From NCBI GenBank assembly GCA_016282145.1, contig JAEEJZ010000060.1, positions 1 to 64,000 on the forward strand: 64,000 nucleotides of DNA, in the 5' to 3' direction. Made by a program: the position numbers and the translations under genes. This stretch comes from Bacteroidales bacterium. Lineage in GTDB: Bacteria; Bacteroidota; Bacteroidia; Bacteroidales; UBA932. Under the pieces are notes generated by a model. It saw only the letters and a list, made by a program, of their open reading frames with translations. It was not told the origin of the DNA and ran no database searches. Shown here one piece after another: positions 1 to 64,000 of this stretch. The stretch's first letter is position 1. Every line of letters begins with the position of its first letter.

Positions 1-747
1 GTCAGCTATTATTTCAACGCCTGCGAATTCAAGGAGAATACATCCGGAACAGGTAATTCCGCAGGTGTTTACGGTGGTACGAGGGGAACGGTGTTCGCCA
101 CTTTGGCGGGCAGTACTTTTGCCTTCAACAACTGTTCCTTCCATGACAATTATGGTGGTCGTAACACCGATGACATTTCATGGATCGGTATGGACAACAC
201 AAGCAGCACCCTCATTCTCGCCAACACGACAATTGTAGGAGATAATTACCGTGCTCCCGACACGGGCGGTGCGAGGAAGAACAACTGGGGTGTCATCAAG
301 TTCCAGAATTCAGGTAATTACTATTTGCTCAACTCTATCCTTTGCTCGCTGGATACTGGAGGCAACTGCTTCTGGGTCAATGACGCTATAGAGATTGACG
401 GCCAAAAGTGTACAGATGGATCACATCGACTCCCTGTTTATTGCTATTACAGCAAGACATCCAAAGAAGGTGACGGCCGCACCAACTGGGGAACAGATAC
501 CGGTTCCGGCCACGACTATTACGCCACTTCCGCGAGCTTCGGCGGCTGGACGATGCCTTACATGTGGAACGGCACGCTCAGCGGCACCAACAGCGGCATG
601 CTGGCAGCTACGGCGGATGTCAACACCGAAATCCAGAACGCTGACGCCGACTTCTACGCCTGGCTCAACAGCATCGGCGCGCTGGGCAAGGACATCAACG
701 GCAACAGCCGCGGCGCCACTTCCTGGCCCGGCTGCTACCAGAATTAG
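1..747 (+). CDS. C-terminal part of a secreted beta-helix-like / choice-of-anchor Q type protein (5' end outside window)
   Basis: Frame 1 is open from base 1 (VSYYFNACEFKENTSGTGNSAGVYGG...), so the listed start at 91 is internal. Asn/Gly/Ser-rich rungs and a C-terminal 'GALGKDINGNSRG..PGCYQ' motif. Confidence 0.7.
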   Translation, partial: VSYYFNACEFKENTSGTGNSAGVYGGTRGTVFATLAGSTFAFNNCSFHDNYGGRNTDDISWIGMDNTSSTLILANTTIVGDNYRAPDTGGARKNNWGVIKFQNSGNYYLLNSILCSLDTGGNCFWVNDAIEIDGQKCTDGSHRLPVYCYYSKTSKEGDGRTNWGTDTGSGHDYYATSASFGGWTMPYMWNGTLSGTNSGMLAATADVNTEIQNADADFYAWLNSIGALGKDINGNSRGATSWPGCYQN

Positions 748-771
748 TCTGACGCAACGATCCCTTTCATC

Positions 772-810
772 AAAGCGGCTGCGGCTTTTGGCCGGGCCGC
801 TTTGTTTTTT
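772..810 (+). terminator. Rho-independent terminator after the beta-helix protein
   Basis: Inverted repeat AAAGCGGC (772-779) / GCCGCTTT (796-803) followed by TTTGTTTTTT. Confidence 0.7.
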
Positions 811-838
811 GAAACAGTAGAGTTTTTTTCTATCTTCG
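808..838 (+). promoter_or_regulatory. Bacteroidetes-type promoter for the HTCS gene
   Basis: TTTG (808-811), 19-nt spacer, TATCTTCG (831-838), 11 nt before ATG at 850. Confidence 0.55.
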
Positions 839-849
839 CAGTGTTCAGA

Positions 850-3800
850 ATGAAAAAAGGCGGAATCCTATTTTTATTGCTGCTGGCGGCCCAGGTCCTG
901 AGGGGAGCTGAGCCGTTGCAGTGGCAGACTTCGCAGTTGGATATGCACGCCGGACTGAGCGACAACTGCGTGAACGCCGTACTGGCGGACACAAAAGGAT
1001 TCCTCTGGTTCGGGACCAATGCCGGACTGGATTTCTATGATGGGAGCAATCTCGTCAGCCTGCCTTTCCCCGATTTGGAGAACAGTGTGCAGCCGGTAGT
1101 CTTCTCGCTTGCAGAAGACCCGTCCGGTACCCTTTGGGCCGGCACTTCCAACGGACTGTACCGCCTGGATCAGGGGCTACCCGGAATGCGGCGCTTCACT
1201 ACGCCTTCCCTGGAAGAAACCGCCATCCGCCAGATGTGTTGCAGCAAAGGGGGCATCCTCTGGGTCGCCCAGAAGGGATCCGGTCTGGTACGGATCGATC
1301 CCCAGCACGGCAGTGTTGAGACCTCTCCGGTCAAAGGCAGCGCCGTCTGCACCGGTCCCGACGGAACCGTCTATATCTTATCCGACGACGGCGGACTATG
1401 GACTTCGGAAGACGGCGTCTCGGAACCGGTATGCCTTTCTCCCAGGCTGAAAACCGGGGAGAACGCCTTGAGCATTGCCCGGGCTGCCTGTGCCGGACGA
1501 TATCTTTTCATTGCGGAAGACAACGGGGCTGTATGGGCCTGCGCGCTGAAGGGAGGAGACCCCATCTTCCTCCCCTTCATCAGCAAAATGAAAGACGCGG
1601 CCGCCCTGCCCTCAGGAGAATACCTGGTCGCGGCGCGCGACGGCATCCAGGTCCTGGACAGTACGCTCACGCGGACGCGGACGCTCCGGCCTTTGCACGA
1701 CAATTCGTTCCGCTGTCTCGCACAGGACCGCAGGGGCGGAATCTGGGCCGGTTCATTGCTCGAAGGTCTGGCGCACATCGCTCCGGACAAACTGCAATTA
1801 CATTATTATGACCGCAGTTTTGCCGGCGGTCAGTTCAAAGCCCGCGACTTTGCCCAGACACCTGACGGATGTATCTGGATAGGCAGCGATACCCGAGGGT
1901 TGCTATGCCTGGACCCGAGGGCCGCGGACGAACGTCCCAGCAAACAATTTTTTTCCGGGAGAAATGTCACCGGAGTAATGGCTGAGGGCGATAAATTGTG
2001 GGTAGGCACCATCGACGAAGAATTGCCCATCTCCCAGCTAAATACGCGAACCGGGGAGATTACGGCGTTCCCCGATGCCGGCAAATCTGCTTACGCCTTT
2101 TGCCGGGACTCTTCAGGAAGGCTCTGGGTCGGAGGGAACAAGGCTTTTGTCGTGGGCAGGGACAAGCCCGGCGGAAAGTTCGAGCGCGAGATTTTCATGC
2201 CCACGAAGCAAGTATGCCGGATTCTCTGCACCGGCAGCGGAGACGTCTGGGTAGCCTGCATCGACGGAAAGGTATTCCGTTACCAGAGTACCGGCTTTTC
2301 CACGTACAAGATTTCCATCTCCAATATTCTGACGGATATTTCTGAGGACGGGGACGGACGCATCATTGCTACGTCGGAAGGCAGCGGAATATGGGAGTAC
2401 GACGCCGCCACGGACCGCTTCCACAGAAAGGAAGCAGCCGAGAAGCGGCTTTTCCGCATGGCCAGAAGGCAGGGAGATCCGCTTCTGTGGATTACCGGTG
2501 CCCATGGTATCCACATTCTGAATCCGGGTGACGGACGGCCGCTGCCCCTTATCCCCATCGAGGCGCTGGGTATCGACAGTTTCAATTATTCATCCAATTT
2601 CATTTCTTCTGACGGAACGCTCTATGCCGGAACTTCCGACGGCTTTATCTCCTTTTCCACAAGGGCTTTGAAGGAGCTTTCGACGACAGAAGAAGCGCCG
2701 GTCTTTTCGTCGCTCCATATTCTTTCTTCTTCCGTAGAAGAGAGCGGTACCCGCTTCATCCGCCCGGCTAGCTTGAGCATCGGCCACAAGGCACGATCTT
2801 TCGAGGCCAATGTGTCCCTGCTGGATTATCAGCGCTTCGCGGACCGGCAGATTTTCTGGAAGATTGACGGATTCAACGACTGGACTCCGGTGCAGAACGG
2901 CAGGTTTACGGTGTATGACATCCCTACCGGCAAGCTGCTGCTTCGGGCCAAATGCCTCTCGCTCTCCGGAGCGGAAAGCCCGGAAACGATACTCCCGCTC
3001 AGGGTGCAGCCCCCGCTGCTGCTGAGCCCCGGTGCTTTCCTGCTCTATCTGGTCTTTTTCCTGCTTTCCATCGTCGTGATTACCGTCGAAACCGACAAAC
3101 GCGCCAAAGCCAAGGCCGAGCGGGAGCACGAACGTAAACTGCTCAAGTCCAAACTGGATTTCCTAACCTCCATCGCCCACGAAATCCGTACACCGCTGTC
3201 GCTGGTGCAGATTCCGCTGGAGGCGCTGATCCGCAAATTTTCCGCTTCGTCCGACGGTTCGGTGCAGGAGAACCTGGACATCATGCGGCGCAATTCCCTC
3301 AAACTGACCGTTCTGATCAACGAACTCCTGGACTTCCGCAAACTGACCGATTCCACTTTCCAGATTCATCCGGAATTCCTGGATATCCGCAGTATTCTCA
3401 AGGACGCGCACCGGCGTTTCCTTCCCATGTTCCTCCAGGAGGGCAAGACGCTGACGCTGGATGTCCCGCAGACGGCGGTTTACTGCGAGACCGACGTACG
3501 CTCGCTCGGGCGTATCTTCGACAACCTGCTTTCCAATGCCCTCAAGTATTCTGCGCACCATTCCGCCATGTTCCTGACCGTGAAGGGCAACGATGCCGTC
3601 GCGTATGTGGAAAATGACGGTGCCGTACTGCCTGAAGCGGTACGCGAGGAGATTTTCAAGCCATTTTATCGTCACGAAAACGATTCGTCCGCCGGCATCG
3701 AAGGCACAGGGCTCGGGCTGTCCACCAGCCGGCAGTTCGCTTCCCTGCTGGGAGGCTCCCTGACTATGGATGACGACTTGAAAGTGAACCGATTTGTCTT

Positions 3801-4644
3801 TACGCTGCCCATCGTCTCTACGGAGGAACATACATCGTTGCTGCCCGTGGTGGAGAGCAAGGACAGGTCTATCATGGTGGTGGAAGACGACAAGGATATG
3901 GCGCTCGTCATCGGCAATATCCTGAGCGAATCGTATAACATCATCTATGCCTCCAACGGGAGCCAGGCTCTGGAGAAAATCGCGGCAGGAGCATCCCCTA
4001 CGCTGGTCGTATCGGATGTCATTATGCCGCAGACGGACGGAATCGCGCTCACGAAGGCCCTGAAAGGGAACCTGGCTACCAGCCACATCCCCGTCATCCT
4101 GCTTTCCGCCGAAATCCCCGACGTCTTTATGCAGGAGAGCCTGGAGGGCGGCGCGGACGCATATTTGGAGAAGCCCTTCTCACCGAAGAAACTCCGCAGT
4201 ACGGTGGACAATCTCATCGAGAATCGCAAGAGGGTGTACGAGTTCTATGTATCGTCCCTGCCTTCCGGCGGCGACCTTCCCTCCGGAAGAGTGTCGGCCA
4301 TGGAGCAGAAGTTCCTGCGTAGCATCCAGGAATATGTATCCGCCAACCTGCAAAAGAACATCACGCTGGACGAGATGGCCGAGGTGGTCTGCCTCTCCCC
4401 TTCTTCCCTATATAAGAAGATGAAGGAATATGCCGACATCTCGCCGATGGAATATGTGATGAAGATGCGGCTGGGCAAGGCGGTGGAACTGCTCAAGGAC
4501 GATTCCATCTCCGTTCAGGAAGTAGCACAGGCTGTCGGATTCAATACGCATTCCTTCTTTTCCGAGTGTTTTAAGCGGGAATTCGGTATGACACCGCGCC
4601 AGTGGCGAGTGCGGAACGTCGCTAAAGCGAAAAATGCAAAATAG
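850..4644 (+). CDS. Hybrid two-component system sensor/regulator (HTCS; Reg_prop propeller, Y_Y_Y, HisKA, HATPase, REC, AraC HTH)
   Basis: Signal MKKGGILFLLLL at 850 (ORF-track start 802 overlaps the promoter). Repeated 'LWxGT..GL' blades, H-box SIAHEIRTPLSL, REC 'VVSDVIMP', C-terminal AraC-type helix-turn-helix. Confidence 0.95.
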   Translation: MKKGGILFLLLLAAQVLRGAEPLQWQTSQLDMHAGLSDNCVNAVLADTKGFLWFGTNAGLDFYDGSNLVSLPFPDLENSVQPVVFSLAEDPSGTLWAGTSNGLYRLDQGLPGMRRFTTPSLEETAIRQMCCSKGGILWVAQKGSGLVRIDPQHGSVETSPVKGSAVCTGPDGTVYILSDDGGLWTSEDGVSEPVCLSPRLKTGENALSIARAACAGRYLFIAEDNGAVWACALKGGDPIFLPFISKMKDAAALPSGEYLVAARDGIQVLDSTLTRTRTLRPLHDNSFRCLAQDRRGGIWAGSLLEGLAHIAPDKLQLHYYDRSFAGGQFKARDFAQTPDGCIWIGSDTRGLLCLDPRAADERPSKQFFSGRNVTGVMAEGDKLWVGTIDEELPISQLNTRTGEITAFPDAGKSAYAFCRDSSGRLWVGGNKAFVVGRDKPGGKFEREIFMPTKQVCRILCTGSGDVWVACIDGKVFRYQSTGFSTYKISISNILTDISEDGDGRIIATSEGSGIWEYDAATDRFHRKEAAEKRLFRMARRQGDPLLWITGAHGIHILNPGDGRPLPLIPIEALGIDSFNYSSNFISSDGTLYAGTSDGFISFSTRALKELSTTEEAPVFSSLHILSSSVEESGTRFIRPASLSIGHKARSFEANVSLLDYQRFADRQIFWKIDGFNDWTPVQNGRFTVYDIPTGKLLLRAKCLSLSGAESPETILPLRVQPPLLLSPGAFLLYLVFFLLSIVVITVETDKRAKAKAEREHERKLLKSKLDFLTSIAHEIRTPLSLVQIPLEALIRKFSASSDGSVQENLDIMRRNSLKLTVLINELLDFRKLTDSTFQIHPEFLDIRSILKDAHRRFLPMFLQEGKTLTLDVPQTAVYCETDVRSLGRIFDNLLSNALKYSAHHSAMFLTVKGNDAVAYVENDGAVLPEAVREEIFKPFYRHENDSSAGIEGTGLGLSTSRQFASLLGGSLTMDDDLKVNRFVFTLPIVSTEEHTSLLPVVESKDRSIMVVEDDKDMALVIGNILSESYNIIYASNGSQALEKIAAGASPTLVVSDVIMPQTDGIALTKALKGNLATSHIPVILLSAEIPDVFMQESLEGGADAYLEKPFSPKKLRSTVDNLIENRKRVYEFYVSSLPSGGDLPSGRVSAMEQKFLRSIQEYVSANLQKNITLDEMAEVVCLSPSSLYKKMKEYADISPMEYVMKMRLGKAVELLKDDSISVQEVAQAVGFNTHSFFSECFKREFGMTPRQWRVRNVAKAKNAK

Positions 4645-4691
4645 TTGCAATAGTGTGAAGGATTGAGGTAAAATCGCGCAGACGTCCCGCT

Positions 4692-4699
4692 TATCTTTG
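4692..4699 (+). promoter_or_regulatory. -7 element TATCTTTG upstream of susC-like gene
   Basis: Exact TAnnTTTG match 23 nt before ATG 4723; no well-spaced -33 TTTG seen. Confidence 0.5.
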
Positions 4700-4722
4700 C
4701 GAAAAATGATAATCAGGATATT

Positions 4723-7700
4723 ATGCAACGATTCATTCTTTCCCTCCTTCTGGGGCTCCTGACCGTCACCGGTTTTGCACAGAAAATCAAGGTGACCGGA
4801 ATCGTCAAGGATGCTGCCACCGGAGAGTCGGCCATCGGCGCCGGCGTCCTAATCAAGGGCACGAACGAGGGCACGGTTACATCCGTGGACGGAGAGTTCT
4901 CCCTTATGGCTGCACCCGGCCAGGAGATTGTCGTCTCCCTGCTTGGCTATGACGATTATACCTTCAAGGTCAGCGGCCCGGGCCCCGTTTCCATCGGCCT
5001 GAGCACTTCGTCTGAGTTCCTCAACGACGCCATCGTGGTCGGTTACGGCAGCGTGAAGCGCGCCAATCTGACCGGCGCCGTGGACCAGGTGTCCTCGGAG
5101 GTCTTCGAGGGACGTCCTTCCTCCAATGCCACCCAGATGCTGGTGGGCGCCATCCCGAACCTGAACATCACGCTGACCGACGGTAAGCCCAGCCGCAGCG
5201 CGGACTTCAACATCCGCGGTACGACCTCCGTGGGCGGCGGCGGAAGCGCACTGGTGCTCATCGACGGAGTGGAAGGCGATCCCGCCCTGCTCAATCCGGA
5301 TGATATCGAGAGCGTTTCGGTCCTGAAGGATGCGGCATCGGCCTCCATCTACGGTTCTCGGGCGACCTTCGGCGTGGTGCTCATCACCACGAAGGATGCT
5401 GCGAAGGAAGCGGGCAAGTTCAATTTCAGCTACAACGGCAACTATTCCATCCTGAAGCCCTGCAACCTGCCGAATATCGTGGATGACGGTTATGTCTATG
5501 CGAGTCTGTTCAGGGATGCCTACTACAATTATTATGGCATTATGCCTTCCAGCATCAATTCCAGTATGGAATTCTCCCAGGCGTGGCTGGACGAGTTCCT
5601 CCGCCGCAAGCAGAAAGGCATCAAGGAGGAAGTAGCCATCGACGAGAGCGGCCACTATGTCTATTACGGCAATACGAATTATTACGATGTCGTCTATAAG
5701 CCCTTCACCTTCGCGCAGACGCACAACCTGTCCACCAGCGGAACTACCGGGAAAATTGACTACTACCTTTCCGGGCGTATCTATAAGTACGACGGTATCA
5801 TCAATTTCAATCCGGACGAGTATTTCACGACCTCGCTGAGAGCCAAGGTAACGGCCCGGCCGACCTCCTGGCTGAAGATTTGGGAAAATATTTCTTTCAA
5901 CTACGAAAAGAACCATATCCCGTCCAACCATAACCAGAACAATGTCGGACTTTTCCTCCGCACCATCCAGGACGAGGGTCACGTCTGTTCCGTCATCTAC
6001 AATCCCGACGGGACTTACACGAAGAGTGCCGCTATGACCGTCGGAGGCCTGATTGACGGGAACTGCTTCACGGACAAGGTTCGCAACGAGATGACCTCCA
6101 CGACCGGGCTGCGCGCGGAATTCTTCGACCACAGCCTCAGGCTGAACGCAGACTTCACCTACAGGGCCTCCTGGTATGACAATATGAAGAAGAATGCGAT
6201 GGTGTCCTACAGCGAGGCGCCGGGAGAGATCAGCTGGATCGGCACGCCGGGTGCCAACGACTTTGTCCAGGAAACCTGGTACCGCTCCGGATACATCGCC
6301 ACGAACATCTATGCCGAGTACGCCAAGGTATGGAAGGACCGCCACGACTTCAAGGCCCTCGTCGGTTTCAACTGGGAGCGTTCCACGGGCAAGATCGTGG
6401 AAGTGCTCCGCTACGGCCTGATTTCCAGTGACGTCCAGTCCATCAATATGGCGATGGGCGACAACTTCTCCCTCTACTCCTACGAAAGCCGCTGGCGGAC
6501 GGCAGGCTTCTTTGCCCGTCTCAATTATGCTTACGATGAGCGTTACCTCATCGAACTGAACGGCCGTTACGACGGTTCCTCCAAGTTCCCGACCAACCAG
6601 CAGTGGGGTTTCTTCCCTTCCGTATCGGCTGCCTGGCGCGTCTCCAAGGAACATTGGTGGAAAGTCAACCCGATCAGCGTATCGAATATGAAAGTGCGCT
6701 TCTCCTGGGGAGAACTCGGCAACGGTAACGTATCACCCTTCTCCTATGTGGAGAAATTCGGCTTCAGCAACCTCAGCAACATCATCGACGGCGAAGGAAA
6801 ACGGCGCATCACTTCCATTCCCGGACAGATTCCGGACGGCCTGACCTGGGAAACATCCCGCACCCTCGACGGCGGTATCGACATCGGCTTCTACAAGGGG
6901 AAAATCAACCTGACTGCAGATTATTACGAGCGCAACACGCTGAATATGTATACGGTAGGCCCCAGTCTTCCGGACACCTACGGCGCCAGTGCTCCCAAGG
7001 GCAATTATGCTGACCTGATTACCCGGGGCTTCGAGGTTTCCGCCAGTTACGACGATTCCTTCCGCGTCGGCGGGCACGACCTCAACCTGGGGTTCAAGGC
7101 TACCCTGGCTGACAACCGCACCTTCATTACGCGCTACAACAACCCGACCAAGGCCTTGAGCGACTACTATGAAGGACAGGAAGTCGGGGAAATCTGGGGG
7201 TTCCAGTTCGGCGGTTTCTTTGAGAGCCAGGAGCAGATTGACAATTTCTACGGGCCGGGCGATCCCTACGTAAACCGCATTATCCAGATCAACAACGGAT
7301 ACGTATCCAAGCCCGGTGACGTCATCTTGAAAGACAACAACGGCAACCACCTGATTGACAAGGGGGCCGAAACGGCCGATGATCCGGGCGATATGGTGCG
7401 CGTCGGGAACAAGCATCCCCGTTTCCACTATTCTTTCTCCGCCAATCTGGAATGGAACGGCATCTATATCTCCGCTATGTTCCGGGGCATCGGCAAGCAG
7501 GACTGGTACCCCAGCGGCGAATCCGTCATCTGGGGTCAGTATCACCGGCCTTACGGCCACGCGCTGGCCTGGACGGTCAACAATGCCTGGACCCCGGAGA
7601 ACCCGAATTCCTACCTGCCCAAGTACAGCGGATACTACCGCATTTTCTTCTCTGGCCAGCATAAGGTGGACAAGTACGTCATGAACGCGGCCTTCTGCCG

Positions 7701-7962
7701 GCTCCAGAACCTCCAGATTGGCTGGAATCTGCCGCAGAAGTGGGTCAAACGAATCGGCCTGAACGGGCTGGGCATCTACTTCTCGGGTGAAAACCTCTAT
7801 ACCTGGTCCCCGATTTACAACCTGACCACGGATATCGACATCGTCACCGCCACCCAGGGTTCCGACAAGGACTTCGGTGTCTCGACCGGCAACAACTACG
7901 GCGACGGTAACAGCCTTCCGTCCCTGCGGACATTCAGCTTCGGTTTAACCATCAAAATCTGA
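4723..7962 (+). CDS. SusC/RagA family TonB-linked outer membrane protein
   Basis: CarboxypepD_reg-like N-terminus (VTGIVKDAATGE..IGAGVLIKGTNEGTVTSVDGEFSL), TonB-dependent plug (VLIDGVEGDPALLNPDDIESVSVLKDAASASIYGSRA), beta-barrel C-terminus. Confidence 0.97.
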   Translation: MQRFILSLLLGLLTVTGFAQKIKVTGIVKDAATGESAIGAGVLIKGTNEGTVTSVDGEFSLMAAPGQEIVVSLLGYDDYTFKVSGPGPVSIGLSTSSEFLNDAIVVGYGSVKRANLTGAVDQVSSEVFEGRPSSNATQMLVGAIPNLNITLTDGKPSRSADFNIRGTTSVGGGGSALVLIDGVEGDPALLNPDDIESVSVLKDAASASIYGSRATFGVVLITTKDAAKEAGKFNFSYNGNYSILKPCNLPNIVDDGYVYASLFRDAYYNYYGIMPSSINSSMEFSQAWLDEFLRRKQKGIKEEVAIDESGHYVYYGNTNYYDVVYKPFTFAQTHNLSTSGTTGKIDYYLSGRIYKYDGIINFNPDEYFTTSLRAKVTARPTSWLKIWENISFNYEKNHIPSNHNQNNVGLFLRTIQDEGHVCSVIYNPDGTYTKSAAMTVGGLIDGNCFTDKVRNEMTSTTGLRAEFFDHSLRLNADFTYRASWYDNMKKNAMVSYSEAPGEISWIGTPGANDFVQETWYRSGYIATNIYAEYAKVWKDRHDFKALVGFNWERSTGKIVEVLRYGLISSDVQSINMAMGDNFSLYSYESRWRTAGFFARLNYAYDERYLIELNGRYDGSSKFPTNQQWGFFPSVSAAWRVSKEHWWKVNPISVSNMKVRFSWGELGNGNVSPFSYVEKFGFSNLSNIIDGEGKRRITSIPGQIPDGLTWETSRTLDGGIDIGFYKGKINLTADYYERNTLNMYTVGPSLPDTYGASAPKGNYADLITRGFEVSASYDDSFRVGGHDLNLGFKATLADNRTFITRYNNPTKALSDYYEGQEVGEIWGFQFGGFFESQEQIDNFYGPGDPYVNRIIQINNGYVSKPGDVILKDNNGNHLIDKGAETADDPGDMVRVGNKHPRFHYSFSANLEWNGIYISAMFRGIGKQDWYPSGESVIWGQYHRPYGHALAWTVNNAWTPENPNSYLPKYSGYYRIFFSGQHKVDKYVMNAAFCRLQNLQIGWNLPQKWVKRIGLNGLGIYFSGENLYTWSPIYNLTTDIDIVTATQGSDKDFGVSTGNNYGDGNSLPSLRTFSFGLTIKI

Positions 7963-7967
7963 CAGAT

Positions 7968-9818
7968 ATGAAAAAGTACAGATATCTTATGATTGCGGCG
8001 CTGGGCGCCCTCTGCATAACCTCCTGTTCTCTGGAAGAGGAGATGGTGACGCAGGGCAGCAAAGACCTCATCTTCGGTTCCACCCAGGGACTGGAGGCCT
8101 ACTCGCTGTCCTTTTACCAGCAACTTCCCTCGCTGAGCGAACTCAGCGCTGCGGAATCGACCTCGGACTACGGCGTGGGGAAGAACGTCAGTGAATTCTA
8201 CACGAACGCATACAGCGCGGAGACCAGCACCTCCTGGGGCTGGGGAGACCTGCGCAAGGTCAATTATTTCATCGACGGGCTCCATAGCAAGGAGTGCACC
8301 GTTCCCGAGACGGACAAGGAGCACTACGAAGGGCTTGCCCGCTGGTTCAGGGCCTATTTCTACTACAACAAGCTTTTCAAATATGGCGGCGTTCCCTGGT
8401 TCGACCACTGCCTGAAGAACGACGAACTGGACGAGATGTACAAGAACCGCGATTCGCGCGATGTGATTATCAGCCACATCATCGACGACCTGGATTATGC
8501 GATTCAACACATCCAGACCACTTCCTCCATCGGCAATACACGCATCTCCAAAAATGCCGCACTGGCGCTGAAGTGCCGCGCCTGCCTCTGGGAAGCCTCC
8601 TGGCGGAAATATCACGGCATCGGGACGACGGAGTGGTCGGCCAACCGCCTGTACCGCGAGGCCATCGGGGCCGCCGAGACCATCATGAACGATTCTTCAG
8701 TGGAATTGAACACCGAGGTCTGCGCTGACTCCTATATGACGAACAACCCTTCCCTGGGTGCATACAGAAGTGTCTTCTATTCCAAGAATATCCTCACTAA
8801 CGAGGTGATTCTGGGCGTACAGGCCTCCCTGCTGGACCTCGTTACCGGCGACGCCAACTATTATTGGAACTCAGCTACATACGGCGACTGCCGCTGCATC
8901 TCCAGGGCCTTCATCCACACCTATCTCTGCACGGACGGAACGCGCTTCACGGACAAGAGCAACTATTCGGCCATCAACTTCATCAACGAGTTTACCGGAC
9001 GCGATGCCCGCCTTGCCCAGACCGTCAAGGGGCCCAAATATGAGATTGCCGGCGGAGGCTGGAGGGACCGTCGTCCGAACATCGTGGACGGCGTGGCCAT
9101 TACCGGCTATCAGCCCATCAAGTTCGTGGAAGATACGACGACGAAGAACGGTTCCAGCAAGAACGAGAACAGCCTCCCCGTCTTCCGCTACGCCGAAGTG
9201 TTGCTGAACTACGCCGAGGCCAAGGCGGAACTGGGAGAGATTACCGATTCCGACTGGGCTAACACCATCGGTGCGCTGCGCCTGCGGGCCGGCTTCCAGA
9301 ACAAAGCCGGCGTCACCTCTTCGCTGCCCACGTCCGTGGACCCCTATCTCCAGAGCGTGTTCTATCCGGACATCAACAATCCCGTCATCCTGGAAATCCG
9401 CCGCGAGCGGGCCATCGAGCTTTGCTACGAGGGCTTCCGTGCCGATGACCTCAAGCGCTGGAAAGAGGGCAAGAACTTTGAGCGCGTGCCCTGGACCGGT
9501 ATCCACGTACCTTACCTCGACGCACAGTTCAAAGTGAACGACGACGATACCAATGACTTCTATGTCACCTATAAAGACTATGTCGATGTTCCGTCCTACG
9601 CGCAGAACAAGTATGTCCAACTTTTCCCGGAAGACTCCGCCGAACAGGGCCTGCGCATAGACGAGAACCCCGGCGGCGGCTATGACCTCCGCTACGAAGT
9701 GGTCGTAAAACGCAAATGGCACGATGACGACCGCCAGTATCTCTATCCTATCCCGGCTGCCGTCATCCGCGAATACAACAACCGCGGTTACAAACTGGAT
9801 CAGAACCCCGGATGGTAA
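7968..9818 (+). CDS. SusD/RagB family lipoprotein
   Basis: Lipobox ITSCSLEEE; 'EVLLNYAEAKAELGEI' and 'EIRRERAIELCYEGFRADDLKRWKEG' SusD motifs; directly after susC. Confidence 0.96.
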   Translation: MKKYRYLMIAALGALCITSCSLEEEMVTQGSKDLIFGSTQGLEAYSLSFYQQLPSLSELSAAESTSDYGVGKNVSEFYTNAYSAETSTSWGWGDLRKVNYFIDGLHSKECTVPETDKEHYEGLARWFRAYFYYNKLFKYGGVPWFDHCLKNDELDEMYKNRDSRDVIISHIIDDLDYAIQHIQTTSSIGNTRISKNAALALKCRACLWEASWRKYHGIGTTEWSANRLYREAIGAAETIMNDSSVELNTEVCADSYMTNNPSLGAYRSVFYSKNILTNEVILGVQASLLDLVTGDANYYWNSATYGDCRCISRAFIHTYLCTDGTRFTDKSNYSAINFINEFTGRDARLAQTVKGPKYEIAGGGWRDRRPNIVDGVAITGYQPIKFVEDTTTKNGSSKNENSLPVFRYAEVLLNYAEAKAELGEITDSDWANTIGALRLRAGFQNKAGVTSSLPTSVDPYLQSVFYPDINNPVILEIRRERAIELCYEGFRADDLKRWKEGKNFERVPWTGIHVPYLDAQFKVNDDDTNDFYVTYKDYVDVPSYAQNKYVQLFPEDSAEQGLRIDENPGGGYDLRYEVVVKRKWHDDDRQYLYPIPAAVIREYNNRGYKLDQNPGW

Positions 9819-9837
9819 ACCCTAAAGAAAACGAGCG

Positions 9838-12378
9838 ATGAAAACACTGAAACACACCGCATTATTGATTTCTCTCCTACTGCTGCTTCCCGCCTGCTAC
9901 CAGAACCAGCAGTTGGATTACAGCAAATGGTACACGGTAGAGGCGGAAGACGATCCCGTTCCCACTGAGGATATCAAGGGTCTGATGATCATGTCCTCCA
10001 ACGTGCGCTTCTATTCCGCACGCTACAAGAAGGACAATCCGGACACCGGAGACCGTGACTGGGAAGTGCGTAAGAAAGGCTATTTCCAGATGGTGAATAC
10101 CATGCAACCCATGGTGATGGGCCTTCAGGAAGCCGAAATGAACCAGGTGACCGACATTATTTCCAACTGTAACGGATATGCTTATATCGGGGTTGGCCGC
10201 AACGACGGTGCGATGAGTGGAGAATCCACCTCTATCGTTTACAAAACCAACGAGATTGAAGTGGAAACCTGGGGAACCGTCTGGCTTTCCAACACGCCCG
10301 ACACCCCGGGGAGTTATTTCCCGGAAATGACTGACAGGCAGCCGCGTACGGCAACCTGGGCCATCCTTCTGGAAAAGGAGCACGAGCGCAGGTTCTTCTA
10401 TATCAACGGCCATACCAGTCTGGTGGAAGCGTCCCAGCCAAAGGAAGTCCAGGTTATCCTGAACACCGTCACCGAAAAATGCCCGGCCGGACTTCCGGTG
10501 GTCCTTTCCGGTGACTGGAACGTGGAGGAGACGAATCCAATTATGGCGCCCGTCCTGGCCAAGTATGCCAGTGCAAGGCAGACAGCCGAAGCGACGGACA
10601 ACATCATCACCTATCACTGGTGGGGATCCCAGAGCGTCATCAGTGAAAACAAGCACCTGGACCACATCTTCTCCGACGGTTTTGAGAAATGCCTCCGCTT
10701 CCGCACCCTGAATATGAAGTGGAAAGGCCTGTGGATTTCCGACCACAATCCGGTCTATGCCATCTACCGCTTCAAGGAGGGATCCGCCGACAAGCCCAAA
10801 CCTGTCGCTGATTTCGAAATTCCGGCAACCCCGCTGATGGACGAAATTCTGAAATTCACGGACAAGTCGACGGCTGAAGACGGTATCGAAATGTGGAACT
10901 GGAACATCGGCGGCATCGTTTCGACGGAACAGAACCCGGAAGTGATTTTCAACACCTACGGAGATGATATTCCCGTCAGCCTGACCGTTACCGACCACTA
11001 CGGACAGAAAGCGACGGCCACCAAGACCTTCTCCGTCGCCCGCTCCGAGGGGCACGACCTCACCATCGAATGGAGGGTGCTCTATGACGATACGGTTGAC
11101 GGCAAGGGCTCTGCCGTGGCAGACTGGACCGCACCGGCCGTTACGCCGGACGGAAGCAAGATCTATGTCGCTTCCTCGGGCTACAACATCGTCGGCTTCA
11201 ATCCTGACGGAAGCACTTTCGGCAGTTACGATATCGGACGCCGTGAACCTTACATTACCGATCGCGACATACAGACCCCGACGCCGTCCATCGACGCCCA
11301 GGGCAATGTTTACATTCCCGTGCAGTATTACTACAACTCGGAAGGCCACGGCGGCGTATACTCCCTGCGGGGAGACCTGTCCGGAGAGAACTGGTATCAC
11401 GATACCGGCAACTCCTCGCAATTCCGGAACACGATTCCGGCCATCATCGGCGACTACGTTGCCGTTCCGATGACCAACAGCGGCAACGACCTGACGTCGA
11501 ATATGGCTGTCTTCAGGCGTTCCAACGGAGACCTGGTCCAATGCCTCCAGTGCGACAAGGGTTCCTGGGGCGGGGTTGCCATCGGCTACAACGGGGAACT
11601 CATTTACGGAACGGCCCGCGGCGGCACCCGCCAGGGACGTGAACCCGGCAACGAGACCGGCGGCGGCTACCATATCTCCCCCGTTGACGGGAGCATCGGC
11701 CACTGGAAGACGAACGGGAATACGGACAGCGACCGTAAGACCAACCTTCTGGGTATGCGTCATTCCGACGGGAACGGCTACCTGACCAAGGCCTTCCAGC
11801 CTGCCGTGGGAACCAACCACTGTGTCTATGTCTGTTCCACCAGTGACAACGAGAATCTGATTTGCGCCAAATTCAACGTGGACAATTATGTACTCGGCTC
11901 GACGCCTACCCCGCTCTGGAAAGTAGAACTGGAATCCCATTCCGATGCGGGCGTGATGGGGCTCGGCTGTGTGCTGGATCCGGAAGGAAATGCTTATTTC
12001 CGTGCAGCGGAGAAAGTGTTCCGCCTGAACAACAGGAACGGAGAAGTAGGCTGGGTCGTGACTACGGAAGGCAACTACAACACCGGTGTCCCGGCCATCG
12101 ATTCTATGGGCTATCTCTATGTCGTGGATTATGGCGGAAACAAACTGCTGAAACTCTCATCCGCAGACGGAAAGCTGATATCTTCCGTGGAACTGGACAA
12201 TCCCAGGACCAGCCCCACCATCGACGCTAACGGCAATATTTACGTAACCGGCAGTTGCGAGTCCGGAGCGGTGCTATACAAGATCACCTGCCCCAAGACG
12301 ACGGCACCTGGTTCCAACTGGTCGCAGCTGGGCGGCAATCCCCAGAAAACCTGCACCCCTCCCGGATTTAATCTTTAG
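9838..12378 (+). CDS. Lipoprotein: endonuclease/exonuclease/phosphatase (EEP) domain + PKD domain + PQQ-like beta-propeller
   Basis: Lipobox LLPACYQ. EEP motifs SSNVRF, GLQEAE, NGHTSL, LSGDWNVEE, SDHNP. PKD 'ADFEIPATPL..FTDKST'. Propeller ends ITCPKTTAPGSNWSQLGGNPQKTC. Confidence 0.88.
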   Translation: MKTLKHTALLISLLLLLPACYQNQQLDYSKWYTVEAEDDPVPTEDIKGLMIMSSNVRFYSARYKKDNPDTGDRDWEVRKKGYFQMVNTMQPMVMGLQEAEMNQVTDIISNCNGYAYIGVGRNDGAMSGESTSIVYKTNEIEVETWGTVWLSNTPDTPGSYFPEMTDRQPRTATWAILLEKEHERRFFYINGHTSLVEASQPKEVQVILNTVTEKCPAGLPVVLSGDWNVEETNPIMAPVLAKYASARQTAEATDNIITYHWWGSQSVISENKHLDHIFSDGFEKCLRFRTLNMKWKGLWISDHNPVYAIYRFKEGSADKPKPVADFEIPATPLMDEILKFTDKSTAEDGIEMWNWNIGGIVSTEQNPEVIFNTYGDDIPVSLTVTDHYGQKATATKTFSVARSEGHDLTIEWRVLYDDTVDGKGSAVADWTAPAVTPDGSKIYVASSGYNIVGFNPDGSTFGSYDIGRREPYITDRDIQTPTPSIDAQGNVYIPVQYYYNSEGHGGVYSLRGDLSGENWYHDTGNSSQFRNTIPAIIGDYVAVPMTNSGNDLTSNMAVFRRSNGDLVQCLQCDKGSWGGVAIGYNGELIYGTARGGTRQGREPGNETGGGYHISPVDGSIGHWKTNGNTDSDRKTNLLGMRHSDGNGYLTKAFQPAVGTNHCVYVCSTSDNENLICAKFNVDNYVLGSTPTPLWKVELESHSDAGVMGLGCVLDPEGNAYFRAAEKVFRLNNRNGEVGWVVTTEGNYNTGVPAIDSMGYLYVVDYGGNKLLKLSSADGKLISSVELDNPRTSPTIDANGNIYVTGSCESGAVLYKITCPKTTAPGSNWSQLGGNPQKTCTPPGFNL

Positions 12379-12383
12379 CACTT

Positions 12384-12527
12384 ATGAAAATGAAATACTT
12401 ACAGCCAGACCTGAGAACCTGGCAAGGATATGGATGCGGACGGCCGCTCTGCTCCAGCGTGAATGGGGAATTACCCGAACTTCACGAAAAGGGCGACCTG
12501 GACGATATGGATTGGACGTATAATTAA
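12384..12527 (+). CDS. 47-aa small protein, MKMKYLQPDLRTWQGYGCGRPLCSSVNGELPELHEKGDLDDMDWTYN
   Basis: ORF below the track cutoff; ATG 5 nt after the upstream stop and TAA 14 nt before the next ATG; same strand, inside the operon. Confidence 0.6.
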   Translation: MKMKYLQPDLRTWQGYGCGRPLCSSVNGELPELHEKGDLDDMDWTYN

Positions 12528-12541
12528 TCTTTGATGCGTGT

Positions 12542-15500
12542 ATGAAAAAGTTCTATTTCCATCTATGCGTCCTGCTGGGTCTGTCTCCCCTGTCCGCCTG
12601 TGTACAGGAAATGACACTCCCCTCTGAAGAAGTCACTTACTTCGAAGCTTCCCTCTTTACTCCGGATGACGAGAGCGCTAAAACCGTATTGGGAGAAAAG
12701 GGAGAGCATACGGCGGGTTATTATCCGAACTACTGGGCGGCAGGCGACGCCATCTCGGTGAACGGCCTCAAGTCGGCTTCCCTTGCCGGCGATTCTCCCT
12801 TCGTGGGAACGAAAATCGCCCGTTTCCAACTGACCGGCAGCCTCAGCACACCCTACCACTGTGCCTATCCGGCTTCAGCCATCTCCTCTTACAGCAACGG
12901 CAGCGCGAACGTCACGCTGCCTGCCACGCAGACGCTGTCCACCTCGTCCTATGACGCATCGGCCTTCATCATGCTGAGCAAGGGCAGCAATTACACCCTG
13001 TCTTTCTCTCCTGCAGTCAGCCTGATCAGACTGACCGTCCCGGGCCCTTACGATGCCCGCCTCTCCTCCGTAATGTTCGAGAGTCTGGGAGGCGCCAAGG
13101 TGAGCGGACGCTTCACCACCGACTTCAGTGGTATCAGCGGTACCGGCAGCGCTACCTCCCGGGTCGTTGGCTACGCCCCCGGCGACGGAATTGAATTCGG
13201 CAACGGCGTATATCTGGTCATCCCGGCCCAGACCTATAGCGGCGGCATGAAATTCACCGTCCGAGCCACGGACGGGAAGCAGATGGTCTTCCAGACCGGA
13301 AGTACACTCGAAGCCAAGCCGGGAAGGGTCTATAAACTGACCTCGCAGCAGTTTACGCCGCAGGCGGAAACCCTCCCCGACGGCTTGTTCATCATGTCTT
13401 CCAACGTCCGCTTTGCATCGGCCCGCGACAAGAGCACCAATCCGGATACCGGAGACCGCGACTGGACCAACCGCAAAAGCGCCTACTATGCGATGGTCAA
13501 TTTCTACCGGCCGGCGGTCATCGGACTGCAGGAAGCGGAGAAGGAGCAGGTAAAGGACATCAAGAACAATTGCAGCGGCTACGGCTACTACGGCCTTGGC
13601 CGCAAGAACGGCAAGGACATCCTTGCCGATGACAGCTACTGGGGCCTGGTTCCGGGCACGCAGGCCGGAGAGGAGTCCTCCACCATCCTTTACCGGACCG
13701 ATCTGATTACCCTGGGCAGCCACGGGACGTTCTGGCATTCCAACTCGCCCAACACGGCCGGCAGTTATTTCCCTGCGATGACGGACCATGTCCCCCAGAC
13801 ATCCACCTGGGCCATCCTGACGTACAAACCCACAAACACGCAATTCTTCTTCCTGAATACGCATCTGAGCCTGTATGACTCGAGACCCGATGAAATTCAG
13901 CTCATCCTGAACTCCGTCGCCAGTAAGAATACCGGTAATCTTCCCGTAGTCATGACCGGCGACTGGAACCTGCAGGAAGGGGATTCGTGGTTGAATCCCA
14001 TAGAAAATGCCTATTCCAATGCCCGCCACAGAGCCCAGAAATCGGATTTCTATGGAACCTACCACTGGTGGGGAACAGAGAGCAAGGTCATCGACCATAT
14101 TTACTATAAAGGATTCGGCGACTGTCTGATGTATCATACCGACAATAGGAAATGGAACAATAAGTACGTATCGGACCACTATGCAATCTTCACCATCTTT
14201 GATCCCACCAGCACCACGCAATCCATTCCTACAGCAGAATTCGACATCCCGGACGATGTGCAGATTGATGAACCCTGCAGCTTTACCGACCGTTCCTACT
14301 CTCCCGCCGGCATCGCCTATTGGGAATGGAACATAGACGGCATCCGCTCCAGCGAGCAGAATCCGGTGGCTACCTTCCGGAGCGTGAAGGACCAGGCTGA
14401 GGTCCGGCTGACCGTAGTGGACAACAACGGACAAAGTGCAACGATAACCAAACTTGTAAACGTCCAGAGTTCTGACGACCACGCGCTCACAGCGGCCTGG
14501 AGCCGTGTCTACGACAGCAGCACGGACGCTACCGCCTACTGGACGTCGCCTGCCGTCAATGCTGCCGGCGACCGGATTTACGTTTCTTCCTCCGGCTATC
14601 ACCTGGTGGCTTACAACGCTTCCGGCACGCAGCAGGGCAGCTTCGATATCGGCCAGTACGGCGCAGCCATCAGCGGAAGCAAGAACTGCCAGACCTGTAC
14701 CCCGTCCGTCGACGTGGAAGGGAATATCTACATCCCGGTGCAGTATTCCACGAACGCCGGCGGAAACGGAGGCCTATTCTGCATCAAACCCGATATGACT
14801 CAGAAGTGGTATGTGGCCACAGGCGAGAATTCGATCTACCGCACGCACATTCCTGCCATATTCGGCAGCTATGTGAGCGTCATCACGCGCAATGTGGACG
14901 GCAGCCTGTTCGATTCGAACATGATTATCCTGAACCGTAGCAACGGCAGCCTCTACCAGACGCTTGGATGCGACAAGGGCTCCTACGGCGGCATGGCCGT
15001 AAGCGCCGACGGGAAACTGGTCTTCGGCTCCGCCCGCGGCGGCGCATCCAGCGGTACAGCGGCCGGCACCGAAACCAGCGGCGGCTTCAAGGTCGGTGTA
15101 TTTGACAGTACGCTCGATGCCTGGAAAACCTCCGCCAATACCGACGCCGGACGCGCCTTGAACCTATTGGGCATGACGCATACCGACGGAAACGGTTACC
15201 TGACCAAGGGCTTCCAGCCTGCGATTTCCTCCGTTGACGGCAGCGTGTATGTCTGCGCCACGACGACCAACGAAAATATGATCGTCGCCCGCTACCGGCT
15301 TGACAACTACATCTACGGCTCCGCCGCCACCTGCCTCTGGAAGGTGGAAGTGGAAGCAGCGGCCAACAACTTCGGCCTGGGTTGCGTCCTGGACGATGAC
15401 GGCAACGCCTATGTACGGGCAGCCGACAAGGTATTCAAGCTCAATGCACTCGACGGGGCGCTGGCCTGGGAGCGGACAACCGGCACCGGCAACTGCGGTG

Positions 15501-15853
15501 TCCCTGCCATCGATAACCTGGGTTATGTGTATGTTACGGACAGCGGGAAACGGCGTATATTGAAGCTCTCCCCGCAGGACGGGTCGTTGATTTCTCAGTA
15601 CCTTTTTGAGACCTCACAACCCCGAACCAGCCCGACCATCGACTATAATGGTAACATCTATGTGACCTGCACCTCCATCAATGACGAAGGTGCGATGCTC
15701 TACAAGATTACCTGTCCCAAGACCACCGGGCCCGGCGCCAACTGGTCGCAGTTGGGCGGGGGTCCGCAGAAGAACTGCCGTGTACCCAGCCCCGTTGAGA
15801 TTTATGGCGGCACCGGTTCTCACGAGCAGTATAATAGCATCACTCTGTTTTGA
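12542..15853 (+). CDS. Lipoprotein paralog: fimbrillin-like N-terminal region + EEP domain + PKD + PQQ-like propeller
   Basis: Lipobox LSACVQE. EEP motifs SSNVRF, GLQEAE, NTHLSL, MTGDWNLQE, SDHYA. Downstream PKD and propeller parallel the 9838 gene and end ITCPKTTGPGANWSQLGGGPQKNC. Confidence 0.88.
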   Translation: MKKFYFHLCVLLGLSPLSACVQEMTLPSEEVTYFEASLFTPDDESAKTVLGEKGEHTAGYYPNYWAAGDAISVNGLKSASLAGDSPFVGTKIARFQLTGSLSTPYHCAYPASAISSYSNGSANVTLPATQTLSTSSYDASAFIMLSKGSNYTLSFSPAVSLIRLTVPGPYDARLSSVMFESLGGAKVSGRFTTDFSGISGTGSATSRVVGYAPGDGIEFGNGVYLVIPAQTYSGGMKFTVRATDGKQMVFQTGSTLEAKPGRVYKLTSQQFTPQAETLPDGLFIMSSNVRFASARDKSTNPDTGDRDWTNRKSAYYAMVNFYRPAVIGLQEAEKEQVKDIKNNCSGYGYYGLGRKNGKDILADDSYWGLVPGTQAGEESSTILYRTDLITLGSHGTFWHSNSPNTAGSYFPAMTDHVPQTSTWAILTYKPTNTQFFFLNTHLSLYDSRPDEIQLILNSVASKNTGNLPVVMTGDWNLQEGDSWLNPIENAYSNARHRAQKSDFYGTYHWWGTESKVIDHIYYKGFGDCLMYHTDNRKWNNKYVSDHYAIFTIFDPTSTTQSIPTAEFDIPDDVQIDEPCSFTDRSYSPAGIAYWEWNIDGIRSSEQNPVATFRSVKDQAEVRLTVVDNNGQSATITKLVNVQSSDDHALTAAWSRVYDSSTDATAYWTSPAVNAAGDRIYVSSSGYHLVAYNASGTQQGSFDIGQYGAAISGSKNCQTCTPSVDVEGNIYIPVQYSTNAGGNGGLFCIKPDMTQKWYVATGENSIYRTHIPAIFGSYVSVITRNVDGSLFDSNMIILNRSNGSLYQTLGCDKGSYGGMAVSADGKLVFGSARGGASSGTAAGTETSGGFKVGVFDSTLDAWKTSANTDAGRALNLLGMTHTDGNGYLTKGFQPAISSVDGSVYVCATTTNENMIVARYRLDNYIYGSAATCLWKVEVEAAANNFGLGCVLDDDGNAYVRAADKVFKLNALDGALAWERTTGTGNCGVPAIDNLGYVYVTDSGKRRILKLSPQDGSLISQYLFETSQPRTSPTIDYNGNIYVTCTSINDEGAMLYKITCPKTTGPGANWSQLGGGPQKNCRVPSPVEIYGGTGSHEQYNSITLF

Positions 15854-18015
15854 TGAAAAGATTCAGCATAGTATTGGGATTTCTTCTGCTGGCAGCCCTT
15901 GTCGCAAGGGCTGCCACGGCAGAGGAAATCGTTTTGAGGGAAGCGCGTTTCCACCTGGGAGATGCCCCGGAAGGCTGGATGGCCCCCGGTTTTGACGACA
16001 GTGATTGGCAGACAATGGCCATCCCCTTCAAATGGGAAGGGGCCGGGATGTATGCCCAGTACCGGATTTCATTCCAGCTTCCCAAGGGCTTTGTGCGTAA
16101 TGCCGCCTACAAGGGAACCGTCCTCTTCGACCTGGCCTATATCGACGATTGCGACGAAGCGTTCCTGAACGGGAAACGCATCGGCAAGAGCGGTCTGATG
16201 CCGCTGGACGGGAAGCCCCAGTCGGCCTGGGACAAACACCGCATCTATAAGGCGGATGCCCGTGAACTCCGGGAAGGAGAAAACCTGCTGACCCTGCTGG
16301 TCTGGAACCGCCGCACGCGCGGAGGAATCTACGGAGGTCCCCTGCGTATCCGGATGGCAAGACTGGAAGACCTGGTCAGCATCAGTTGCTCCGACGACGG
16401 CAATGCGGACCACTGCAAGATCAGCATCTCCTCGGACATTTCCTTCAAGGGGACGGTGATGGTGGACGCTTTCTCACAAAATGTATCCGTCACCCCGGAG
16501 AAGCCCTTTGAGCGGGAAATCAGTTATACCGGGGTCGAACCCGTACAAATCAGCGTCAGCATCAAGGACAGGCGCAGCGGACAGACTGTCCAGCGCAAGT
16601 TCATTCCGAAGTACTGCCTTACGCCCCCGGCGCCGGCAGTACCGAGGTATAACGGACCCGCCGTTCTCGGCGCACGCCCCGGCTCCCCCATCTATTTCCG
16701 GCTGCCGTTCTCCGGGCTCCGGCCCATGCAGTTCAGCGCGACGGGATTACCTTCCGGACTGGCGCTGGATGCCGAAAGCGGCATCGTCAGCGGCTCAGTG
16801 AGCGAAGCCGGCGACTATCGTATCGAATGGGAAGCCGGCAATGCGGAGGGCATCGGCAAAGGCAGTCTGCTCCTGAAAGTGGGCTATACCCTCGCCCTCA
16901 CACCCCCGATGGGCTGGAACAGCTGGAATTGCTGGGGACTGGACATCTCGCAGGAGAAGGTCACGGCCTCCGCGCAAGCCCTGCTGGACAGCGGACTGGC
17001 GGACTACGGCTATTGCTATGTCAATATCGATGATGCCTGGCAGGCTGCAACGCGCGACAGCGACGGCACGCTGCTTCCGAATGAAAACTTCCCGGACATC
17101 GCTGCGCTCGGGGCCTGGCTGCACAGCCAGGGACTGCGGCTGGGCATCTATTCTTCGCCCGGTGCGCGTACCTGCGGCGGCTATCTGGGATCTTTGGGTT
17201 TTGAAGAAAAGGATGCCCAAACCTGGAACGAATGGGGCGTGGATTATCTGAAATATGACCTCTGTGGCTACAGGGCCATTCTCGATGCACTCCCCTGCGT
17301 CCTGCAGGCGGACCATATCCGGCCCTACCTCAAGATGGAAGAATACCTGAGAAACCAGCCCCGGGATATCGTTTACTCCCTCTGCCAGTATGGACTGGGA
17401 GAAGTATGGACCTGGGGAAAGCTGGTGGACGGCAATCTCTGGCGGACCACGGGAGATATTACCGATACCTGGGAATCCGTACGCCGCATCGGCTTCAACA
17501 GCCAGCGTAAACTGTCGGCCTATGCCGGACCGGGTCACTGGAACGACCCCGATATGCTGGTTGTCGGCAAGGTGGGCTGGGGAGAAGGGCTGCGCGACAG
17601 CCGCCTCAGCGCTGATGAGCAATACGCCCACATTTCGCTCTGGGCCCTGCTCTCCGCCCCGCTGATGATCGGTTGCGACCTCTCTTCCCTGGACAAGTTT
17701 ACCCTGAACCTGCTCTGTAACAACGAGGTGATCGCAGTAGACCAGGATCCGCTGGGGAAACAGGGTACCTGCCTGTATGAGGAAGAAGGCCTGGAGATCT
17801 GGGGCAAACCCCTTGCAGATGGTTCCATTGCCGCCGGTATCTTCAATTCGGGAGAGAATCCCGTCATCCTCCGTCCGGCCACATACCTCAAGAAAGCCGG
17901 ATGGGCTGTCGAGGGCCCCTGCCGGGACCTTTGGAGACAGCGGGAATGTCCCAAAGAAACGGGCATTCCTCCGCACGGCGTCCTTTTCTTGAAATTTAAC
18001 GCGAAACAACAATGA
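15853..18015 (+). CDS. GH27 alpha-galactosidase with N-terminal jelly-roll and putative-Ig (He_PIG-like) domains
   Basis: LTPPMGWNSWNCWG; YVNIDDAWQ; nucleophile region YLKYDLCGY; acid/base region GHWNDPDML. Start overlaps previous stop (TGATG). Confidence 0.93.
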   Translation: MKRFSIVLGFLLLAALVARAATAEEIVLREARFHLGDAPEGWMAPGFDDSDWQTMAIPFKWEGAGMYAQYRISFQLPKGFVRNAAYKGTVLFDLAYIDDCDEAFLNGKRIGKSGLMPLDGKPQSAWDKHRIYKADARELREGENLLTLLVWNRRTRGGIYGGPLRIRMARLEDLVSISCSDDGNADHCKISISSDISFKGTVMVDAFSQNVSVTPEKPFEREISYTGVEPVQISVSIKDRRSGQTVQRKFIPKYCLTPPAPAVPRYNGPAVLGARPGSPIYFRLPFSGLRPMQFSATGLPSGLALDAESGIVSGSVSEAGDYRIEWEAGNAEGIGKGSLLLKVGYTLALTPPMGWNSWNCWGLDISQEKVTASAQALLDSGLADYGYCYVNIDDAWQAATRDSDGTLLPNENFPDIAALGAWLHSQGLRLGIYSSPGARTCGGYLGSLGFEEKDAQTWNEWGVDYLKYDLCGYRAILDALPCVLQADHIRPYLKMEEYLRNQPRDIVYSLCQYGLGEVWTWGKLVDGNLWRTTGDITDTWESVRRIGFNSQRKLSAYAGPGHWNDPDMLVVGKVGWGEGLRDSRLSADEQYAHISLWALLSAPLMIGCDLSSLDKFTLNLLCNNEVIAVDQDPLGKQGTCLYEEEGLEIWGKPLADGSIAAGIFNSGENPVILRPATYLKKAGWAVEGPCRDLWRQRECPKETGIPPHGVLFLKFNAKQQ

Positions 18016-19448
18016 AAAAAATATGGCTCCCCATACTGGGCGGAGCGCTGATGCTCCTCCCCGCGCAGGGCGTTGCCCAGGAAATCCAACCGGACATCAC
18101 ATCGGTAAAGCTGAGTGTGACGGTGGATCCGACATCCATCAAGGGCCCCATCAAACCGATGAACGCCGTCAACAACGGACCGGATATCGACGACGAACGG
18201 CAAATGAAGGATTTCCGGATTCTCCAGATTCCTTTCAGCCGCACGCACGATGCTAACGAAGGTTACTACGGAAAGCGCCTGGTGGACATCAGCGCCGTAT
18301 TTCCCGATTTCAGCAAGGACCCCGACAAGGCCTGCAACTATGATTTCCGGGAAACGGACGCCTATATCCGGACGCTCATCAATTCCGGCAGCGAGCCCTT
18401 TTACCGGCTCGGTCAGACCATCGAAAACCAGACCGCCGCAAAATACGACATCTATCCCCCGAAGGATTATAAGAAATGGGCACGAATCTGCGAACACATC
18501 ATCCGCCATTATAATGAAGGATGGGCAGATGGCTTCCATTACAATATCCGCTACTGGGAAATCTGGAACGAGGCCGACCTGGACCAGAGTTCCGGACGCT
18601 GGCAGACCGAACCCCGCACCTGGGGCGGCCCCATCGAAGAATTCCACAAGATGTACGCCGTCGCGGCCAAGCACCTCAAGGCCTGCTTCCCCGGCCTGAA
18701 AATCGGCGGCCCTTCCTATTGCCGCATCCAGGGAACGAAAACCTATTTCCCTCAGTTCTTCGCCTTTATGAAAGAGAACGATGTCCCCATTGATTTCATT
18801 TCCTGGCACAAATACGGCGCCGAACCTTCAGTGTTCCTGATGGAGTCGGAACTCATCCGGGGATGGATGAAGGAGTACGGCTACGCTGATGCCGAACTCA
18901 TTCTCAACGAATGGAATTACCGCCGGTTCAAGTCCCCAGGAGGTGACAGCACCAACGAACGCTACAACAACATCCACCGCCGCTCCATCAAGGGAGCAGC
19001 CTTTGCAGGCGCCGTCATGTCGGTGATGCAGGATGCCCCGGTGGATATGCTGATGTATTACGATTTCCGCCCCTGCACATCCTATTGCGGGTTCTATGAC
19101 TACCAGACCCGGCAGCACATGCCCGTCTATTATACTTTCTACGCCTGGAGCAAACTTCGCGGCGATGAATGTGCCTGCCAGGTCGAAGGCGGGGCTGCGG
19201 ATGTTTATGCCATAGCCTCCACGCAGGAAGGGAAAACCGTCCTGATGCTTACCCGCTATGACGGGGACAACAACGCCTGCAACCTGGCCAAACTTACCAT
19301 CTCCCTCAAGGGCGGACGCATAGGCCAGGGCTGCTATCATCTGACCGACGACGAACACCTTTATACGGAAATCCCTTTCTTCCCTTCGGAAGACGGAACG
19401 GTACAAATCGAAATGAAGAACAATGCCATTGCGGTGTTGGAATTGTAG
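18012..19448 (+). CDS. GH39-like secreted glycoside hydrolase
   Basis: Signal peptide; 'YWEIWNEADLD' acid/base and 'LILNEWNYR' nucleophile regions; ATGA overlap with GH27. Confidence 0.8.
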   Translation: MKKIWLPILGGALMLLPAQGVAQEIQPDITSVKLSVTVDPTSIKGPIKPMNAVNNGPDIDDERQMKDFRILQIPFSRTHDANEGYYGKRLVDISAVFPDFSKDPDKACNYDFRETDAYIRTLINSGSEPFYRLGQTIENQTAAKYDIYPPKDYKKWARICEHIIRHYNEGWADGFHYNIRYWEIWNEADLDQSSGRWQTEPRTWGGPIEEFHKMYAVAAKHLKACFPGLKIGGPSYCRIQGTKTYFPQFFAFMKENDVPIDFISWHKYGAEPSVFLMESELIRGWMKEYGYADAELILNEWNYRRFKSPGGDSTNERYNNIHRRSIKGAAFAGAVMSVMQDAPVDMLMYYDFRPCTSYCGFYDYQTRQHMPVYYTFYAWSKLRGDECACQVEGGAADVYAIASTQEGKTVLMLTRYDGDNNACNLAKLTISLKGGRIGQGCYHLTDDEHLYTEIPFFPSEDGTVQIEMKNNAIAVLEL

Positions 19449-19451
19449 AAA

Positions 19452-20714
19452 ATGAAACGGCTTCTTTTGATTTTCATCTTTGCCGCCCTGTGCGGAGCCT
19501 GCAAGGAAACCCTGCCTGATTTTCCCGAAGTGGGAGAACCTTATGCCGTGACGAGCGGCCCGCACGACCATTTCCTGGCCAATTATTTCGGGCTCAATGC
19601 CTGGAGTCCGGACGGGCGCTACCTGGCCGTCCTGGAGACGGATGTCAACGGCCGTCTGGCCGTAGAAGGCGAAGAGGCCACCATCGCCCTGGTAGACCTC
19701 AAGGACGGGAACAAACTCATTCCCATCGCAAAGACCCCCTGCTGGAACTTCCAGGAAGCCACGATGTTCCACTGGCTGCCCTGGGAAGACGGGGCCTGCA
19801 TCTACAATGACTGCCGATACGGAAAGTTCGTTTCTGTCATCTATAATTGGAAGACCGGTGCGGAACGGGTCATCCCCTATCCCGTCAGTGCAGTCTCCGC
19901 GGACGGCCTGCAGGCCGTTTCGATCAACTATGCCCGCCTGCGTCTCTGCCGGCCCGATTACGGTTATGCCGGAAGCGGACAGGATCCGCTGCGCGAGCAG
20001 GTTTGGCCGGAAAACGACGGACTCTATCTGGTGAACCTGCGCACCGGGGAAGGGCGGCTGATCCTTTCAATCAAGGACGCGCAGCCCCTGATGCCCGCCA
20101 TCAACGGGCCTGACGGATTCGCCTACTTCTGCCACACCGTCTTCAGCAAGAACGCCAAGAAAATCTTTTTCCTGGCCCGGACCGTGGAAGACCTGGACAA
20201 GCAGGTTGCACAGTTCGGCATCGTCAGGGTCTGGGATACGGCTTCGTTCACCATCGATACGGATGGCGGCAATCTGCGGCGCTGCTTCCCCGATGGCTGG
20301 AGAGGCTCCCACTTCAACTGGCTGGACGACGAGACCCTGACCGTGACGGCTCGATGGGATGGCGGAGGATGCTGGTCCCATACGGTATTCAAAGTAGGTG
20401 ACGAGGCCAATGTCCGCCACCTGGCACCCGGCATCATGGACTGGGACGGGCACTGCATCTTCTCCCCCGACGGGAAATTCATCTCCTCCGAGGGCTACTG
20501 GAACAAGGATGGCTACCGCAGTTGGGTGCTGCTGCGCCTGGAAGACGAGGCCCTCATCTCCCTGGGACGCTTTTACGTTCCGGACGATTACAAGGAACAA
20601 TATTCCCGCTGCGACCTGCACGCCCGCTGGCGTCCCGACGGCAGCCAACTGGCTTTCAATTCCGTGCATGAGGGCAGCCGACAGGTCTATCTGCGGGATG
20701 TAAAATGGAAATGA
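19452..20714 (+). CDS. Lipoprotein, TolB/oligogalacturonate-lyase-like beta-propeller of unknown activity
   Basis: Lipobox LCGACKE; repeated 'SPDGR/SPDGK' blades; C-terminal 'RCDLHARWRPDGSQLAFNSVHEGSRQVYL'. Confidence 0.7.
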   Translation: MKRLLLIFIFAALCGACKETLPDFPEVGEPYAVTSGPHDHFLANYFGLNAWSPDGRYLAVLETDVNGRLAVEGEEATIALVDLKDGNKLIPIAKTPCWNFQEATMFHWLPWEDGACIYNDCRYGKFVSVIYNWKTGAERVIPYPVSAVSADGLQAVSINYARLRLCRPDYGYAGSGQDPLREQVWPENDGLYLVNLRTGEGRLILSIKDAQPLMPAINGPDGFAYFCHTVFSKNAKKIFFLARTVEDLDKQVAQFGIVRVWDTASFTIDTDGGNLRRCFPDGWRGSHFNWLDDETLTVTARWDGGGCWSHTVFKVGDEANVRHLAPGIMDWDGHCIFSPDGKFISSEGYWNKDGYRSWVLLRLEDEALISLGRFYVPDDYKEQYSRCDLHARWRPDGSQLAFNSVHEGSRQVYLRDVKWK

Positions 20715-22501
20715 GAAAACGACTGACCCTAATTGCACTGCTGCTGGGGACCCTGCTTCCCGCACAGGCTTTCACGCTGACGGAAGGAAGGGAATGCCTT
20801 TCTCTCGGCGGTCCCTGGCATTATATCGTCGATCCGATGGATACCGGCATCTACAAATATCAGATGCAGCTCCAGAAGCCTACGAAGCGTTATTTTGCCG
20901 ACCGCCACTTCTATCAGGACAAGACCCGGCTCATCGAATACGATTTTGACAAGGCGCCGACGCTCCAGGTGCCCGGCGACTGGAACAGCCAGTCCGAGAG
21001 GCTCTATTTCTACGAAGGCAGCCTGTGGTACCGCCGGACAATCGACTTCCGGCCTGTGCCGGGAAAGCGCTGTTTCCTCTACTTCGGGGCCGTCAACTAC
21101 AAGTGCATGGTAGGGCTGAACAACACCATCCTGGGCACGCATAAGGGCGGATTTACGCCTTTCTGGTTTGAGGTGACCGATGTCCTGAAGGAAGGCGAAA
21201 ACAGTCTGATTCTCTGGGTGAACAATACCCGCGGGACAGATGAAGTGCCCACGCTCAACTTTGACTGGTGGAACTACGGCGGCATTACACGCGAGCCGTT
21301 GCTGGTCAGCGTCCCCCAGACCTTTATCCGCGACTATCGCGTGCGCTTCGACGGATCCGAAATCGCCGTTTCCGTCTTTCTTGACGGCGGCAGCGGAAGC
21401 GTTACGCTGGAAATTCCCGAACTGGGGCTCAGGAAGAAAGCCTGCGGCGGAAAAGACGGCGTGGCTGAATTCCGTTTCAAGGCTTCCCCGGAGCGCTGGT
21501 CTCCGGAGCATCCGAGGCTGTACGACATTCATCTCCGCTGCGGCGATGATGCGCTCAAAGACCGCATCGGCTTCCGGACTGTGCGGGCGGAGGGTGAGCA
21601 GATTCTGCTCAACGACAAGCCCGTATTCCTTCGGGGTGTCGCCGTGCACGATGAGACCGTCAGCCCTAATCCCGGCCGCTGTCGCAACGAAGAGGAAGTA
21701 CGTGCCCTGCTGGAGCTGGCGAAGGACCTGGGCTGCAACTTCCTCCGACTGGCACACTATCCGCACAGCGAGCAGATGGTACGCCTGGCCGAAGAGATGG
21801 GCTTCCTGCTTTGGGAGGAAATCCCCTGCTACTGGAATATCAACTGGGCTTCAGAGGAGACCTATGCCAATGCCGAGAACCAGCTTGTGGAGATGATTAC
21901 GCGTGATTACAACCGCGCCGCCACCATCATCTGGTCCGTCGCCAACGAAACGCCGCTTACTTCCGAGCGGATGTCCTTCCTGAGCAAACTCATCGACAAG
22001 ACCAGGGAGATGGATCCCACGCGGCTGGTGAGCGCCGCCATCCAGAAGGAAAAACCGGACCTCTACCATCCGGTCATCGCGGATGAACTCGCCAAGCTGA
22101 CCGACCTCGTCAGTTTCAACCAGTATATCGGCTGGTACGACGGAAAACCCGCCGACTGCGACTCTGTCCGATGGACCGTTCCCTCCGGGAAACCCGTCGT
22201 CATCAGCGAATTCGGCGGCGGTGCGCTCTATGGGAATCACGGCAGCGAAGCGGAACTGTTCACGGAAGAATACCTCGCTGAGGTGTACCGCAAGCAATTG
22301 CCGATGATTATGGGGATCCCGGGAATCAGCGGGATGAGTCCCTGGTGCCTGAAAGATTTCCGCTCCCCAAAGCGGCCGCTGACCGGCATCCAGGACGACT
22401 TCAACCGCAAAGGGCTGGTCGACGAGCAGGGACGCCGCAAGATGGCGTTCTTCGTGATGCAGGATTTCTACCGCGCCAAAGCGGCAGGCCTTTCTCAATA
22501 A
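20711..22501 (+). CDS. GH2 family glycosidase, candidate beta-glucuronidase
   Basis: Sugar-binding/Ig/TIM organisation; FLRGVAVHDE, SVANETP (acid/base), VISEFGGG (nucleophile), C-terminal NRKG. ATG at 20705 or 20711 overlaps the previous stop. Confidence 0.88.
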   Translation: MRKRLTLIALLLGTLLPAQAFTLTEGRECLSLGGPWHYIVDPMDTGIYKYQMQLQKPTKRYFADRHFYQDKTRLIEYDFDKAPTLQVPGDWNSQSERLYFYEGSLWYRRTIDFRPVPGKRCFLYFGAVNYKCMVGLNNTILGTHKGGFTPFWFEVTDVLKEGENSLILWVNNTRGTDEVPTLNFDWWNYGGITREPLLVSVPQTFIRDYRVRFDGSEIAVSVFLDGGSGSVTLEIPELGLRKKACGGKDGVAEFRFKASPERWSPEHPRLYDIHLRCGDDALKDRIGFRTVRAEGEQILLNDKPVFLRGVAVHDETVSPNPGRCRNEEEVRALLELAKDLGCNFLRLAHYPHSEQMVRLAEEMGFLLWEEIPCYWNINWASEETYANAENQLVEMITRDYNRAATIIWSVANETPLTSERMSFLSKLIDKTREMDPTRLVSAAIQKEKPDLYHPVIADELAKLTDLVSFNQYIGWYDGKPADCDSVRWTVPSGKPVVISEFGGGALYGNHGSEAELFTEEYLAEVYRKQLPMIMGIPGISGMSPWCLKDFRSPKRPLTGIQDDFNRKGLVDEQGRRKMAFFVMQDFYRAKAAGLSQ

Positions 22502-24822
22502 GAAAGTCTGAAAAGTACGGGATAGTGGTCCGAGATGAACTTCACCTCGGGATCATAGACCTTGGTGTCCACCAGATAGGCTTCGGGCTTACCCGCCGTG
22601 TAAAAGATATAGTCGATCAGGGCTGCTGACTTGGACTTCCCAAAGGAATGGAAGGTCTTCAGGCTGGTCGATTCCGTTTCCGGACAGGTCGTACGGGCAT
22701 CATTGAAAATACCCAGGAGCGTCTGGATGGAGGATTCCTCCACGACGTTGTTCAAGTCCCCGACCAGGAAGACCGGAGTAGTGGACGTCCTGAAATCTTG
22801 GCGCCGGATTCCCGTAAGTTTCTCCATCTGCGTGAGCAGGATTTCCACTTCCTCATCCGGAAGTTTGGGATTTTCCTTTACCGACCAACTTATATGGGCC
22901 GAAAAGAACCATAACTTCTTGCCGGGACAGGCCTTTTCTTCCAGATGCGCCCAGGAGACGACAATCGGGCTGTGCTGTCCAAGATGAGTGGAGGCGGTCT
23001 GGGCAGGATCGTCGCTCAGATAGAAGCATCCGTGTCCCAGTTCGCGGAAACGGGCCTTGCGGTACATCAGTCCGACAGCCTCGTCGGAGCTGCGGACCAT
23101 CGGGGCATCCCCGCTGTAACGTCCGGGACAGTAGATGGCCCAGTCTTTGCCGAAATCCTCCACCAGGTCCTTGAATTGGGTCCGGCGCACTTCCTGCAGG
23201 CCCACCAAATCCAGATCGTTCCGGGCATAGAAAGCCTTGACGGCACTTCTGCGTACGGGCCAGGGCTGACCGCCGAATTTGTAATCATAGTCCGGCCGGT
23301 TGTCGTCCAGGAAACGGACATTGAAGGTAGCGACAAGCAGTTTCTCAGCGGGACGGATTACCGTCCTGCCGCGGCGGATGGCATAAGGGTTACCGTTGAT
23401 GAAGAGCGTGTAAGGCTTGTTGCTCTTGACGCGTACGACGCCCTTGTCATAGAGAATATCCGTTTTTATGGCACCGAAAGTGAGTTTCCGGATGCCGTGC
23501 CGGCAGCTCTGATGCAGATTCCAGCGGACCGTGGCCGAGGCGGCATCCACCTCGTAGAAGCCGAGCACGTTTTCGATGAAGAGGGAGATGGGGCCCAGGG
23601 CCGACCAGCCGCAGAAATCGCCCTTCACGGCCTTGACCGCACTGCCGCTGCCGGTTTTCTTGCTGGAGGGTTCGGGACGGCTGGGATTGTAGCACTCCCA
23701 GATGGTATGCGGCTCATACTCCGCATAGGTCCGCCACATATGTTCCAGGATGGCCTCGGAAGTCGTGTTCGCCTCCTCGAAGAAGCCGTATTTTTCCAGC
23801 GCCTTGATGCCCATATAGGCGGTGGGCAGCCAGAGGGAGCCCCGCCAGTAATTGCCGTCGGGATCGAACTGCTCGTCGTCCCGGGCCACGGAAGTCCAGG
23901 GAACGGCGCCGCCGAGTTTGTCGTCCTTCAGGGCGAAATCGACCATGGCCTTCGCCTGTGCCTGGGAAGGGATTTCCGCCAGCATCGGCCAGAAGGAAGC
24001 CGGAGTGAGGATGTGCGTTTTGGACAGGTCGTCTTCGCGGATATCGTAATAGCAACCGTCCTCCGCATCCCAGTAATATTGGTTCACCTTGGCCTTCAGG
24101 TCCTCGTATCTGGCCCTGAACTCCTCTTCGGTAGCGCTGTCGCCGGCAACGCGCGCCAGCCTGGCGATGTACAGTGCGGACAGGGCCTGCTGGGAGATGG
24201 CATCGATCCAGAACATCGGCATGCCGCGCATGCGGGGCGTATTGTCCATTCCGCTCTGCCAGCGGTTCCAGTTGTAGCCTGTCCCCTTGTATTTGATGCG
24301 CACGCCGTCCCGGCTGATGGGGAAGGAGAACTGCGTATCGTGGTCTATCGTATTGAAGAAATCGAAATGTTTCTGCAGGAAGCGCTTTTCACAGAGCAGC
24401 TTGCGGATATGCGCCGTGTCGTCCGTAAACTTGAAATAATCGCTTTCCACCCAGGCGAAGAAGGGCGGGTTGTCCGGATGTTGGACGCTGATGGGAGAGC
24501 CGGCGTTCTCGTGGAGGGTGTAGTAGAAATTGTCCAGCGTCTGGATGCCGGGGAATTCCTTCGGGGCATATTTGCAGAACATCACCATGAATTCCGAATC
24601 CCAGATCCAGATGGCGTCGTCACGGAAACCCTCGTCCATATAGCGGGGCTGCACGAGTCCCGGCTGGTATTTGATATGGGCACGCGCCTGTTCCCAGGCG
24701 GTCCAGTACAGGTCTACATATTCAGGCTTCGCGTCAAAAACCGGCACAGGAATGTTCCGGGAGCCCGCATTCAGTGCCAGGCAGCCCAGAAAGGCGCTGA
24801 GGGCAAGGAAGATTTTTCTCAT
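22495..24822 (-). CDS. Secreted (alpha/alpha)6 glycosidase (GH63/MGH1-like) fused to a C-terminal EEP phosphoesterase domain
   Basis: N-terminal 'DDAIWIWDSEFMVMFCKYAP..' and 'YWRGSLWLPTAYMGIKALEKYG'; C-terminal 'LLVATFNVRF', 'GLQEVR', 'AHISWS', 'VGDLNNVV', 'SDHYPVL'. Confidence 0.85.
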   Translation of the reverse strand: MRKIFLALSAFLGCLALNAGSRNIPVPVFDAKPEYVDLYWTAWEQARAHIKYQPGLVQPRYMDEGFRDDAIWIWDSEFMVMFCKYAPKEFPGIQTLDNFYYTLHENAGSPISVQHPDNPPFFAWVESDYFKFTDDTAHIRKLLCEKRFLQKHFDFFNTIDHDTQFSFPISRDGVRIKYKGTGYNWNRWQSGMDNTPRMRGMPMFWIDAISQQALSALYIARLARVAGDSATEEEFRARYEDLKAKVNQYYWDAEDGCYYDIREDDLSKTHILTPASFWPMLAEIPSQAQAKAMVDFALKDDKLGGAVPWTSVARDDEQFDPDGNYWRGSLWLPTAYMGIKALEKYGFFEEANTTSEAILEHMWRTYAEYEPHTIWECYNPSRPEPSSKKTGSGSAVKAVKGDFCGWSALGPISLFIENVLGFYEVDAASATVRWNLHQSCRHGIRKLTFGAIKTDILYDKGVVRVKSNKPYTLFINGNPYAIRRGRTVIRPAEKLLVATFNVRFLDDNRPDYDYKFGGQPWPVRRSAVKAFYARNDLDLVGLQEVRRTQFKDLVEDFGKDWAIYCPGRYSGDAPMVRSSDEAVGLMYRKARFRELGHGCFYLSDDPAQTASTHLGQHSPIVVSWAHLEEKACPGKKLWFFSAHISWSVKENPKLPDEEVEILLTQMEKLTGIRRQDFRTSTTPVFLVGDLNNVVEESSIQTLLGIFNDARTTCPETESTSLKTFHSFGKSKSAALIDYIFYTAGKPEAYLVDTKVYDPEVKFISDHYPVLFRLSY

Positions 24823-24903
24823 GACTTACAATTATAATCAATTTTGTTCGGGAAACTGTCAAACTATCCCGGAATTGATTGTCGTTATTCCGTAAAAAAA
24901 TCC

Positions 24904-24911
24904 TATTTTTG
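24904..24911 (+). promoter_or_regulatory. -7 element TATTTTTG for the NupG-like transporter
   Basis: TAnnTTTG match, TTG about 22 nt upstream, 29 nt before ATG 24941. Confidence 0.5.
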
Positions 24912-24940
24912 TGAATACGAAAAACTAATCTACCTCTACC

Positions 24941-26212
24941 ATGAACAAATCCAATATCGGCTTCCGCCTTATCGTGATGAATTTCCTGGAGTTCGCCGCC
25001 TGGGGCGCCTACCTTACCTCCATGGGCAGTTTCCTCGCAAGCGCCGGCTTCGGACCGCAGATCTGGCTTTTCTTTGCTACGCAGGGTTTCGTTTCGATTT
25101 TCATGCCCGCGCTGATGGGCATCATCGCCGATAAATGGATTCCCGCGCAGAAGGTGCTTTCGCTTTGCCAGGGCCTTGCCGGTATGGCGATGCTGGCTGC
25201 CGGCTGGTATGCGATGAACGCCGGCGCAGGCATCCAGTTCGGAATGTTCTATGCCCTCTATACGCTCAGCGTCGCTTTTTATATGCCCACGATCGCCATC
25301 TCCAACGCTGTGGCATACAATGCATTGGAGAAGGCCGGGAAGGATCCGGTCAAGGCGTTCCCGCCCATCCGCGTATTCGGGACGGTGGGATTCATCGCCA
25401 CGATGCTCTTCGTGAATTTCATGCGCGGTGCCGACGGCGTGCAGTTCCAGCATACCTACAACCAGTTCTTCGTATCGGGCATCCTCAGCCTCGTCCTCGC
25501 CGCCTATGCGCTGACCCTGCCCGACTGCCCCTGCAAGCCGAAGAGCGAAGGCAGCCAGTCCTTTGCCGAAGCGACCGGCCTCAGCGCTTTCCGCCTGTTC
25601 AAGGACAGACAGTTCGCCATTTTCTTTATTTTCTCGATGTTGCTGGGCGCATCCCTGCAGATTACCAACGGCTACGCCAACACCTTCATTACCTCTTTCA
25701 AGGAGAATCCTGCCTTCTCGAGCGCCTGGGGCGCCCACAATGCCAATGCGCTGATTTCCCTGAGCCAGGTATCCGAAACGCTCTGCATCCTGCTGATTCC
25801 TTTCTTTATGAAGAAATTCGGCATCAAGAAAGTGATGCTCATCGCCATGTTCGCCTGGGTATTCCGCTTCGGCTTCTTCGGCGCGGGCAATCCCGGCAGC
25901 GGCGTGTGGATGTTCGTGCTGAGCTGCCTCGTTTACGGCGTGGCCTTCGACTTCTTCAACATCTCCGGCTCACTCTTCGTCAACGAGAATACGGACAAGG
26001 ACATCCGTTCCTCTGCACAGGGACTCTTTATGCTGATGACGAACGGACTCGGCGCCTCGATCGGCACCTGGGCCGCCGGCAAGGTGGTGAACTACTATGT
26101 CTATAACGCTGCGACACCGTCATGGAGTACCGCGTGGTATATCTTTGCGGCTTACTCGCTGCTCGTCGGCGTACTTTTCTCCATCCTCTTCAAAGATCCG
26201 CAGAAAGCCTAG
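24941..26212 (+). CDS. NupG/XapB-like MFS nucleoside:H+ symporter family permease
   Basis: FLEFAAWGAYLTSMGSFL..., 'MPALMGIIADKWIPAQKVL', 12-TM hydrophobicity pattern. Confidence 0.82.
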   Translation: MNKSNIGFRLIVMNFLEFAAWGAYLTSMGSFLASAGFGPQIWLFFATQGFVSIFMPALMGIIADKWIPAQKVLSLCQGLAGMAMLAAGWYAMNAGAGIQFGMFYALYTLSVAFYMPTIAISNAVAYNALEKAGKDPVKAFPPIRVFGTVGFIATMLFVNFMRGADGVQFQHTYNQFFVSGILSLVLAAYALTLPDCPCKPKSEGSQSFAEATGLSAFRLFKDRQFAIFFIFSMLLGASLQITNGYANTFITSFKENPAFSSAWGAHNANALISLSQVSETLCILLIPFFMKKFGIKKVMLIAMFAWVFRFGFFGAGNPGSGVWMFVLSCLVYGVAFDFFNISGSLFVNENTDKDIRSSAQGLFMLMTNGLGASIGTWAAGKVVNYYVYNAATPSWSTAWYIFAAYSLLVGVLFSILFKDPQKA

Positions 26213-26262
26213 TTGCTTCGAGCGATAAGTGGTTGCAGGATATTTTTGTGATGCAGCTCCGG

Positions 26263-27555
26263 TTATTTGCGGCGGGAGCGGCGGCGGTGTGAAGACTTCC
26301 TGCGCGAGGCGACGAGCGCCGCGAGCGCGGCGATGGCCGAAATGGCGATGATGATGAAGGTCCAGTCGGAGGCATTGTCGCCCTTGACCCGCGACCACAT
26401 CGCCAGCAGTTTGTCCGTATCGGCACCCCAGTCGTGCTCCAGCGCACAGCGCTCGATGACGGCGCGGTCCGGATAGAGCGCGGGATTCACCCGCACGCTA
26501 TCCATTCCGGGGAAGAAATAACTGAGGTCCACCGGATCATAGGACTCGTCAATCTGGGATTCCAGCACCTCAATGGCTCCGTTGGCAGAGACATAGCCGG
26601 TCTCCTCCATATTGCGGATGGCGATGTCCGGACGGCACATAAAGTCGATGAACCAGGTCGCCGCCTTGGTATTGCGGGCATATTTGGGAATCACCCAGCC
26701 GTCGAACCATACGGTACTCCCCTCTTCCGGGACGATGTAATCCAGGTTGACGCCCACCTCGGCCGCCTCTTCGATGGCCCATACCGCATCACCGCTCCAG
26801 TTCAGGGACACCACGCCGCGGCCCTTGGTCATCTGTTCCTTGCCGAAATCGGCCTCCCAGCCCAGGACGCCCTCTTTGACCTCACGAAGATAGTTCTCCA
26901 CATCGGCGATGGACGCATCGGAAGAATCGTACATCAGGTCCTGAAGGGTAATCGTCCCCTCCTGCAGCTCCTTCTGCCTCAGATAGATAAGCACAGGGCC
27001 ATAGACATCGCGCGGAGCGTCTTTGATCAGCACGCGTCCGGCATACTTGGGATTGCGGATAACATCCCAGGTTGAAGCATCTTCCACACTGACCTCATCC
27101 GTGTTGTAGATGATACCGGTCGTTCCCCACATATAGGCCACGGAATAGTCGTTGGCGTCGATGTCCGGATTGAATTCCCGGAATACACTCTGGATGTAGG
27201 GAGACCTGTTCAGGGAGATGTAATTGATGGAATCCGGAATGGACGCGAAATCCAGGGGCAGGAGCAGCCCGTCATTGAGCATACGCTCGGTGATATAGTC
27301 GGAAGGACAGATCACATCGAAGTCCTCGTGGCCTTTCGCAATCTTGGAGAGCATCGTCTCGTTGACGTCGAAGGTCTGGTAGACGACGTGGATTTCTTCT
27401 CCGGTCTGTTCCTGATACCACTGTTCAAACTCGGGAATCACCGATTCGTCGATGTAGTCGGACCAGTTGTACACTTTGAGGAGTTTCGCGCGGTCGCTGC
27501 CGCAGGATACCGCCAGGACGGCGAAGGCCGCCAGCAGGAAGGACTTGATTTTCAT
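26263..27555 (-). CDS. potD: Spermidine/putrescine ABC transporter substrate-binding lipoprotein with C-terminal TM and basic tail
   Basis: Lipobox LAVSCGS; 'LKVYNWSDYIDESVIPEFEQ' PotD signature; C-terminus WTFIIIAISAIAALAALVASRRKSSHRRRSRRK. Confidence 0.92.
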   Translation of the reverse strand: MKIKSFLLAAFAVLAVSCGSDRAKLLKVYNWSDYIDESVIPEFEQWYQEQTGEEIHVVYQTFDVNETMLSKIAKGHEDFDVICPSDYITERMLNDGLLLPLDFASIPDSINYISLNRSPYIQSVFREFNPDIDANDYSVAYMWGTTGIIYNTDEVSVEDASTWDVIRNPKYAGRVLIKDAPRDVYGPVLIYLRQKELQEGTITLQDLMYDSSDASIADVENYLREVKEGVLGWEADFGKEQMTKGRGVVSLNWSGDAVWAIEEAAEVGVNLDYIVPEEGSTVWFDGWVIPKYARNTKAATWFIDFMCRPDIAIRNMEETGYVSANGAIEVLESQIDESYDPVDLSYFFPGMDSVRVNPALYPDRAVIERCALEHDWGADTDKLLAMWSRVKGDNASDWTFIIIAISAIAALAALVASRRKSSHRRRSRRK

Positions 27556-28355
27556 TCTTTATCGCTATTCTTGGATTGACGTATATTGATGAAGAGCAGG
27601 ACCGCGAGGACCAGCAGGAAGAGGATGGTCATCAGCGGCTTGAGCTCCGGGGTAAGGCCCCCTTTGCGCGCATCGGCGTAAATATAGGTGGAAAGGGTAT
27701 CCAGGCCGATGGTGCCGCGGGTAAAGAAGGTGACGGCAAAATCGTCCAGGCTCATGGTAAAGGACAGGATGAAGCCGGAGATCATTCCGGGGCGCAGGGC
27801 GGGCACCAGCACCTTCCAGAGCGCCTGTGCGGGGGTCGCCCCCAGATCCAGCGCCGCCTCATAGACATTGGGGTTCATCTGGCTCAGTTTGGGCAGCACG
27901 TTCAGCACCACATAGGGCGTGCAGAAGGTGATGTGCGCCAGGATGACCGTCAGGTAACCCTGTGAGATGTGCAGGAATACGAACAGCAGGAAAAGCGACA
28001 CACCGGTGATGATATCCGGATTGATCATCGGGATATTGTTCAGGAAGGTCAGCGTCCGGCGCCTGCGGCCCTTCATATTGAAGATGCCGATGGCCGCAAG
28101 CGTCCCAAGCACCGTCGCGACGGCGGAGGCGGCCAGAGCGATGAGCAGCGTATTCTGCACCGCGGACAGCAGGCCGGAAGAGTTCTGCATCGATCCGGTA
28201 AAGAGGTTCTGGTACAACTGCACGGAGAAGCCGGTCCAGTTGCCCAGGCTCTTCGCTTCCGTGAAGGAGAAGATGGCGATGAAGACGATCGGGGCATAGA
28301 GCACGATCAGCAGCAGCCAGATATAGACTCGCGCAGCAAAGGTCTTAACTTTCAT
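27552..28355 (-). CDS. potC: Spermidine/putrescine ABC transporter permease
   Basis: ABC permease loop 'EAALDLGATPAQALWKVLVPALRPGM'; order in operon. Confidence 0.92.
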   Translation of the reverse strand: MKVKTFAARVYIWLLLIVLYAPIVFIAIFSFTEAKSLGNWTGFSVQLYQNLFTGSMQNSSGLLSAVQNTLLIALAASAVATVLGTLAAIGIFNMKGRRRRTLTFLNNIPMINPDIITGVSLFLLFVFLHISQGYLTVILAHITFCTPYVVLNVLPKLSQMNPNVYEAALDLGATPAQALWKVLVPALRPGMISGFILSFTMSLDDFAVTFFTRGTIGLDTLSTYIYADARKGGLTPELKPLMTILFLLVLAVLLFINIRQSKNSDKE

Positions 28356-29100
28356 CGGCCTCCTCCCTTTGCAGCACGGTGGTGATCGCGATGATGACGA
28401 GCATCACCAGCGAGAGCGCCGCGCCGTAGTTCCACATCGAGTTATTGATATTCTCCTGGATAATGGTTCCGAAGAGTTTGATCTTGTTGTTGGTCAGGAA
28501 TTCGGAAATCGCAAAGGTCGATACCGTAGGCATAAAGACCATCATCACCCCGCTCCAGACGCCGGGCATGGACAGGGGCAGCGTCACCTTGCGGAAGACT
28601 TCCGCGGGCGTTGCACCCAGGTCCTGCGCCGCTTCCGCATAAGATTTATCCATCTTGTTGAGTTGGTTGTAGATGGGATAGATCATGAACGGCAGATAGT
28701 CGTAGCACATACCGAAGAGCAGCGTACCTTTTCCGAGCTGCACGCCGGCCATGGTGAAGAGTTCAGCGGTGGCGAGCGTACGCATCAGGGCGTTGATCCA
28801 CATCGGCAGAATGAAGAGCACTACCGTCACCGCGCTGCGGTTCAGGCGCTTGTCTGCCAGAATATAGGCTGCGGGATAGCCGATCAGGATGCAGAGGACG
28901 GTATTTTCGATGGCGACTTCGATGGAAAGGGCGAAGGTGCTGAGCGAATCGCGGTCCGAGAAGAACTTTCCCAGGTTCGCGAGCGTAAAGTGCCCGCTTC
29001 CGTCCTGCAGAGCGTACATAACGATCAGCAGCAGGGGCAGCACTACGAAGAGTACCAGGAAAATAAAGTAAGGCAATGCCCAGCCCGAACGCTTATTCAT
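28345..29100 (-). CDS. potB: Spermidine/putrescine ABC transporter permease
   Basis: '[26 protein letters not shown]' EAA loop; six TM segments; order in operon. Confidence 0.92.
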
Positions 29101-30487
29101 CGGCCGAAACCACTATGGAAAGTTTGATGTCTTCAGGAAGGATACGGATGCCGACGAAATCTCCCTTGTCCCAGATGTCGTTGGTATCCACCCAGATATG
29201 GTCTCCGTCTTCGGTCTTGACGGTCAGGTGGTAGTGGTCTCCCTTGTAGAGGATGGCCACGATATTTCCGGTCAGGGCCGCACCCTCCTCGTGGTCGAGC
29301 AGGTCCACTTTGTCAAAGCGCACTTCTGCGCGGACGGCATCGCCTTCGGCAAAGCCCTCGGTATTGCACTCGAATTCGGTATCCAGGAAGGATACCCGGC
29401 CCTCTGCGACCACGCGGGCGTCAAAACTGTTGAGGCGGCGTTCCTTTTTCATGACCTGGATATCGTCCGGGTCGATATAGAGCATCACCTCGCTCCCCAC
29501 GGGATAAGGGTCGTAGTCCTGGATCATCAGTTCGTAACCGGTGTCGGTATCCACCCACATCTCGTAATGCACTCCCTTGAAGATGCAGGAATTCACCTTG
29601 GCGGTGAACTGGCACTTGGCGGGGTCGGTGGTGAAATAGATGTCCTCGGGACGCACCACGACATCGACGGAGACGTTCTCGCCGAAACCTTCGTCCACGC
29701 AGTCGAATTCGTGCTTGATGAAGGCTACGCGGCGGTCGCGGAACATCTTGCCGTTGAGGATGTTGCTGTCTCCGATGAAATCGGCCACGAAGGCGTTCAC
29801 CGGTTCGTTATAGATATCGATGGGCGTACCGATCTGCTGGATACGGCCTTCGTTCATCACGACGATGGTATCGCTGAGGGTCAGTGCCTCTTCCTGGTCG
29901 TGCGTCACATAGATGAAGGTAATGCCGAGTTTCTTGTGCATTTCCTTCAGTTCGATCTGCATGTCCTTGCGCATCTTCAGGTCGAGGGCGGCAAGGGGTT
30001 CGTCCAGCAACAGCACGCGCGGCTGGTTGATCAGCGCCCGGGCGATGGCCACCCGCTGCTGCTGACCGCCGGAAAGCGAGTTGACGTCGCGGTCCTCATA
30101 ATCGGACATGCTCACCAACTTCAGCACTTTCTTTACCCGCTTCTCGATTTCCGCCTCCGGGACCTTCTGCAATTTCAGGCCGAAGGCCACGTTGTCGTAC
30201 ACGTCCAGATGAGGGAAAAGCGCATAGCGCTGGAAAACCGTATTGAGGGGCCTCCGATAGGGCGGAACGTCGGAAATGTCGTTGCCGTCCAGCAGGATGC
30301 GGCCCTGCGTAGGCTGCAGGAATCCGGCAATCAGACGCAAGAGCGTCGTCTTGCCGCAACCGGAAGGTCCGAGGAGCGTGATGAACTCTCCCTTGCGGAC
30401 GTAAAGGTTGATGTCGTGCAGTACTTGTTTGTCTCCGTAGAACTGGGAGAGACCCTCGATGTTGATAATCGGGTTCTTTGGCGTCAT
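29093..30487 (-). CDS. potA: Spermidine/putrescine ABC transporter ATPase with extended C-terminus (two TOBE-like domains)
   Basis: Walker [10 protein letters not shown], signature LSGGQQQR, Walker [13 protein letters not shown]; two C-terminal TOBE-like repeats. Confidence 0.94.
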
Positions 30488-31491
30488 TTCCAGAGTTTGA
30501 AAACAAGATCATACGAGAGTCCCGCGCTGGCCGTCACGTTCTGATAGAAACGGTCCCAACCGGCCGTCGCGTAAACGCGGAGATTCTGGCTGTTCCGGAG
30601 GGGATACCAGTGAATGCCACCGCCGGCGATCCAGTTATGGCCTTTCAGGGCGCTGTATTCGTAAATGCCTTTGGCAAAGACATCCACTTTTTCGTTGTTA
30701 TCGGTGAAGTTCAATTCCGCGATGCCGACGTGGCCCGGGCTCAGGAGCGGGAACTCATCGCCGTTGCCGCCTACGCCGTAACGATAGGACAGATCCAGCC
30801 GGAAATTGTCATTGAGCGCAAAGCGGTTGGAAATATCGACGACAGGAATCAGGTGGGCCCGGTCAGCCGGATTGTCCTGGAAGAGGGCGACACCCCAGAT
30901 CGGGCTCCAGGGGCCGATACTGCCGCACCAACGCAGCGCCCAGGTGAAAAGGCCGCTGGCAAAGGTGCGCTCGCCGAAGGGGGAACTCACCATCTGCACG
31001 TCGATGCTGTTGTCTTCCCAGGGTAGGTCGAAAGCCATGGAGGCACCCCACTGATAAGCGGGAAGGCCGTTCCACTGTGAAGACATCAGGGCCGAATGGC
31101 AATACACGTCGTACGGGTCGTACTCCCAGCCGCCGAGGTGGATGACGTCCTTTCCGAGCGTAAGGGAGAACCAGCCTGTCTTATAGGTAAAGTACAGGAA
31201 ATCCAGCCAGTTGTTGGTATTGGAATAGAAAAAAGTATCCTTATAAAGCCCCACAGGGTCTGTTGAAAGCCAGTGATTGCAAACAAAGAAAGAAAAGTGG
31301 TCCGAGATGTCACCTTCGAAGAAGGAGTATAGAGAAGTTTCTCCGAGAATGTCCGGAAAAGAGAAATTGTGTTCTTCTCCGCCTGTCGAAAAGACCGGAC
31401 TGGCTTCCAAACGGGGAACGAACTTAAGCTCTTGCGAGTGCGCAAGCAAGCAGGGCAGCAGCACTGCCGTCGTTAAAAGGAGTTTTTTCAT
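30484..31491 (-). CDS. Predicted outer-membrane beta-barrel protein, first gene of the pot operon
   Basis: Signal peptide [20 protein letters not shown]; alternating amphipathic strands, C-terminal strand ending in 'YDLVFKLWK'; ATGA overlap with potA. Confidence 0.75.
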
Positions 31492-31528
31492 TTCTACCCA
31501 TAAAAAGGGGTTTGGTTATACTTAGGCG

Positions 31529-31536
31529 CAAATGTA
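31529..31536 (-). promoter_or_regulatory. -7 element TACATTTG for the OMP-pot operon
   Basis: Reverse complement of CAAATGTA; leader about 37 nt. Confidence 0.45.
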
Positions 31537-31561
31537 TGAAAAAAAATCCGATTTTTGTTCA

Positions 31562-31569
31562 TAAATTTG
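31562..31569 (+). promoter_or_regulatory. -7 element TAAATTTG immediately upstream of deformylase ATG
   Basis: TAnnTTTG match, only 5 nt before ATG 31575. Confidence 0.4.
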
Positions 31570-31574
31570 CCCTC

Positions 31575-32159
31575 ATGAGACAAATGATAGCACTATTCGC
31601 CGCAACGCTGCTTCTGGGGGGTTGCTGGTCGGCACGTGAAAGGCAGATTATCGCGGACGGAGACGGTCTGATGCGCGTTTTACAGGTGACGGAGCCCTAT
31701 GACAGCGTCGTCCTCCGCGCAGTGAGTATCGAGTTCCAGGCATCGATGCTGAACAGCGCCACTTACCGGAGGCTCTGCGAACGGATGCTGCTGACCGTGC
31801 AGGATCCCGAGCACGAGGGCGTAGGCATCGCCGCACCGCAGGTGGGCATCAACCGCCGCCTGGTGGCCGTACAGCGCTTCGACAAGGAGGGAGAACCCTT
31901 CGAATTCTACCCCAACCTGCGCATCCTCACCGCACGTGGCGATTCAGTCGCCGGACCGGAGGGCTGCCTTTCCGTTCCCGGGCTGCGGGGCATCGTGCGC
32001 CGTTCGCGCGACATCGACGTGCGCTACCTGAATCCCGCCACGCTGCGGGATACGATGGAACGGGTGACCGGCTTCACGGCAGTGATTTTCCAGCACGAAG
32101 CGGATCACCTCGCAGGTATTTTCTATACCGACAAGGCCGATTCGCTGTTTACTGAATAA
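31575..32159 (+). CDS. def: Peptide deformylase with lipoprotein-type signal sequence
   Basis: GVGIAAPQ, EGCLSVP and QHEADHL (all three PDF metal-site motifs); N-terminus MRQMIALFAATLLLGGC. Alternative in-frame start 31536. Confidence 0.88.
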   Translation: MRQMIALFAATLLLGGCWSARERQIIADGDGLMRVLQVTEPYDSVVLRAVSIEFQASMLNSATYRRLCERMLLTVQDPEHEGVGIAAPQVGINRRLVAVQRFDKEGEPFEFYPNLRILTARGDSVAGPEGCLSVPGLRGIVRRSRDIDVRYLNPATLRDTMERVTGFTAVIFQHEADHLAGIFYTDKADSLFTE

Positions 32160-33870
32160 AAAAATCAGAAGCTGCCAATTGCGTTGCCTGCGCAGCAACG
32201 ATCTCGACCATCCTCTCCTGCAGCCACATTTTCTGGCCGTCCGCAGACTGCTTGTAGAACTGCATCAGATAGCGTCCTGCCTCCATATTGCGGACAAAGC
32301 AGCCGCCGGGGGCGACGACGCTCCATAGCGCGTCATAATCCGGCGTGTCCTTTTTCGGGTCTTTTCCCTCGGCCCAGAAGCGGAGGGCGACGCAGGAGGC
32401 GGCATCGGCGTAGTCGTTGCTCAACTGCAGCTGTCCGGTCTGCACGCGTCCGGGGCTCAGGAGGCGGATCTTCCGCTGAGTGCTGCTCAGTGCGCCGTAA
32501 TGATCTTTCCAGCAGCCCGCTCCGACCGTAGTGGAACGGAAGTACATGGAAGTATAGATGCTCGTGGCGCCGATGCGCAGGACCGGCTGCAGCATGCTGC
32601 TCGGGAACAGACGCCAAACCCAGCTGGACTCCAGATCGTCGCGGCCCGTCCGGCAGATGGCGGCTTCGGAGGGATAGATTTCCGTCCGGTGCATATAGCC
32701 CAATTGCTCCGAGGGCACCGTAAACAGGTAATTCACCACCCCGTCTGCACTGTTGTTTTCGATATTCAGATCCGGCAGCGTCCCCGTCCGCTGTCCTTTA
32801 TGCTGGAGCGGGGCGGCGACGGTCAGCGCCGTGGAACGCCTGGCCGTGACGGGACCTTCGGTGATGGCACCGGATTCCAGATTCCAGTCAAAATCGGGTT
32901 CGAAACTCTCCCCTGCCTCTGCACTCCCCGGCAGCGGCTTCTGCTCGAAGCCGTCAGCCCCTTGCGGACCGGCTCCCAGGTCGAAACTGAAGCCCACGCG
33001 GCGCATTTCATAGCCGCAGAATTTGGTGCGGATACCGCCTGAGGTGGAGACGGCGACATCGCAGAACATCGGCGCATTGTTGATGCTCAGCGACGCGTGG
33101 CAGAGATACCAGTCACGATCCGTTCCGGAAACGGGCCAGGAGGTGAAGTGGGCGGTCATCTGCGAGAGCACGTCCAGCGTATCCGCCTTATAGGGATGGA
33201 TGCAGCTGACAGTATCGTTCAGGGCCAGGAAAAAAGTATGGTCGTATTGCTGGCAGGCCAGGTTGCGTTCAAAGACAAGGGGATCCCCGCTGCCGATGAC
33301 ATAGGGTTCCGGCATAGTGTCGGCGCCGATGTGCGCATTCACCCAGGAGACGAAGGGATTCAGCCAGGAATTGTAATCCTGCGACCAGGGGTCCCTGACG
33401 TGCGGGGCGTCCATGTCGTAGAGCCAGCCGCGATTGGAAAAAGCACAGAGCAGGATGCTGTCGTCCTCGGAAGGGACGGCGGGGAAGACGATGCCTTTCT
33501 TCTCGCACCACTCGGAGAGCCAGGCATAATCGGGCTGGACGACGGAGATGATGACGCCGTTGTGATAGGCCGTCTCGATGAGGGTATCCGCGGGCATGGT
33601 GCCGCTCTCGGTCAGGAAGCCGGAGCCGATGATGACCATCGCGCTGTTTTCCACCAAATCCCCTTCCGGCAGGTGCGTACGCGCCTTCAGCGCATTCTGC
33701 AGGTTTGACGGGATGCTGCCCCTGAAGGCTACCGGCGCAGAGATGACCTGGTTATCGGGCGCAAGCCGGCTGTACTTCGGTTTCTTCGGGACCAATTCAT
33801 CGAAAAAGTTATCCCGCTGGCAAGAGGCAAGCGCCAGCGCGGCAAGCAAAAGGAGCAAAAAGCGTTTCAT
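32149..33870 (-). CDS. Lipoprotein of unknown function
   Basis: Lipobox LALASCQ; no family recognised; 1-nt overlap (TGATG) with the upstream gene. Confidence 0.75.
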   Translation of the reverse strand: MKRFLLLLLAALALASCQRDNFFDELVPKKPKYSRLAPDNQVISAPVAFRGSIPSNLQNALKARTHLPEGDLVENSAMVIIGSGFLTESGTMPADTLIETAYHNGVIISVVQPDYAWLSEWCEKKGIVFPAVPSEDDSILLCAFSNRGWLYDMDAPHVRDPWSQDYNSWLNPFVSWVNAHIGADTMPEPYVIGSGDPLVFERNLACQQYDHTFFLALNDTVSCIHPYKADTLDVLSQMTAHFTSWPVSGTDRDWYLCHASLSINNAPMFCDVAVSTSGGIRTKFCGYEMRRVGFSFDLGAGPQGADGFEQKPLPGSAEAGESFEPDFDWNLESGAITEGPVTARRSTALTVAAPLQHKGQRTGTLPDLNIENNSADGVVNYLFTVPSEQLGYMHRTEIYPSEAAICRTGRDDLESSWVWRLFPSSMLQPVLRIGATSIYTSMYFRSTTVGAGCWKDHYGALSSTQRKIRLLSPGRVQTGQLQLSNDYADAASCVALRFWAEGKDPKKDTPDYDALWSVVAPGGCFVRNMEAGRYLMQFYKQSADGQKMWLQERMVEIVAAQATQLAASDFFIQ

Positions 33871-35990
33871 CAGAAGCCTTTGAGGTCGCGGAGTTTTCCG
33901 TCAATCTTGTTCTGGTAACCCGTGAAGGTGATTTCCGTATCGGCAGGATCGACGCAATAGTTCTGCGTGAAGTGCTTGCCCGGAATCTTCTTGAGTTCGC
34001 GGATGGATTTGCAGAGGGCGGTGAAGCGGGTGGATTCTTCGAGGGTCTCCGCATAGGAGAGGATCTTGTCGAAGTCGCGGGCGTTCAGGGCATCCCAGAG
34101 ACCGGGAACCTCCCCGAAGGATTCCATCTTCCCCTTCTCCCACTTCGCGCTGTGGTCCAGATAGAGTACCAGGTCGGGAGAAGCCTTGACGACCGACGCC
34201 TTGCGCTCGGCTTCAGCCTTTTCCTCCGCCGCCTTGCGCTCGGCCTCCGCCTTGGCTTCGGCTGCCTGACGCTCCGCAGCCTCCTTGGCCGCCGCTTCCG
34301 CCCTGGCGAGCGAATCCTTGCGGGCCTTGGCCGCATTCCTGGCATCGGCCTCCGCTGTCTTGGCCGCCGCTTCCGCGCGGGCGATGGAGTCCTTCTCCGC
34401 CTTGGCCCTTTCGCGGGCGGCGATCTTCGCCTGACGCGCCGCTTCCTTGCGGGCCTTTATCGCAGCCCTGCGGGCCGCCCTTTCTTCCTGGCGGGCCTTC
34501 TTGGCAGCCAGTTTGGCCGCTTTCTTTGCATCCGCAGCCCTCTGCGCCTCGGCCTTGCGGTCTTCGGTCGTCAAGACGGGCATCGTCTGCACGGGAACGG
34601 CCAGGGAATCGGACCACTCCCCTCCGGCAAGGGAATCGGGAACGACAGCGAGCGCCGTCGCAGTCTGCGCCGAGCGGAGCATGGAATTCTCCGCCCGCAG
34701 GCGGTCGATGGTACCGGAAGTCAGCGACGAGCCGATCAGCCAGCCCAGCAGCAGGCCTGCCGCCACGCCGCAGAGGCCCCATAGCAGGGTCTTGCGCTTG
34801 TCATTCTGCGTCTCGGGACGATATTTCAGATAGTTGGTGACATTGGGAACGGGAGCGCCGTCGGCATCGTAGCCGCGCACGGGAGAGAGCTCCAGCGGGG
34901 TTTCGGAGACCAGTTGGAGGCGTTCGTCGTCAAAGCCTTCCAGCGGGAGGACGAAGGTGTAGGAGTAGGTTTTTTTCTCCAGTGTTACGGTGACGGGGAC
35001 GGAAAGGTCCATTTCGCCGTCGAAGGTATTGAAGCCCTCGCAACTGACCACGACGGGCACAGCATGGATGTTGCTTTCCTTCACGGCCAGCATCATCCCC
35101 TTTTCCAGGATCTTGTTGTTGACCCGGAGGGTATAATCCTGCACGTCGCAGAACTGCTCGTTCTTGACGGCGATCGAATCGTAAGTCACATATTTGAAGA
35201 CCTCTTCCAAATCGAGGGGCTGTACCTGGGGCTGCGCCGGATCCACGTCGATCAGGCGTTCCACGCTCTTGTAGCCGGCCCTTTTCCAAATCAGGCGCAC
35301 GCGTGAGCCCTCCGCGAAACTGCGGGGCGTCTCGAAGGCCTCACCATCGGCATAGGGACGGAAGCCGAAACGCTCCTCCGGAGGGAAGAGCACGACGCTG
35401 CCCAGCAGGTTCGAGTTGCTGAGGTCGGAGCCGCGGTCCACGCGGATGCCGGAGGCCTTGTCGATGAAGAATACTTCCTTGAAGCGTTGATACTCCGGCT
35501 GGGAGATGCAGTTCCCGAACAGGTCCGCCAACTGGTAGCGGCAGCCTTCTCCGTAGTAGCGGTAAGCGACGGAATCGCCACTGGACTTGTAAAGGGCCAT
35601 TGCAACGGGACTCAGGGGATATTCCCTGCCGAAGAGTTCCTGCAGCCGGTTGCCGTCGGGCGAGCCGATAGCCAGTTCTTCGCCGGTAACTTCCAGGACC
35701 CGGGCCAGTTCCTCCCCGCTGATCGTGATGTTCAGGGGAAGGTAAATCCACGCCGTCATGATTTCTCCCGGGCGGCTTTCCGTCTGGCTGATGACCGCCA
35801 GAAGATTGCCCGCCTGGTTGGAACTGAGCATCAGCACCCGGTTTCCGGGGTTGAAGTCGGAAAGGGAGCGGAGGTCGTCGCGCAGGTCACGGATATAACG
35901 TGTCCAGAACGTATCTTCGTTAACACCGATCCCGAAGGCGAATCCCCCCTGGGAGCGGGTTATTTTAAGGCCTAACTTCGCTACTGCCAT
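33870..35990 (-). CDS. Unknown protein: about 400-aa N-terminal region, one TM segment, long Ala/Lys/Glu-rich helix, short C-terminal domain
   Basis: TM 'TLLWGLCGVAAGLLLGWLIGSSL', then low-complexity helix ('AKKAAKLAAKKARQEERAARRAAIKARKEAARQAK...'). Confidence 0.75.
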   Translation of the reverse strand: MAVAKLGLKITRSQGGFAFGIGVNEDTFWTRYIRDLRDDLRSLSDFNPGNRVLMLSSNQAGNLLAVISQTESRPGEIMTAWIYLPLNITISGEELARVLEVTGEELAIGSPDGNRLQELFGREYPLSPVAMALYKSSGDSVAYRYYGEGCRYQLADLFGNCISQPEYQRFKEVFFIDKASGIRVDRGSDLSNSNLLGSVVLFPPEERFGFRPYADGEAFETPRSFAEGSRVRLIWKRAGYKSVERLIDVDPAQPQVQPLDLEEVFKYVTYDSIAVKNEQFCDVQDYTLRVNNKILEKGMMLAVKESNIHAVPVVVSCEGFNTFDGEMDLSVPVTVTLEKKTYSYTFVLPLEGFDDERLQLVSETPLELSPVRGYDADGAPVPNVTNYLKYRPETQNDKRKTLLWGLCGVAAGLLLGWLIGSSLTSGTIDRLRAENSMLRSAQTATALAVVPDSLAGGEWSDSLAVPVQTMPVLTTEDRKAEAQRAADAKKAAKLAAKKARQEERAARRAAIKARKEAARQAKIAARERAKAEKDSIARAEAAAKTAEADARNAAKARKDSLARAEAAAKEAAERQAAEAKAEAERKAAEEKAEAERKASVVKASPDLVLYLDHSAKWEKGKMESFGEVPGLWDALNARDFDKILSYAETLEESTRFTALCKSIRELKKIPGKHFTQNYCVDPADTEITFTGYQNKIDGKLRDLKGF
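34190..34562 (-). repeat. Low-complexity Ala/Lys/Glu/Arg-rich coding segment with internal repeats
   Basis: Repeated units KDSIARAEAAAK / KDSLARAEAAAK and AEAERKA in the translated protein. Confidence 0.8.
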
Positions 35991-36009
35991 AGTATCTTGC
36001 TAATTTTGG

Positions 36010-36040
36010 CAAATTTACAGAAAGAATATCAAAAAGGCAA
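36010..36040 (-). promoter_or_regulatory. Promoter for the TolA-like/lipoprotein pair
   Basis: Minus strand TTG (36038-36040), N20, TAAATTTG (36010-36017); 19 nt before ATG at 35990. Confidence 0.55.
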
Positions 36041-36044
36041 GGGG

Positions 36045-36926
36045 TTATTTCACGCGCAAACTGCGCCCGACCCGGAGGGTCGTCGTCTCAGTGATGCCGT
36101 TGAGCCGGCAGATGGCCCGGACACTTGTATGGTATCTCGCAGCGATGCGCGAAAGCGTGTCTCCAGAGCGGATGGTATGATATTTCCGGGCCGCTGCTTC
36201 CAGCCGGGCAAGCCGCTGCCGTTCCTCTTCGGCAAGCCGCTTCTGCTCGGCGATGCGTGCCACCCGGGCAAGGTAGATTTCCCGCTGCTCCCCCACCGAG
36301 GCGGAGTGGTGCTGCGCCGCAGGGGCCAGACGGCTCCGGTCCAGCACGCAGAACGGAACCTTGAGCAAGCCTGCAGGGAAATCGATGACGCGCACCGGAT
36401 CCAGCGCAAGGCCGTCATAACGCAATTCGAAATGCAGGTGCGGGCCGGCTTCGGCAAGGCTGTCCGCTTCGGCAATCAGGTCGCCCGCGTGCACGGTCGC
36501 ACCCTCGCTGACACGGCGGGCACGCACGTTCGCATAAAGTGTTTCCAGCCCTCCGGGGTGCTGGATGCGGATGACGCCGCCGTAAGCGGGATGATCATCG
36601 GCCGAAAGGGTGACGATACCGTCGAAGGCGGCGGAAACGGGCCGGCCGGCCTTCGTCGCCAGATCCACACCCGTATGCTGCAAGCCGTCTATTTCGCCGA
36701 AAGGGGTAAAGACGCGCGCCTGCAGCGGGCAGCAGAATTTTCCTTCAAGGAGAATGGCGAGACGCGTATCAGAATCGAAACTCGCACTGTCCCGCGGTTC
36801 CAGCGCCCAACTGCGGTCGCTGCGGAGCACCAGCATACGCGCCGGGTCCGAGGTCGCCAGCGAATCCACGACATAGGTCGCAGGCGATGCCGCCAGCAGG
36901 ACGGAGACGAGAAGACTAAATAGCAT
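36045..36926 (-). CDS. M23 family metallopeptidase with C-terminal LysM domain
   Basis: 'HTGVDLA' and 'HLHFEL' LytM motifs; LysM 'YHTIRSGDTLSRIAARYHTSVRAICRLNGI'. Confidence 0.92.
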   Translation of the reverse strand: MLFSLLVSVLLAASPATYVVDSLATSDPARMLVLRSDRSWALEPRDSASFDSDTRLAILLEGKFCCPLQARVFTPFGEIDGLQHTGVDLATKAGRPVSAAFDGIVTLSADDHPAYGGVIRIQHPGGLETLYANVRARRVSEGATVHAGDLIAEADSLAEAGPHLHFELRYDGLALDPVRVIDFPAGLLKVPFCVLDRSRLAPAAQHHSASVGEQREIYLARVARIAEQKRLAEEERQRLARLEAAARKYHTIRSGDTLSRIAARYHTSVRAICRLNGITETTTLRVGRSLRVK

Positions 36927-37347
36927 TGGCGTCAGCGCTTACCGGAAAATCGGGAACGATGGCGTGGTTGGGCTCGCTCACCGATTCTATCTTGTAAACG
37001 ATATAGCGCTGCATACCCCGCCAAGGCAGGGCGCCACGATATTCCTTATAACGGATTTCCACGATTTTCCCGCTGCACCGCATCAACTTTTCCGCCACCT
37101 GCGGATCCTTTACCGAGAAGTTGAATTCATTGGACTGGAGAGAGCCGCTCTTGCGGGAATTGAAGCCGCTCTGGATCAGCCGGCCTTCGTAGGTTTTCCA
37201 CACCCAGCCCTTGTAAACGACCTGGTTGAGTTCACCGGCCTTGACGCCTTCGCCGAGCACGAACCAGTAACGGAAGTAGCAGAAAACACCTAGCCCTACC
37301 ACCAGCAGGACCAGCAGCCAGATCAGAATTTTTTTGAACGTTTTCAT
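36916..37347 (-). CDS. Conserved-type hypothetical protein with one N-terminal TM
   Basis: MKTFKKILIWLLVLLVVGLGVFCYF; 11-nt overlap with the M23 gene suggests an operon. Confidence 0.7.
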   Translation of the reverse strand: MKTFKKILIWLLVLLVVGLGVFCYFRYWFVLGEGVKAGELNQVVYKGWVWKTYEGRLIQSGFNSRKSGSLQSNEFNFSVKDPQVAEKLMRCSGKIVEIRYKEYRGALPWRGMQRYIVYKIESVSEPNHAIVPDFPVSADANAI

Positions 37348-37393
37348 GGTCTGCGAAGTTACGGATTGTCCGGCAGATTTGCAAAATATTGTC

Positions 37394-37401
37394 TATCTTT
37401 G
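37394..37401 (+). promoter_or_regulatory. -7 element TATCTTTG for exonuclease III
   Basis: TAnnTTTG match 16 nt before ATG 37418. Confidence 0.5.
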
Positions 37402-37417
37402 GGAGGAAAATCACAGG

Positions 37418-38176
37418 ATGATGAAACTGATCAGTTGGAATGTAAACGGACTAAGGGCCGTAGCGGGCAAGGGATTTGCCGATATTTTTCTGAATCTGGA
37501 CGCCGATTACTTCTGCCTGCAGGAGACGAAACTGCAGGCGGGGCAGATTGACTTGGAATTCCCGGGGTGGCAATCCTGGTGGAATTACGCCGACAAAAAA
37601 GGCTATTCCGGAACGGCGATCTACGGCAAACACGACCCTGTGGCCGTAAGTTATGGCATCGGCGTGGATGAATTCGACCACGAAGGCCGGGTGATCACGC
37701 TGGATACCGGGGACTTCTTCCTGGTGAATGTCTATACACCCAACGCCCAGGACGGATTGAGACGGCTGGACTGGCGTATGGCCTGGGAAGACGCCTTCCG
37801 GGAGTACCTGCTGTCCCTGACCGCGAAGAAGGGCGTCGTCGTCTGCGGGGATATGAATGTCGCGCATCAGGAAATCGACCTCAAAAATCCCGCGACCAAC
37901 CATTTCAACCCCGGTTTTTCCGATGAAGAGCGCGAGAAGATGAGCCGGCTGCTCGCTTCCGGATTCCACGACAGTTGGCGCGAGGCGCATCCGCAGGAAG
38001 CGAAGTATTCCTGGTGGTCGTACCGCATGGCGGCGCGGGAGCGGAACGTCGGCTGGCGGATCGATTATTTTCTCGTTTCAGACGCCCTGGCACCCCACAT
38101 CTGTGGCACAGACATCCACAATGACATTTACGGTTCGGACCACTGCCCGGTAGAACTGCAACTCTCCCTGAAATAA
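37418..38176 (+). CDS. xth: Exodeoxyribonuclease III (cytosolic EEP family)
   Basis: MKLISWNVNGLRAV, FCLQETKLQ, VCGDMNVAH, RIDYFLVSD, GSDHCPVEL. Confidence 0.93.
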   Translation: MMKLISWNVNGLRAVAGKGFADIFLNLDADYFCLQETKLQAGQIDLEFPGWQSWWNYADKKGYSGTAIYGKHDPVAVSYGIGVDEFDHEGRVITLDTGDFFLVNVYTPNAQDGLRRLDWRMAWEDAFREYLLSLTAKKGVVVCGDMNVAHQEIDLKNPATNHFNPGFSDEEREKMSRLLASGFHDSWREAHPQEAKYSWWSYRMAARERNVGWRIDYFLVSDALAPHICGTDIHNDIYGSDHCPVELQLSLK

Positions 38177-38199
38177 GTTGCCGCAGCAGGGCTGGCAGT

Positions 38200-40683
38200 T
38201 TACTTGGTAGAGAAGCGCCATAGGACCTGCAGGAGGACATAGCGGTTGACGCCGTTGTACTCCGCCACGGTCCGGCGCTCGGACGAGAACGAGCGCGTAA
38301 GATTGGCCATCTGGCCGAGCAGGTCGCTGCCCATCAGGCTGATCGACAGTTTGCCTTTGAGGAAGCGCTGGGTGATGCGCGCATTCAGGATGTAGTAATC
38401 GCGGTTCAATTCGGGATAGAGATATCCCCGCTGTATCCAATCGGTAAAATCGGCGCTCAAGGTCATCTTCCAGGGCAGGCGCCCGATGACGGAAAGCCCC
38501 GCGGACAGCGTGAAAGGATCCTGATTCAGTTCCGGCCGGAGATTGCTGCGTTCCATCGTATATTCCCCGCGCAGGTTCAGCGACGCCTCCACCCACCGGC
38601 TCCGCCAGTTCAGGCTGGCCCGCTCGCGCAGCATCATCCGCCCCACGCGGTTCAGTTCATCGGCCTTCGTCCTGGAGTTATACAGATACGAAGGGGTATG
38701 CGCGTATTCCGCAGCGGTATTGCTGCTCAGCGAAAGCAAGGTGCGCGGGAAGGTATAATTCAGCACGACGGAACCTTTTGCTGACCACCTTCCGTCGATA
38801 TTGACCGGCGTCACCGTACGCACGCCGCTCTCCGGATCGTAATCCGAACGGTCGCTCACGGCATTTTTGACGAAGCGCGCCTCGGCGCTGACCACCGCGC
38901 TGAAATGCTTCTTGACATCGGAATGGTTGAAGGAGAAATTTGCCGACTGGGTAAAACTGGGCTTCAAGCCAGGGTTCCCCCTACGGACATAAAGCGGATT
39001 GGTACCGTTGGCTACCGGGAGCATCCGGTCCACGTTCGGCTGCCCGGAGGAACTGCGGTAGGTCAGCACCAGATAGGTATTTTTCGTATGCTTGTAGCGC
39101 AGGGTGAGGTTCGGTGCAAAATTCCAAAGCGTCATGTTGGTATCCTTCTGCACCTCGTTTTCGGGATAAAGGAGCCAGGTCCGCTGGCGGGTGGCGCTGA
39201 CGCCCGCCGTCAGGTTCAGTTTCTTGGTGATATAGCGGTAATTCAGCGTGAAGGTCTGCCCGAAGTAGTGATATTTTCCTGCGGCGCAGCCCGGGGGATA
39301 CAGGGCATCCAGGTTCAGGTCATACAGGTCCCGGCGGCTCTGGTAATACTTGTAGTCGGCACGGTAGGTGGCTTGAAGGAACATCCTTTTGACCAGCGGA
39401 AAACTCGCCGACACCTGTCCCCGCAGTTCTCGCATACCGATGCGTGTATCCAGGGAGGTCCGGGTAAAGCGGATGGAATCCGCACCCGGTGTCACGCGGG
39501 ATTTCTTTTTGTAGTAATGGGTTGTGTAGTCGCGGTCCTGGTCCTCGAAATAGTCGTTGCTGCGCAGATAGGTCTGGAAAGAGAGGCTCGAACCCTTCCA
39601 GGCGGCGAATCGCCGGGTGAAGACAAACTGGACAGCGGCGTCGTAGCGGTCGCTGGCATTCACCCCCCGGTTGAGGGTGGAGTAGGTCAGAGACGGATTG
39701 TTTTCCCTGGAAAGTCCGCCGCAGGAAAGCGAACTGCGACCGGTATAGGTAAAGGAGGGTTTGAAGAAGAACGTCGTCTGTTTGGAGGGACGCCATTCGT
39801 AGTCCAGACGGGCATTGACATTCGTAGAACGGGCTTTCGAGACGCTGCGGTTGTCGGTATCGTAATGACTGGCGGCCGTCATATTCTCGGCACGGGTGCG
39901 CGCCGCCACCCAGCGGACGGCGCCGTCGTAATGGGCGCTGGCGTCGATGGTGCGCTCGGCGGTTTTCAGGGAGTAGGTGGCACCGATATCGCCGCGATGC
40001 CCGTCCCCGGAACTGCCGCCACCGCTTTGGTTCCGTCCGGAGACGTTCGCGCTCACGTTGTTGATGTCGGTGGCATTGGCGATGATGGCCGTATGGCTTT
40101 CCTTCTTCACGCGGTTGGCGTCAACGTGCGCGCGGTAGCGGTTGGAAGTGCCGTAAGCGGCCCGCAATTCATTGTTCCAACCCTTCATAAAGGAAGGTTT
40201 GACCACGACGTCCAGCACCGACTCCTCCTCCCCGTCATCGATTCCGGTAATCCGGGAAAAATCCGACGGCCGCTCGTAGGCCTTGATTTTCTCCAGCATC
40301 CGCGCAGGGATGTTCTTCAAGCCCTTTTTGACATCGCCGCCAAAGAATTTCTTGCCATTGACCAGCAACTGTTTCACCGGCTTCCCGTTCAGGGAGACAT
40401 TGCCGCTTTCGTCCACCTCGATCCCGGGAATCTTCTCCAGGAGTGCCGCCAGGTCCGCGTCATCCTCCACGATGAAGGCCGAGGTATTGATGACCACCGT
40501 GTCGGCAACCACCGTCATCGGAGGCGCCTTTTCCGTAACCAGGGCGGGCTGGAGCACCTGCACCTCCGACAGGGGCGTCTGTGTGCCGCCGGGAGGCTGG
40601 TCCGGTTCCTGCGCCCTGCCGGCGAAAAGCGGCAACAGGAACAGGGAAAGGAGGCTAACGCTTCTCCGGACGCAGTTTGGCAT
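38200..40683 (-). CDS. TonB-dependent-receptor-like outer membrane beta-barrel protein
   Basis: Plug-like 'LLEKIPGIEVDESGNVSLNGKPVKQLLVNGKKFFGGDVKKGLKNIPARMLEKIKAYE', long beta-barrel. Confidence 0.88.
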   Translation of the reverse strand: MPNCVRRSVSLLSLFLLPLFAGRAQEPDQPPGGTQTPLSEVQVLQPALVTEKAPPMTVVADTVVINTSAFIVEDDADLAALLEKIPGIEVDESGNVSLNGKPVKQLLVNGKKFFGGDVKKGLKNIPARMLEKIKAYERPSDFSRITGIDDGEEESVLDVVVKPSFMKGWNNELRAAYGTSNRYRAHVDANRVKKESHTAIIANATDINNVSANVSGRNQSGGGSSGDGHRGDIGATYSLKTAERTIDASAHYDGAVRWVAARTRAENMTAASHYDTDNRSVSKARSTNVNARLDYEWRPSKQTTFFFKPSFTYTGRSSLSCGGLSRENNPSLTYSTLNRGVNASDRYDAAVQFVFTRRFAAWKGSSLSFQTYLRSNDYFEDQDRDYTTHYYKKKSRVTPGADSIRFTRTSLDTRIGMRELRGQVSASFPLVKRMFLQATYRADYKYYQSRRDLYDLNLDALYPPGCAAGKYHYFGQTFTLNYRYITKKLNLTAGVSATRQRTWLLYPENEVQKDTNMTLWNFAPNLTLRYKHTKNTYLVLTYRSSSGQPNVDRMLPVANGTNPLYVRRGNPGLKPSFTQSANFSFNHSDVKKHFSAVVSAEARFVKNAVSDRSDYDPESGVRTVTPVNIDGRWSAKGSVVLNYTFPRTLLSLSSNTAAEYAHTPSYLYNSRTKADELNRVGRMMLRERASLNWRSRWVEASLNLRGEYTMERSNLRPELNQDPFTLSAGLSVIGRLPWKMTLSADFTDWIQRGYLYPELNRDYYILNARITQRFLKGKLSISLMGSDLLGQMANLTRSFSSERRTVAEYNGVNRYVLLQVLWRFSTK

Positions 40684-43021
40684 ATTTGAGCAGGAGGAGT
40701 TTTTCTCCGTAAATATCGAAGTTGATGCGGGCCTTCATCTCCGGGTAGGCGCCGCTGATGTTCAGGATGGTGCCGCCGCCGAAGCGGTTGTGTTCGATGC
40801 GCTCCCCTTCGAAGAGTTCGGTCATCGGCACGGGGACGAAGCCGGGGTCGATGATATCCGGCTTGGCGGGCGCGACCGGACGCGAGGGCGACGCGGCGGG
40901 ATGCGGGGTCTCGACGGGACGCGGGGAGCCGGAGCCGGGCACGGCGCGCGAAGGAGTGAAAGGACGCCGCCCGAAGGGGCGCTCCGCGAAGCCGGACGGG
41001 CGCTCGGAAAAGCCCGAAAACACGCTCCGGGATGCCTGCTCAGGCGGATTCTCGAAGAATCTCGGGTCGATTTCCCGAAGGAAGCGGCTGGGACGGTTGT
41101 ATTCGTGTTTCCCGTTGCGCAGCCGGGACTCGGCCCGGCTGACATAGACCGCCTTCTGGGCCCGGGTAAGGGCGACATAGCAGAGCCGCCTTTCCTCTTC
41201 CAGTTCCGAAGGCGTAATCAGCGTCCCTCCGGAGGGGAACAGGTTTTCTTCCAGGCCCACGACGAAGACATAGGGGAACTCCAGGCCTTTGGCGGAGTGC
41301 ACCGTCATCAGCGCAATCCGGTTGCGGTCGTCCTCGTCGCCCTCGGCCACATCGACGTTGCTCAGCAACGAGACGTTTTCCAGGTAGTCCGTCAGCGTAA
41401 TCAGGGCATTCTCCCGCTCTTCCCCGGCCTGTTCTTCGATATAGGCCGCCACGGAGTTCAGCAGTTCGTCCACATTGGCCATACGCGCCTGCCCCTCCAC
41501 GGAAGTATCGGCTTTGTAGAAAGCGTAGAGGCCGCTGGCGTCCGCAATCCGGCGGGCGAGTTCATAGGCGTCGGTCGTGGGCACCGCCTCCGAGAACGAG
41601 GCCACCAGGGCGCAGAAATTGCGCAGTTTCTGCAGCGCAGCGTCCTTCAGGGCAAGGTCCCCGGCGGCGACGGTCCTGTACAGGCTCAGTGCGCGTCCCC
41701 TTGCCTCCTCTGCGAGAACGGCAAGGGTCGTCTCCCCGATGCCGCGCGAAGGTTTGCCGATGGCGCGCTTGAAGGCTTCATCGTCCGAAGGATTGACCGC
41801 CAGTTTGAACCAGGCCATCACGTCCTTGACCTCCATACGTTCGAAGAAGGAATTGCCCGAATAGATCTGATAGGGCAGATTCCGGCGGCGCAGCGCTTCC
41901 TCCAGCGCGCGGGACTGCGCGTTGGTGCGGTAGAGGATCGCGAAATCGCGGTACTGGGCCCCGTCGCTGCGCATCCGCTCCAGGATGGCCGAACTGACGA
42001 GCACGGCCTCGGTGATGTCGCTGTCCGCGTTGATGAGCCGGATCCGGTCGCCCTCCTCCCCTTCGGAATAGCATTCCTTGGGGATGCGCCCCTCGTTGTG
42101 CGCGATCAGCGAATTGGCCGCGCCGACGATATTGCGCGTGGAGCGGTAGTTGCGCTCGAGGCGGAAAATCCGGCACTCGGGATAGTCCTTTCTGAAATTG
42201 AGGATATTTTCAATCTTGGCCCCGCGGAAGGCATAGATGGACTGCGAATCGTCGCCCACCACGCAGATGTTATGGTGCGCGGCCGCCAGTTTGCGGATAA
42301 TCACGTACTGCGCGAAATTCGTATCCTGGTACTCGTCCACCATGATGTAGGAGAAGCGCCCGGCAATCTCGGCGCATGCCTCCGGGAAATCGCGCAGCAG
42401 GAGGTTCATATTGACGAGGATATCGTCGAAGTCCATCACCCCCGCCTGTTTGCATTTGCGCTGGTAGAGTTCGTACACATCGGCGGTGCGGGGTTTCTTC
42501 GCCCGCGCATCCGCCTCCGTCAGTTCCGGGCGGTTACGGTATTCTCCCGGCAGCACCAGCGCGTTCTTGGCCCCGGAGATGCGGGAGAGCATTTCCTTGG
42601 GTTTATAGACCTTGTCGTCCAGCCCGAGTTCCTTGATGCAGGTCTTCAGCGCGCTGTGCGAATCGGAGGTATCGTAGATGGTGAAATTGGCGGGATAGCC
42701 CAGCGCATCCGCATAGTTGCGCAGGAAACGCACGAAGACCGAATGGAAGGTTCCGGCGACGACGCGGCGTGCCCTTTCCTCCCCCACCATCAGCGCGATG
42801 CGCTCCTTCATCTCGCCCGCCGCCTTCTTGGTAAAAGTCAGCGCCAGCACGCGCCAGGGCTCGGTTCCGCCGGCCAGGATATAGGCTACGCGGCTCGTCA
42901 ATACCCGGGTTTTCCCCGAACCGGCTCCCGCCACGATCAGGGACGGTCCCTGCGTGCATTCCACCGCCTCCCGCTGTGCCCGGTTCAGCCCTTCCAGTAT
43001 CTTTTCCGCAGCTTTTTCCAT
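40655..43021 (-). CDS. pcrA: UvrD/PcrA/Rep family ATP-dependent DNA helicase
   Basis: LNRAQREAVECTQGPSLIVAGAGSGKTRVL, VDEYQDTNFAQY, LERNYRST, VHSAKGLEFPYVFVVGLEENLFP. Confidence 0.93.
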   Translation of the reverse strand: MEKAAEKILEGLNRAQREAVECTQGPSLIVAGAGSGKTRVLTSRVAYILAGGTEPWRVLALTFTKKAAGEMKERIALMVGEERARRVVAGTFHSVFVRFLRNYADALGYPANFTIYDTSDSHSALKTCIKELGLDDKVYKPKEMLSRISGAKNALVLPGEYRNRPELTEADARAKKPRTADVYELYQRKCKQAGVMDFDDILVNMNLLLRDFPEACAEIAGRFSYIMVDEYQDTNFAQYVIIRKLAAAHHNICVVGDDSQSIYAFRGAKIENILNFRKDYPECRIFRLERNYRSTRNIVGAANSLIAHNEGRIPKECYSEGEEGDRIRLINADSDITEAVLVSSAILERMRSDGAQYRDFAILYRTNAQSRALEEALRRRNLPYQIYSGNSFFERMEVKDVMAWFKLAVNPSDDEAFKRAIGKPSRGIGETTLAVLAEEARGRALSLYRTVAAGDLALKDAALQKLRNFCALVASFSEAVPTTDAYELARRIADASGLYAFYKADTSVEGQARMANVDELLNSVAAYIEEQAGEERENALITLTDYLENVSLLSNVDVAEGDEDDRNRIALMTVHSAKGLEFPYVFVVGLEENLFPSGGTLITPSELEEERRLCYVALTRAQKAVYVSRAESRLRNGKHEYNRPSRFLREIDPRFFENPPEQASRSVFSGFSERPSGFAERPFGRRPFTPSRAVPGSGSPRPVETPHPAASPSRPVAPAKPDIIDPGFVPVPMTELFEGERIEHNRFGGGTILNISGAYPEMKARINFDIYGEKLLLLKYAKLRPEKR

Positions 43022-43040
43022 ACGCTTTCAATGTCGTTTA

Positions 43041-43048
43041 CAAAAATA
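43041..43048 (-). promoter_or_regulatory. -7 element TATTTTTG for the helicase gene
   Basis: Reverse complement of CAAAAATA, 19 nt before ATG at 43021. Confidence 0.45.
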
Positions 43049-43105
43049 GGATATTTTTTCGTAACTTCGCGCCGCGATTTTTCGACAATAATAATTATAG
43101 GATAC

Positions 43106-44440
43106 ATGTCAGATTTCATCGTTTTGAAAAAGGGTCTCGACCTTCCCGTAACCGGGGCGGCGAAGCCCGTTGTCTGCAAATCGATCGTGTCCCGCTTCGT
43201 CGCCGTCGAGCCCGTGACGCTCAAGGGCTTCTCCCCCCGCCTTCTGGTGAAGGAAGGGGATGGCGTGCTGTGCGGGTCGCCCGTCCTTGCGGACAAGAAC
43301 AACCCCGAGATCCTGATGACCTCGCCGGTCAGCGGGACAGTGAAAGAAATCGTACGCGGAGAGAAGCGCAAACTGCTCGCCGTATGCATTGAAACTGCGG
43401 ACAAGCAGGAAGCGGCGGCCTTCAAAGCGGATGCTTCCGATGCGGCTTCCGTGCGCAAGGGCCTGCTCGAGAGCGGCCTCTGGCTCCAGTTGCGGCAGCG
43501 TCCCTACGGCATCATCGCCGATCCGTCGGTCAGCCCGAAATGCATCTACATCTCCAGCTTCTACACCGGTCCGCTCGCTGCCGACAGCGCTTTCTGCCTC
43601 GGCAATGAACTCGGAGCGATGCAGGCGGGCATCGATGCGCTGGGCAAGATCGCGCCGGTGCATATCGGCGTATGCGAAAATTCCGTCTTCGCAGGCCTGA
43701 GCGGCGCGACGGTCCACTGCTTCAAGGGACCGCACCCCGCGGGCAATGCCGGCGTACAGATCAGCCACGTCTGTCCCATCGCCAAGGGCGATACCGTCTG
43801 GACCCTCAGCCCGGAAGGGCTTGCCGCCATCGGCAAATTCTTCCTGAAGGGCAAGCTGGACCTGCGCCGCAAAGTGGCGGTGACGGGCCCTGCGGCCATC
43901 GAGCCCGCGTATGTCGAGGCAGTGCCCGGTACGCCGATGGCGGAATTCCAGAGCTTCTGGGGCGCCGATGCCGAAGGACTGCGCATCATCAGCGGCGATC
44001 TGCTCAGCGGCCGTACGGTCGGAGCGGAAGGCTGCCTGGGCTTCGGCGACAATCAGGTGACCATCATCCGCGAAGGCACCGAGAAGGAGTATTTCGGCTG
44101 GATCCGCCCGCTGCGCTGGAATCAGTTCAGCACCGACAGGGCCTATTTCAGCTGGCTCATGCCCTGGCGCCGCTACAATATGGACACCAACCTGCACGGC
44201 GGCAAGCGCGCCTTCCTGATGAACGACGCCTATTATGCCAAGATGCTGCCGATGGACATCTACCCCATTTTCCTCGTGAAGGCCTGCCTGGCGGGAGACA
44301 TCGAGAAGATGGAGAAATTCGGCATCTATGAAGTGCTCCCCGAGGACCTCGCGCTCTGCGAGTTCGTGGACCCGAGCAAGAACGACCTCCAGGAAATCAT
44401 CGCACAAGGCATTGACCTTATGCTTAAAGAAATGGCTTAG
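43106..44440 (+). CDS. nqrA: Na+-translocating NADH:quinone reductase subunit A
   Basis: MSDFIVLKKGLDLPVTGAAKP start in frame with the long ORF; first of six nqr genes. Confidence 0.95.
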   Translation: MSDFIVLKKGLDLPVTGAAKPVVCKSIVSRFVAVEPVTLKGFSPRLLVKEGDGVLCGSPVLADKNNPEILMTSPVSGTVKEIVRGEKRKLLAVCIETADKQEAAAFKADASDAASVRKGLLESGLWLQLRQRPYGIIADPSVSPKCIYISSFYTGPLAADSAFCLGNELGAMQAGIDALGKIAPVHIGVCENSVFAGLSGATVHCFKGPHPAGNAGVQISHVCPIAKGDTVWTLSPEGLAAIGKFFLKGKLDLRRKVAVTGPAAIEPAYVEAVPGTPMAEFQSFWGADAEGLRIISGDLLSGRTVGAEGCLGFGDNQVTIIREGTEKEYFGWIRPLRWNQFSTDRAYFSWLMPWRRYNMDTNLHGGKRAFLMNDAYYAKMLPMDIYPIFLVKACLAGDIEKMEKFGIYEVLPEDLALCEFVDPSKNDLQEIIAQGIDLMLKEMA

Positions 44441-44445
44441 AAGAG

Positions 44446-45558
44446 ATGCTTCCGATTTTTGAAAAAGGCGGAAAACTGGGCTGGTTGCACAGCACCGCCG
44501 ACGCTTTCGATACTTTTCTCGCCGTTCCCGGCACGGTGACGCGCAAAGGTGCGCACGTTCGGGACGCCGTGGATTTGAAGCGCATTATCATCCTCGCCCT
44601 GATCGCCGTGATTCCCGCCGCCCTGTTCGGTATGTGGAACGTGGGCTATCAGCACGGACTTGCCATCGGGGATGCGCGCCTGAATATTCTGGGGAACTGG
44701 TGGTTCGGTTTCCTGCGCGTGCTGCCCATCTACGTGGTGGCTTACGCCACAGGTCTGTTCATCGAGTTCGGAACGGCACAGATCCGTAACGAAGAGGTCA
44801 ACGAGGGCTTCCTTATGACCGGCTTCCTCATTCCGCTCATCATCCCCGTCACCACGCCCCTGTGGATGGTCGGGCTGGCTACCGCCTTCTCCGTGATTTT
44901 CTGCAAGGAAATCTTCGGCGGTACCGGAATGAACATCTGGAACCCCGCCCTGGTGGCGCGTGCCTTCCTGTTCTTCTCCTATCCCAACCAGATGTCCGGC
45001 TCTCAGTGCTGGATCGCCTTCAAGAAGGGAGAAACGATGCTGGACGCCTGCACCGGCGCCACGCCGCTCGCCCTGGACGGTCCTGCCCAGTACGGCACCT
45101 CCTGGTGGGATCTTTTCCTCGGCACCGTTCCCGGCTCCGTGGGTGAGACCTCGGTGCTCTGCATCCTGCTCGGTGCGTTCCTGCTGCTCTGGACCGGCGT
45201 CGGCAGCTGGAAGATCATGGCCGGCTCGGTGCTCGGCGCCCTGCTGGTGGGCTGGCTGGGCCATATCGGCGGAATCACTGAAATCCCCGCCTGGATGCAG
45301 CTCCTCTACGGCGGCTTTGCCTTCGGTACGGTGTTCATGGCGACGGACCCCGTCACTTCCTGCCAGACCGAATGCGGCAAATGGCTCTACGGCCTGCTGA
45401 TCGGTATGCTCTGCATCACCGTCCGTCTGTTCAACCCCGGCTATGCCGAGGGTATGATGCTCGCCATCCTCTTTGCGAACACGATGGCGCCGCTGATCGA
45501 CCACTGCGTGGTCAGCGTACATGTCTCGCGCAAGAACAAGAAACTTAAAACCGCCTGA
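44446..45558 (+). CDS. nqrB: Na+-NQR subunit B
   Basis: Polytopic protein with FMN-site motif 'DACTGATPLA'; operon order. Confidence 0.95.
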   Translation: MLPIFEKGGKLGWLHSTADAFDTFLAVPGTVTRKGAHVRDAVDLKRIIILALIAVIPAALFGMWNVGYQHGLAIGDARLNILGNWWFGFLRVLPIYVVAYATGLFIEFGTAQIRNEEVNEGFLMTGFLIPLIIPVTTPLWMVGLATAFSVIFCKEIFGGTGMNIWNPALVARAFLFFSYPNQMSGSQCWIAFKKGETMLDACTGATPLALDGPAQYGTSWWDLFLGTVPGSVGETSVLCILLGAFLLLWTGVGSWKIMAGSVLGALLVGWLGHIGGITEIPAWMQLLYGGFAFGTVFMATDPVTSCQTECGKWLYGLLIGMLCITVRLFNPGYAEGMMLAILFANTMAPLIDHCVVSVHVSRKNKKLKTA

Positions 45559-45561
45559 GCC

Positions 45562-46296
45562 ATGAATACCAACAGTAACGTGTATACCGTCATTTATACG
45601 ACGCTCATCGTGGTCGTCGTGGCCTCGCTGCTTGCTTTCGTGGCGATGAAACTCGGGCCCGCACAGCAGGCCAACGCCAAAGCGGAAACCCTGCGCCAGA
45701 TGATGAGCGCCGCGCAGATCAAACCGGCGGAGGAGCTCTACGCAATGTCCAATGCCGATATTCTCCAGCTTTACGCCGATACCATCGCCGAGGCTTATAC
45801 CATCGGCGCCGACGGCCAGCCCAACGGCAGCCTTTCGGTGGAAAAGGGCAAGATCGAACTGATCGACAAGCTCAAACCGCAGAACAAGGCCATCCTGGCC
45901 GGAGCGGCCGTCACCCTTCCGGTGTACGTCTTCCAATCCGGCATGAAGGTGATTCCCATCTACGGCGCCGGCCTCTGGGGCCCGGTCTGGGGCTATGTCG
46001 CTTTCCAGCCCGACGGCCGCACCATCGCCGGAGCCTTCTTCGACCACGAATCCGAAACGCCCGGTCTGGGTGCCAAGATCAAGGACGAGTCCTGGTTCCG
46101 CGAGAAATTCGTCGGCAAGACCGTATTATGGAGTGAAAGCCCCGCCTTCCGGCTCGAGAAGAACGCCGAAGCGGATGGCAGCGTCAACGCGGTGGATGCC
46201 ATTACCGGTGCGACGATGACCTCCAAGGGTCTGAACGAAGCCCTGAACGTCTGGTTCAAGGCCTATGAGAAGCATTTTAACAGAGAGGAGGAATAA
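45562..46296 (+). CDS. nqrC: Na+-NQR subunit C
   Basis: 'DAITGATMTSKGLNEAL' flavinylation motif. Confidence 0.95.
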   Translation: MNTNSNVYTVIYTTLIVVVVASLLAFVAMKLGPAQQANAKAETLRQMMSAAQIKPAEELYAMSNADILQLYADTIAEAYTIGADGQPNGSLSVEKGKIELIDKLKPQNKAILAGAAVTLPVYVFQSGMKVIPIYGAGLWGPVWGYVAFQPDGRTIAGAFFDHESETPGLGAKIKDESWFREKFVGKTVLWSESPAFRLEKNAEADGSVNAVDAITGATMTSKGLNEALNVWFKAYEKHFNREEE

Positions 46297-46299
46297 GCC

Positions 46300-46911
46300 A
46301 TGGCACAGAAACTCAAAGATACCATCCTCAATCCCATCCTGAAGGGCAATCCCATTACCGTCCTGGTGCTGGGTATCTGCTCCTCGCTCGCCGTTACCGT
46401 CCAGCTCAAGGGCGCCCTGGTGATGGCCCTGTCCGTGATTGCCGTTACCGGGCTTTCCAGTTTCGTCTGCTCGCTGCTCCGGAACACCATCCCCAACCGC
46501 GTCCGCATCATCGTGCAGCTCGTGGTCGTGGCAATGATGGTGATCCTGGTGGACCAGATCCTCAAGGCAGGAGAAGGCACCTATGCGATCGACAAGCAGC
46601 TTTCGGTCTATATCGGCCTGATCATTACGAACTGTATCGTGATGGGACGCATCGAGGCGTTCGCGCTGGGCAACAAGCCCATCCCCTCGCTGCTCGACGG
46701 ACTGGCGAACGGAGCCGGCTACGGCCTCATCCTCGTGATCGTGGCCTTCCTGCGCGAACTGCTGGGTAGCGGCACGCTCTTCGGCTTCCAGGTGCTTCCC
46801 GCCTCCTATGTTCCCAACAACCTGGTGATTCTGCCGCCTTTCGCCCTCATCCTCCTGGGATGCATCATCTGGGCGCACAGGGCTTACGACAAATCCCTTC
46901 AGGAAAAATAA
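46300..46911 (+). CDS. nqrD: Na+-NQR subunit D
   Basis: Hydrophobic NqrD/RnfE-type protein; operon order. Confidence 0.95.
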   Translation: MAQKLKDTILNPILKGNPITVLVLGICSSLAVTVQLKGALVMALSVIAVTGLSSFVCSLLRNTIPNRVRIIVQLVVVAMMVILVDQILKAGEGTYAIDKQLSVYIGLIITNCIVMGRIEAFALGNKPIPSLLDGLANGAGYGLILVIVAFLRELLGSGTLFGFQVLPASYVPNNLVILPPFALILLGCIIWAHRAYDKSLQEK

Positions 46912-46923
46912 CCGCGACGCCTT

Positions 46924-47538
46924 ATGGAATATATCAGCTTATTCGTAAAGTCAATCTTTGTTGACAATATGATTTTCGCATACTTCCTGGGTATGTGCTC
47001 ATACCTGGCGGTATCGAAAAACGTCAAGACGGCCAACGGCCTGGGCCTTGCGGTCATCTTCGTGCTGCTCTGCACGCTGCCCATCAACTACCTGCTGAAC
47101 AAGTTCGTCCTTCAGGCCGGCGCGCTGCGCTGGCTCGGAGAGAGTTTCGCAGACGTGGACCTGAGTTTCCTGAGTTTTATCCTCTTCATCGCCGTCATCG
47201 CCGCCTTCGTGCAGTTGGTGGAGATGATCGTGGAGAAGTACCTGCCCTCGCTCTATGCGTCGCTGGGTATCTTCCTTCCGCTGATTGCCGTGAACTGCGC
47301 CATCCTCGGCGCTTCCCTCTTCATGCAGCAGAAGGAATTCGCTTCGGTCGGTGAGGCGGAGGTCTATGCGCTCGGTTCCGGCATCGGCTGGTACCTGGCT
47401 ATCGTGGCGCTGGCCGCCATCCGCGAGAAGCTCAGTTACAGCAATATCCCCGCGCCGCTCAAAGGCACCGGCATCGCGTTTATCACGGTGGGCCTGATGG
47501 GTATGGCGTTCATGATTTTCATGGGCATTCAGTTATAG
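46924..47538 (+). CDS. nqrE: Na+-NQR subunit E
   Basis: 'VDNMIFAYFLGMCSYLAVSK..'; operon order. Confidence 0.95.
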   Translation: MEYISLFVKSIFVDNMIFAYFLGMCSYLAVSKNVKTANGLGLAVIFVLLCTLPINYLLNKFVLQAGALRWLGESFADVDLSFLSFILFIAVIAAFVQLVEMIVEKYLPSLYASLGIFLPLIAVNCAILGASLFMQQKEFASVGEAEVYALGSGIGWYLAIVALAAIREKLSYSNIPAPLKGTGIAFITVGLMGMAFMIFMGIQL

Positions 47539-47550
47539 GAGGGAAGGATT

Positions 47551-48828
47551 ATGATTCAGACGACTATTTTTGCTTCCGCCCTGGTCATCGTCGTGGTGAC
47601 CCTCTTCCTGGTGGCGCTCCTGCTCTTCGTGAAGGACAGGATCACCCCGAAGGGCAGCGTCAAGATCGACATCAACGACGGGAAAAAGGAATTGGATGTG
47701 GCGCCCGGCGGCAACCTGATGGCTACGCTTGCCGAGCAGAAGATTTTCCTGCCCTCCGCCTGCGGCGGAAAGGCCAACTGCGGCCAGTGCAAGGTGCAGG
47801 TCTTCGAAGGCGGCGGAGAGATCCTGCCTACCGAGACCGGCTTCTTCAACCGCAAGCAGATCAAGGAAGGCTGGCGGCTCGGCTGCCAGGTCAAGGTAAA
47901 GGATAACCTGAAGATCAAGGTGGCGGAAAGCGCCCTGAGCGTCAAGAAACTCGAGTGCGAGGTCATCTCCAACGAGAATGTGGCGACCTTCATCAAGGAG
48001 TTCACCGTGAAACTGCCCGAGGGCGAGCACCTCGAGTTCAAGAGCGGCGAATATATCCAGATCGACATCCCCGCCTACGAGGCCGACTTTTCCGATATGG
48101 GAGTGGCGCCGGTCTATATGGGCGACTGGGAGAAGTACGGCATCACCTCGCTCAAGTACAAGAATACCGAGCCGACGGTGCGTGCCTATTCCATGGCTTC
48201 GTATCCCGGAGAGAAGGGCATCATCAAGCTCAACGTGCGTATCGCCACGCCTCCGTTCGACAGGACCCAGCCCAAGGGCGTGTTCAAGTTCGTTCCCGGC
48301 GTGCCTCCCGGAATCGCTTCCACCTACGTCTTTTCGCGTAAGCCCGGCGACAAGGTGACCATCAGCGGTCCCTTCGGCGAGTTCCTGCTGCCGGAGAACG
48401 ATCCGCAGGAGCAGGAGTACATCTTCGTGGGCGGCGGTGCCGGTATGGCTCCCCTGCGCAGCCACATCATGCAGCTCTTCCGGACGCTCAAGACCGGACG
48501 CAAGGTGCACTTCTTCTATGGCGCGCGCGCCCTGGTGGAGGCTTTCTACCTGGAGGATTTCGCGCAGATCGAGAAGGAGTTCCCGAACTTCAAGTTCCAC
48601 CTGGCCCTGGACCGTCCCGATCCCGAGGCCGACAAGGCGGGCGTTCCCTATACCGCAGGCTTCGTGCACAATGTGATGTATGAGACCTACCTCAAGGATC
48701 ACGAGGCACCCGAGGATATCAAGTACTTTATGTGCGGTCCGCCGATGATGGTGAACTGTGTAAATCAGTTGCTGGATTCGCTGGGGGTCGCGCCGGAGAG
48801 TATCCTCTATGATAATTTCGGGGGTTAG
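47551..48828 (+). CDS. nqrF: Na+-NQR subunit F (2Fe-2S/FAD)
   Basis: 'CGGKANCGQCKV' 2Fe-2S, 'RAYSMAS' FAD, 'FVGGGAGMAPLRSH' NAD motifs. Confidence 0.96.
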   Translation: MIQTTIFASALVIVVVTLFLVALLLFVKDRITPKGSVKIDINDGKKELDVAPGGNLMATLAEQKIFLPSACGGKANCGQCKVQVFEGGGEILPTETGFFNRKQIKEGWRLGCQVKVKDNLKIKVAESALSVKKLECEVISNENVATFIKEFTVKLPEGEHLEFKSGEYIQIDIPAYEADFSDMGVAPVYMGDWEKYGITSLKYKNTEPTVRAYSMASYPGEKGIIKLNVRIATPPFDRTQPKGVFKFVPGVPPGIASTYVFSRKPGDKVTISGPFGEFLLPENDPQEQEYIFVGGGAGMAPLRSHIMQLFRTLKTGRKVHFFYGARALVEAFYLEDFAQIEKEFPNFKFHLALDRPDPEADKAGVPYTAGFVHNVMYETYLKDHEAPEDIKYFMCGPPMMVNCVNQLLDSLGVAPESILYDNFGG

Positions 48829-48854
48829 CCTGTAAGAAACGTTAAAATCTGTAT

Positions 48855-48889
48855 AAGAAACGTACAAATTTTTGTGCGTTTCTTTTTTT
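48855..48889 (+). terminator. Rho-independent terminator of the nqr operon
   Basis: AAGAAACGTACAA (48855-48867), 4-nt loop, TTGTGCGTTTCTT (48872-48884), T-run; one U-G wobble. Confidence 0.85.
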
Positions 48890-48946
48890 GTATTGTTTTT
48901 AACGGAGGCTGAGGGTAGGTTTGGGCCGAAAAACCAAAAATTAAAA

Positions 48947-49795
48947 ATGATGAAAAGAAAGAAAGTAATGTGGATGCTGCCGCTGGTGATGATGACGGCG
49001 GAGGGCTGCGATCTGACGCCGGCGGAGGAGCCCGTGCCGGTTCCGGAAGAGTTGACCCTGATCCTGGAGGCGGACTGCGGCGGGAGGGCGGTCTCCCACA
49101 CGGACTATTTTGTCTATGGGGCGGATGGGGTCTGTCCGCTGGAGTATCACGAGCGGGTGGCGGGCGACGGGGCCTGTACGGCCGTCTATGAGGGCCGGGG
49201 CGGCGACAAGACGGTCGTCTGTATCGCAGATTGCCCCTATGTGCTGAATACGGAGACACTGTCCCGTTTTGATGCCATCGAAGCCCTGTCCCTTGCGCTT
49301 GCCGAAGACGATCCGGACGCGCCTGTCCTGTCGGGGACGGCGGTGCTGCATACGGATGCAGACGGAGAAGCCGAGGTGATGGTCGCCCTGACGCCCCTGC
49401 TCTGCCGCATCGAGGTGTCGCGCATCATCAATGAGATTGGCGGCTATACCCTTGTGGAAGACCCCGTGCTGTATTTGAAGGACATCAATACCGAGGTAGA
49501 GTTGCTGCGCACGAACGGCTTCCGGCAGAAGGAGATCGGCTTGCGCTCAGCGACGGTGACGCTGGCCCACGATATCGGGGCATCGGGCATCGAGCCGCAC
49601 GCGGTCTTTTATGTCTATCCCAACGACAGCCGGGAGAGCGGGGCCGGTACGCCCGCCACGAGTATCGTGCTGGAAGGGACGGTACGCGGGAACAAGCGCA
49701 GTTTCAGTGTTCCCCTGCCGCCTTTTGACCGGGGAGCCCGCATCAGCGCCGCCCTGACCCTCGAAGCCGAAGGGGCCACGGCGGAGTTCAATTAA
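48947..49795 (+). CDS. FimB/Mfa2-like minor fimbrillin / anchor lipoprotein
   Basis: Signal MMKRKKVMWMLPLVMMTAEGC; 'DYFVYGADGVCPLEYHE' early and 'LTPLLCRIEVSRI' mid-protein, fitting FimB/Mfa2 organisation. Confidence 0.6.
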   Translation: MMKRKKVMWMLPLVMMTAEGCDLTPAEEPVPVPEELTLILEADCGGRAVSHTDYFVYGADGVCPLEYHERVAGDGACTAVYEGRGGDKTVVCIADCPYVLNTETLSRFDAIEALSLALAEDDPDAPVLSGTAVLHTDADGEAEVMVALTPLLCRIEVSRIINEIGGYTLVEDPVLYLKDINTEVELLRTNGFRQKEIGLRSATVTLAHDIGASGIEPHAVFYVYPNDSRESGAGTPATSIVLEGTVRGNKRSFSVPLPPFDRGARISAALTLEAEGATAEFN

Positions 49796-49796
49796 G

Positions 49797-52589
49797 TCAG
49801 ATGTATTTTGCCGTGCAGGTACCGGCGTGCTTCAGGGCCTCGGGAGTGCCTTCGAAGACGACGGTGCCACCGCGGTCGCCGGCATCGGGTCCGAGGTCGA
49901 TTACGCGGTCCGCATTGCGGATGACGTCGGGATTGTGCTCCACCACCACCAGGGAATGCCCTTCGCGAAGCAGCATATCGAAGGAACGCAGCAGTTTCTC
50001 CACATCGGAGAAGTGCAGGCCGGTCGTCGGTTCGTCGAAGATAAAGAGGATGCGTTCGCGTTTCTTCTGCGTGGCGCCGAGCGAAAGGAAATAGGCGAGT
50101 TTGACCCGCTGGCTCTCCCCGCCTGACAGGGTACTGCTGCTCTGGCCGAGCTTGATATAGCCGAGCCCCACTTCGTGCAGCGGCTGCAGACGGCGCGCCA
50201 CTTCCTGTGCTTCGCTTTCCTTGCCCTCGCTGAAGAAGGCAATCGCCTCGTCGACGCTCATCCCCAGGATATCGTCCACGTTCTTACCGCGGTAGCGCAC
50301 TTCCAGCACATCGGGCTTGAAGCGTTTGCCTCCGCATTCTTCGCAGACCATCGTCACGTCCGCCATGAACTGCATCGGAATGTGCACGATGCCTTCGCCC
50401 TGGCATTCCGGACAGCGGCCACCGTCGGCATTGAAGGAGAAATAGTGCGGCCCGAAGCCGTTGATCTGCGCAAACTGCTGCATCGAGAGCAACTTGCGGA
50501 TTTCATCGTAAGCCTTGAGGTAGGTGACGGCATTGGAGCGCGAACTGCGGCCGATGGGGTTCTGGTCCACGTATTCCACGCGGTCGATGCGGCTCAGGTC
50601 GCCCGAAAGGGCCCGGTGCGCGCCGGGCAGGTCGCCGCTGTCGCTGAGTTTCCGGCAGAGCGCGGGATAGAGGATGCTGCCCACGAGGGTCGATTTGCCG
50701 CTGCCGCTTACGCCCGTCACCACCGTCAGGCAGCCCAGCGGGAAGTGTACGTCGATATCGCGCAGGTTGTGCTCCATCGCCCCCTCGACGACGATTTCGC
50801 CGCGGGGCTCGCACTTTTCGCGCTGATAGCGGGGCTTGAGCCCCTGCAGATATTGAAGTGTCAGGGACTTTTCCACCGCCGCCGCATCGGCGCCGGCCGC
50901 TTCTCCCTGAAAGATGATTTCGCCGCCGAAGCTGCCCGCGCCGGGACCGAGGTCCAGCAGCACGTCCGCCGCGCGGATGATTTCTTCGTCGTGCTCCACG
51001 ACCACGACGGTGTTGCCCAGGTCGCGCAGGCGCCGCAGGACGCTGATGAGCCGCTGCGTATCTCGCGGATGAAGGCCGATGCTGGGTTCGTCGAGGATAT
51101 ACATCGAACCCACGAGCGATGCCCCGAGCGCCGCCACCAGGTTGATGCGCTGGCTCTCGCCGCCCGAAAGGGTGTTGCAGGCGCGGTCCATCGTCAGGTA
51201 GGCCAGCCCCACGTCATCGAGGCAGCGCAGGCGCGAAAGGATCTCGTCCAGCGGTTCCTGCACCAGTTCCCGCTCCGTCGGGCTCAGTTCCAGCGCCGTC
51301 AGGAAGGAAAGCAACTGCTCCACATTCATACGGAGCAGGTCGTGGATGTTGTGGCCGCCCACCTTCACCCAAAGGGCTTCCTTGCGCAGGCGGCTGCCCT
51401 TGCAGTCCGGGCAGGTCGTCCTGCCGCTGAAGCGGCTCAACATATATTTGAACTGAATCTTGTAGCGCTGCGTTTCCACCCAGGCGAAAAATTCGTGGAT
51501 GCCCACGAGGGACTGGTCGTCACCCTCCACGCTGTGCGCATTCCAGATGAGGTCTTTCACCTCGTCCGACAACTGGCACCAGGGCTCGAAAATCGGAATG
51601 CCATAGCGTTCCGCCACCTGGATCAGGTGTTCGCGGAACCAGCCCATCTTGTCTCCGCGCCAGCAGGCGATGGCCCCGTCATAGATGCTTTTGGTCTTGT
51701 CCGGGATGACCAGGTCTTCGCTGATGCCGATGATCTTTCCCAGGCCGCCGCAGGCCGGGCAGGCGCCCAGCGGGCTGTTGAAACTGAAAAGGAAATCGTC
51801 GGGCTTGCGGAAAACGATGCCGTCGCATTCGAAATTGCTGTCGAAGGCGCGGCGCACGCTCCCCTGCACCACCATCATCCGACCGCCGCCACGCTGGAAC
51901 GCATCGCTCACCGAAGCGAAGATGCGCGTCCGTTCGTCGGCATCATATTCCGCCTGCGGACGAATGCGGTCAATCAGCAGAAAAGCCTCCTTCGGATAGG
52001 CTTCCGGCGCCTGCAGCACCGCTTCGATGCGCACGGGGGCCCCGTCCGCCAGCAAGCGCGAATAGCCCTGCTCCTTGAGCGAAAGCAGCAGTTCCACCTT
52101 GTCGCCGAGGGCTTCCCAGCCGACCGGCGCGACGATGAAGACCGCCTCCCCGTCGTGAAGGTCCAGGATGTAACGGAACGCGTCGCGGGGTGAATCACAG
52201 CGCACTTCGCGTCCGCTCACCGGGCTGAAGGTCCGGCCGATGCGGGCGTAGATGAGGCGCAGGTAGTCGTAGATTTCCGTGGTGGTGGCCACCGTGGAGC
52301 GCGGGTTCTTGATATTGACCTTCTGCTCGATGGCGACTGCCGGAGGGATGCCGTCGATGGCATCCACGTCGGGTTTGGTCATCCGCCCGAGGAACTGGCG
52401 GGCATAGGAGGAAAGACTTTCGGCAAAGCGGCGCTGCCCCTCTGCGAAGAGGGTATCGAACGCCAGGGAGGACTTCCCTGAACCGGAAACGCCCGTCAGA
52501 ACGACGAGCTGTCCCCGGGGAATGTCCACCGAAACGTTTTTGAGGTTGTTGACCCGCGCCCCGCGAATACTGATCTTGCCTTCATCCAT
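49797..52589 (-). CDS. uvrA: Excinuclease ABC subunit A
   Basis: Two ABC modules with [10 protein letters not shown] / [18 protein letters not shown] twice, zinc-finger CPACGG and CPECQG/CEECGG. Start set to [18 protein letters not shown] (track start 52598 overlaps the -7 box). Confidence 0.97.
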
Positions 52590-52595
52590 TGTCTG

Positions 52596-52603
52596 CAAAG
52601 ATA
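52596..52603 (-). promoter_or_regulatory. -7 element TATCTTTG for uvrA
   Basis: Reverse complement of CAAAGATA; 6 nt between the box and ATG 52589. Confidence 0.55.
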
Positions 52604-52637
52604 CAAAATATTCTCGGGGGCGGAAGGCCCTCTTCGC

Positions 52638-54965
52638 CTATAATCTGAAGTTCAGGGAAAGCGGTCCTGCGGAGGCTTTGAAATCGCCGGGCTCGAGCAC
52701 CCAATGCAAGTGTTCATCCACGAAGGCAAGGTCCGAAGCCTTGAAGGACAGTTCCACCGTCCGGGTCTGGTGAGGCTCGAGGGATACCTTGGTGAAGGCA
52801 CGCAGGCGCTTGATGTCCGGAGAGATGGAAGCCACCAGGTCCGACACATACAGGAGCACGGGTTCCTTGACGCTGCGTCCGGAGCGGTTGGTGAGCGTCA
52901 GCCGGAAGCGGAGACTTTCTCCCTGCTCCACGAGTTTCAGCCCGCTGTACTCCACATCGGCATAGGAAAGGCCGTATCCGAAGGGCCACTGCACCGTCGT
53001 ATTCGCTTCATAGTTGTACGCGCCCTCCATCGTCTCCATATATTCGCAAGGCTTGCAGTCGTAGGTGATAAACGCGCCGTGGAACTTGGGATAGGTGTAA
53101 GGAAGGCGGCCGGAGAAGTTGGAGGCTCCGGAAAGGAGTCGGGCCAGCGCATCCCCGCCGTAATTCCCGGGAAGGAAGGTCTGCACGATGGCGGAAGCGA
53201 GCGGAACGATTCCGCTGATCAGTCGCGGACGGCCTTCGTTGAGCACCAGGATGACCGGCTTGCCCGTAGCGCTGAGCGTTTTCACCATCGCCGTCTGGTT
53301 GGCGGACAGGTTGAGGTCATCGATGTTTCCGGGCGTCTCCGTGTAGGAATTTTCCCCGATGAAGGCAATCAGTACGTCTGCGCGGGCCATCTTTTCGGCC
53401 GCATCGCCGTCCGGGACGGGCATGTCCAGCCGGAAATCCTTGGCGTCGTAGCGCACCATTTCGCTGAATTCCACATTCTCTTTCCCGAAAGTAGCCGCAA
53501 GCGCCTCATAGAAAGTATGATAAGTGCCGATCTGCCGGGCGATGGCGTCGGTCCGGTCGCCCTGCCAGGTGTAGGTCCAACCGCCGTTCATCGAACGGAA
53601 ATTGTCGGCATTGGGTCCGCAGACGAAGATCCGGGTACCCGGCTTCAGCGGGAGGATGTCGTTTTCATTCTTGAGGAGCACCATGCACTCTTCGGCCATC
53701 GTCACCGCCTCCCGGGCAAAGCCTTCGGAAGCGAAATCCTTGTACATCGATTTCAGTTCACGGGCAGGGATGTCCCAGGTCTTGCGGTCCATCAGGCCTA
53801 CCCGTATCTTCAGCCGGAGGATGCGCCGTACGGCGTCGTCTATCCTGGACATCGGGACGCGGCCTTCCTTGACCAGTTCGGTCAGCAGGTCGCAGAAATC
53901 CGTGGAATACGGATCCATCGTCATATCGATGCCGGCGTTGATGGCCATGGCTATCGCCTCTTTCTTGTCCGCGGCAACGTGGTCGCGTTTCCAGAGGTTG
54001 TCGATATCCGCCCAGTCGGTAATCAGCATTCCGTCCCAATTCAGCCCCTCTTTCAACCATTCCGTGAGCAGCATTCGGTTGGCGTGGAAAGGAACGCCGC
54101 CATTGTTGGCGGAATTGACCATCACGCTCAGCGCCCCCGCCTCACAGCAGGCCTTGAAGGGCTGGAAATACTTCTCCAGCATCTCCCGGTAGGTAACGCT
54201 CGACGGGGTCCTGTCCTTGCCGCTGACGGTAGCGCCGTAGGCCAGATAATGTTTCAGGCAGGCGGCGACATTGTACATACCGATATGGTTGGGATCGCTT
54301 CCCTGAAGCCCTTTCGTCAGTTCCGAGGCCATCACGGCATTGAGCAGCACATCCTCCCCGAAGCTTTCCCAGAGCCGGGACCACAGCGGAGAGCGGGCCA
54401 CATCCATCACGGGAGAATACACCCAGGGAATCAGGCAGGCCCGGCTCTCGTAAGCCGTTATCTCCCCTATCCTGCGGGGAATCTCCGGATTGAACGAGGC
54501 TCCCTGACCCACTTCCTGCGGGAAGAGGGTCGCGCCCCAGGTATAACTGGCCCCGTGAATCTGGTCCACCCCGTAGATTTCAGGGATGCCGCAGCGGGAC
54601 CTGGAGGCATCGTTGAGCACGCGTATCGTCTCAGCCCAGACCTCGGGCGTCTGCGCGACCCCCTCGGGGACATTGAGGATGGAACCCACCTTGTATTTTC
54701 CAAAGACGGTCCTGACCGCATCCGCGGACAGCATTCCCCCGGCAAGGCTCTTGTCGGAGCGGTTGCTCGCGACATTGCCGTCACCGGACTGCTGGGCCAC
54801 TTTGTCTATGGCGAGTTCGCACATCTGGCCGATTTTCTCCGCCAGACTCATCCGGGAAAGGATCGCTTCCACCTGCTCCTCGACGCGGGCGTCCTGCGGG
54901 ATGCACTGCGCACCGGCATATTGAATCCCGGAAAAGGCAATGAGACAAAGGATTATTCTTTTCAT
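52638..54965 (-). CDS. GH3 family beta-glucosidase
   Basis: Signal peptide; 'LITDWADI' nucleophile region; PA14-less GH3 with C-terminal fibronectin-III-like domain. Confidence 0.94.
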
Positions 54966-54969
54966 AAAA

Positions 54970-56313
54970 CTATTTTTGGATGGGATACAAGTGTACGAGA
55001 AGCAGCATCAGCGCGGCGAACAGGGCCGGGAAGAGCGAGAAGAGCGCCCAGATCATATTGCGGACGGATTCCTCGTCAAGGATGGTGATGACGGTCTCCC
55101 CCGTCATGGCATCCGTTCCGGAAATGAAGCCGGCAACGCCGAGGAAAGTCGCCACCAGCGCCCCCGATATGGCACTGCCGAACTTCTGCGCCATCGTCCC
55201 GGAAGAAAAGATGAGTCCGGTAGATGAGGTTCCGTTCTTTTCCGTGGCATAGTCGGCGACATCGGCATACATGGACCAGAGCAGCGGAGAATACAGTCCG
55301 ATGCCCACGGAGGTCAGGACGACGGTGGCGACCATCAGCCAGATATAGGCCGGGTCCATCGGGATGAAGAAGAAGGCGACCGAAGTGATTGCACAGATGG
55401 CGGCCGCCCACATGAAGGCGGACTTCTTGCTTCCTACCTTCTTGGTGAAGGCCGGAGAGAGCCCCCCGAAAATCATGCACGTCACTTCCCCGAAGGTCAT
55501 GAACACGGTGTAATTGATAATCAGACCGCTCACGGTGATGGGGCCGCCCAGGCAATAGGAAAACATATAACCGGCGACCGCATAACGGAAGCCGTTGAAG
55601 AAATTACTGCAAATCCCGACCAGCGTCAGGTGAATCCAGGGCTTGTTGCGAAAAAGGTCCGCAAAGGGCCGGAAGGAGAACTTTTCGGCACGGACGGGTT
55701 TCAGGCGTTCCTTGGTCAGGAGACCGCAGGCAAGGGTCATGAGCGCGGCCAGCGCGCCGAAACAGATGCCGATGACCGTATGCTGCTTAGTCTCCGGCTG
55801 ACCGACCATCTGCTGGATGTACGGGAACGCGAGAAGGGTGATGAAGCCCATGGCATAGGCACCCACCATACGGAAGGAGGAGAATTGGTTCTTTTCGTTG
55901 TCGTCGTCCGTCATTACCCCGAGCAGCGAGCCATAGGGCACGTTCACCATGGTGTACATCGCCATCATCAGCAGGTAAAAGGAATACGCCCAGATGCGTT
56001 TCCCCACGATGCCCAGTTCCGGCGTATGCAGCAGGCAGGCGAAGACCAGGCCGAAGGGAATGGCACCGAAGATGAGCCAGGGACGATAGGTCCCCCAACG
56101 GCTTTGCGTACGGTCGGCGATGGAACCCATAAGCGGGTCGGTCACCACATCGAACAGACGCGCGATCAGCATCAGCGTCGCCGTATCGGCCACCGTCAGT
56201 CCGAAGATGTTGGTGAAGAACAGCGGAAAAGCGATGCTCATAATTTTCCAGGTGATGCCGCCGGCGGCGGCATCACCCAGAGCATAACCTATTTTCTCCT
56301 TCAAAGATGCCAT
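54970..56313 (-). CDS. GPH/MelB-type sugar:cation symporter
   Basis: MASLKEKIGYALGDAAAGGITW..., 'DVVTDPLMGSIADRTQSRWGTYRPWLIFGAIP'. Confidence 0.92.
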   Translation of the reverse strand: MASLKEKIGYALGDAAAGGITWKIMSIAFPLFFTNIFGLTVADTATLMLIARLFDVVTDPLMGSIADRTQSRWGTYRPWLIFGAIPFGLVFACLLHTPELGIVGKRIWAYSFYLLMMAMYTMVNVPYGSLLGVMTDDDNEKNQFSSFRMVGAYAMGFITLLAFPYIQQMVGQPETKQHTVIGICFGALAALMTLACGLLTKERLKPVRAEKFSFRPFADLFRNKPWIHLTLVGICSNFFNGFRYAVAGYMFSYCLGGPITVSGLIINYTVFMTFGEVTCMIFGGLSPAFTKKVGSKKSAFMWAAAICAITSVAFFFIPMDPAYIWLMVATVVLTSVGIGLYSPLLWSMYADVADYATEKNGTSSTGLIFSSGTMAQKFGSAISGALVATFLGVAGFISGTDAMTGETVITILDEESVRNMIWALFSLFPALFAALMLLLVHLYPIQK

Positions 56314-56323
56314 AGGCTCCTGG

Positions 56324-57703
56324 TTATTGTTTTAGTGTGATTGATGTTATTCTGAGTCCGTTGCCGACGAGGCACATCGCACCGCGTTCCGCGATCAGGG
56401 CCTTGACCCGGTCGTCGTAAACGATGGTGTAGGTGTTCCCGGTGATGGGGCCGAAATCGGTCTGCGCGAGGATGTCGTCCTTCTCCGGATCGTCACCCCA
56501 GATCGGCGTGGTGATGCGGAGTGCCCAGTAAACCTCCGTGAGTTCCGACGCATCCATCTTCGTGTACTCGATCACAATCTCGGAACCGACCGACACGTCC
56601 GTGAACTTCCCGGCTTCGACCTTGATGTTGTTGGCATCCCAGTTCAGGGTCGCATCCCCTTCCCAGAGGACGGGATCGGCGGCTTGCACGATGCAGGAGA
56701 TCTTGTAAACCCTGAGACCGTTGCCGACGAGGCACATGGCGCCGCGTTCCGCGATCAGGGCCTTGACACGGTCATCGTAAACGATGGTGTAGGTGTTCCC
56801 GGTAATGGGGCCGAAATCGGTCTGAGGAAGGATATCGTCCTTCTCCGGATCGTCACCCCAGATCGGCGTGGTGATGCGGAGCGCCCAGTAAACCTCCGTG
56901 AGTTCCGACGCATCCATCTTCGTGTACTCGATCGTGATCTCGGTGCCTGCGGGCACGTCTGCGAACTGTCCGGCTTCGACCTTGATGTTGTTGGCATCCC
57001 AGTTCAGGGCCGCTTCCCCTTCCCAGAGGATCAGTTCGGTCACGGCAGGATCCACCCATTCCTGGTCGGAGACCGTCACGTCCGCGCAGCAATAGCGTTT
57101 TCCGTCCGTCTTCTCAACGATCAGTTTGTAATCGCCCAGCGCCATCGTGGGAACGACGAAACTCAGGGCATCCTCGCTGCTCCCGACCAGCGTCGCCTCC
57201 ACGGAACCTACCCAGACCTTGACGATGCCGTCCAGGTTCTTTCCGGTAGAGACCATGGTCGCGCCGGGATTGAGCCAGCGGCTGATGCCTTTATCCACGA
57301 CGGGGTCCGTAGCCAGCGCACCGACATTGACCCCGAAGGTCCGCGTCGTGCTCTTGCCTGCCATCGTCGTCACCTTCAGGGTGATTTCGTGGCGGCCGGC
57401 CATCAGGGGCATATCGATGGTCAGGCCCGTAGCGATGGGCTCGGAGGTCCACAGATAGTCATACCACTCGACGGTACAGTAATCCGCAGGGGTCACGATG
57501 ACCGTGATGTTCAGGTTCTCGTCCGTCTTGAGGGTTTTATAGTTCGGTGCCTCACCGCCCGTGCCCTGCGGGAAGTCCGGCTGAAGGACACGCGGGACAT
57601 CGTCAGCGGAAGCCGTACTGTAAGGCTCCTGGATTTTGGCACATCCGGTAATGACGAGGGCGGCCAGCGCCACTGTCATAAGCTTTGACGTTATATGTTT
57701 CAT
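56324..57703 (-). CDS. Surface glycan-binding lipoprotein (SusE/F position) with IPT/TIG-like region and two near-identical C-terminal modules
   Basis: Lipobox VITGCAK; follows susD; duplicated module 'LWEGxAxLNWDANNIKVEAG.....GNGLR'. Confidence 0.8.
   Translation of the reverse strand: MKHITSKLMTVALAALVITGCAKIQEPYSTASADDVPRVLQPDFPQGTGGEAPNYKTLKTDENLNITVIVTPADYCTVEWYDYLWTSEPIATGLTIDMPLMAGRHEITLKVTTMAGKSTTRTFGVNVGALATDPVVDKGISRWLNPGATMVSTGKNLDGIVKVWVGSVEATLVGSSEDALSFVVPTMALGDYKLIVEKTDGKRYCCADVTVSDQEWVDPAVTELILWEGEAALNWDANNIKVEAGQFADVPAGTEITIEYTKMDASELTEVYWALRITTPIWGDDPEKDDILPQTDFGPITGNTYTIVYDDRVKALIAERGAMCLVGNGLRVYKISCIVQAADPVLWEGDATLNWDANNIKVEAGKFTDVSVGSEIVIEYTKMDASELTEVYWALRITTPIWGDDPEKDDILAQTDFGPITGNTYTIVYDDRVKALIAERGAMCLVGNGLRITSITLKQ
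56352..57030 (-). repeat. Tandem intragenic duplication, period exactly 360 bp (copies 56352-56670 and 56712-57030)
   Basis: Aligned by eye: about 26 mismatches in 319 positions, no indels. Confidence 0.95.
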
Positions 57704-57720
57704 AATGGTCTATCGGTTGA

Positions 57721-59469
57721 TTAGTCAGTATAGTAGTGGGTCTCTGCGACATCCCACCAGATGAGGCTGTGCCAGGAGTATACTCCCTTGTCATCAAGCT
57801 GACGCGCGGTCGCTTTCTTGAATTCGGCATTGTTGTTCTCCTCTTCCGCCGCAGGGTAACGCAGACGGACAGGGATGCGGAGATCGTCTTCGCCACGCTG
57901 CATGTTGGCCTCTTCCGGCACGGAACGACGGTCCTTGAGGGCGGGATAGTCGCTGCGGCGCTGGTTGGCCCAACCTTCGATGGGGTTGGTCAGATGAAGG
58001 ATCCAGGCCTGGAGGTTGATGGCTTCCTTCGGGTTGTCCCCGAGTGACATCGCATCGACGAAATCGTCGATTTCCCCGGCCGACATCGTCTCGATGCTGT
58101 AATTGGCATTGAGGAAGTCGAGAGAAGAGCGGATACCGTCCTTATAGTGGCTCTCGACGCTTCCGTCGACCGCCCAGCCCATCAGTTTGGCTTCGGCAAG
58201 GAGGAACTCGGTCTCGGCGCTGGTAAACACGACACCCGGGCAGTTGGCCTGTTCGAGGGCGATGTTGATGAACGGACGCGTCAGACGGGCCGGATAGTTG
58301 TTCTTGTCATAGCCGGCATTGGGATCCTCTTTGACAAGGCGGGCCAGCGTAGGAAGGTCTTTATCCTCCGGAACGACGGGCCAGTTGTTGTACCAGGCCT
58401 CGCCGACATCGTTGGGCTGAATGCCGGCCTTGCTGTCCGGGGAGATGGCGCGCTGGGCTTCACCCCAGGCAATCACCTCGTCCGTCAGGTCGTAGCAGCC
58501 GTCGGCCGCCGCCGCATTCCGCTTCGCATTCAGGTAGTTGCGGCAGATTCGGTACAGACGAGGATCCCCGTTCTCCTGCATATAGCGGTAGAGTGTCTTG
58601 CAGACGAAGGAGGGGGAGGTAGGATCCTGTCCCCAGAGGGTCTCGCTGAGAGCATTGGCACGGAAATCGAGGTCAACCGCACCCTGGTAGAAAGTGAAGG
58701 ACTTGGAAAGATACTTGATCAGGACATTGTCCGACGCCGTAGACACATAACCGCCGGAAGCGAGAACGGCCGCCTCGAATTCTTTCCTGGCCTTGTCGGG
58801 CACTACACTGGAAAGACGCATGGCAAAGCGCATACGGAGGGAGTTGGCAAACTTCTTCCAGGCATCCGTGTTGCCACCCATGGAGGAGACGTCACCGGTA
58901 ATCTTGTCCGAGCCCGTGCCCAGGAGGTCCACGCATTCGGTCAGTTCCTCAAAGAAGAACTCGTAGGCTTCCTGAACCGTATCGTACTTTGGATAGAGGA
59001 TCCTTTCGGTTGCTCCCTTTCCGGCTTCCCGGCAGGGTGCGTCCCCGTAGCAGTCCACAATCTGGGAAAGCAGATAGACGCGATAGACGCGGAGCGCAGC
59101 GTTGAGGTTGGTCTGGTCCTTGGAGATTTCAATGGCCTGAACGATGTTCTTGATGCCTACGCTATAGAGTTTATCCCATAATTTACGGGAATAATCATCC
59201 TTGTACATATTCTGTCCGGCATAGGTAGCCACGTTCCAGCCACCGGCATAATACTGGACAAAACCTGTAATGTAACAACGGTACGTATCCATCATGTCAA
59301 AGTCCCCGTAGGTCTGCAACATACTGGTCGTAAGCAGGTTGTTCGGATCTACCGTCGATGTCTTGGTATCGTCGGTATTGATGGCCGTCATATATTCCTT
59401 GCTGCAGGACGTGAGGGCAAGTGCCCCTGCAGCAACGATGACGAACATTTTGTAACTTATATTTTTCAT
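57721..59469 (-). CDS. SusD/RagB family lipoprotein
   Basis: Lipobox LTSCSKEYM; 'NNLLTTSMLQTYGDFDMMDTYRCYI', 'ETEFLLAEAKLMGW'. Confidence 0.93.
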   Translation of the reverse strand: MKNISYKMFVIVAAGALALTSCSKEYMTAINTDDTKTSTVDPNNLLTTSMLQTYGDFDMMDTYRCYITGFVQYYAGGWNVATYAGQNMYKDDYSRKLWDKLYSVGIKNIVQAIEISKDQTNLNAALRVYRVYLLSQIVDCYGDAPCREAGKGATERILYPKYDTVQEAYEFFFEELTECVDLLGTGSDKITGDVSSMGGNTDAWKKFANSLRMRFAMRLSSVVPDKARKEFEAAVLASGGYVSTASDNVLIKYLSKSFTFYQGAVDLDFRANALSETLWGQDPTSPSFVCKTLYRYMQENGDPRLYRICRNYLNAKRNAAAADGCYDLTDEVIAWGEAQRAISPDSKAGIQPNDVGEAWYNNWPVVPEDKDLPTLARLVKEDPNAGYDKNNYPARLTRPFINIALEQANCPGVVFTSAETEFLLAEAKLMGWAVDGSVESHYKDGIRSSLDFLNANYSIETMSAGEIDDFVDAMSLGDNPKEAINLQAWILHLTNPIEGWANQRRSDYPALKDRRSVPEEANMQRGEDDLRIPVRLRYPAAEEENNNAEFKKATARQLDDKGVYSWHSLIWWDVAETHYYTD

Positions 59470-59487
59470 ATCGGTAGTGCTGATGGA

Positions 59488-62400
59488 TTAGAATTTGAAA
59501 TTGATGTTGAAGCCATAACTGCGACGCGACGGCAGGGAACCATATTCAAGTCCCATACCTGAAGTGTTGTATGCAGAATCCGGGTCGATGTTGGGGATAT
59601 TCTTCCAGATGATGAAAGGATTCCGGGCCACAAAGGAAAGGCTGAGTCCCTGGATCTTGTTGTTGAACCACTTCTGCGGGAAGGTATAGCCGAAGGTAAT
59701 CTCACGGCACTTCACATAAGAGTTGTCATAGACGAAGAGGGAGGGCATATTGGCTGCCGCAAACTCCCAGTAGGCCTGCGGGTCGACGGGAATGTCATTC
59801 TGGCGGTAGGTGCCGTCCGCATTCTTCGTCACGCCCGGGGCGATATAGCCCTGGCAGTTGCCGGAAGCACGCCACTCGCTGATGGACATGTTCGCCGCAC
59901 GGCGCCTTTCCTCGGAAGCATACCAGAGTTCACGGCCGGCAACGGTCTCCATCGCCTTACCGGACTCATAGGCGCTGGCCATGGACATCGAATAGAGGTC
60001 AGCACCCATCTTCATGTCGAAGCCTGCGCTCAGGCGGAAGTTCTTGTAGGAGAGCGTCGCATAGAAGCCACCCGACCAATCCCAGGAAGCATTACCGATG
60101 GTCTTGAGACCGGAGTTGTCCACTTCGGGAAGACCATTGTCCATAATGATGACCTGGCCGTCTTCGGTACGCTTGACATCGTATCCGCGGATGGCGCCGA
60201 AGTTCTCACCCACCATGGCACCGACGGTAACTCCCTTCCAGGAGGCCTTCTCGATTTCCATGAAATCCATTCCCTCGATCAGGTCGAGTACCTTGTTGTT
60301 GTTCTTGGCGAAGTTTACGCCAAGGTCGAGGGCCCATCCGTTCACGTCGAATGCACGTCCGTTGACGGCAAGTTCAAAACCTTCATTCTTGATGCAGCCG
60401 GCATTGACGAGGCTGTACATATAACCGGATGCGGAGGTCGTGGCCAGCCGGATGATCTGATCGCGGGAGGTCTGGTTGTAGTAGGTGAAATCGATGGACA
60501 GACGATTGTCGAACAATTTCATTTCCAGACCGGTCTCGAAGGAGTCCGTCATGGTCGGCCTGAGGTCAGGATTGGGAATCGTTTCGCTGTTGATACGGGC
60601 GAGCGTATAGCCGGAATATCCGTACTTGCCCGTCGTATAGTTGGTGGTCAGCATATAAGGGTCGGTATCGGAACCCACCCGAGCCCAGGAAAGCCTCACC
60701 TTCGCATAAGGGAGGATCTTCTTGCTGTTGATGATTTCCGAGAAGACGACGCTACCGGAAACGGAGGGATAGAGATACACGTTGTTCTTCACGGGAAGGG
60801 TCGAAGACTGGTCGCAACGGAGCGTCGCTTCCAGATAATAGGTGCTCTTGAAACCTACGCTGACATTACCGAAGGCGGAATTGATCTGCTTCTTGTAACT
60901 GTCCTGCTGGATATTCTGCTCCTCATAGTTGGTAATCGCGATGCGGTTACGCATAAGTTCCTCGGTCCCGGTCAGGAGGTTCGTGTGGTTGTCCACCTTG
61001 AACAGGTTGGCACCGAGCGTTCCGGTCAGGCTCCATTCGCCCCAGGAATTGTTGTAAAGGGCCAGGAGTTCCGCGTTGAGCGTACGGTTGTTGTAAGTGT
61101 TGACCTCCATCTTTCCGCTGTCGGTACCCGGCGTCGAACGAGCGATATAATCCTGGAATTCCATCCTGTTGATATCGGTACCGATGGTTCCCTGGAGTTT
61201 GAAGTGCTTCGTCACGTTGACGACGATCTTTCCGGTGAGACGGAACACATCCTTGGTACTCTTGTTCTCGTTCTTGTAGAGATCCCAGTAAGGGTTGCGG
61301 TCATACTCGCTGCGGCCGTTCCAGTTGGCGTAGTTGCCGTCGGAATCCATATAATCCCTGAGCCAGTTCTGGTCGAAGGTGGTCGCCAGGACCATCAGGT
61401 TCTTACCGACATTGCTGCGGGAATCGCCGAGGGCCGGACGGTTGAGCACGTCTTCGTGGGTGTAGTTGGCCGTGAAGTCGAGGTCCACGATACCCAGGGA
61501 GGTGTTGACACGCAGGTTGAAGTTGTCGCGGCTCATCTTGGAATTGGGAAGGATGTCGTTGTTACGCATATCCGTGAAGGAGAAGCGCACACCGGTATTC
61601 CCGGTATGGGTGGAGACGATCGCCGTGTTCTGTGCGGTGAAACCCGTGCGGAAGAAACCGGACGAGTTGTTCGGGATGATCTTATAGGGATGCGACTGGT
61701 TGTTGAAGTCGTAGTGCATCACATAACTGTCGGCCTTGGGGCCCCAGCTCCTGTTGGTCGCCGTGGACATATCCACCGTGTACTGGCCGTTGATGCCCTG
61801 GCCGTAGATCTGCTGGATGTTGTCCCAGTTTTCCGCCTGGGTGTCGACCGTGAAGGAACCGTTGTACTCAACGCTGAAACGGCCCTTCTCCGCCTGCTTC
61901 GTCGTGATGAGGATCACGCCGTGCGAAGCGCGGGAACCGTAGAGTGCGGAAGCGGCAGGGCCCTTCAGCACCGTCATGTTCTCGATATCGTCCGGATTGA
62001 TGGCGGAGATTCCGTCTCCGAGATCATAGCCGCTGCCGCCGCTGGCGCTGGCGAAGTTGGTATTGTCCAGGGGAACGCCGTCAATCACGTAGAGCGGCTG
62101 GTTGTTGCCGGTCATTTCCGTCGCACCGCGAAGCTGGACGTAGGTGGATCCGGAAGGACCTGCGGAGGTCTGCTGGACGACGAGGCCGGCCACCTTACCG
62201 GAAAGGGAATTGATGACATTCGGCTCCTTCGCCTTGGTCAGTTCTTCTCCCTTGACTTCGGAGACGCCGTAACCCAGCGCCTTCCTTTCCCTCTTGATAC
62301 CCAGAGCGGTAACGACAACCTCGGAAAGGAGCGTGGTGTCGTCCTCCAGAAGGACGTTGATGGGGCCGTTGCCCACGACAAGCTCTTTGGAGCCATAGCC

Positions 62401-62667
62401 CATAAAGGAAATGACGAGGACATCTCCGGGTTTTGCCTCAATGGTAAAATTCCCGTCCATATCCGTCACCGTGCCCGTGCTCGTTCCCTTGATCATAACG
62501 GTAGCCCCCATCAGGCCGCCGAGTGCATCAGAAACCGAACCCGTCACCTTCTCCTGTTGCTGAACGGCAGCAGGAGCAGCGGCAAAGGCGGACACTGCCG
62601 GCGTTCCAGCCAGGACCGTCAGGAGCAAGGCGCCAATGCACATTTTACGATTAGTTTTAGTTTCCAT
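59488..62667 (-). CDS. SusC/RagA family TonB-linked outer membrane protein
   Basis: Start at METKTNRKMCIGALL; 'VTGSVSDALGGLMGATVMIKGTSTGTVTDMDGNFTIEA', plug 'VIDGVPLDN...VLKGPAASALYGSRASHGVILITTK'. Confidence 0.97.
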   Translation of the reverse strand: METKTNRKMCIGALLLTVLAGTPAVSAFAAAPAAVQQQEKVTGSVSDALGGLMGATVMIKGTSTGTVTDMDGNFTIEAKPGDVLVISFMGYGSKELVVGNGPINVLLEDDTTLLSEVVVTALGIKRERKALGYGVSEVKGEELTKAKEPNVINSLSGKVAGLVVQQTSAGPSGSTYVQLRGATEMTGNNQPLYVIDGVPLDNTNFASASGGSGYDLGDGISAINPDDIENMTVLKGPAASALYGSRASHGVILITTKQAEKGRFSVEYNGSFTVDTQAENWDNIQQIYGQGINGQYTVDMSTATNRSWGPKADSYVMHYDFNNQSHPYKIIPNNSSGFFRTGFTAQNTAIVSTHTGNTGVRFSFTDMRNNDILPNSKMSRDNFNLRVNTSLGIVDLDFTANYTHEDVLNRPALGDSRSNVGKNLMVLATTFDQNWLRDYMDSDGNYANWNGRSEYDRNPYWDLYKNENKSTKDVFRLTGKIVVNVTKHFKLQGTIGTDINRMEFQDYIARSTPGTDSGKMEVNTYNNRTLNAELLALYNNSWGEWSLTGTLGANLFKVDNHTNLLTGTEELMRNRIAITNYEEQNIQQDSYKKQINSAFGNVSVGFKSTYYLEATLRCDQSSTLPVKNNVYLYPSVSGSVVFSEIINSKKILPYAKVRLSWARVGSDTDPYMLTTNYTTGKYGYSGYTLARINSETIPNPDLRPTMTDSFETGLEMKLFDNRLSIDFTYYNQTSRDQIIRLATTSASGYMYSLVNAGCIKNEGFELAVNGRAFDVNGWALDLGVNFAKNNNKVLDLIEGMDFMEIEKASWKGVTVGAMVGENFGAIRGYDVKRTEDGQVIIMDNGLPEVDNSGLKTIGNASWDWSGGFYATLSYKNFRLSAGFDMKMGADLYSMSMASAYESGKAMETVAGRELWYASEERRRAANMSISEWRASGNCQGYIAPGVTKNADGTYRQNDIPVDPQAYWEFAAANMPSLFVYDNSYVKCREITFGYTFPQKWFNNKIQGLSLSFVARNPFIIWKNIPNIDPDSAYNTSGMGLEYGSLPSRRSYGFNINFKF

Positions 62668-62713
62668 TATTAATGTATTTAGGTTATTGATAATGTCTTT
62701 ATAGCGATGACCG

Positions 62714-63979
62714 TCAATGACTTGGGGCCCTGTCATAAATGGACTCCAGGGTGTAGGACGGATCCGTGTTGTTCCAGGTATCCACCATCAGGGTGACGAT
62801 CTCCTTTCCGTTGTTGATCCATTTCCCGTCATCGTGCTCCATCAGGCCGAAGGCCTCGCCGCCCACCTTCTTGCTGCCGTTATCCCAGAACATGACGGGC
62901 ATCCGGTGGTTGCGCAGCGCCTTGATGGTGTATTCCAGATAATATTTGCGGAAAGCCTCCGCCTTGGCGTTGGAGCGATGGACGCAGCCGTACTCGCCCA
63001 GGTAAACCGGGATACCGCGCCGGACGAAGCGGTTGTAGAGCGCATCGAGCGTAGCGCAGAATTCCCTCTCCCCTGCCTTGTCCGGAACGACGTCCACGCC
63101 GGTGTGGCCCCATTCATTGTACAATCCGGCTCCGGCATAATCCCAGGGATCGTACATATGGACGGCAACCATGATCCGGTTGGGAACTTCATCCTCGGGG
63201 ATGGCCAGGTACTTGATGGTCAGTCCGGGCTGGGCGACATAGCCGGGGATGCCGATATAGCGGGTGGCGTTCTGGCCGCCGGTCGCACGGATCACATCCA
63301 CGCAGAGCTGGTTCCACTCATTCAGGACGCGGTACTGCGCGCCGCCGTCCGTCAGGTTCGTACCATTCCCCCACTTTCCGTCCTGGATCTCGTTCATGGT
63401 CTCGAAGATGAGCCAGTCGCCCTCGTTCTTGAAACGGGAGGCGATCTGGTTCCATACCATGGCCAGTTTCAACTTGATTTCCTGGTTCTTGGCTTCGTCC
63501 TTGGCGGCATCGGCCACATTCAGCCAGAAATAGCCCTGCCTGGCAGGATCCGTCTCGGCGCCGAAGCCGTCGTGGTGGATGTTCACGATGCATTTCAGCC
63601 CGGCCTTCTTGGCATAGGAGGCGACCTGCGCCACGCGGTCCATCCACGACTTCTCGATGGCATAGCCGGGCCCCTTGCCGATGTGCCCCATCCAGGTGAC
63701 GGGGATGCGCACCGAGGAAATTCCGGCCGCCTTCAGGGCGTCAAACAACTTCTGCGTGGCGGCGGGATTCCCCCAGGAGGTCTCGTTGCTGACCCCGTCG
63801 ACGTGCGCATCCAGGTTGTTTCCCAGATTCCAGCCGATTCCCATGGAGAGCGCAAAAGCCAGAGGGTCGTCCGCAGGAGCGTCCTCCTTCCCGGGATTCG
63901 TCTTGTCGCAGGCGATGAGGGGAGACACCGCCAGGAGCGCACAGAGGAATGCGACGATTTTCATCATTGGTTTTTTCAT
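62714..63979 (-). CDS. GH5 family endoglucanase-like lipoprotein
   Basis: Lipobox SPLIACDK; 'GIGWNLGNNLDAH', 'NIHHDGF', 'FETMNEIQDG' acid/base, 'YLGEYGC' nucleophile. Confidence 0.92.
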   Translation of the reverse strand: MKKPMMKIVAFLCALLAVSPLIACDKTNPGKEDAPADDPLAFALSMGIGWNLGNNLDAHVDGVSNETSWGNPAATQKLFDALKAAGISSVRIPVTWMGHIGKGPGYAIEKSWMDRVAQVASYAKKAGLKCIVNIHHDGFGAETDPARQGYFWLNVADAAKDEAKNQEIKLKLAMVWNQIASRFKNEGDWLIFETMNEIQDGKWGNGTNLTDGGAQYRVLNEWNQLCVDVIRATGGQNATRYIGIPGYVAQPGLTIKYLAIPEDEVPNRIMVAVHMYDPWDYAGAGLYNEWGHTGVDVVPDKAGEREFCATLDALYNRFVRRGIPVYLGEYGCVHRSNAKAEAFRKYYLEYTIKALRNHRMPVMFWDNGSKKVGGEAFGLMEHDDGKWINNGKEIVTLMVDTWNNTDPSYTLESIYDRAPSH

Positions 63980-64000
63980 ATACGTCATAGTGTTATCGTC

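Follow-up and report, generated by a model that had tools for sequence, protein, structure and literature searches.

Sulfate removal is a well-known step of glycan foraging, and to our knowledge phosphate removal has been little studied. Multicatalytic glycan enzymes that have been described include CE15-GH8 (PMC8417218), acetyl-feruloyl esterases (PMC7110780), and the alpha-galactosidase/sucrose kinase AgaSK (PMC7688924). In all of these a glycan enzyme is covalently joined to a second catalytic step. The second function is in these cases that of an ester hydrolase or a kinase, whereas the protein described here carries an EEP-superfamily phosphoesterase. In our literature search, mostly outside subscription journals, we found neither a glycosidase coupled to an EEP nor a single EEP swapped among glycosidases within a locus.

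The window (the whole 64,000-nucleotide stretch of Bacteroidales DNA) contains on its minus strand a 775-aa gene (22495-24822; start codon 24820-24822, stop codon 22495-22497) for which ORF and Pfam analysis gave a signal peptide, a GH63/MGH1-like glycosidase, and an EEP phosphoesterase. The plus-strand reading of the same interval was ruled out by the presence of stops. These results bear out the preliminary description, which had reported such an ORF with a switch into the EEP at about 23346; we located the switch at residues ~491-495, corresponding to positions 23338-23352. The junction is in frame with neither a stop nor a frame change. At the point where the stand-alone GH63 of a related locus (L090) ends with ..RRGTNVIEP*, the fusion reads ..RRGRTVIRP-AEKLLVATFNVRF, and AEKLLVATFNVRF starts just past the position at which the signal peptide is predicted to end in the free EEPs of relatives. 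The GC3 values of the two halves of the gene (0.78 and 0.68) are close to those of the neighboring genes (0.71-0.79) and are evidence neither way. The earlier proposal of two catalytic domains in one secreted protein also held up, since both modules are complete and sequence comparison showed both active sites to be retained with their catalytic residues intact.

The glycosidase module (residues ~22-490; 23353-24759, minus strand) was defined by Pfam, alignment, and AlphaFold2 as an (alpha/alpha)6 barrel followed by a small C-terminal beta domain. Three Pfam families matched the region of residues ~182-409, namely MGH1-like GH63 (PF22422, 100 bits, cut-off 27), trehalase (PF01204, 66 bits, cut-off 21), and the GH63 C-terminal family (PF03200, 41 bits, cut-off 22.4), such that by Pfam alone a GH37 assignment would also fit. 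Alignment with 19 homologues indicated a full-length module, and a putative acid, D193, and a putative base, E376, are invariant across the 20 aligned sequences. The Glu of the WECYNP motif aligns with the position in QENYNP of YgjK (HMMER alignment), and we take D193 and E376 to be the equivalents of the YgjK catalytic positions D501 and E727. AlphaFold2 returned a pLDDT of about 90 over residues ~24-490, with the beta domain at 424-490, and the closest PDB structures were YgjK, a GH37 trehalase, and a GH63 mannosylglycerate hydrolase. The GH63 enzymes E. coli YgjK and Thermus mannosylglycerate hydrolase TTHA0978 have the (alpha/alpha)6 barrel and the acid/base positions in common with the module and are its best matches in sequence and structure. 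However, the structural identity is only 15-17%, and the window protein differs from the family structures in being fused to an EEP; its glycosidase is also shorter than YgjK, lacking the extra N-terminal part of that enzyme. The module is assigned as GH63/MGH1-like and, going by its family, is predicted to be exo-alpha-acting.

The EEP module (residues ~492-775; 22498-23349, minus strand) was likewise assigned from Pfam, alignment, and AlphaFold2. The Exo_endo_phos profile (PF03372) matched residues 498-766 with 46.6 bits (cut-off 24.5), and the catalytic N, E, H, D, N, D, and DH residues are all in place, at about N501, E544, H643, D689, N691, D737, and D765/H766, as an invariant set in the alignments. 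The full-length AlphaFold2 model was built on glycosidase homologues only, which left its EEP part at very low confidence and the model uninformative on the relative placement of the domains; modeled alone, the EEP reached a pLDDT of 85 and a pTM of 0.89. The best Foldseek matches of this model were 3g6s, 3mpr, and 4c1r; nucleases also have the EEP fold, as do diesterases such as Tdp2, CNOT6L, and PDE12. Entry 4c1r (cf. 3mpr) is Bt3783 from B. thetaiotaomicron, which is annotated as a mannosyl-6-phosphatase; it shares the EEP fold (Foldseek E about 1e-18, 24% identity) and the same catalytic N/E/H/D set. The solved chain of Bt3783 is an EEP alone, whereas the window EEP is fused. A further difference lies at the catalytic His, where Bt3783 has HMDH and all 16 orthologues of the window EEP have SAHISWSV. 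The HxDH motif is also found in many EEPs of the genus. Because it is missing from the window EEP clade, with AHISWS in its place in all 16 orthologues, the module was not filed as a Bt3783-type mannosyl-6-phosphatase. The presence of HISW instead of HxDH may mean that the specificity of this clade differs from that of Bt3783.

The fusion gene is part of a putative polysaccharide utilization locus (PUL) whose other genes described here are all on the plus strand. The hybrid two-component regulator (HTCS, 802-4644), the SusC-like transporter (4723-7962), and the SusD-like lipoprotein (7968-9818) were named from ORF translations and their conserved co-location in related loci, and the CAZymes were named by profile. 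Two lipoproteins that each combine an EEP with a PQQ-type propeller follow, EEP1 (9838-12378) and EEP2 (12542-15853, by Pfam); their EEPs, too, are without the HxDH motif. Pfam also identified a GH27 (15850-18015) with its own N-terminal jelly-roll-like region, which in many congeners is replaced by an EEP, a GH39-like glycosidase (18012-19448), a PD40/WD40-like propeller protein (19452-20714), and a GH2 glycosidase (20705-22501) that lies tail-to-tail with the fusion gene and whose orthologue in one congener, G582, bears an EEP. On the other side, a profile scan placed an MFS transporter of the Nuc_H_symport family (24941-26212) divergent from the fusion gene.

The search for the same architecture covered 398 genomes from the phylum, first 200 and later 400 congeners, and the genomes of 199 relatives (about 1200 prokaryote genomes), together with one genome-contig scan. 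The preliminary description had listed the lack of a homologue with both domains in any related genome among the results that would count against its proposal, and no second GH63-EEP protein was found in this set. A conserved GH63-EEP bifunctional enzyme is not supported, as the architecture was found in only one MAG. An apparent match in locus L089 to residues 6-774 was discarded, as it consists of two overlapping ORFs, an EEP with a GH27 remnant and then a separate GH63. The hosts of the genome-contig matches were mostly Bacteroidales MAGs from the rumen and other ruminant foregut, and the host of the fusion is probably a gut-type bacterium of rumen origin.

Orthologues of the two halves were found in congeners. 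The glycosidase orthologue is a stand-alone protein of ~500 aa (about 75-80% identity). The EEP orthologue is present in 15 other congeners (66-72% identity) and sits in the same PUL wherever the extent of the contig shows it. In G726 and G771 it is a separate protein that bears a signal peptide of its own; it is C-terminal on GH2 in G582, and is N-terminal on GH27, displacing the N-terminal region of that enzyme, in 11 congeners. A twelfth GH27-linked form occurs in G629, where the EEP lies beside a GH27 remnant whose middle has been deleted in frame. The EEP-GH27 and GH2-EEP proteins (L068, L077, and others) thus carry an orthologous EEP in the same PUL, but they differ from the window fusion in the glycosidase partner and, for GH27, in a reversed order of domains. 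The EEP behaves as a roaming module and GH63 as an exchangeable partner. Most of the GH27 catalytic domain is deleted in frame, with the EEP intact, in the EEP-GH27 gene at L158:6107-7315 (equivalent to L089:9905-11113).

Given that the architecture was seen in one MAG, with no second genome among those searched, and that this draft genome comprises 84 contigs, an assembly chimera of two unconnected genes, one for GH63 and one for an EEP, was considered. Several observations make it quite improbable. The join is in frame and falls exactly at the mature ends of both domains. The genome has one copy each of the EEP and the glycosidase orthologue, both within the fusion gene and with no spare elsewhere; its next-closest EEP is 33% identical and its second glycosidase 48%. 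Because the fused EEP is about 30% diverged from every known relative, no known EEP locus could have served as donor. The convergent order of the GH63 and GH2 genes recurs in two related loci (L086 and L088), and other EEP fusions of the same PUL are present in independent assemblies. The clean junction, the absence of a second orthologue from the genome, and a consistent phylogeny suggest that the fusion is probably real and lineage-specific. In a 69-sequence EEP tree, the fused EEP clusters with free and GH2-linked EEPs (support 99/95), and the window GH27 retains its original N-terminal region, as does that of G726, which has a free EEP. A smaller, EEP-only tree did not resolve the position of the fused EEP, and its branch is longer than those of its relatives (0.24-0.28).

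The explanation that we favor, with moderate confidence, is a lineage-specific fusion in a PUL in which the EEP would act as a sugar-phosphate esterase beside exo-glycosidases on a phosphorylated glycan. A secreted GH63/MGH1-like exo-alpha-glycosidase would have gained, as a C-terminal extension, the mature portion of the third EEP of the PUL. This EEP, most likely a metal-dependent sugar-phosphate esterase, would strip phosphate from the glycan or its oligosaccharides and so allow the exo-glycosidases GH63, GH27, GH2, and GH39 to proceed, and tethering might save diffusion and fix the stoichiometry of the two activities. Because the partner varies among GH27, GH2, GH63, or none, the EEP is expected to act on the glycan they share and not on what any single glycosidase releases. 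Judging from the gene fusions, the removal of sugar is probably coupled to that of phosphate when one glycan is digested. It had been suggested at the outset that the substrate has a sugar next to a phosphoester. The repeated coupling of EEPs to glycosidases favors sugar and phosphate on one substrate, but cleavage of such a linkage by the GH63-EEP pair is too specific, since in relatives the orthologous EEP either occurs alone or is joined to a different glycosidase from this PUL.

The sequence of the EEP does not tell a phosphomonoesterase from a phosphodiesterase. Because no typical endo-glycanase or lyase was recognized among the PUL enzymes examined, which are only of the GH27, GH39, GH2, and GH63 types, the chief alternative to the sugar-phosphate esterase is a diesterase. 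The EEPs would then act on a phosphodiester-linked glycan, such as a teichoic-acid-like polymer, a phosphoglycan, or a phosphosphingolipid glycan, with the EEP-propeller lipoproteins depolymerizing it and the GH-linked EEP trimming the ends of oligosaccharides. This one PUL encodes three EEPs whose catalytic sets are complete (the fusion EEP, EEP1, and EEP2), which is consistent with such a role, as are the fusion of EEPs to GDPD, a phosphodiesterase family, and the diesterases Tdp2, CNOT6L, and PDE12 within the EEP fold. The closest characterized structure is nevertheless annotated as a mannosyl-6-phosphatase, and GH39 and GH2 members may cut branched glycans internally; we consider a diesterase role unlikely, if worth keeping in mind. 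A wider proposal, that the PUL specializes in a phosphodiester-linked glycan on which EEPs serve as depolymerases in place of endo-glycanases, that the EEP has been re-tethered time and again to different exo-glycosidases, and that EEPs are an unrecognized accessory catalytic module of Bacteroidales CAZymes, is speculative and seems doubtful to us. Nucleic acids have been proposed as the target of some SusC/D loci with phosphodiesterases (PMC6499787). The EEP fold is common to nucleases, and the adjoining transporter scores 405 bits against the TIGR00889 nucleoside permease, below the cut-off of 446. The EEP could on these grounds be a nuclease or nucleotide phosphohydrolase in a locus that also salvages nucleic acid, with the transporter importing nucleosides. 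The four glycosidases of the locus and the repeated EEP-glycosidase fusion argue against this assignment, and none of the related PUL regions that we searched contained a relative of the transporter; we regard it as very improbable.

EEPs are also fused to other enzymes. Across 15 genomes from the genus, PF03372 matched 3 to 18 times per genome, the window genome having 18 matches, and many of these EEPs are free-standing. Other fusions in the genus include GH97-GDSL-EEP, NAGLU (GH89)-EEP (twice), BNR-EEP, DUF6259-EEP, EEP-GDPD (twice), GH13-EEP, and SASA-EEP; EEP-GH20 and EEP-GDPD were found outside it. On well-supported branches of the 69-sequence EEP tree, the CAZyme-fused label has to change at least 10 times, and therefore fusion or loss occurred many times. 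The finding of one EEP orthologue on GH27, GH2, and GH63 in one PUL, together with EEPs on GH13, GH97, GH89, an acetylesterase, and GDPD, provides strong gene-fusion evidence for EEP action on glycans in these bacteria. The fusions point to small, testable proteins and offer a route to finding phosphorylated glycans in the rumen.

Several of these proteins can be described individually. Another contig of the window genome (C3) encodes a 744-aa fusion of a SASA-type esterase to an EEP (L166:4512-6743, minus strand) that adjoins a GH27 gene without an EEP (6725-8341, minus strand). GH13 alpha-amylase-EEP fusions are present in several congeners (L174:4154-6976, L175:7230-10028, L176:7005-9773, and L177:8475-11231) and may target the phosphate of starch or glycogen. 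The GH97-GDSL-EEP protein is a triple enzyme of 1128 aa (L182:2968-6351). The NAGLU (GH89)-EEP fusions are located at L183:868-3738 and L185:2995-5985, and proteins that combine a glycerophosphodiesterase with an EEP (EEP-GDPD) at L191:2432-4228, L192:1681-3411, and L181:7305-8861. A membrane permease (Ureide_permease/Sugar_transport) with a C-terminal EEP was also observed (L179:443-2398); it is close to a contig end and is possibly an artefact.
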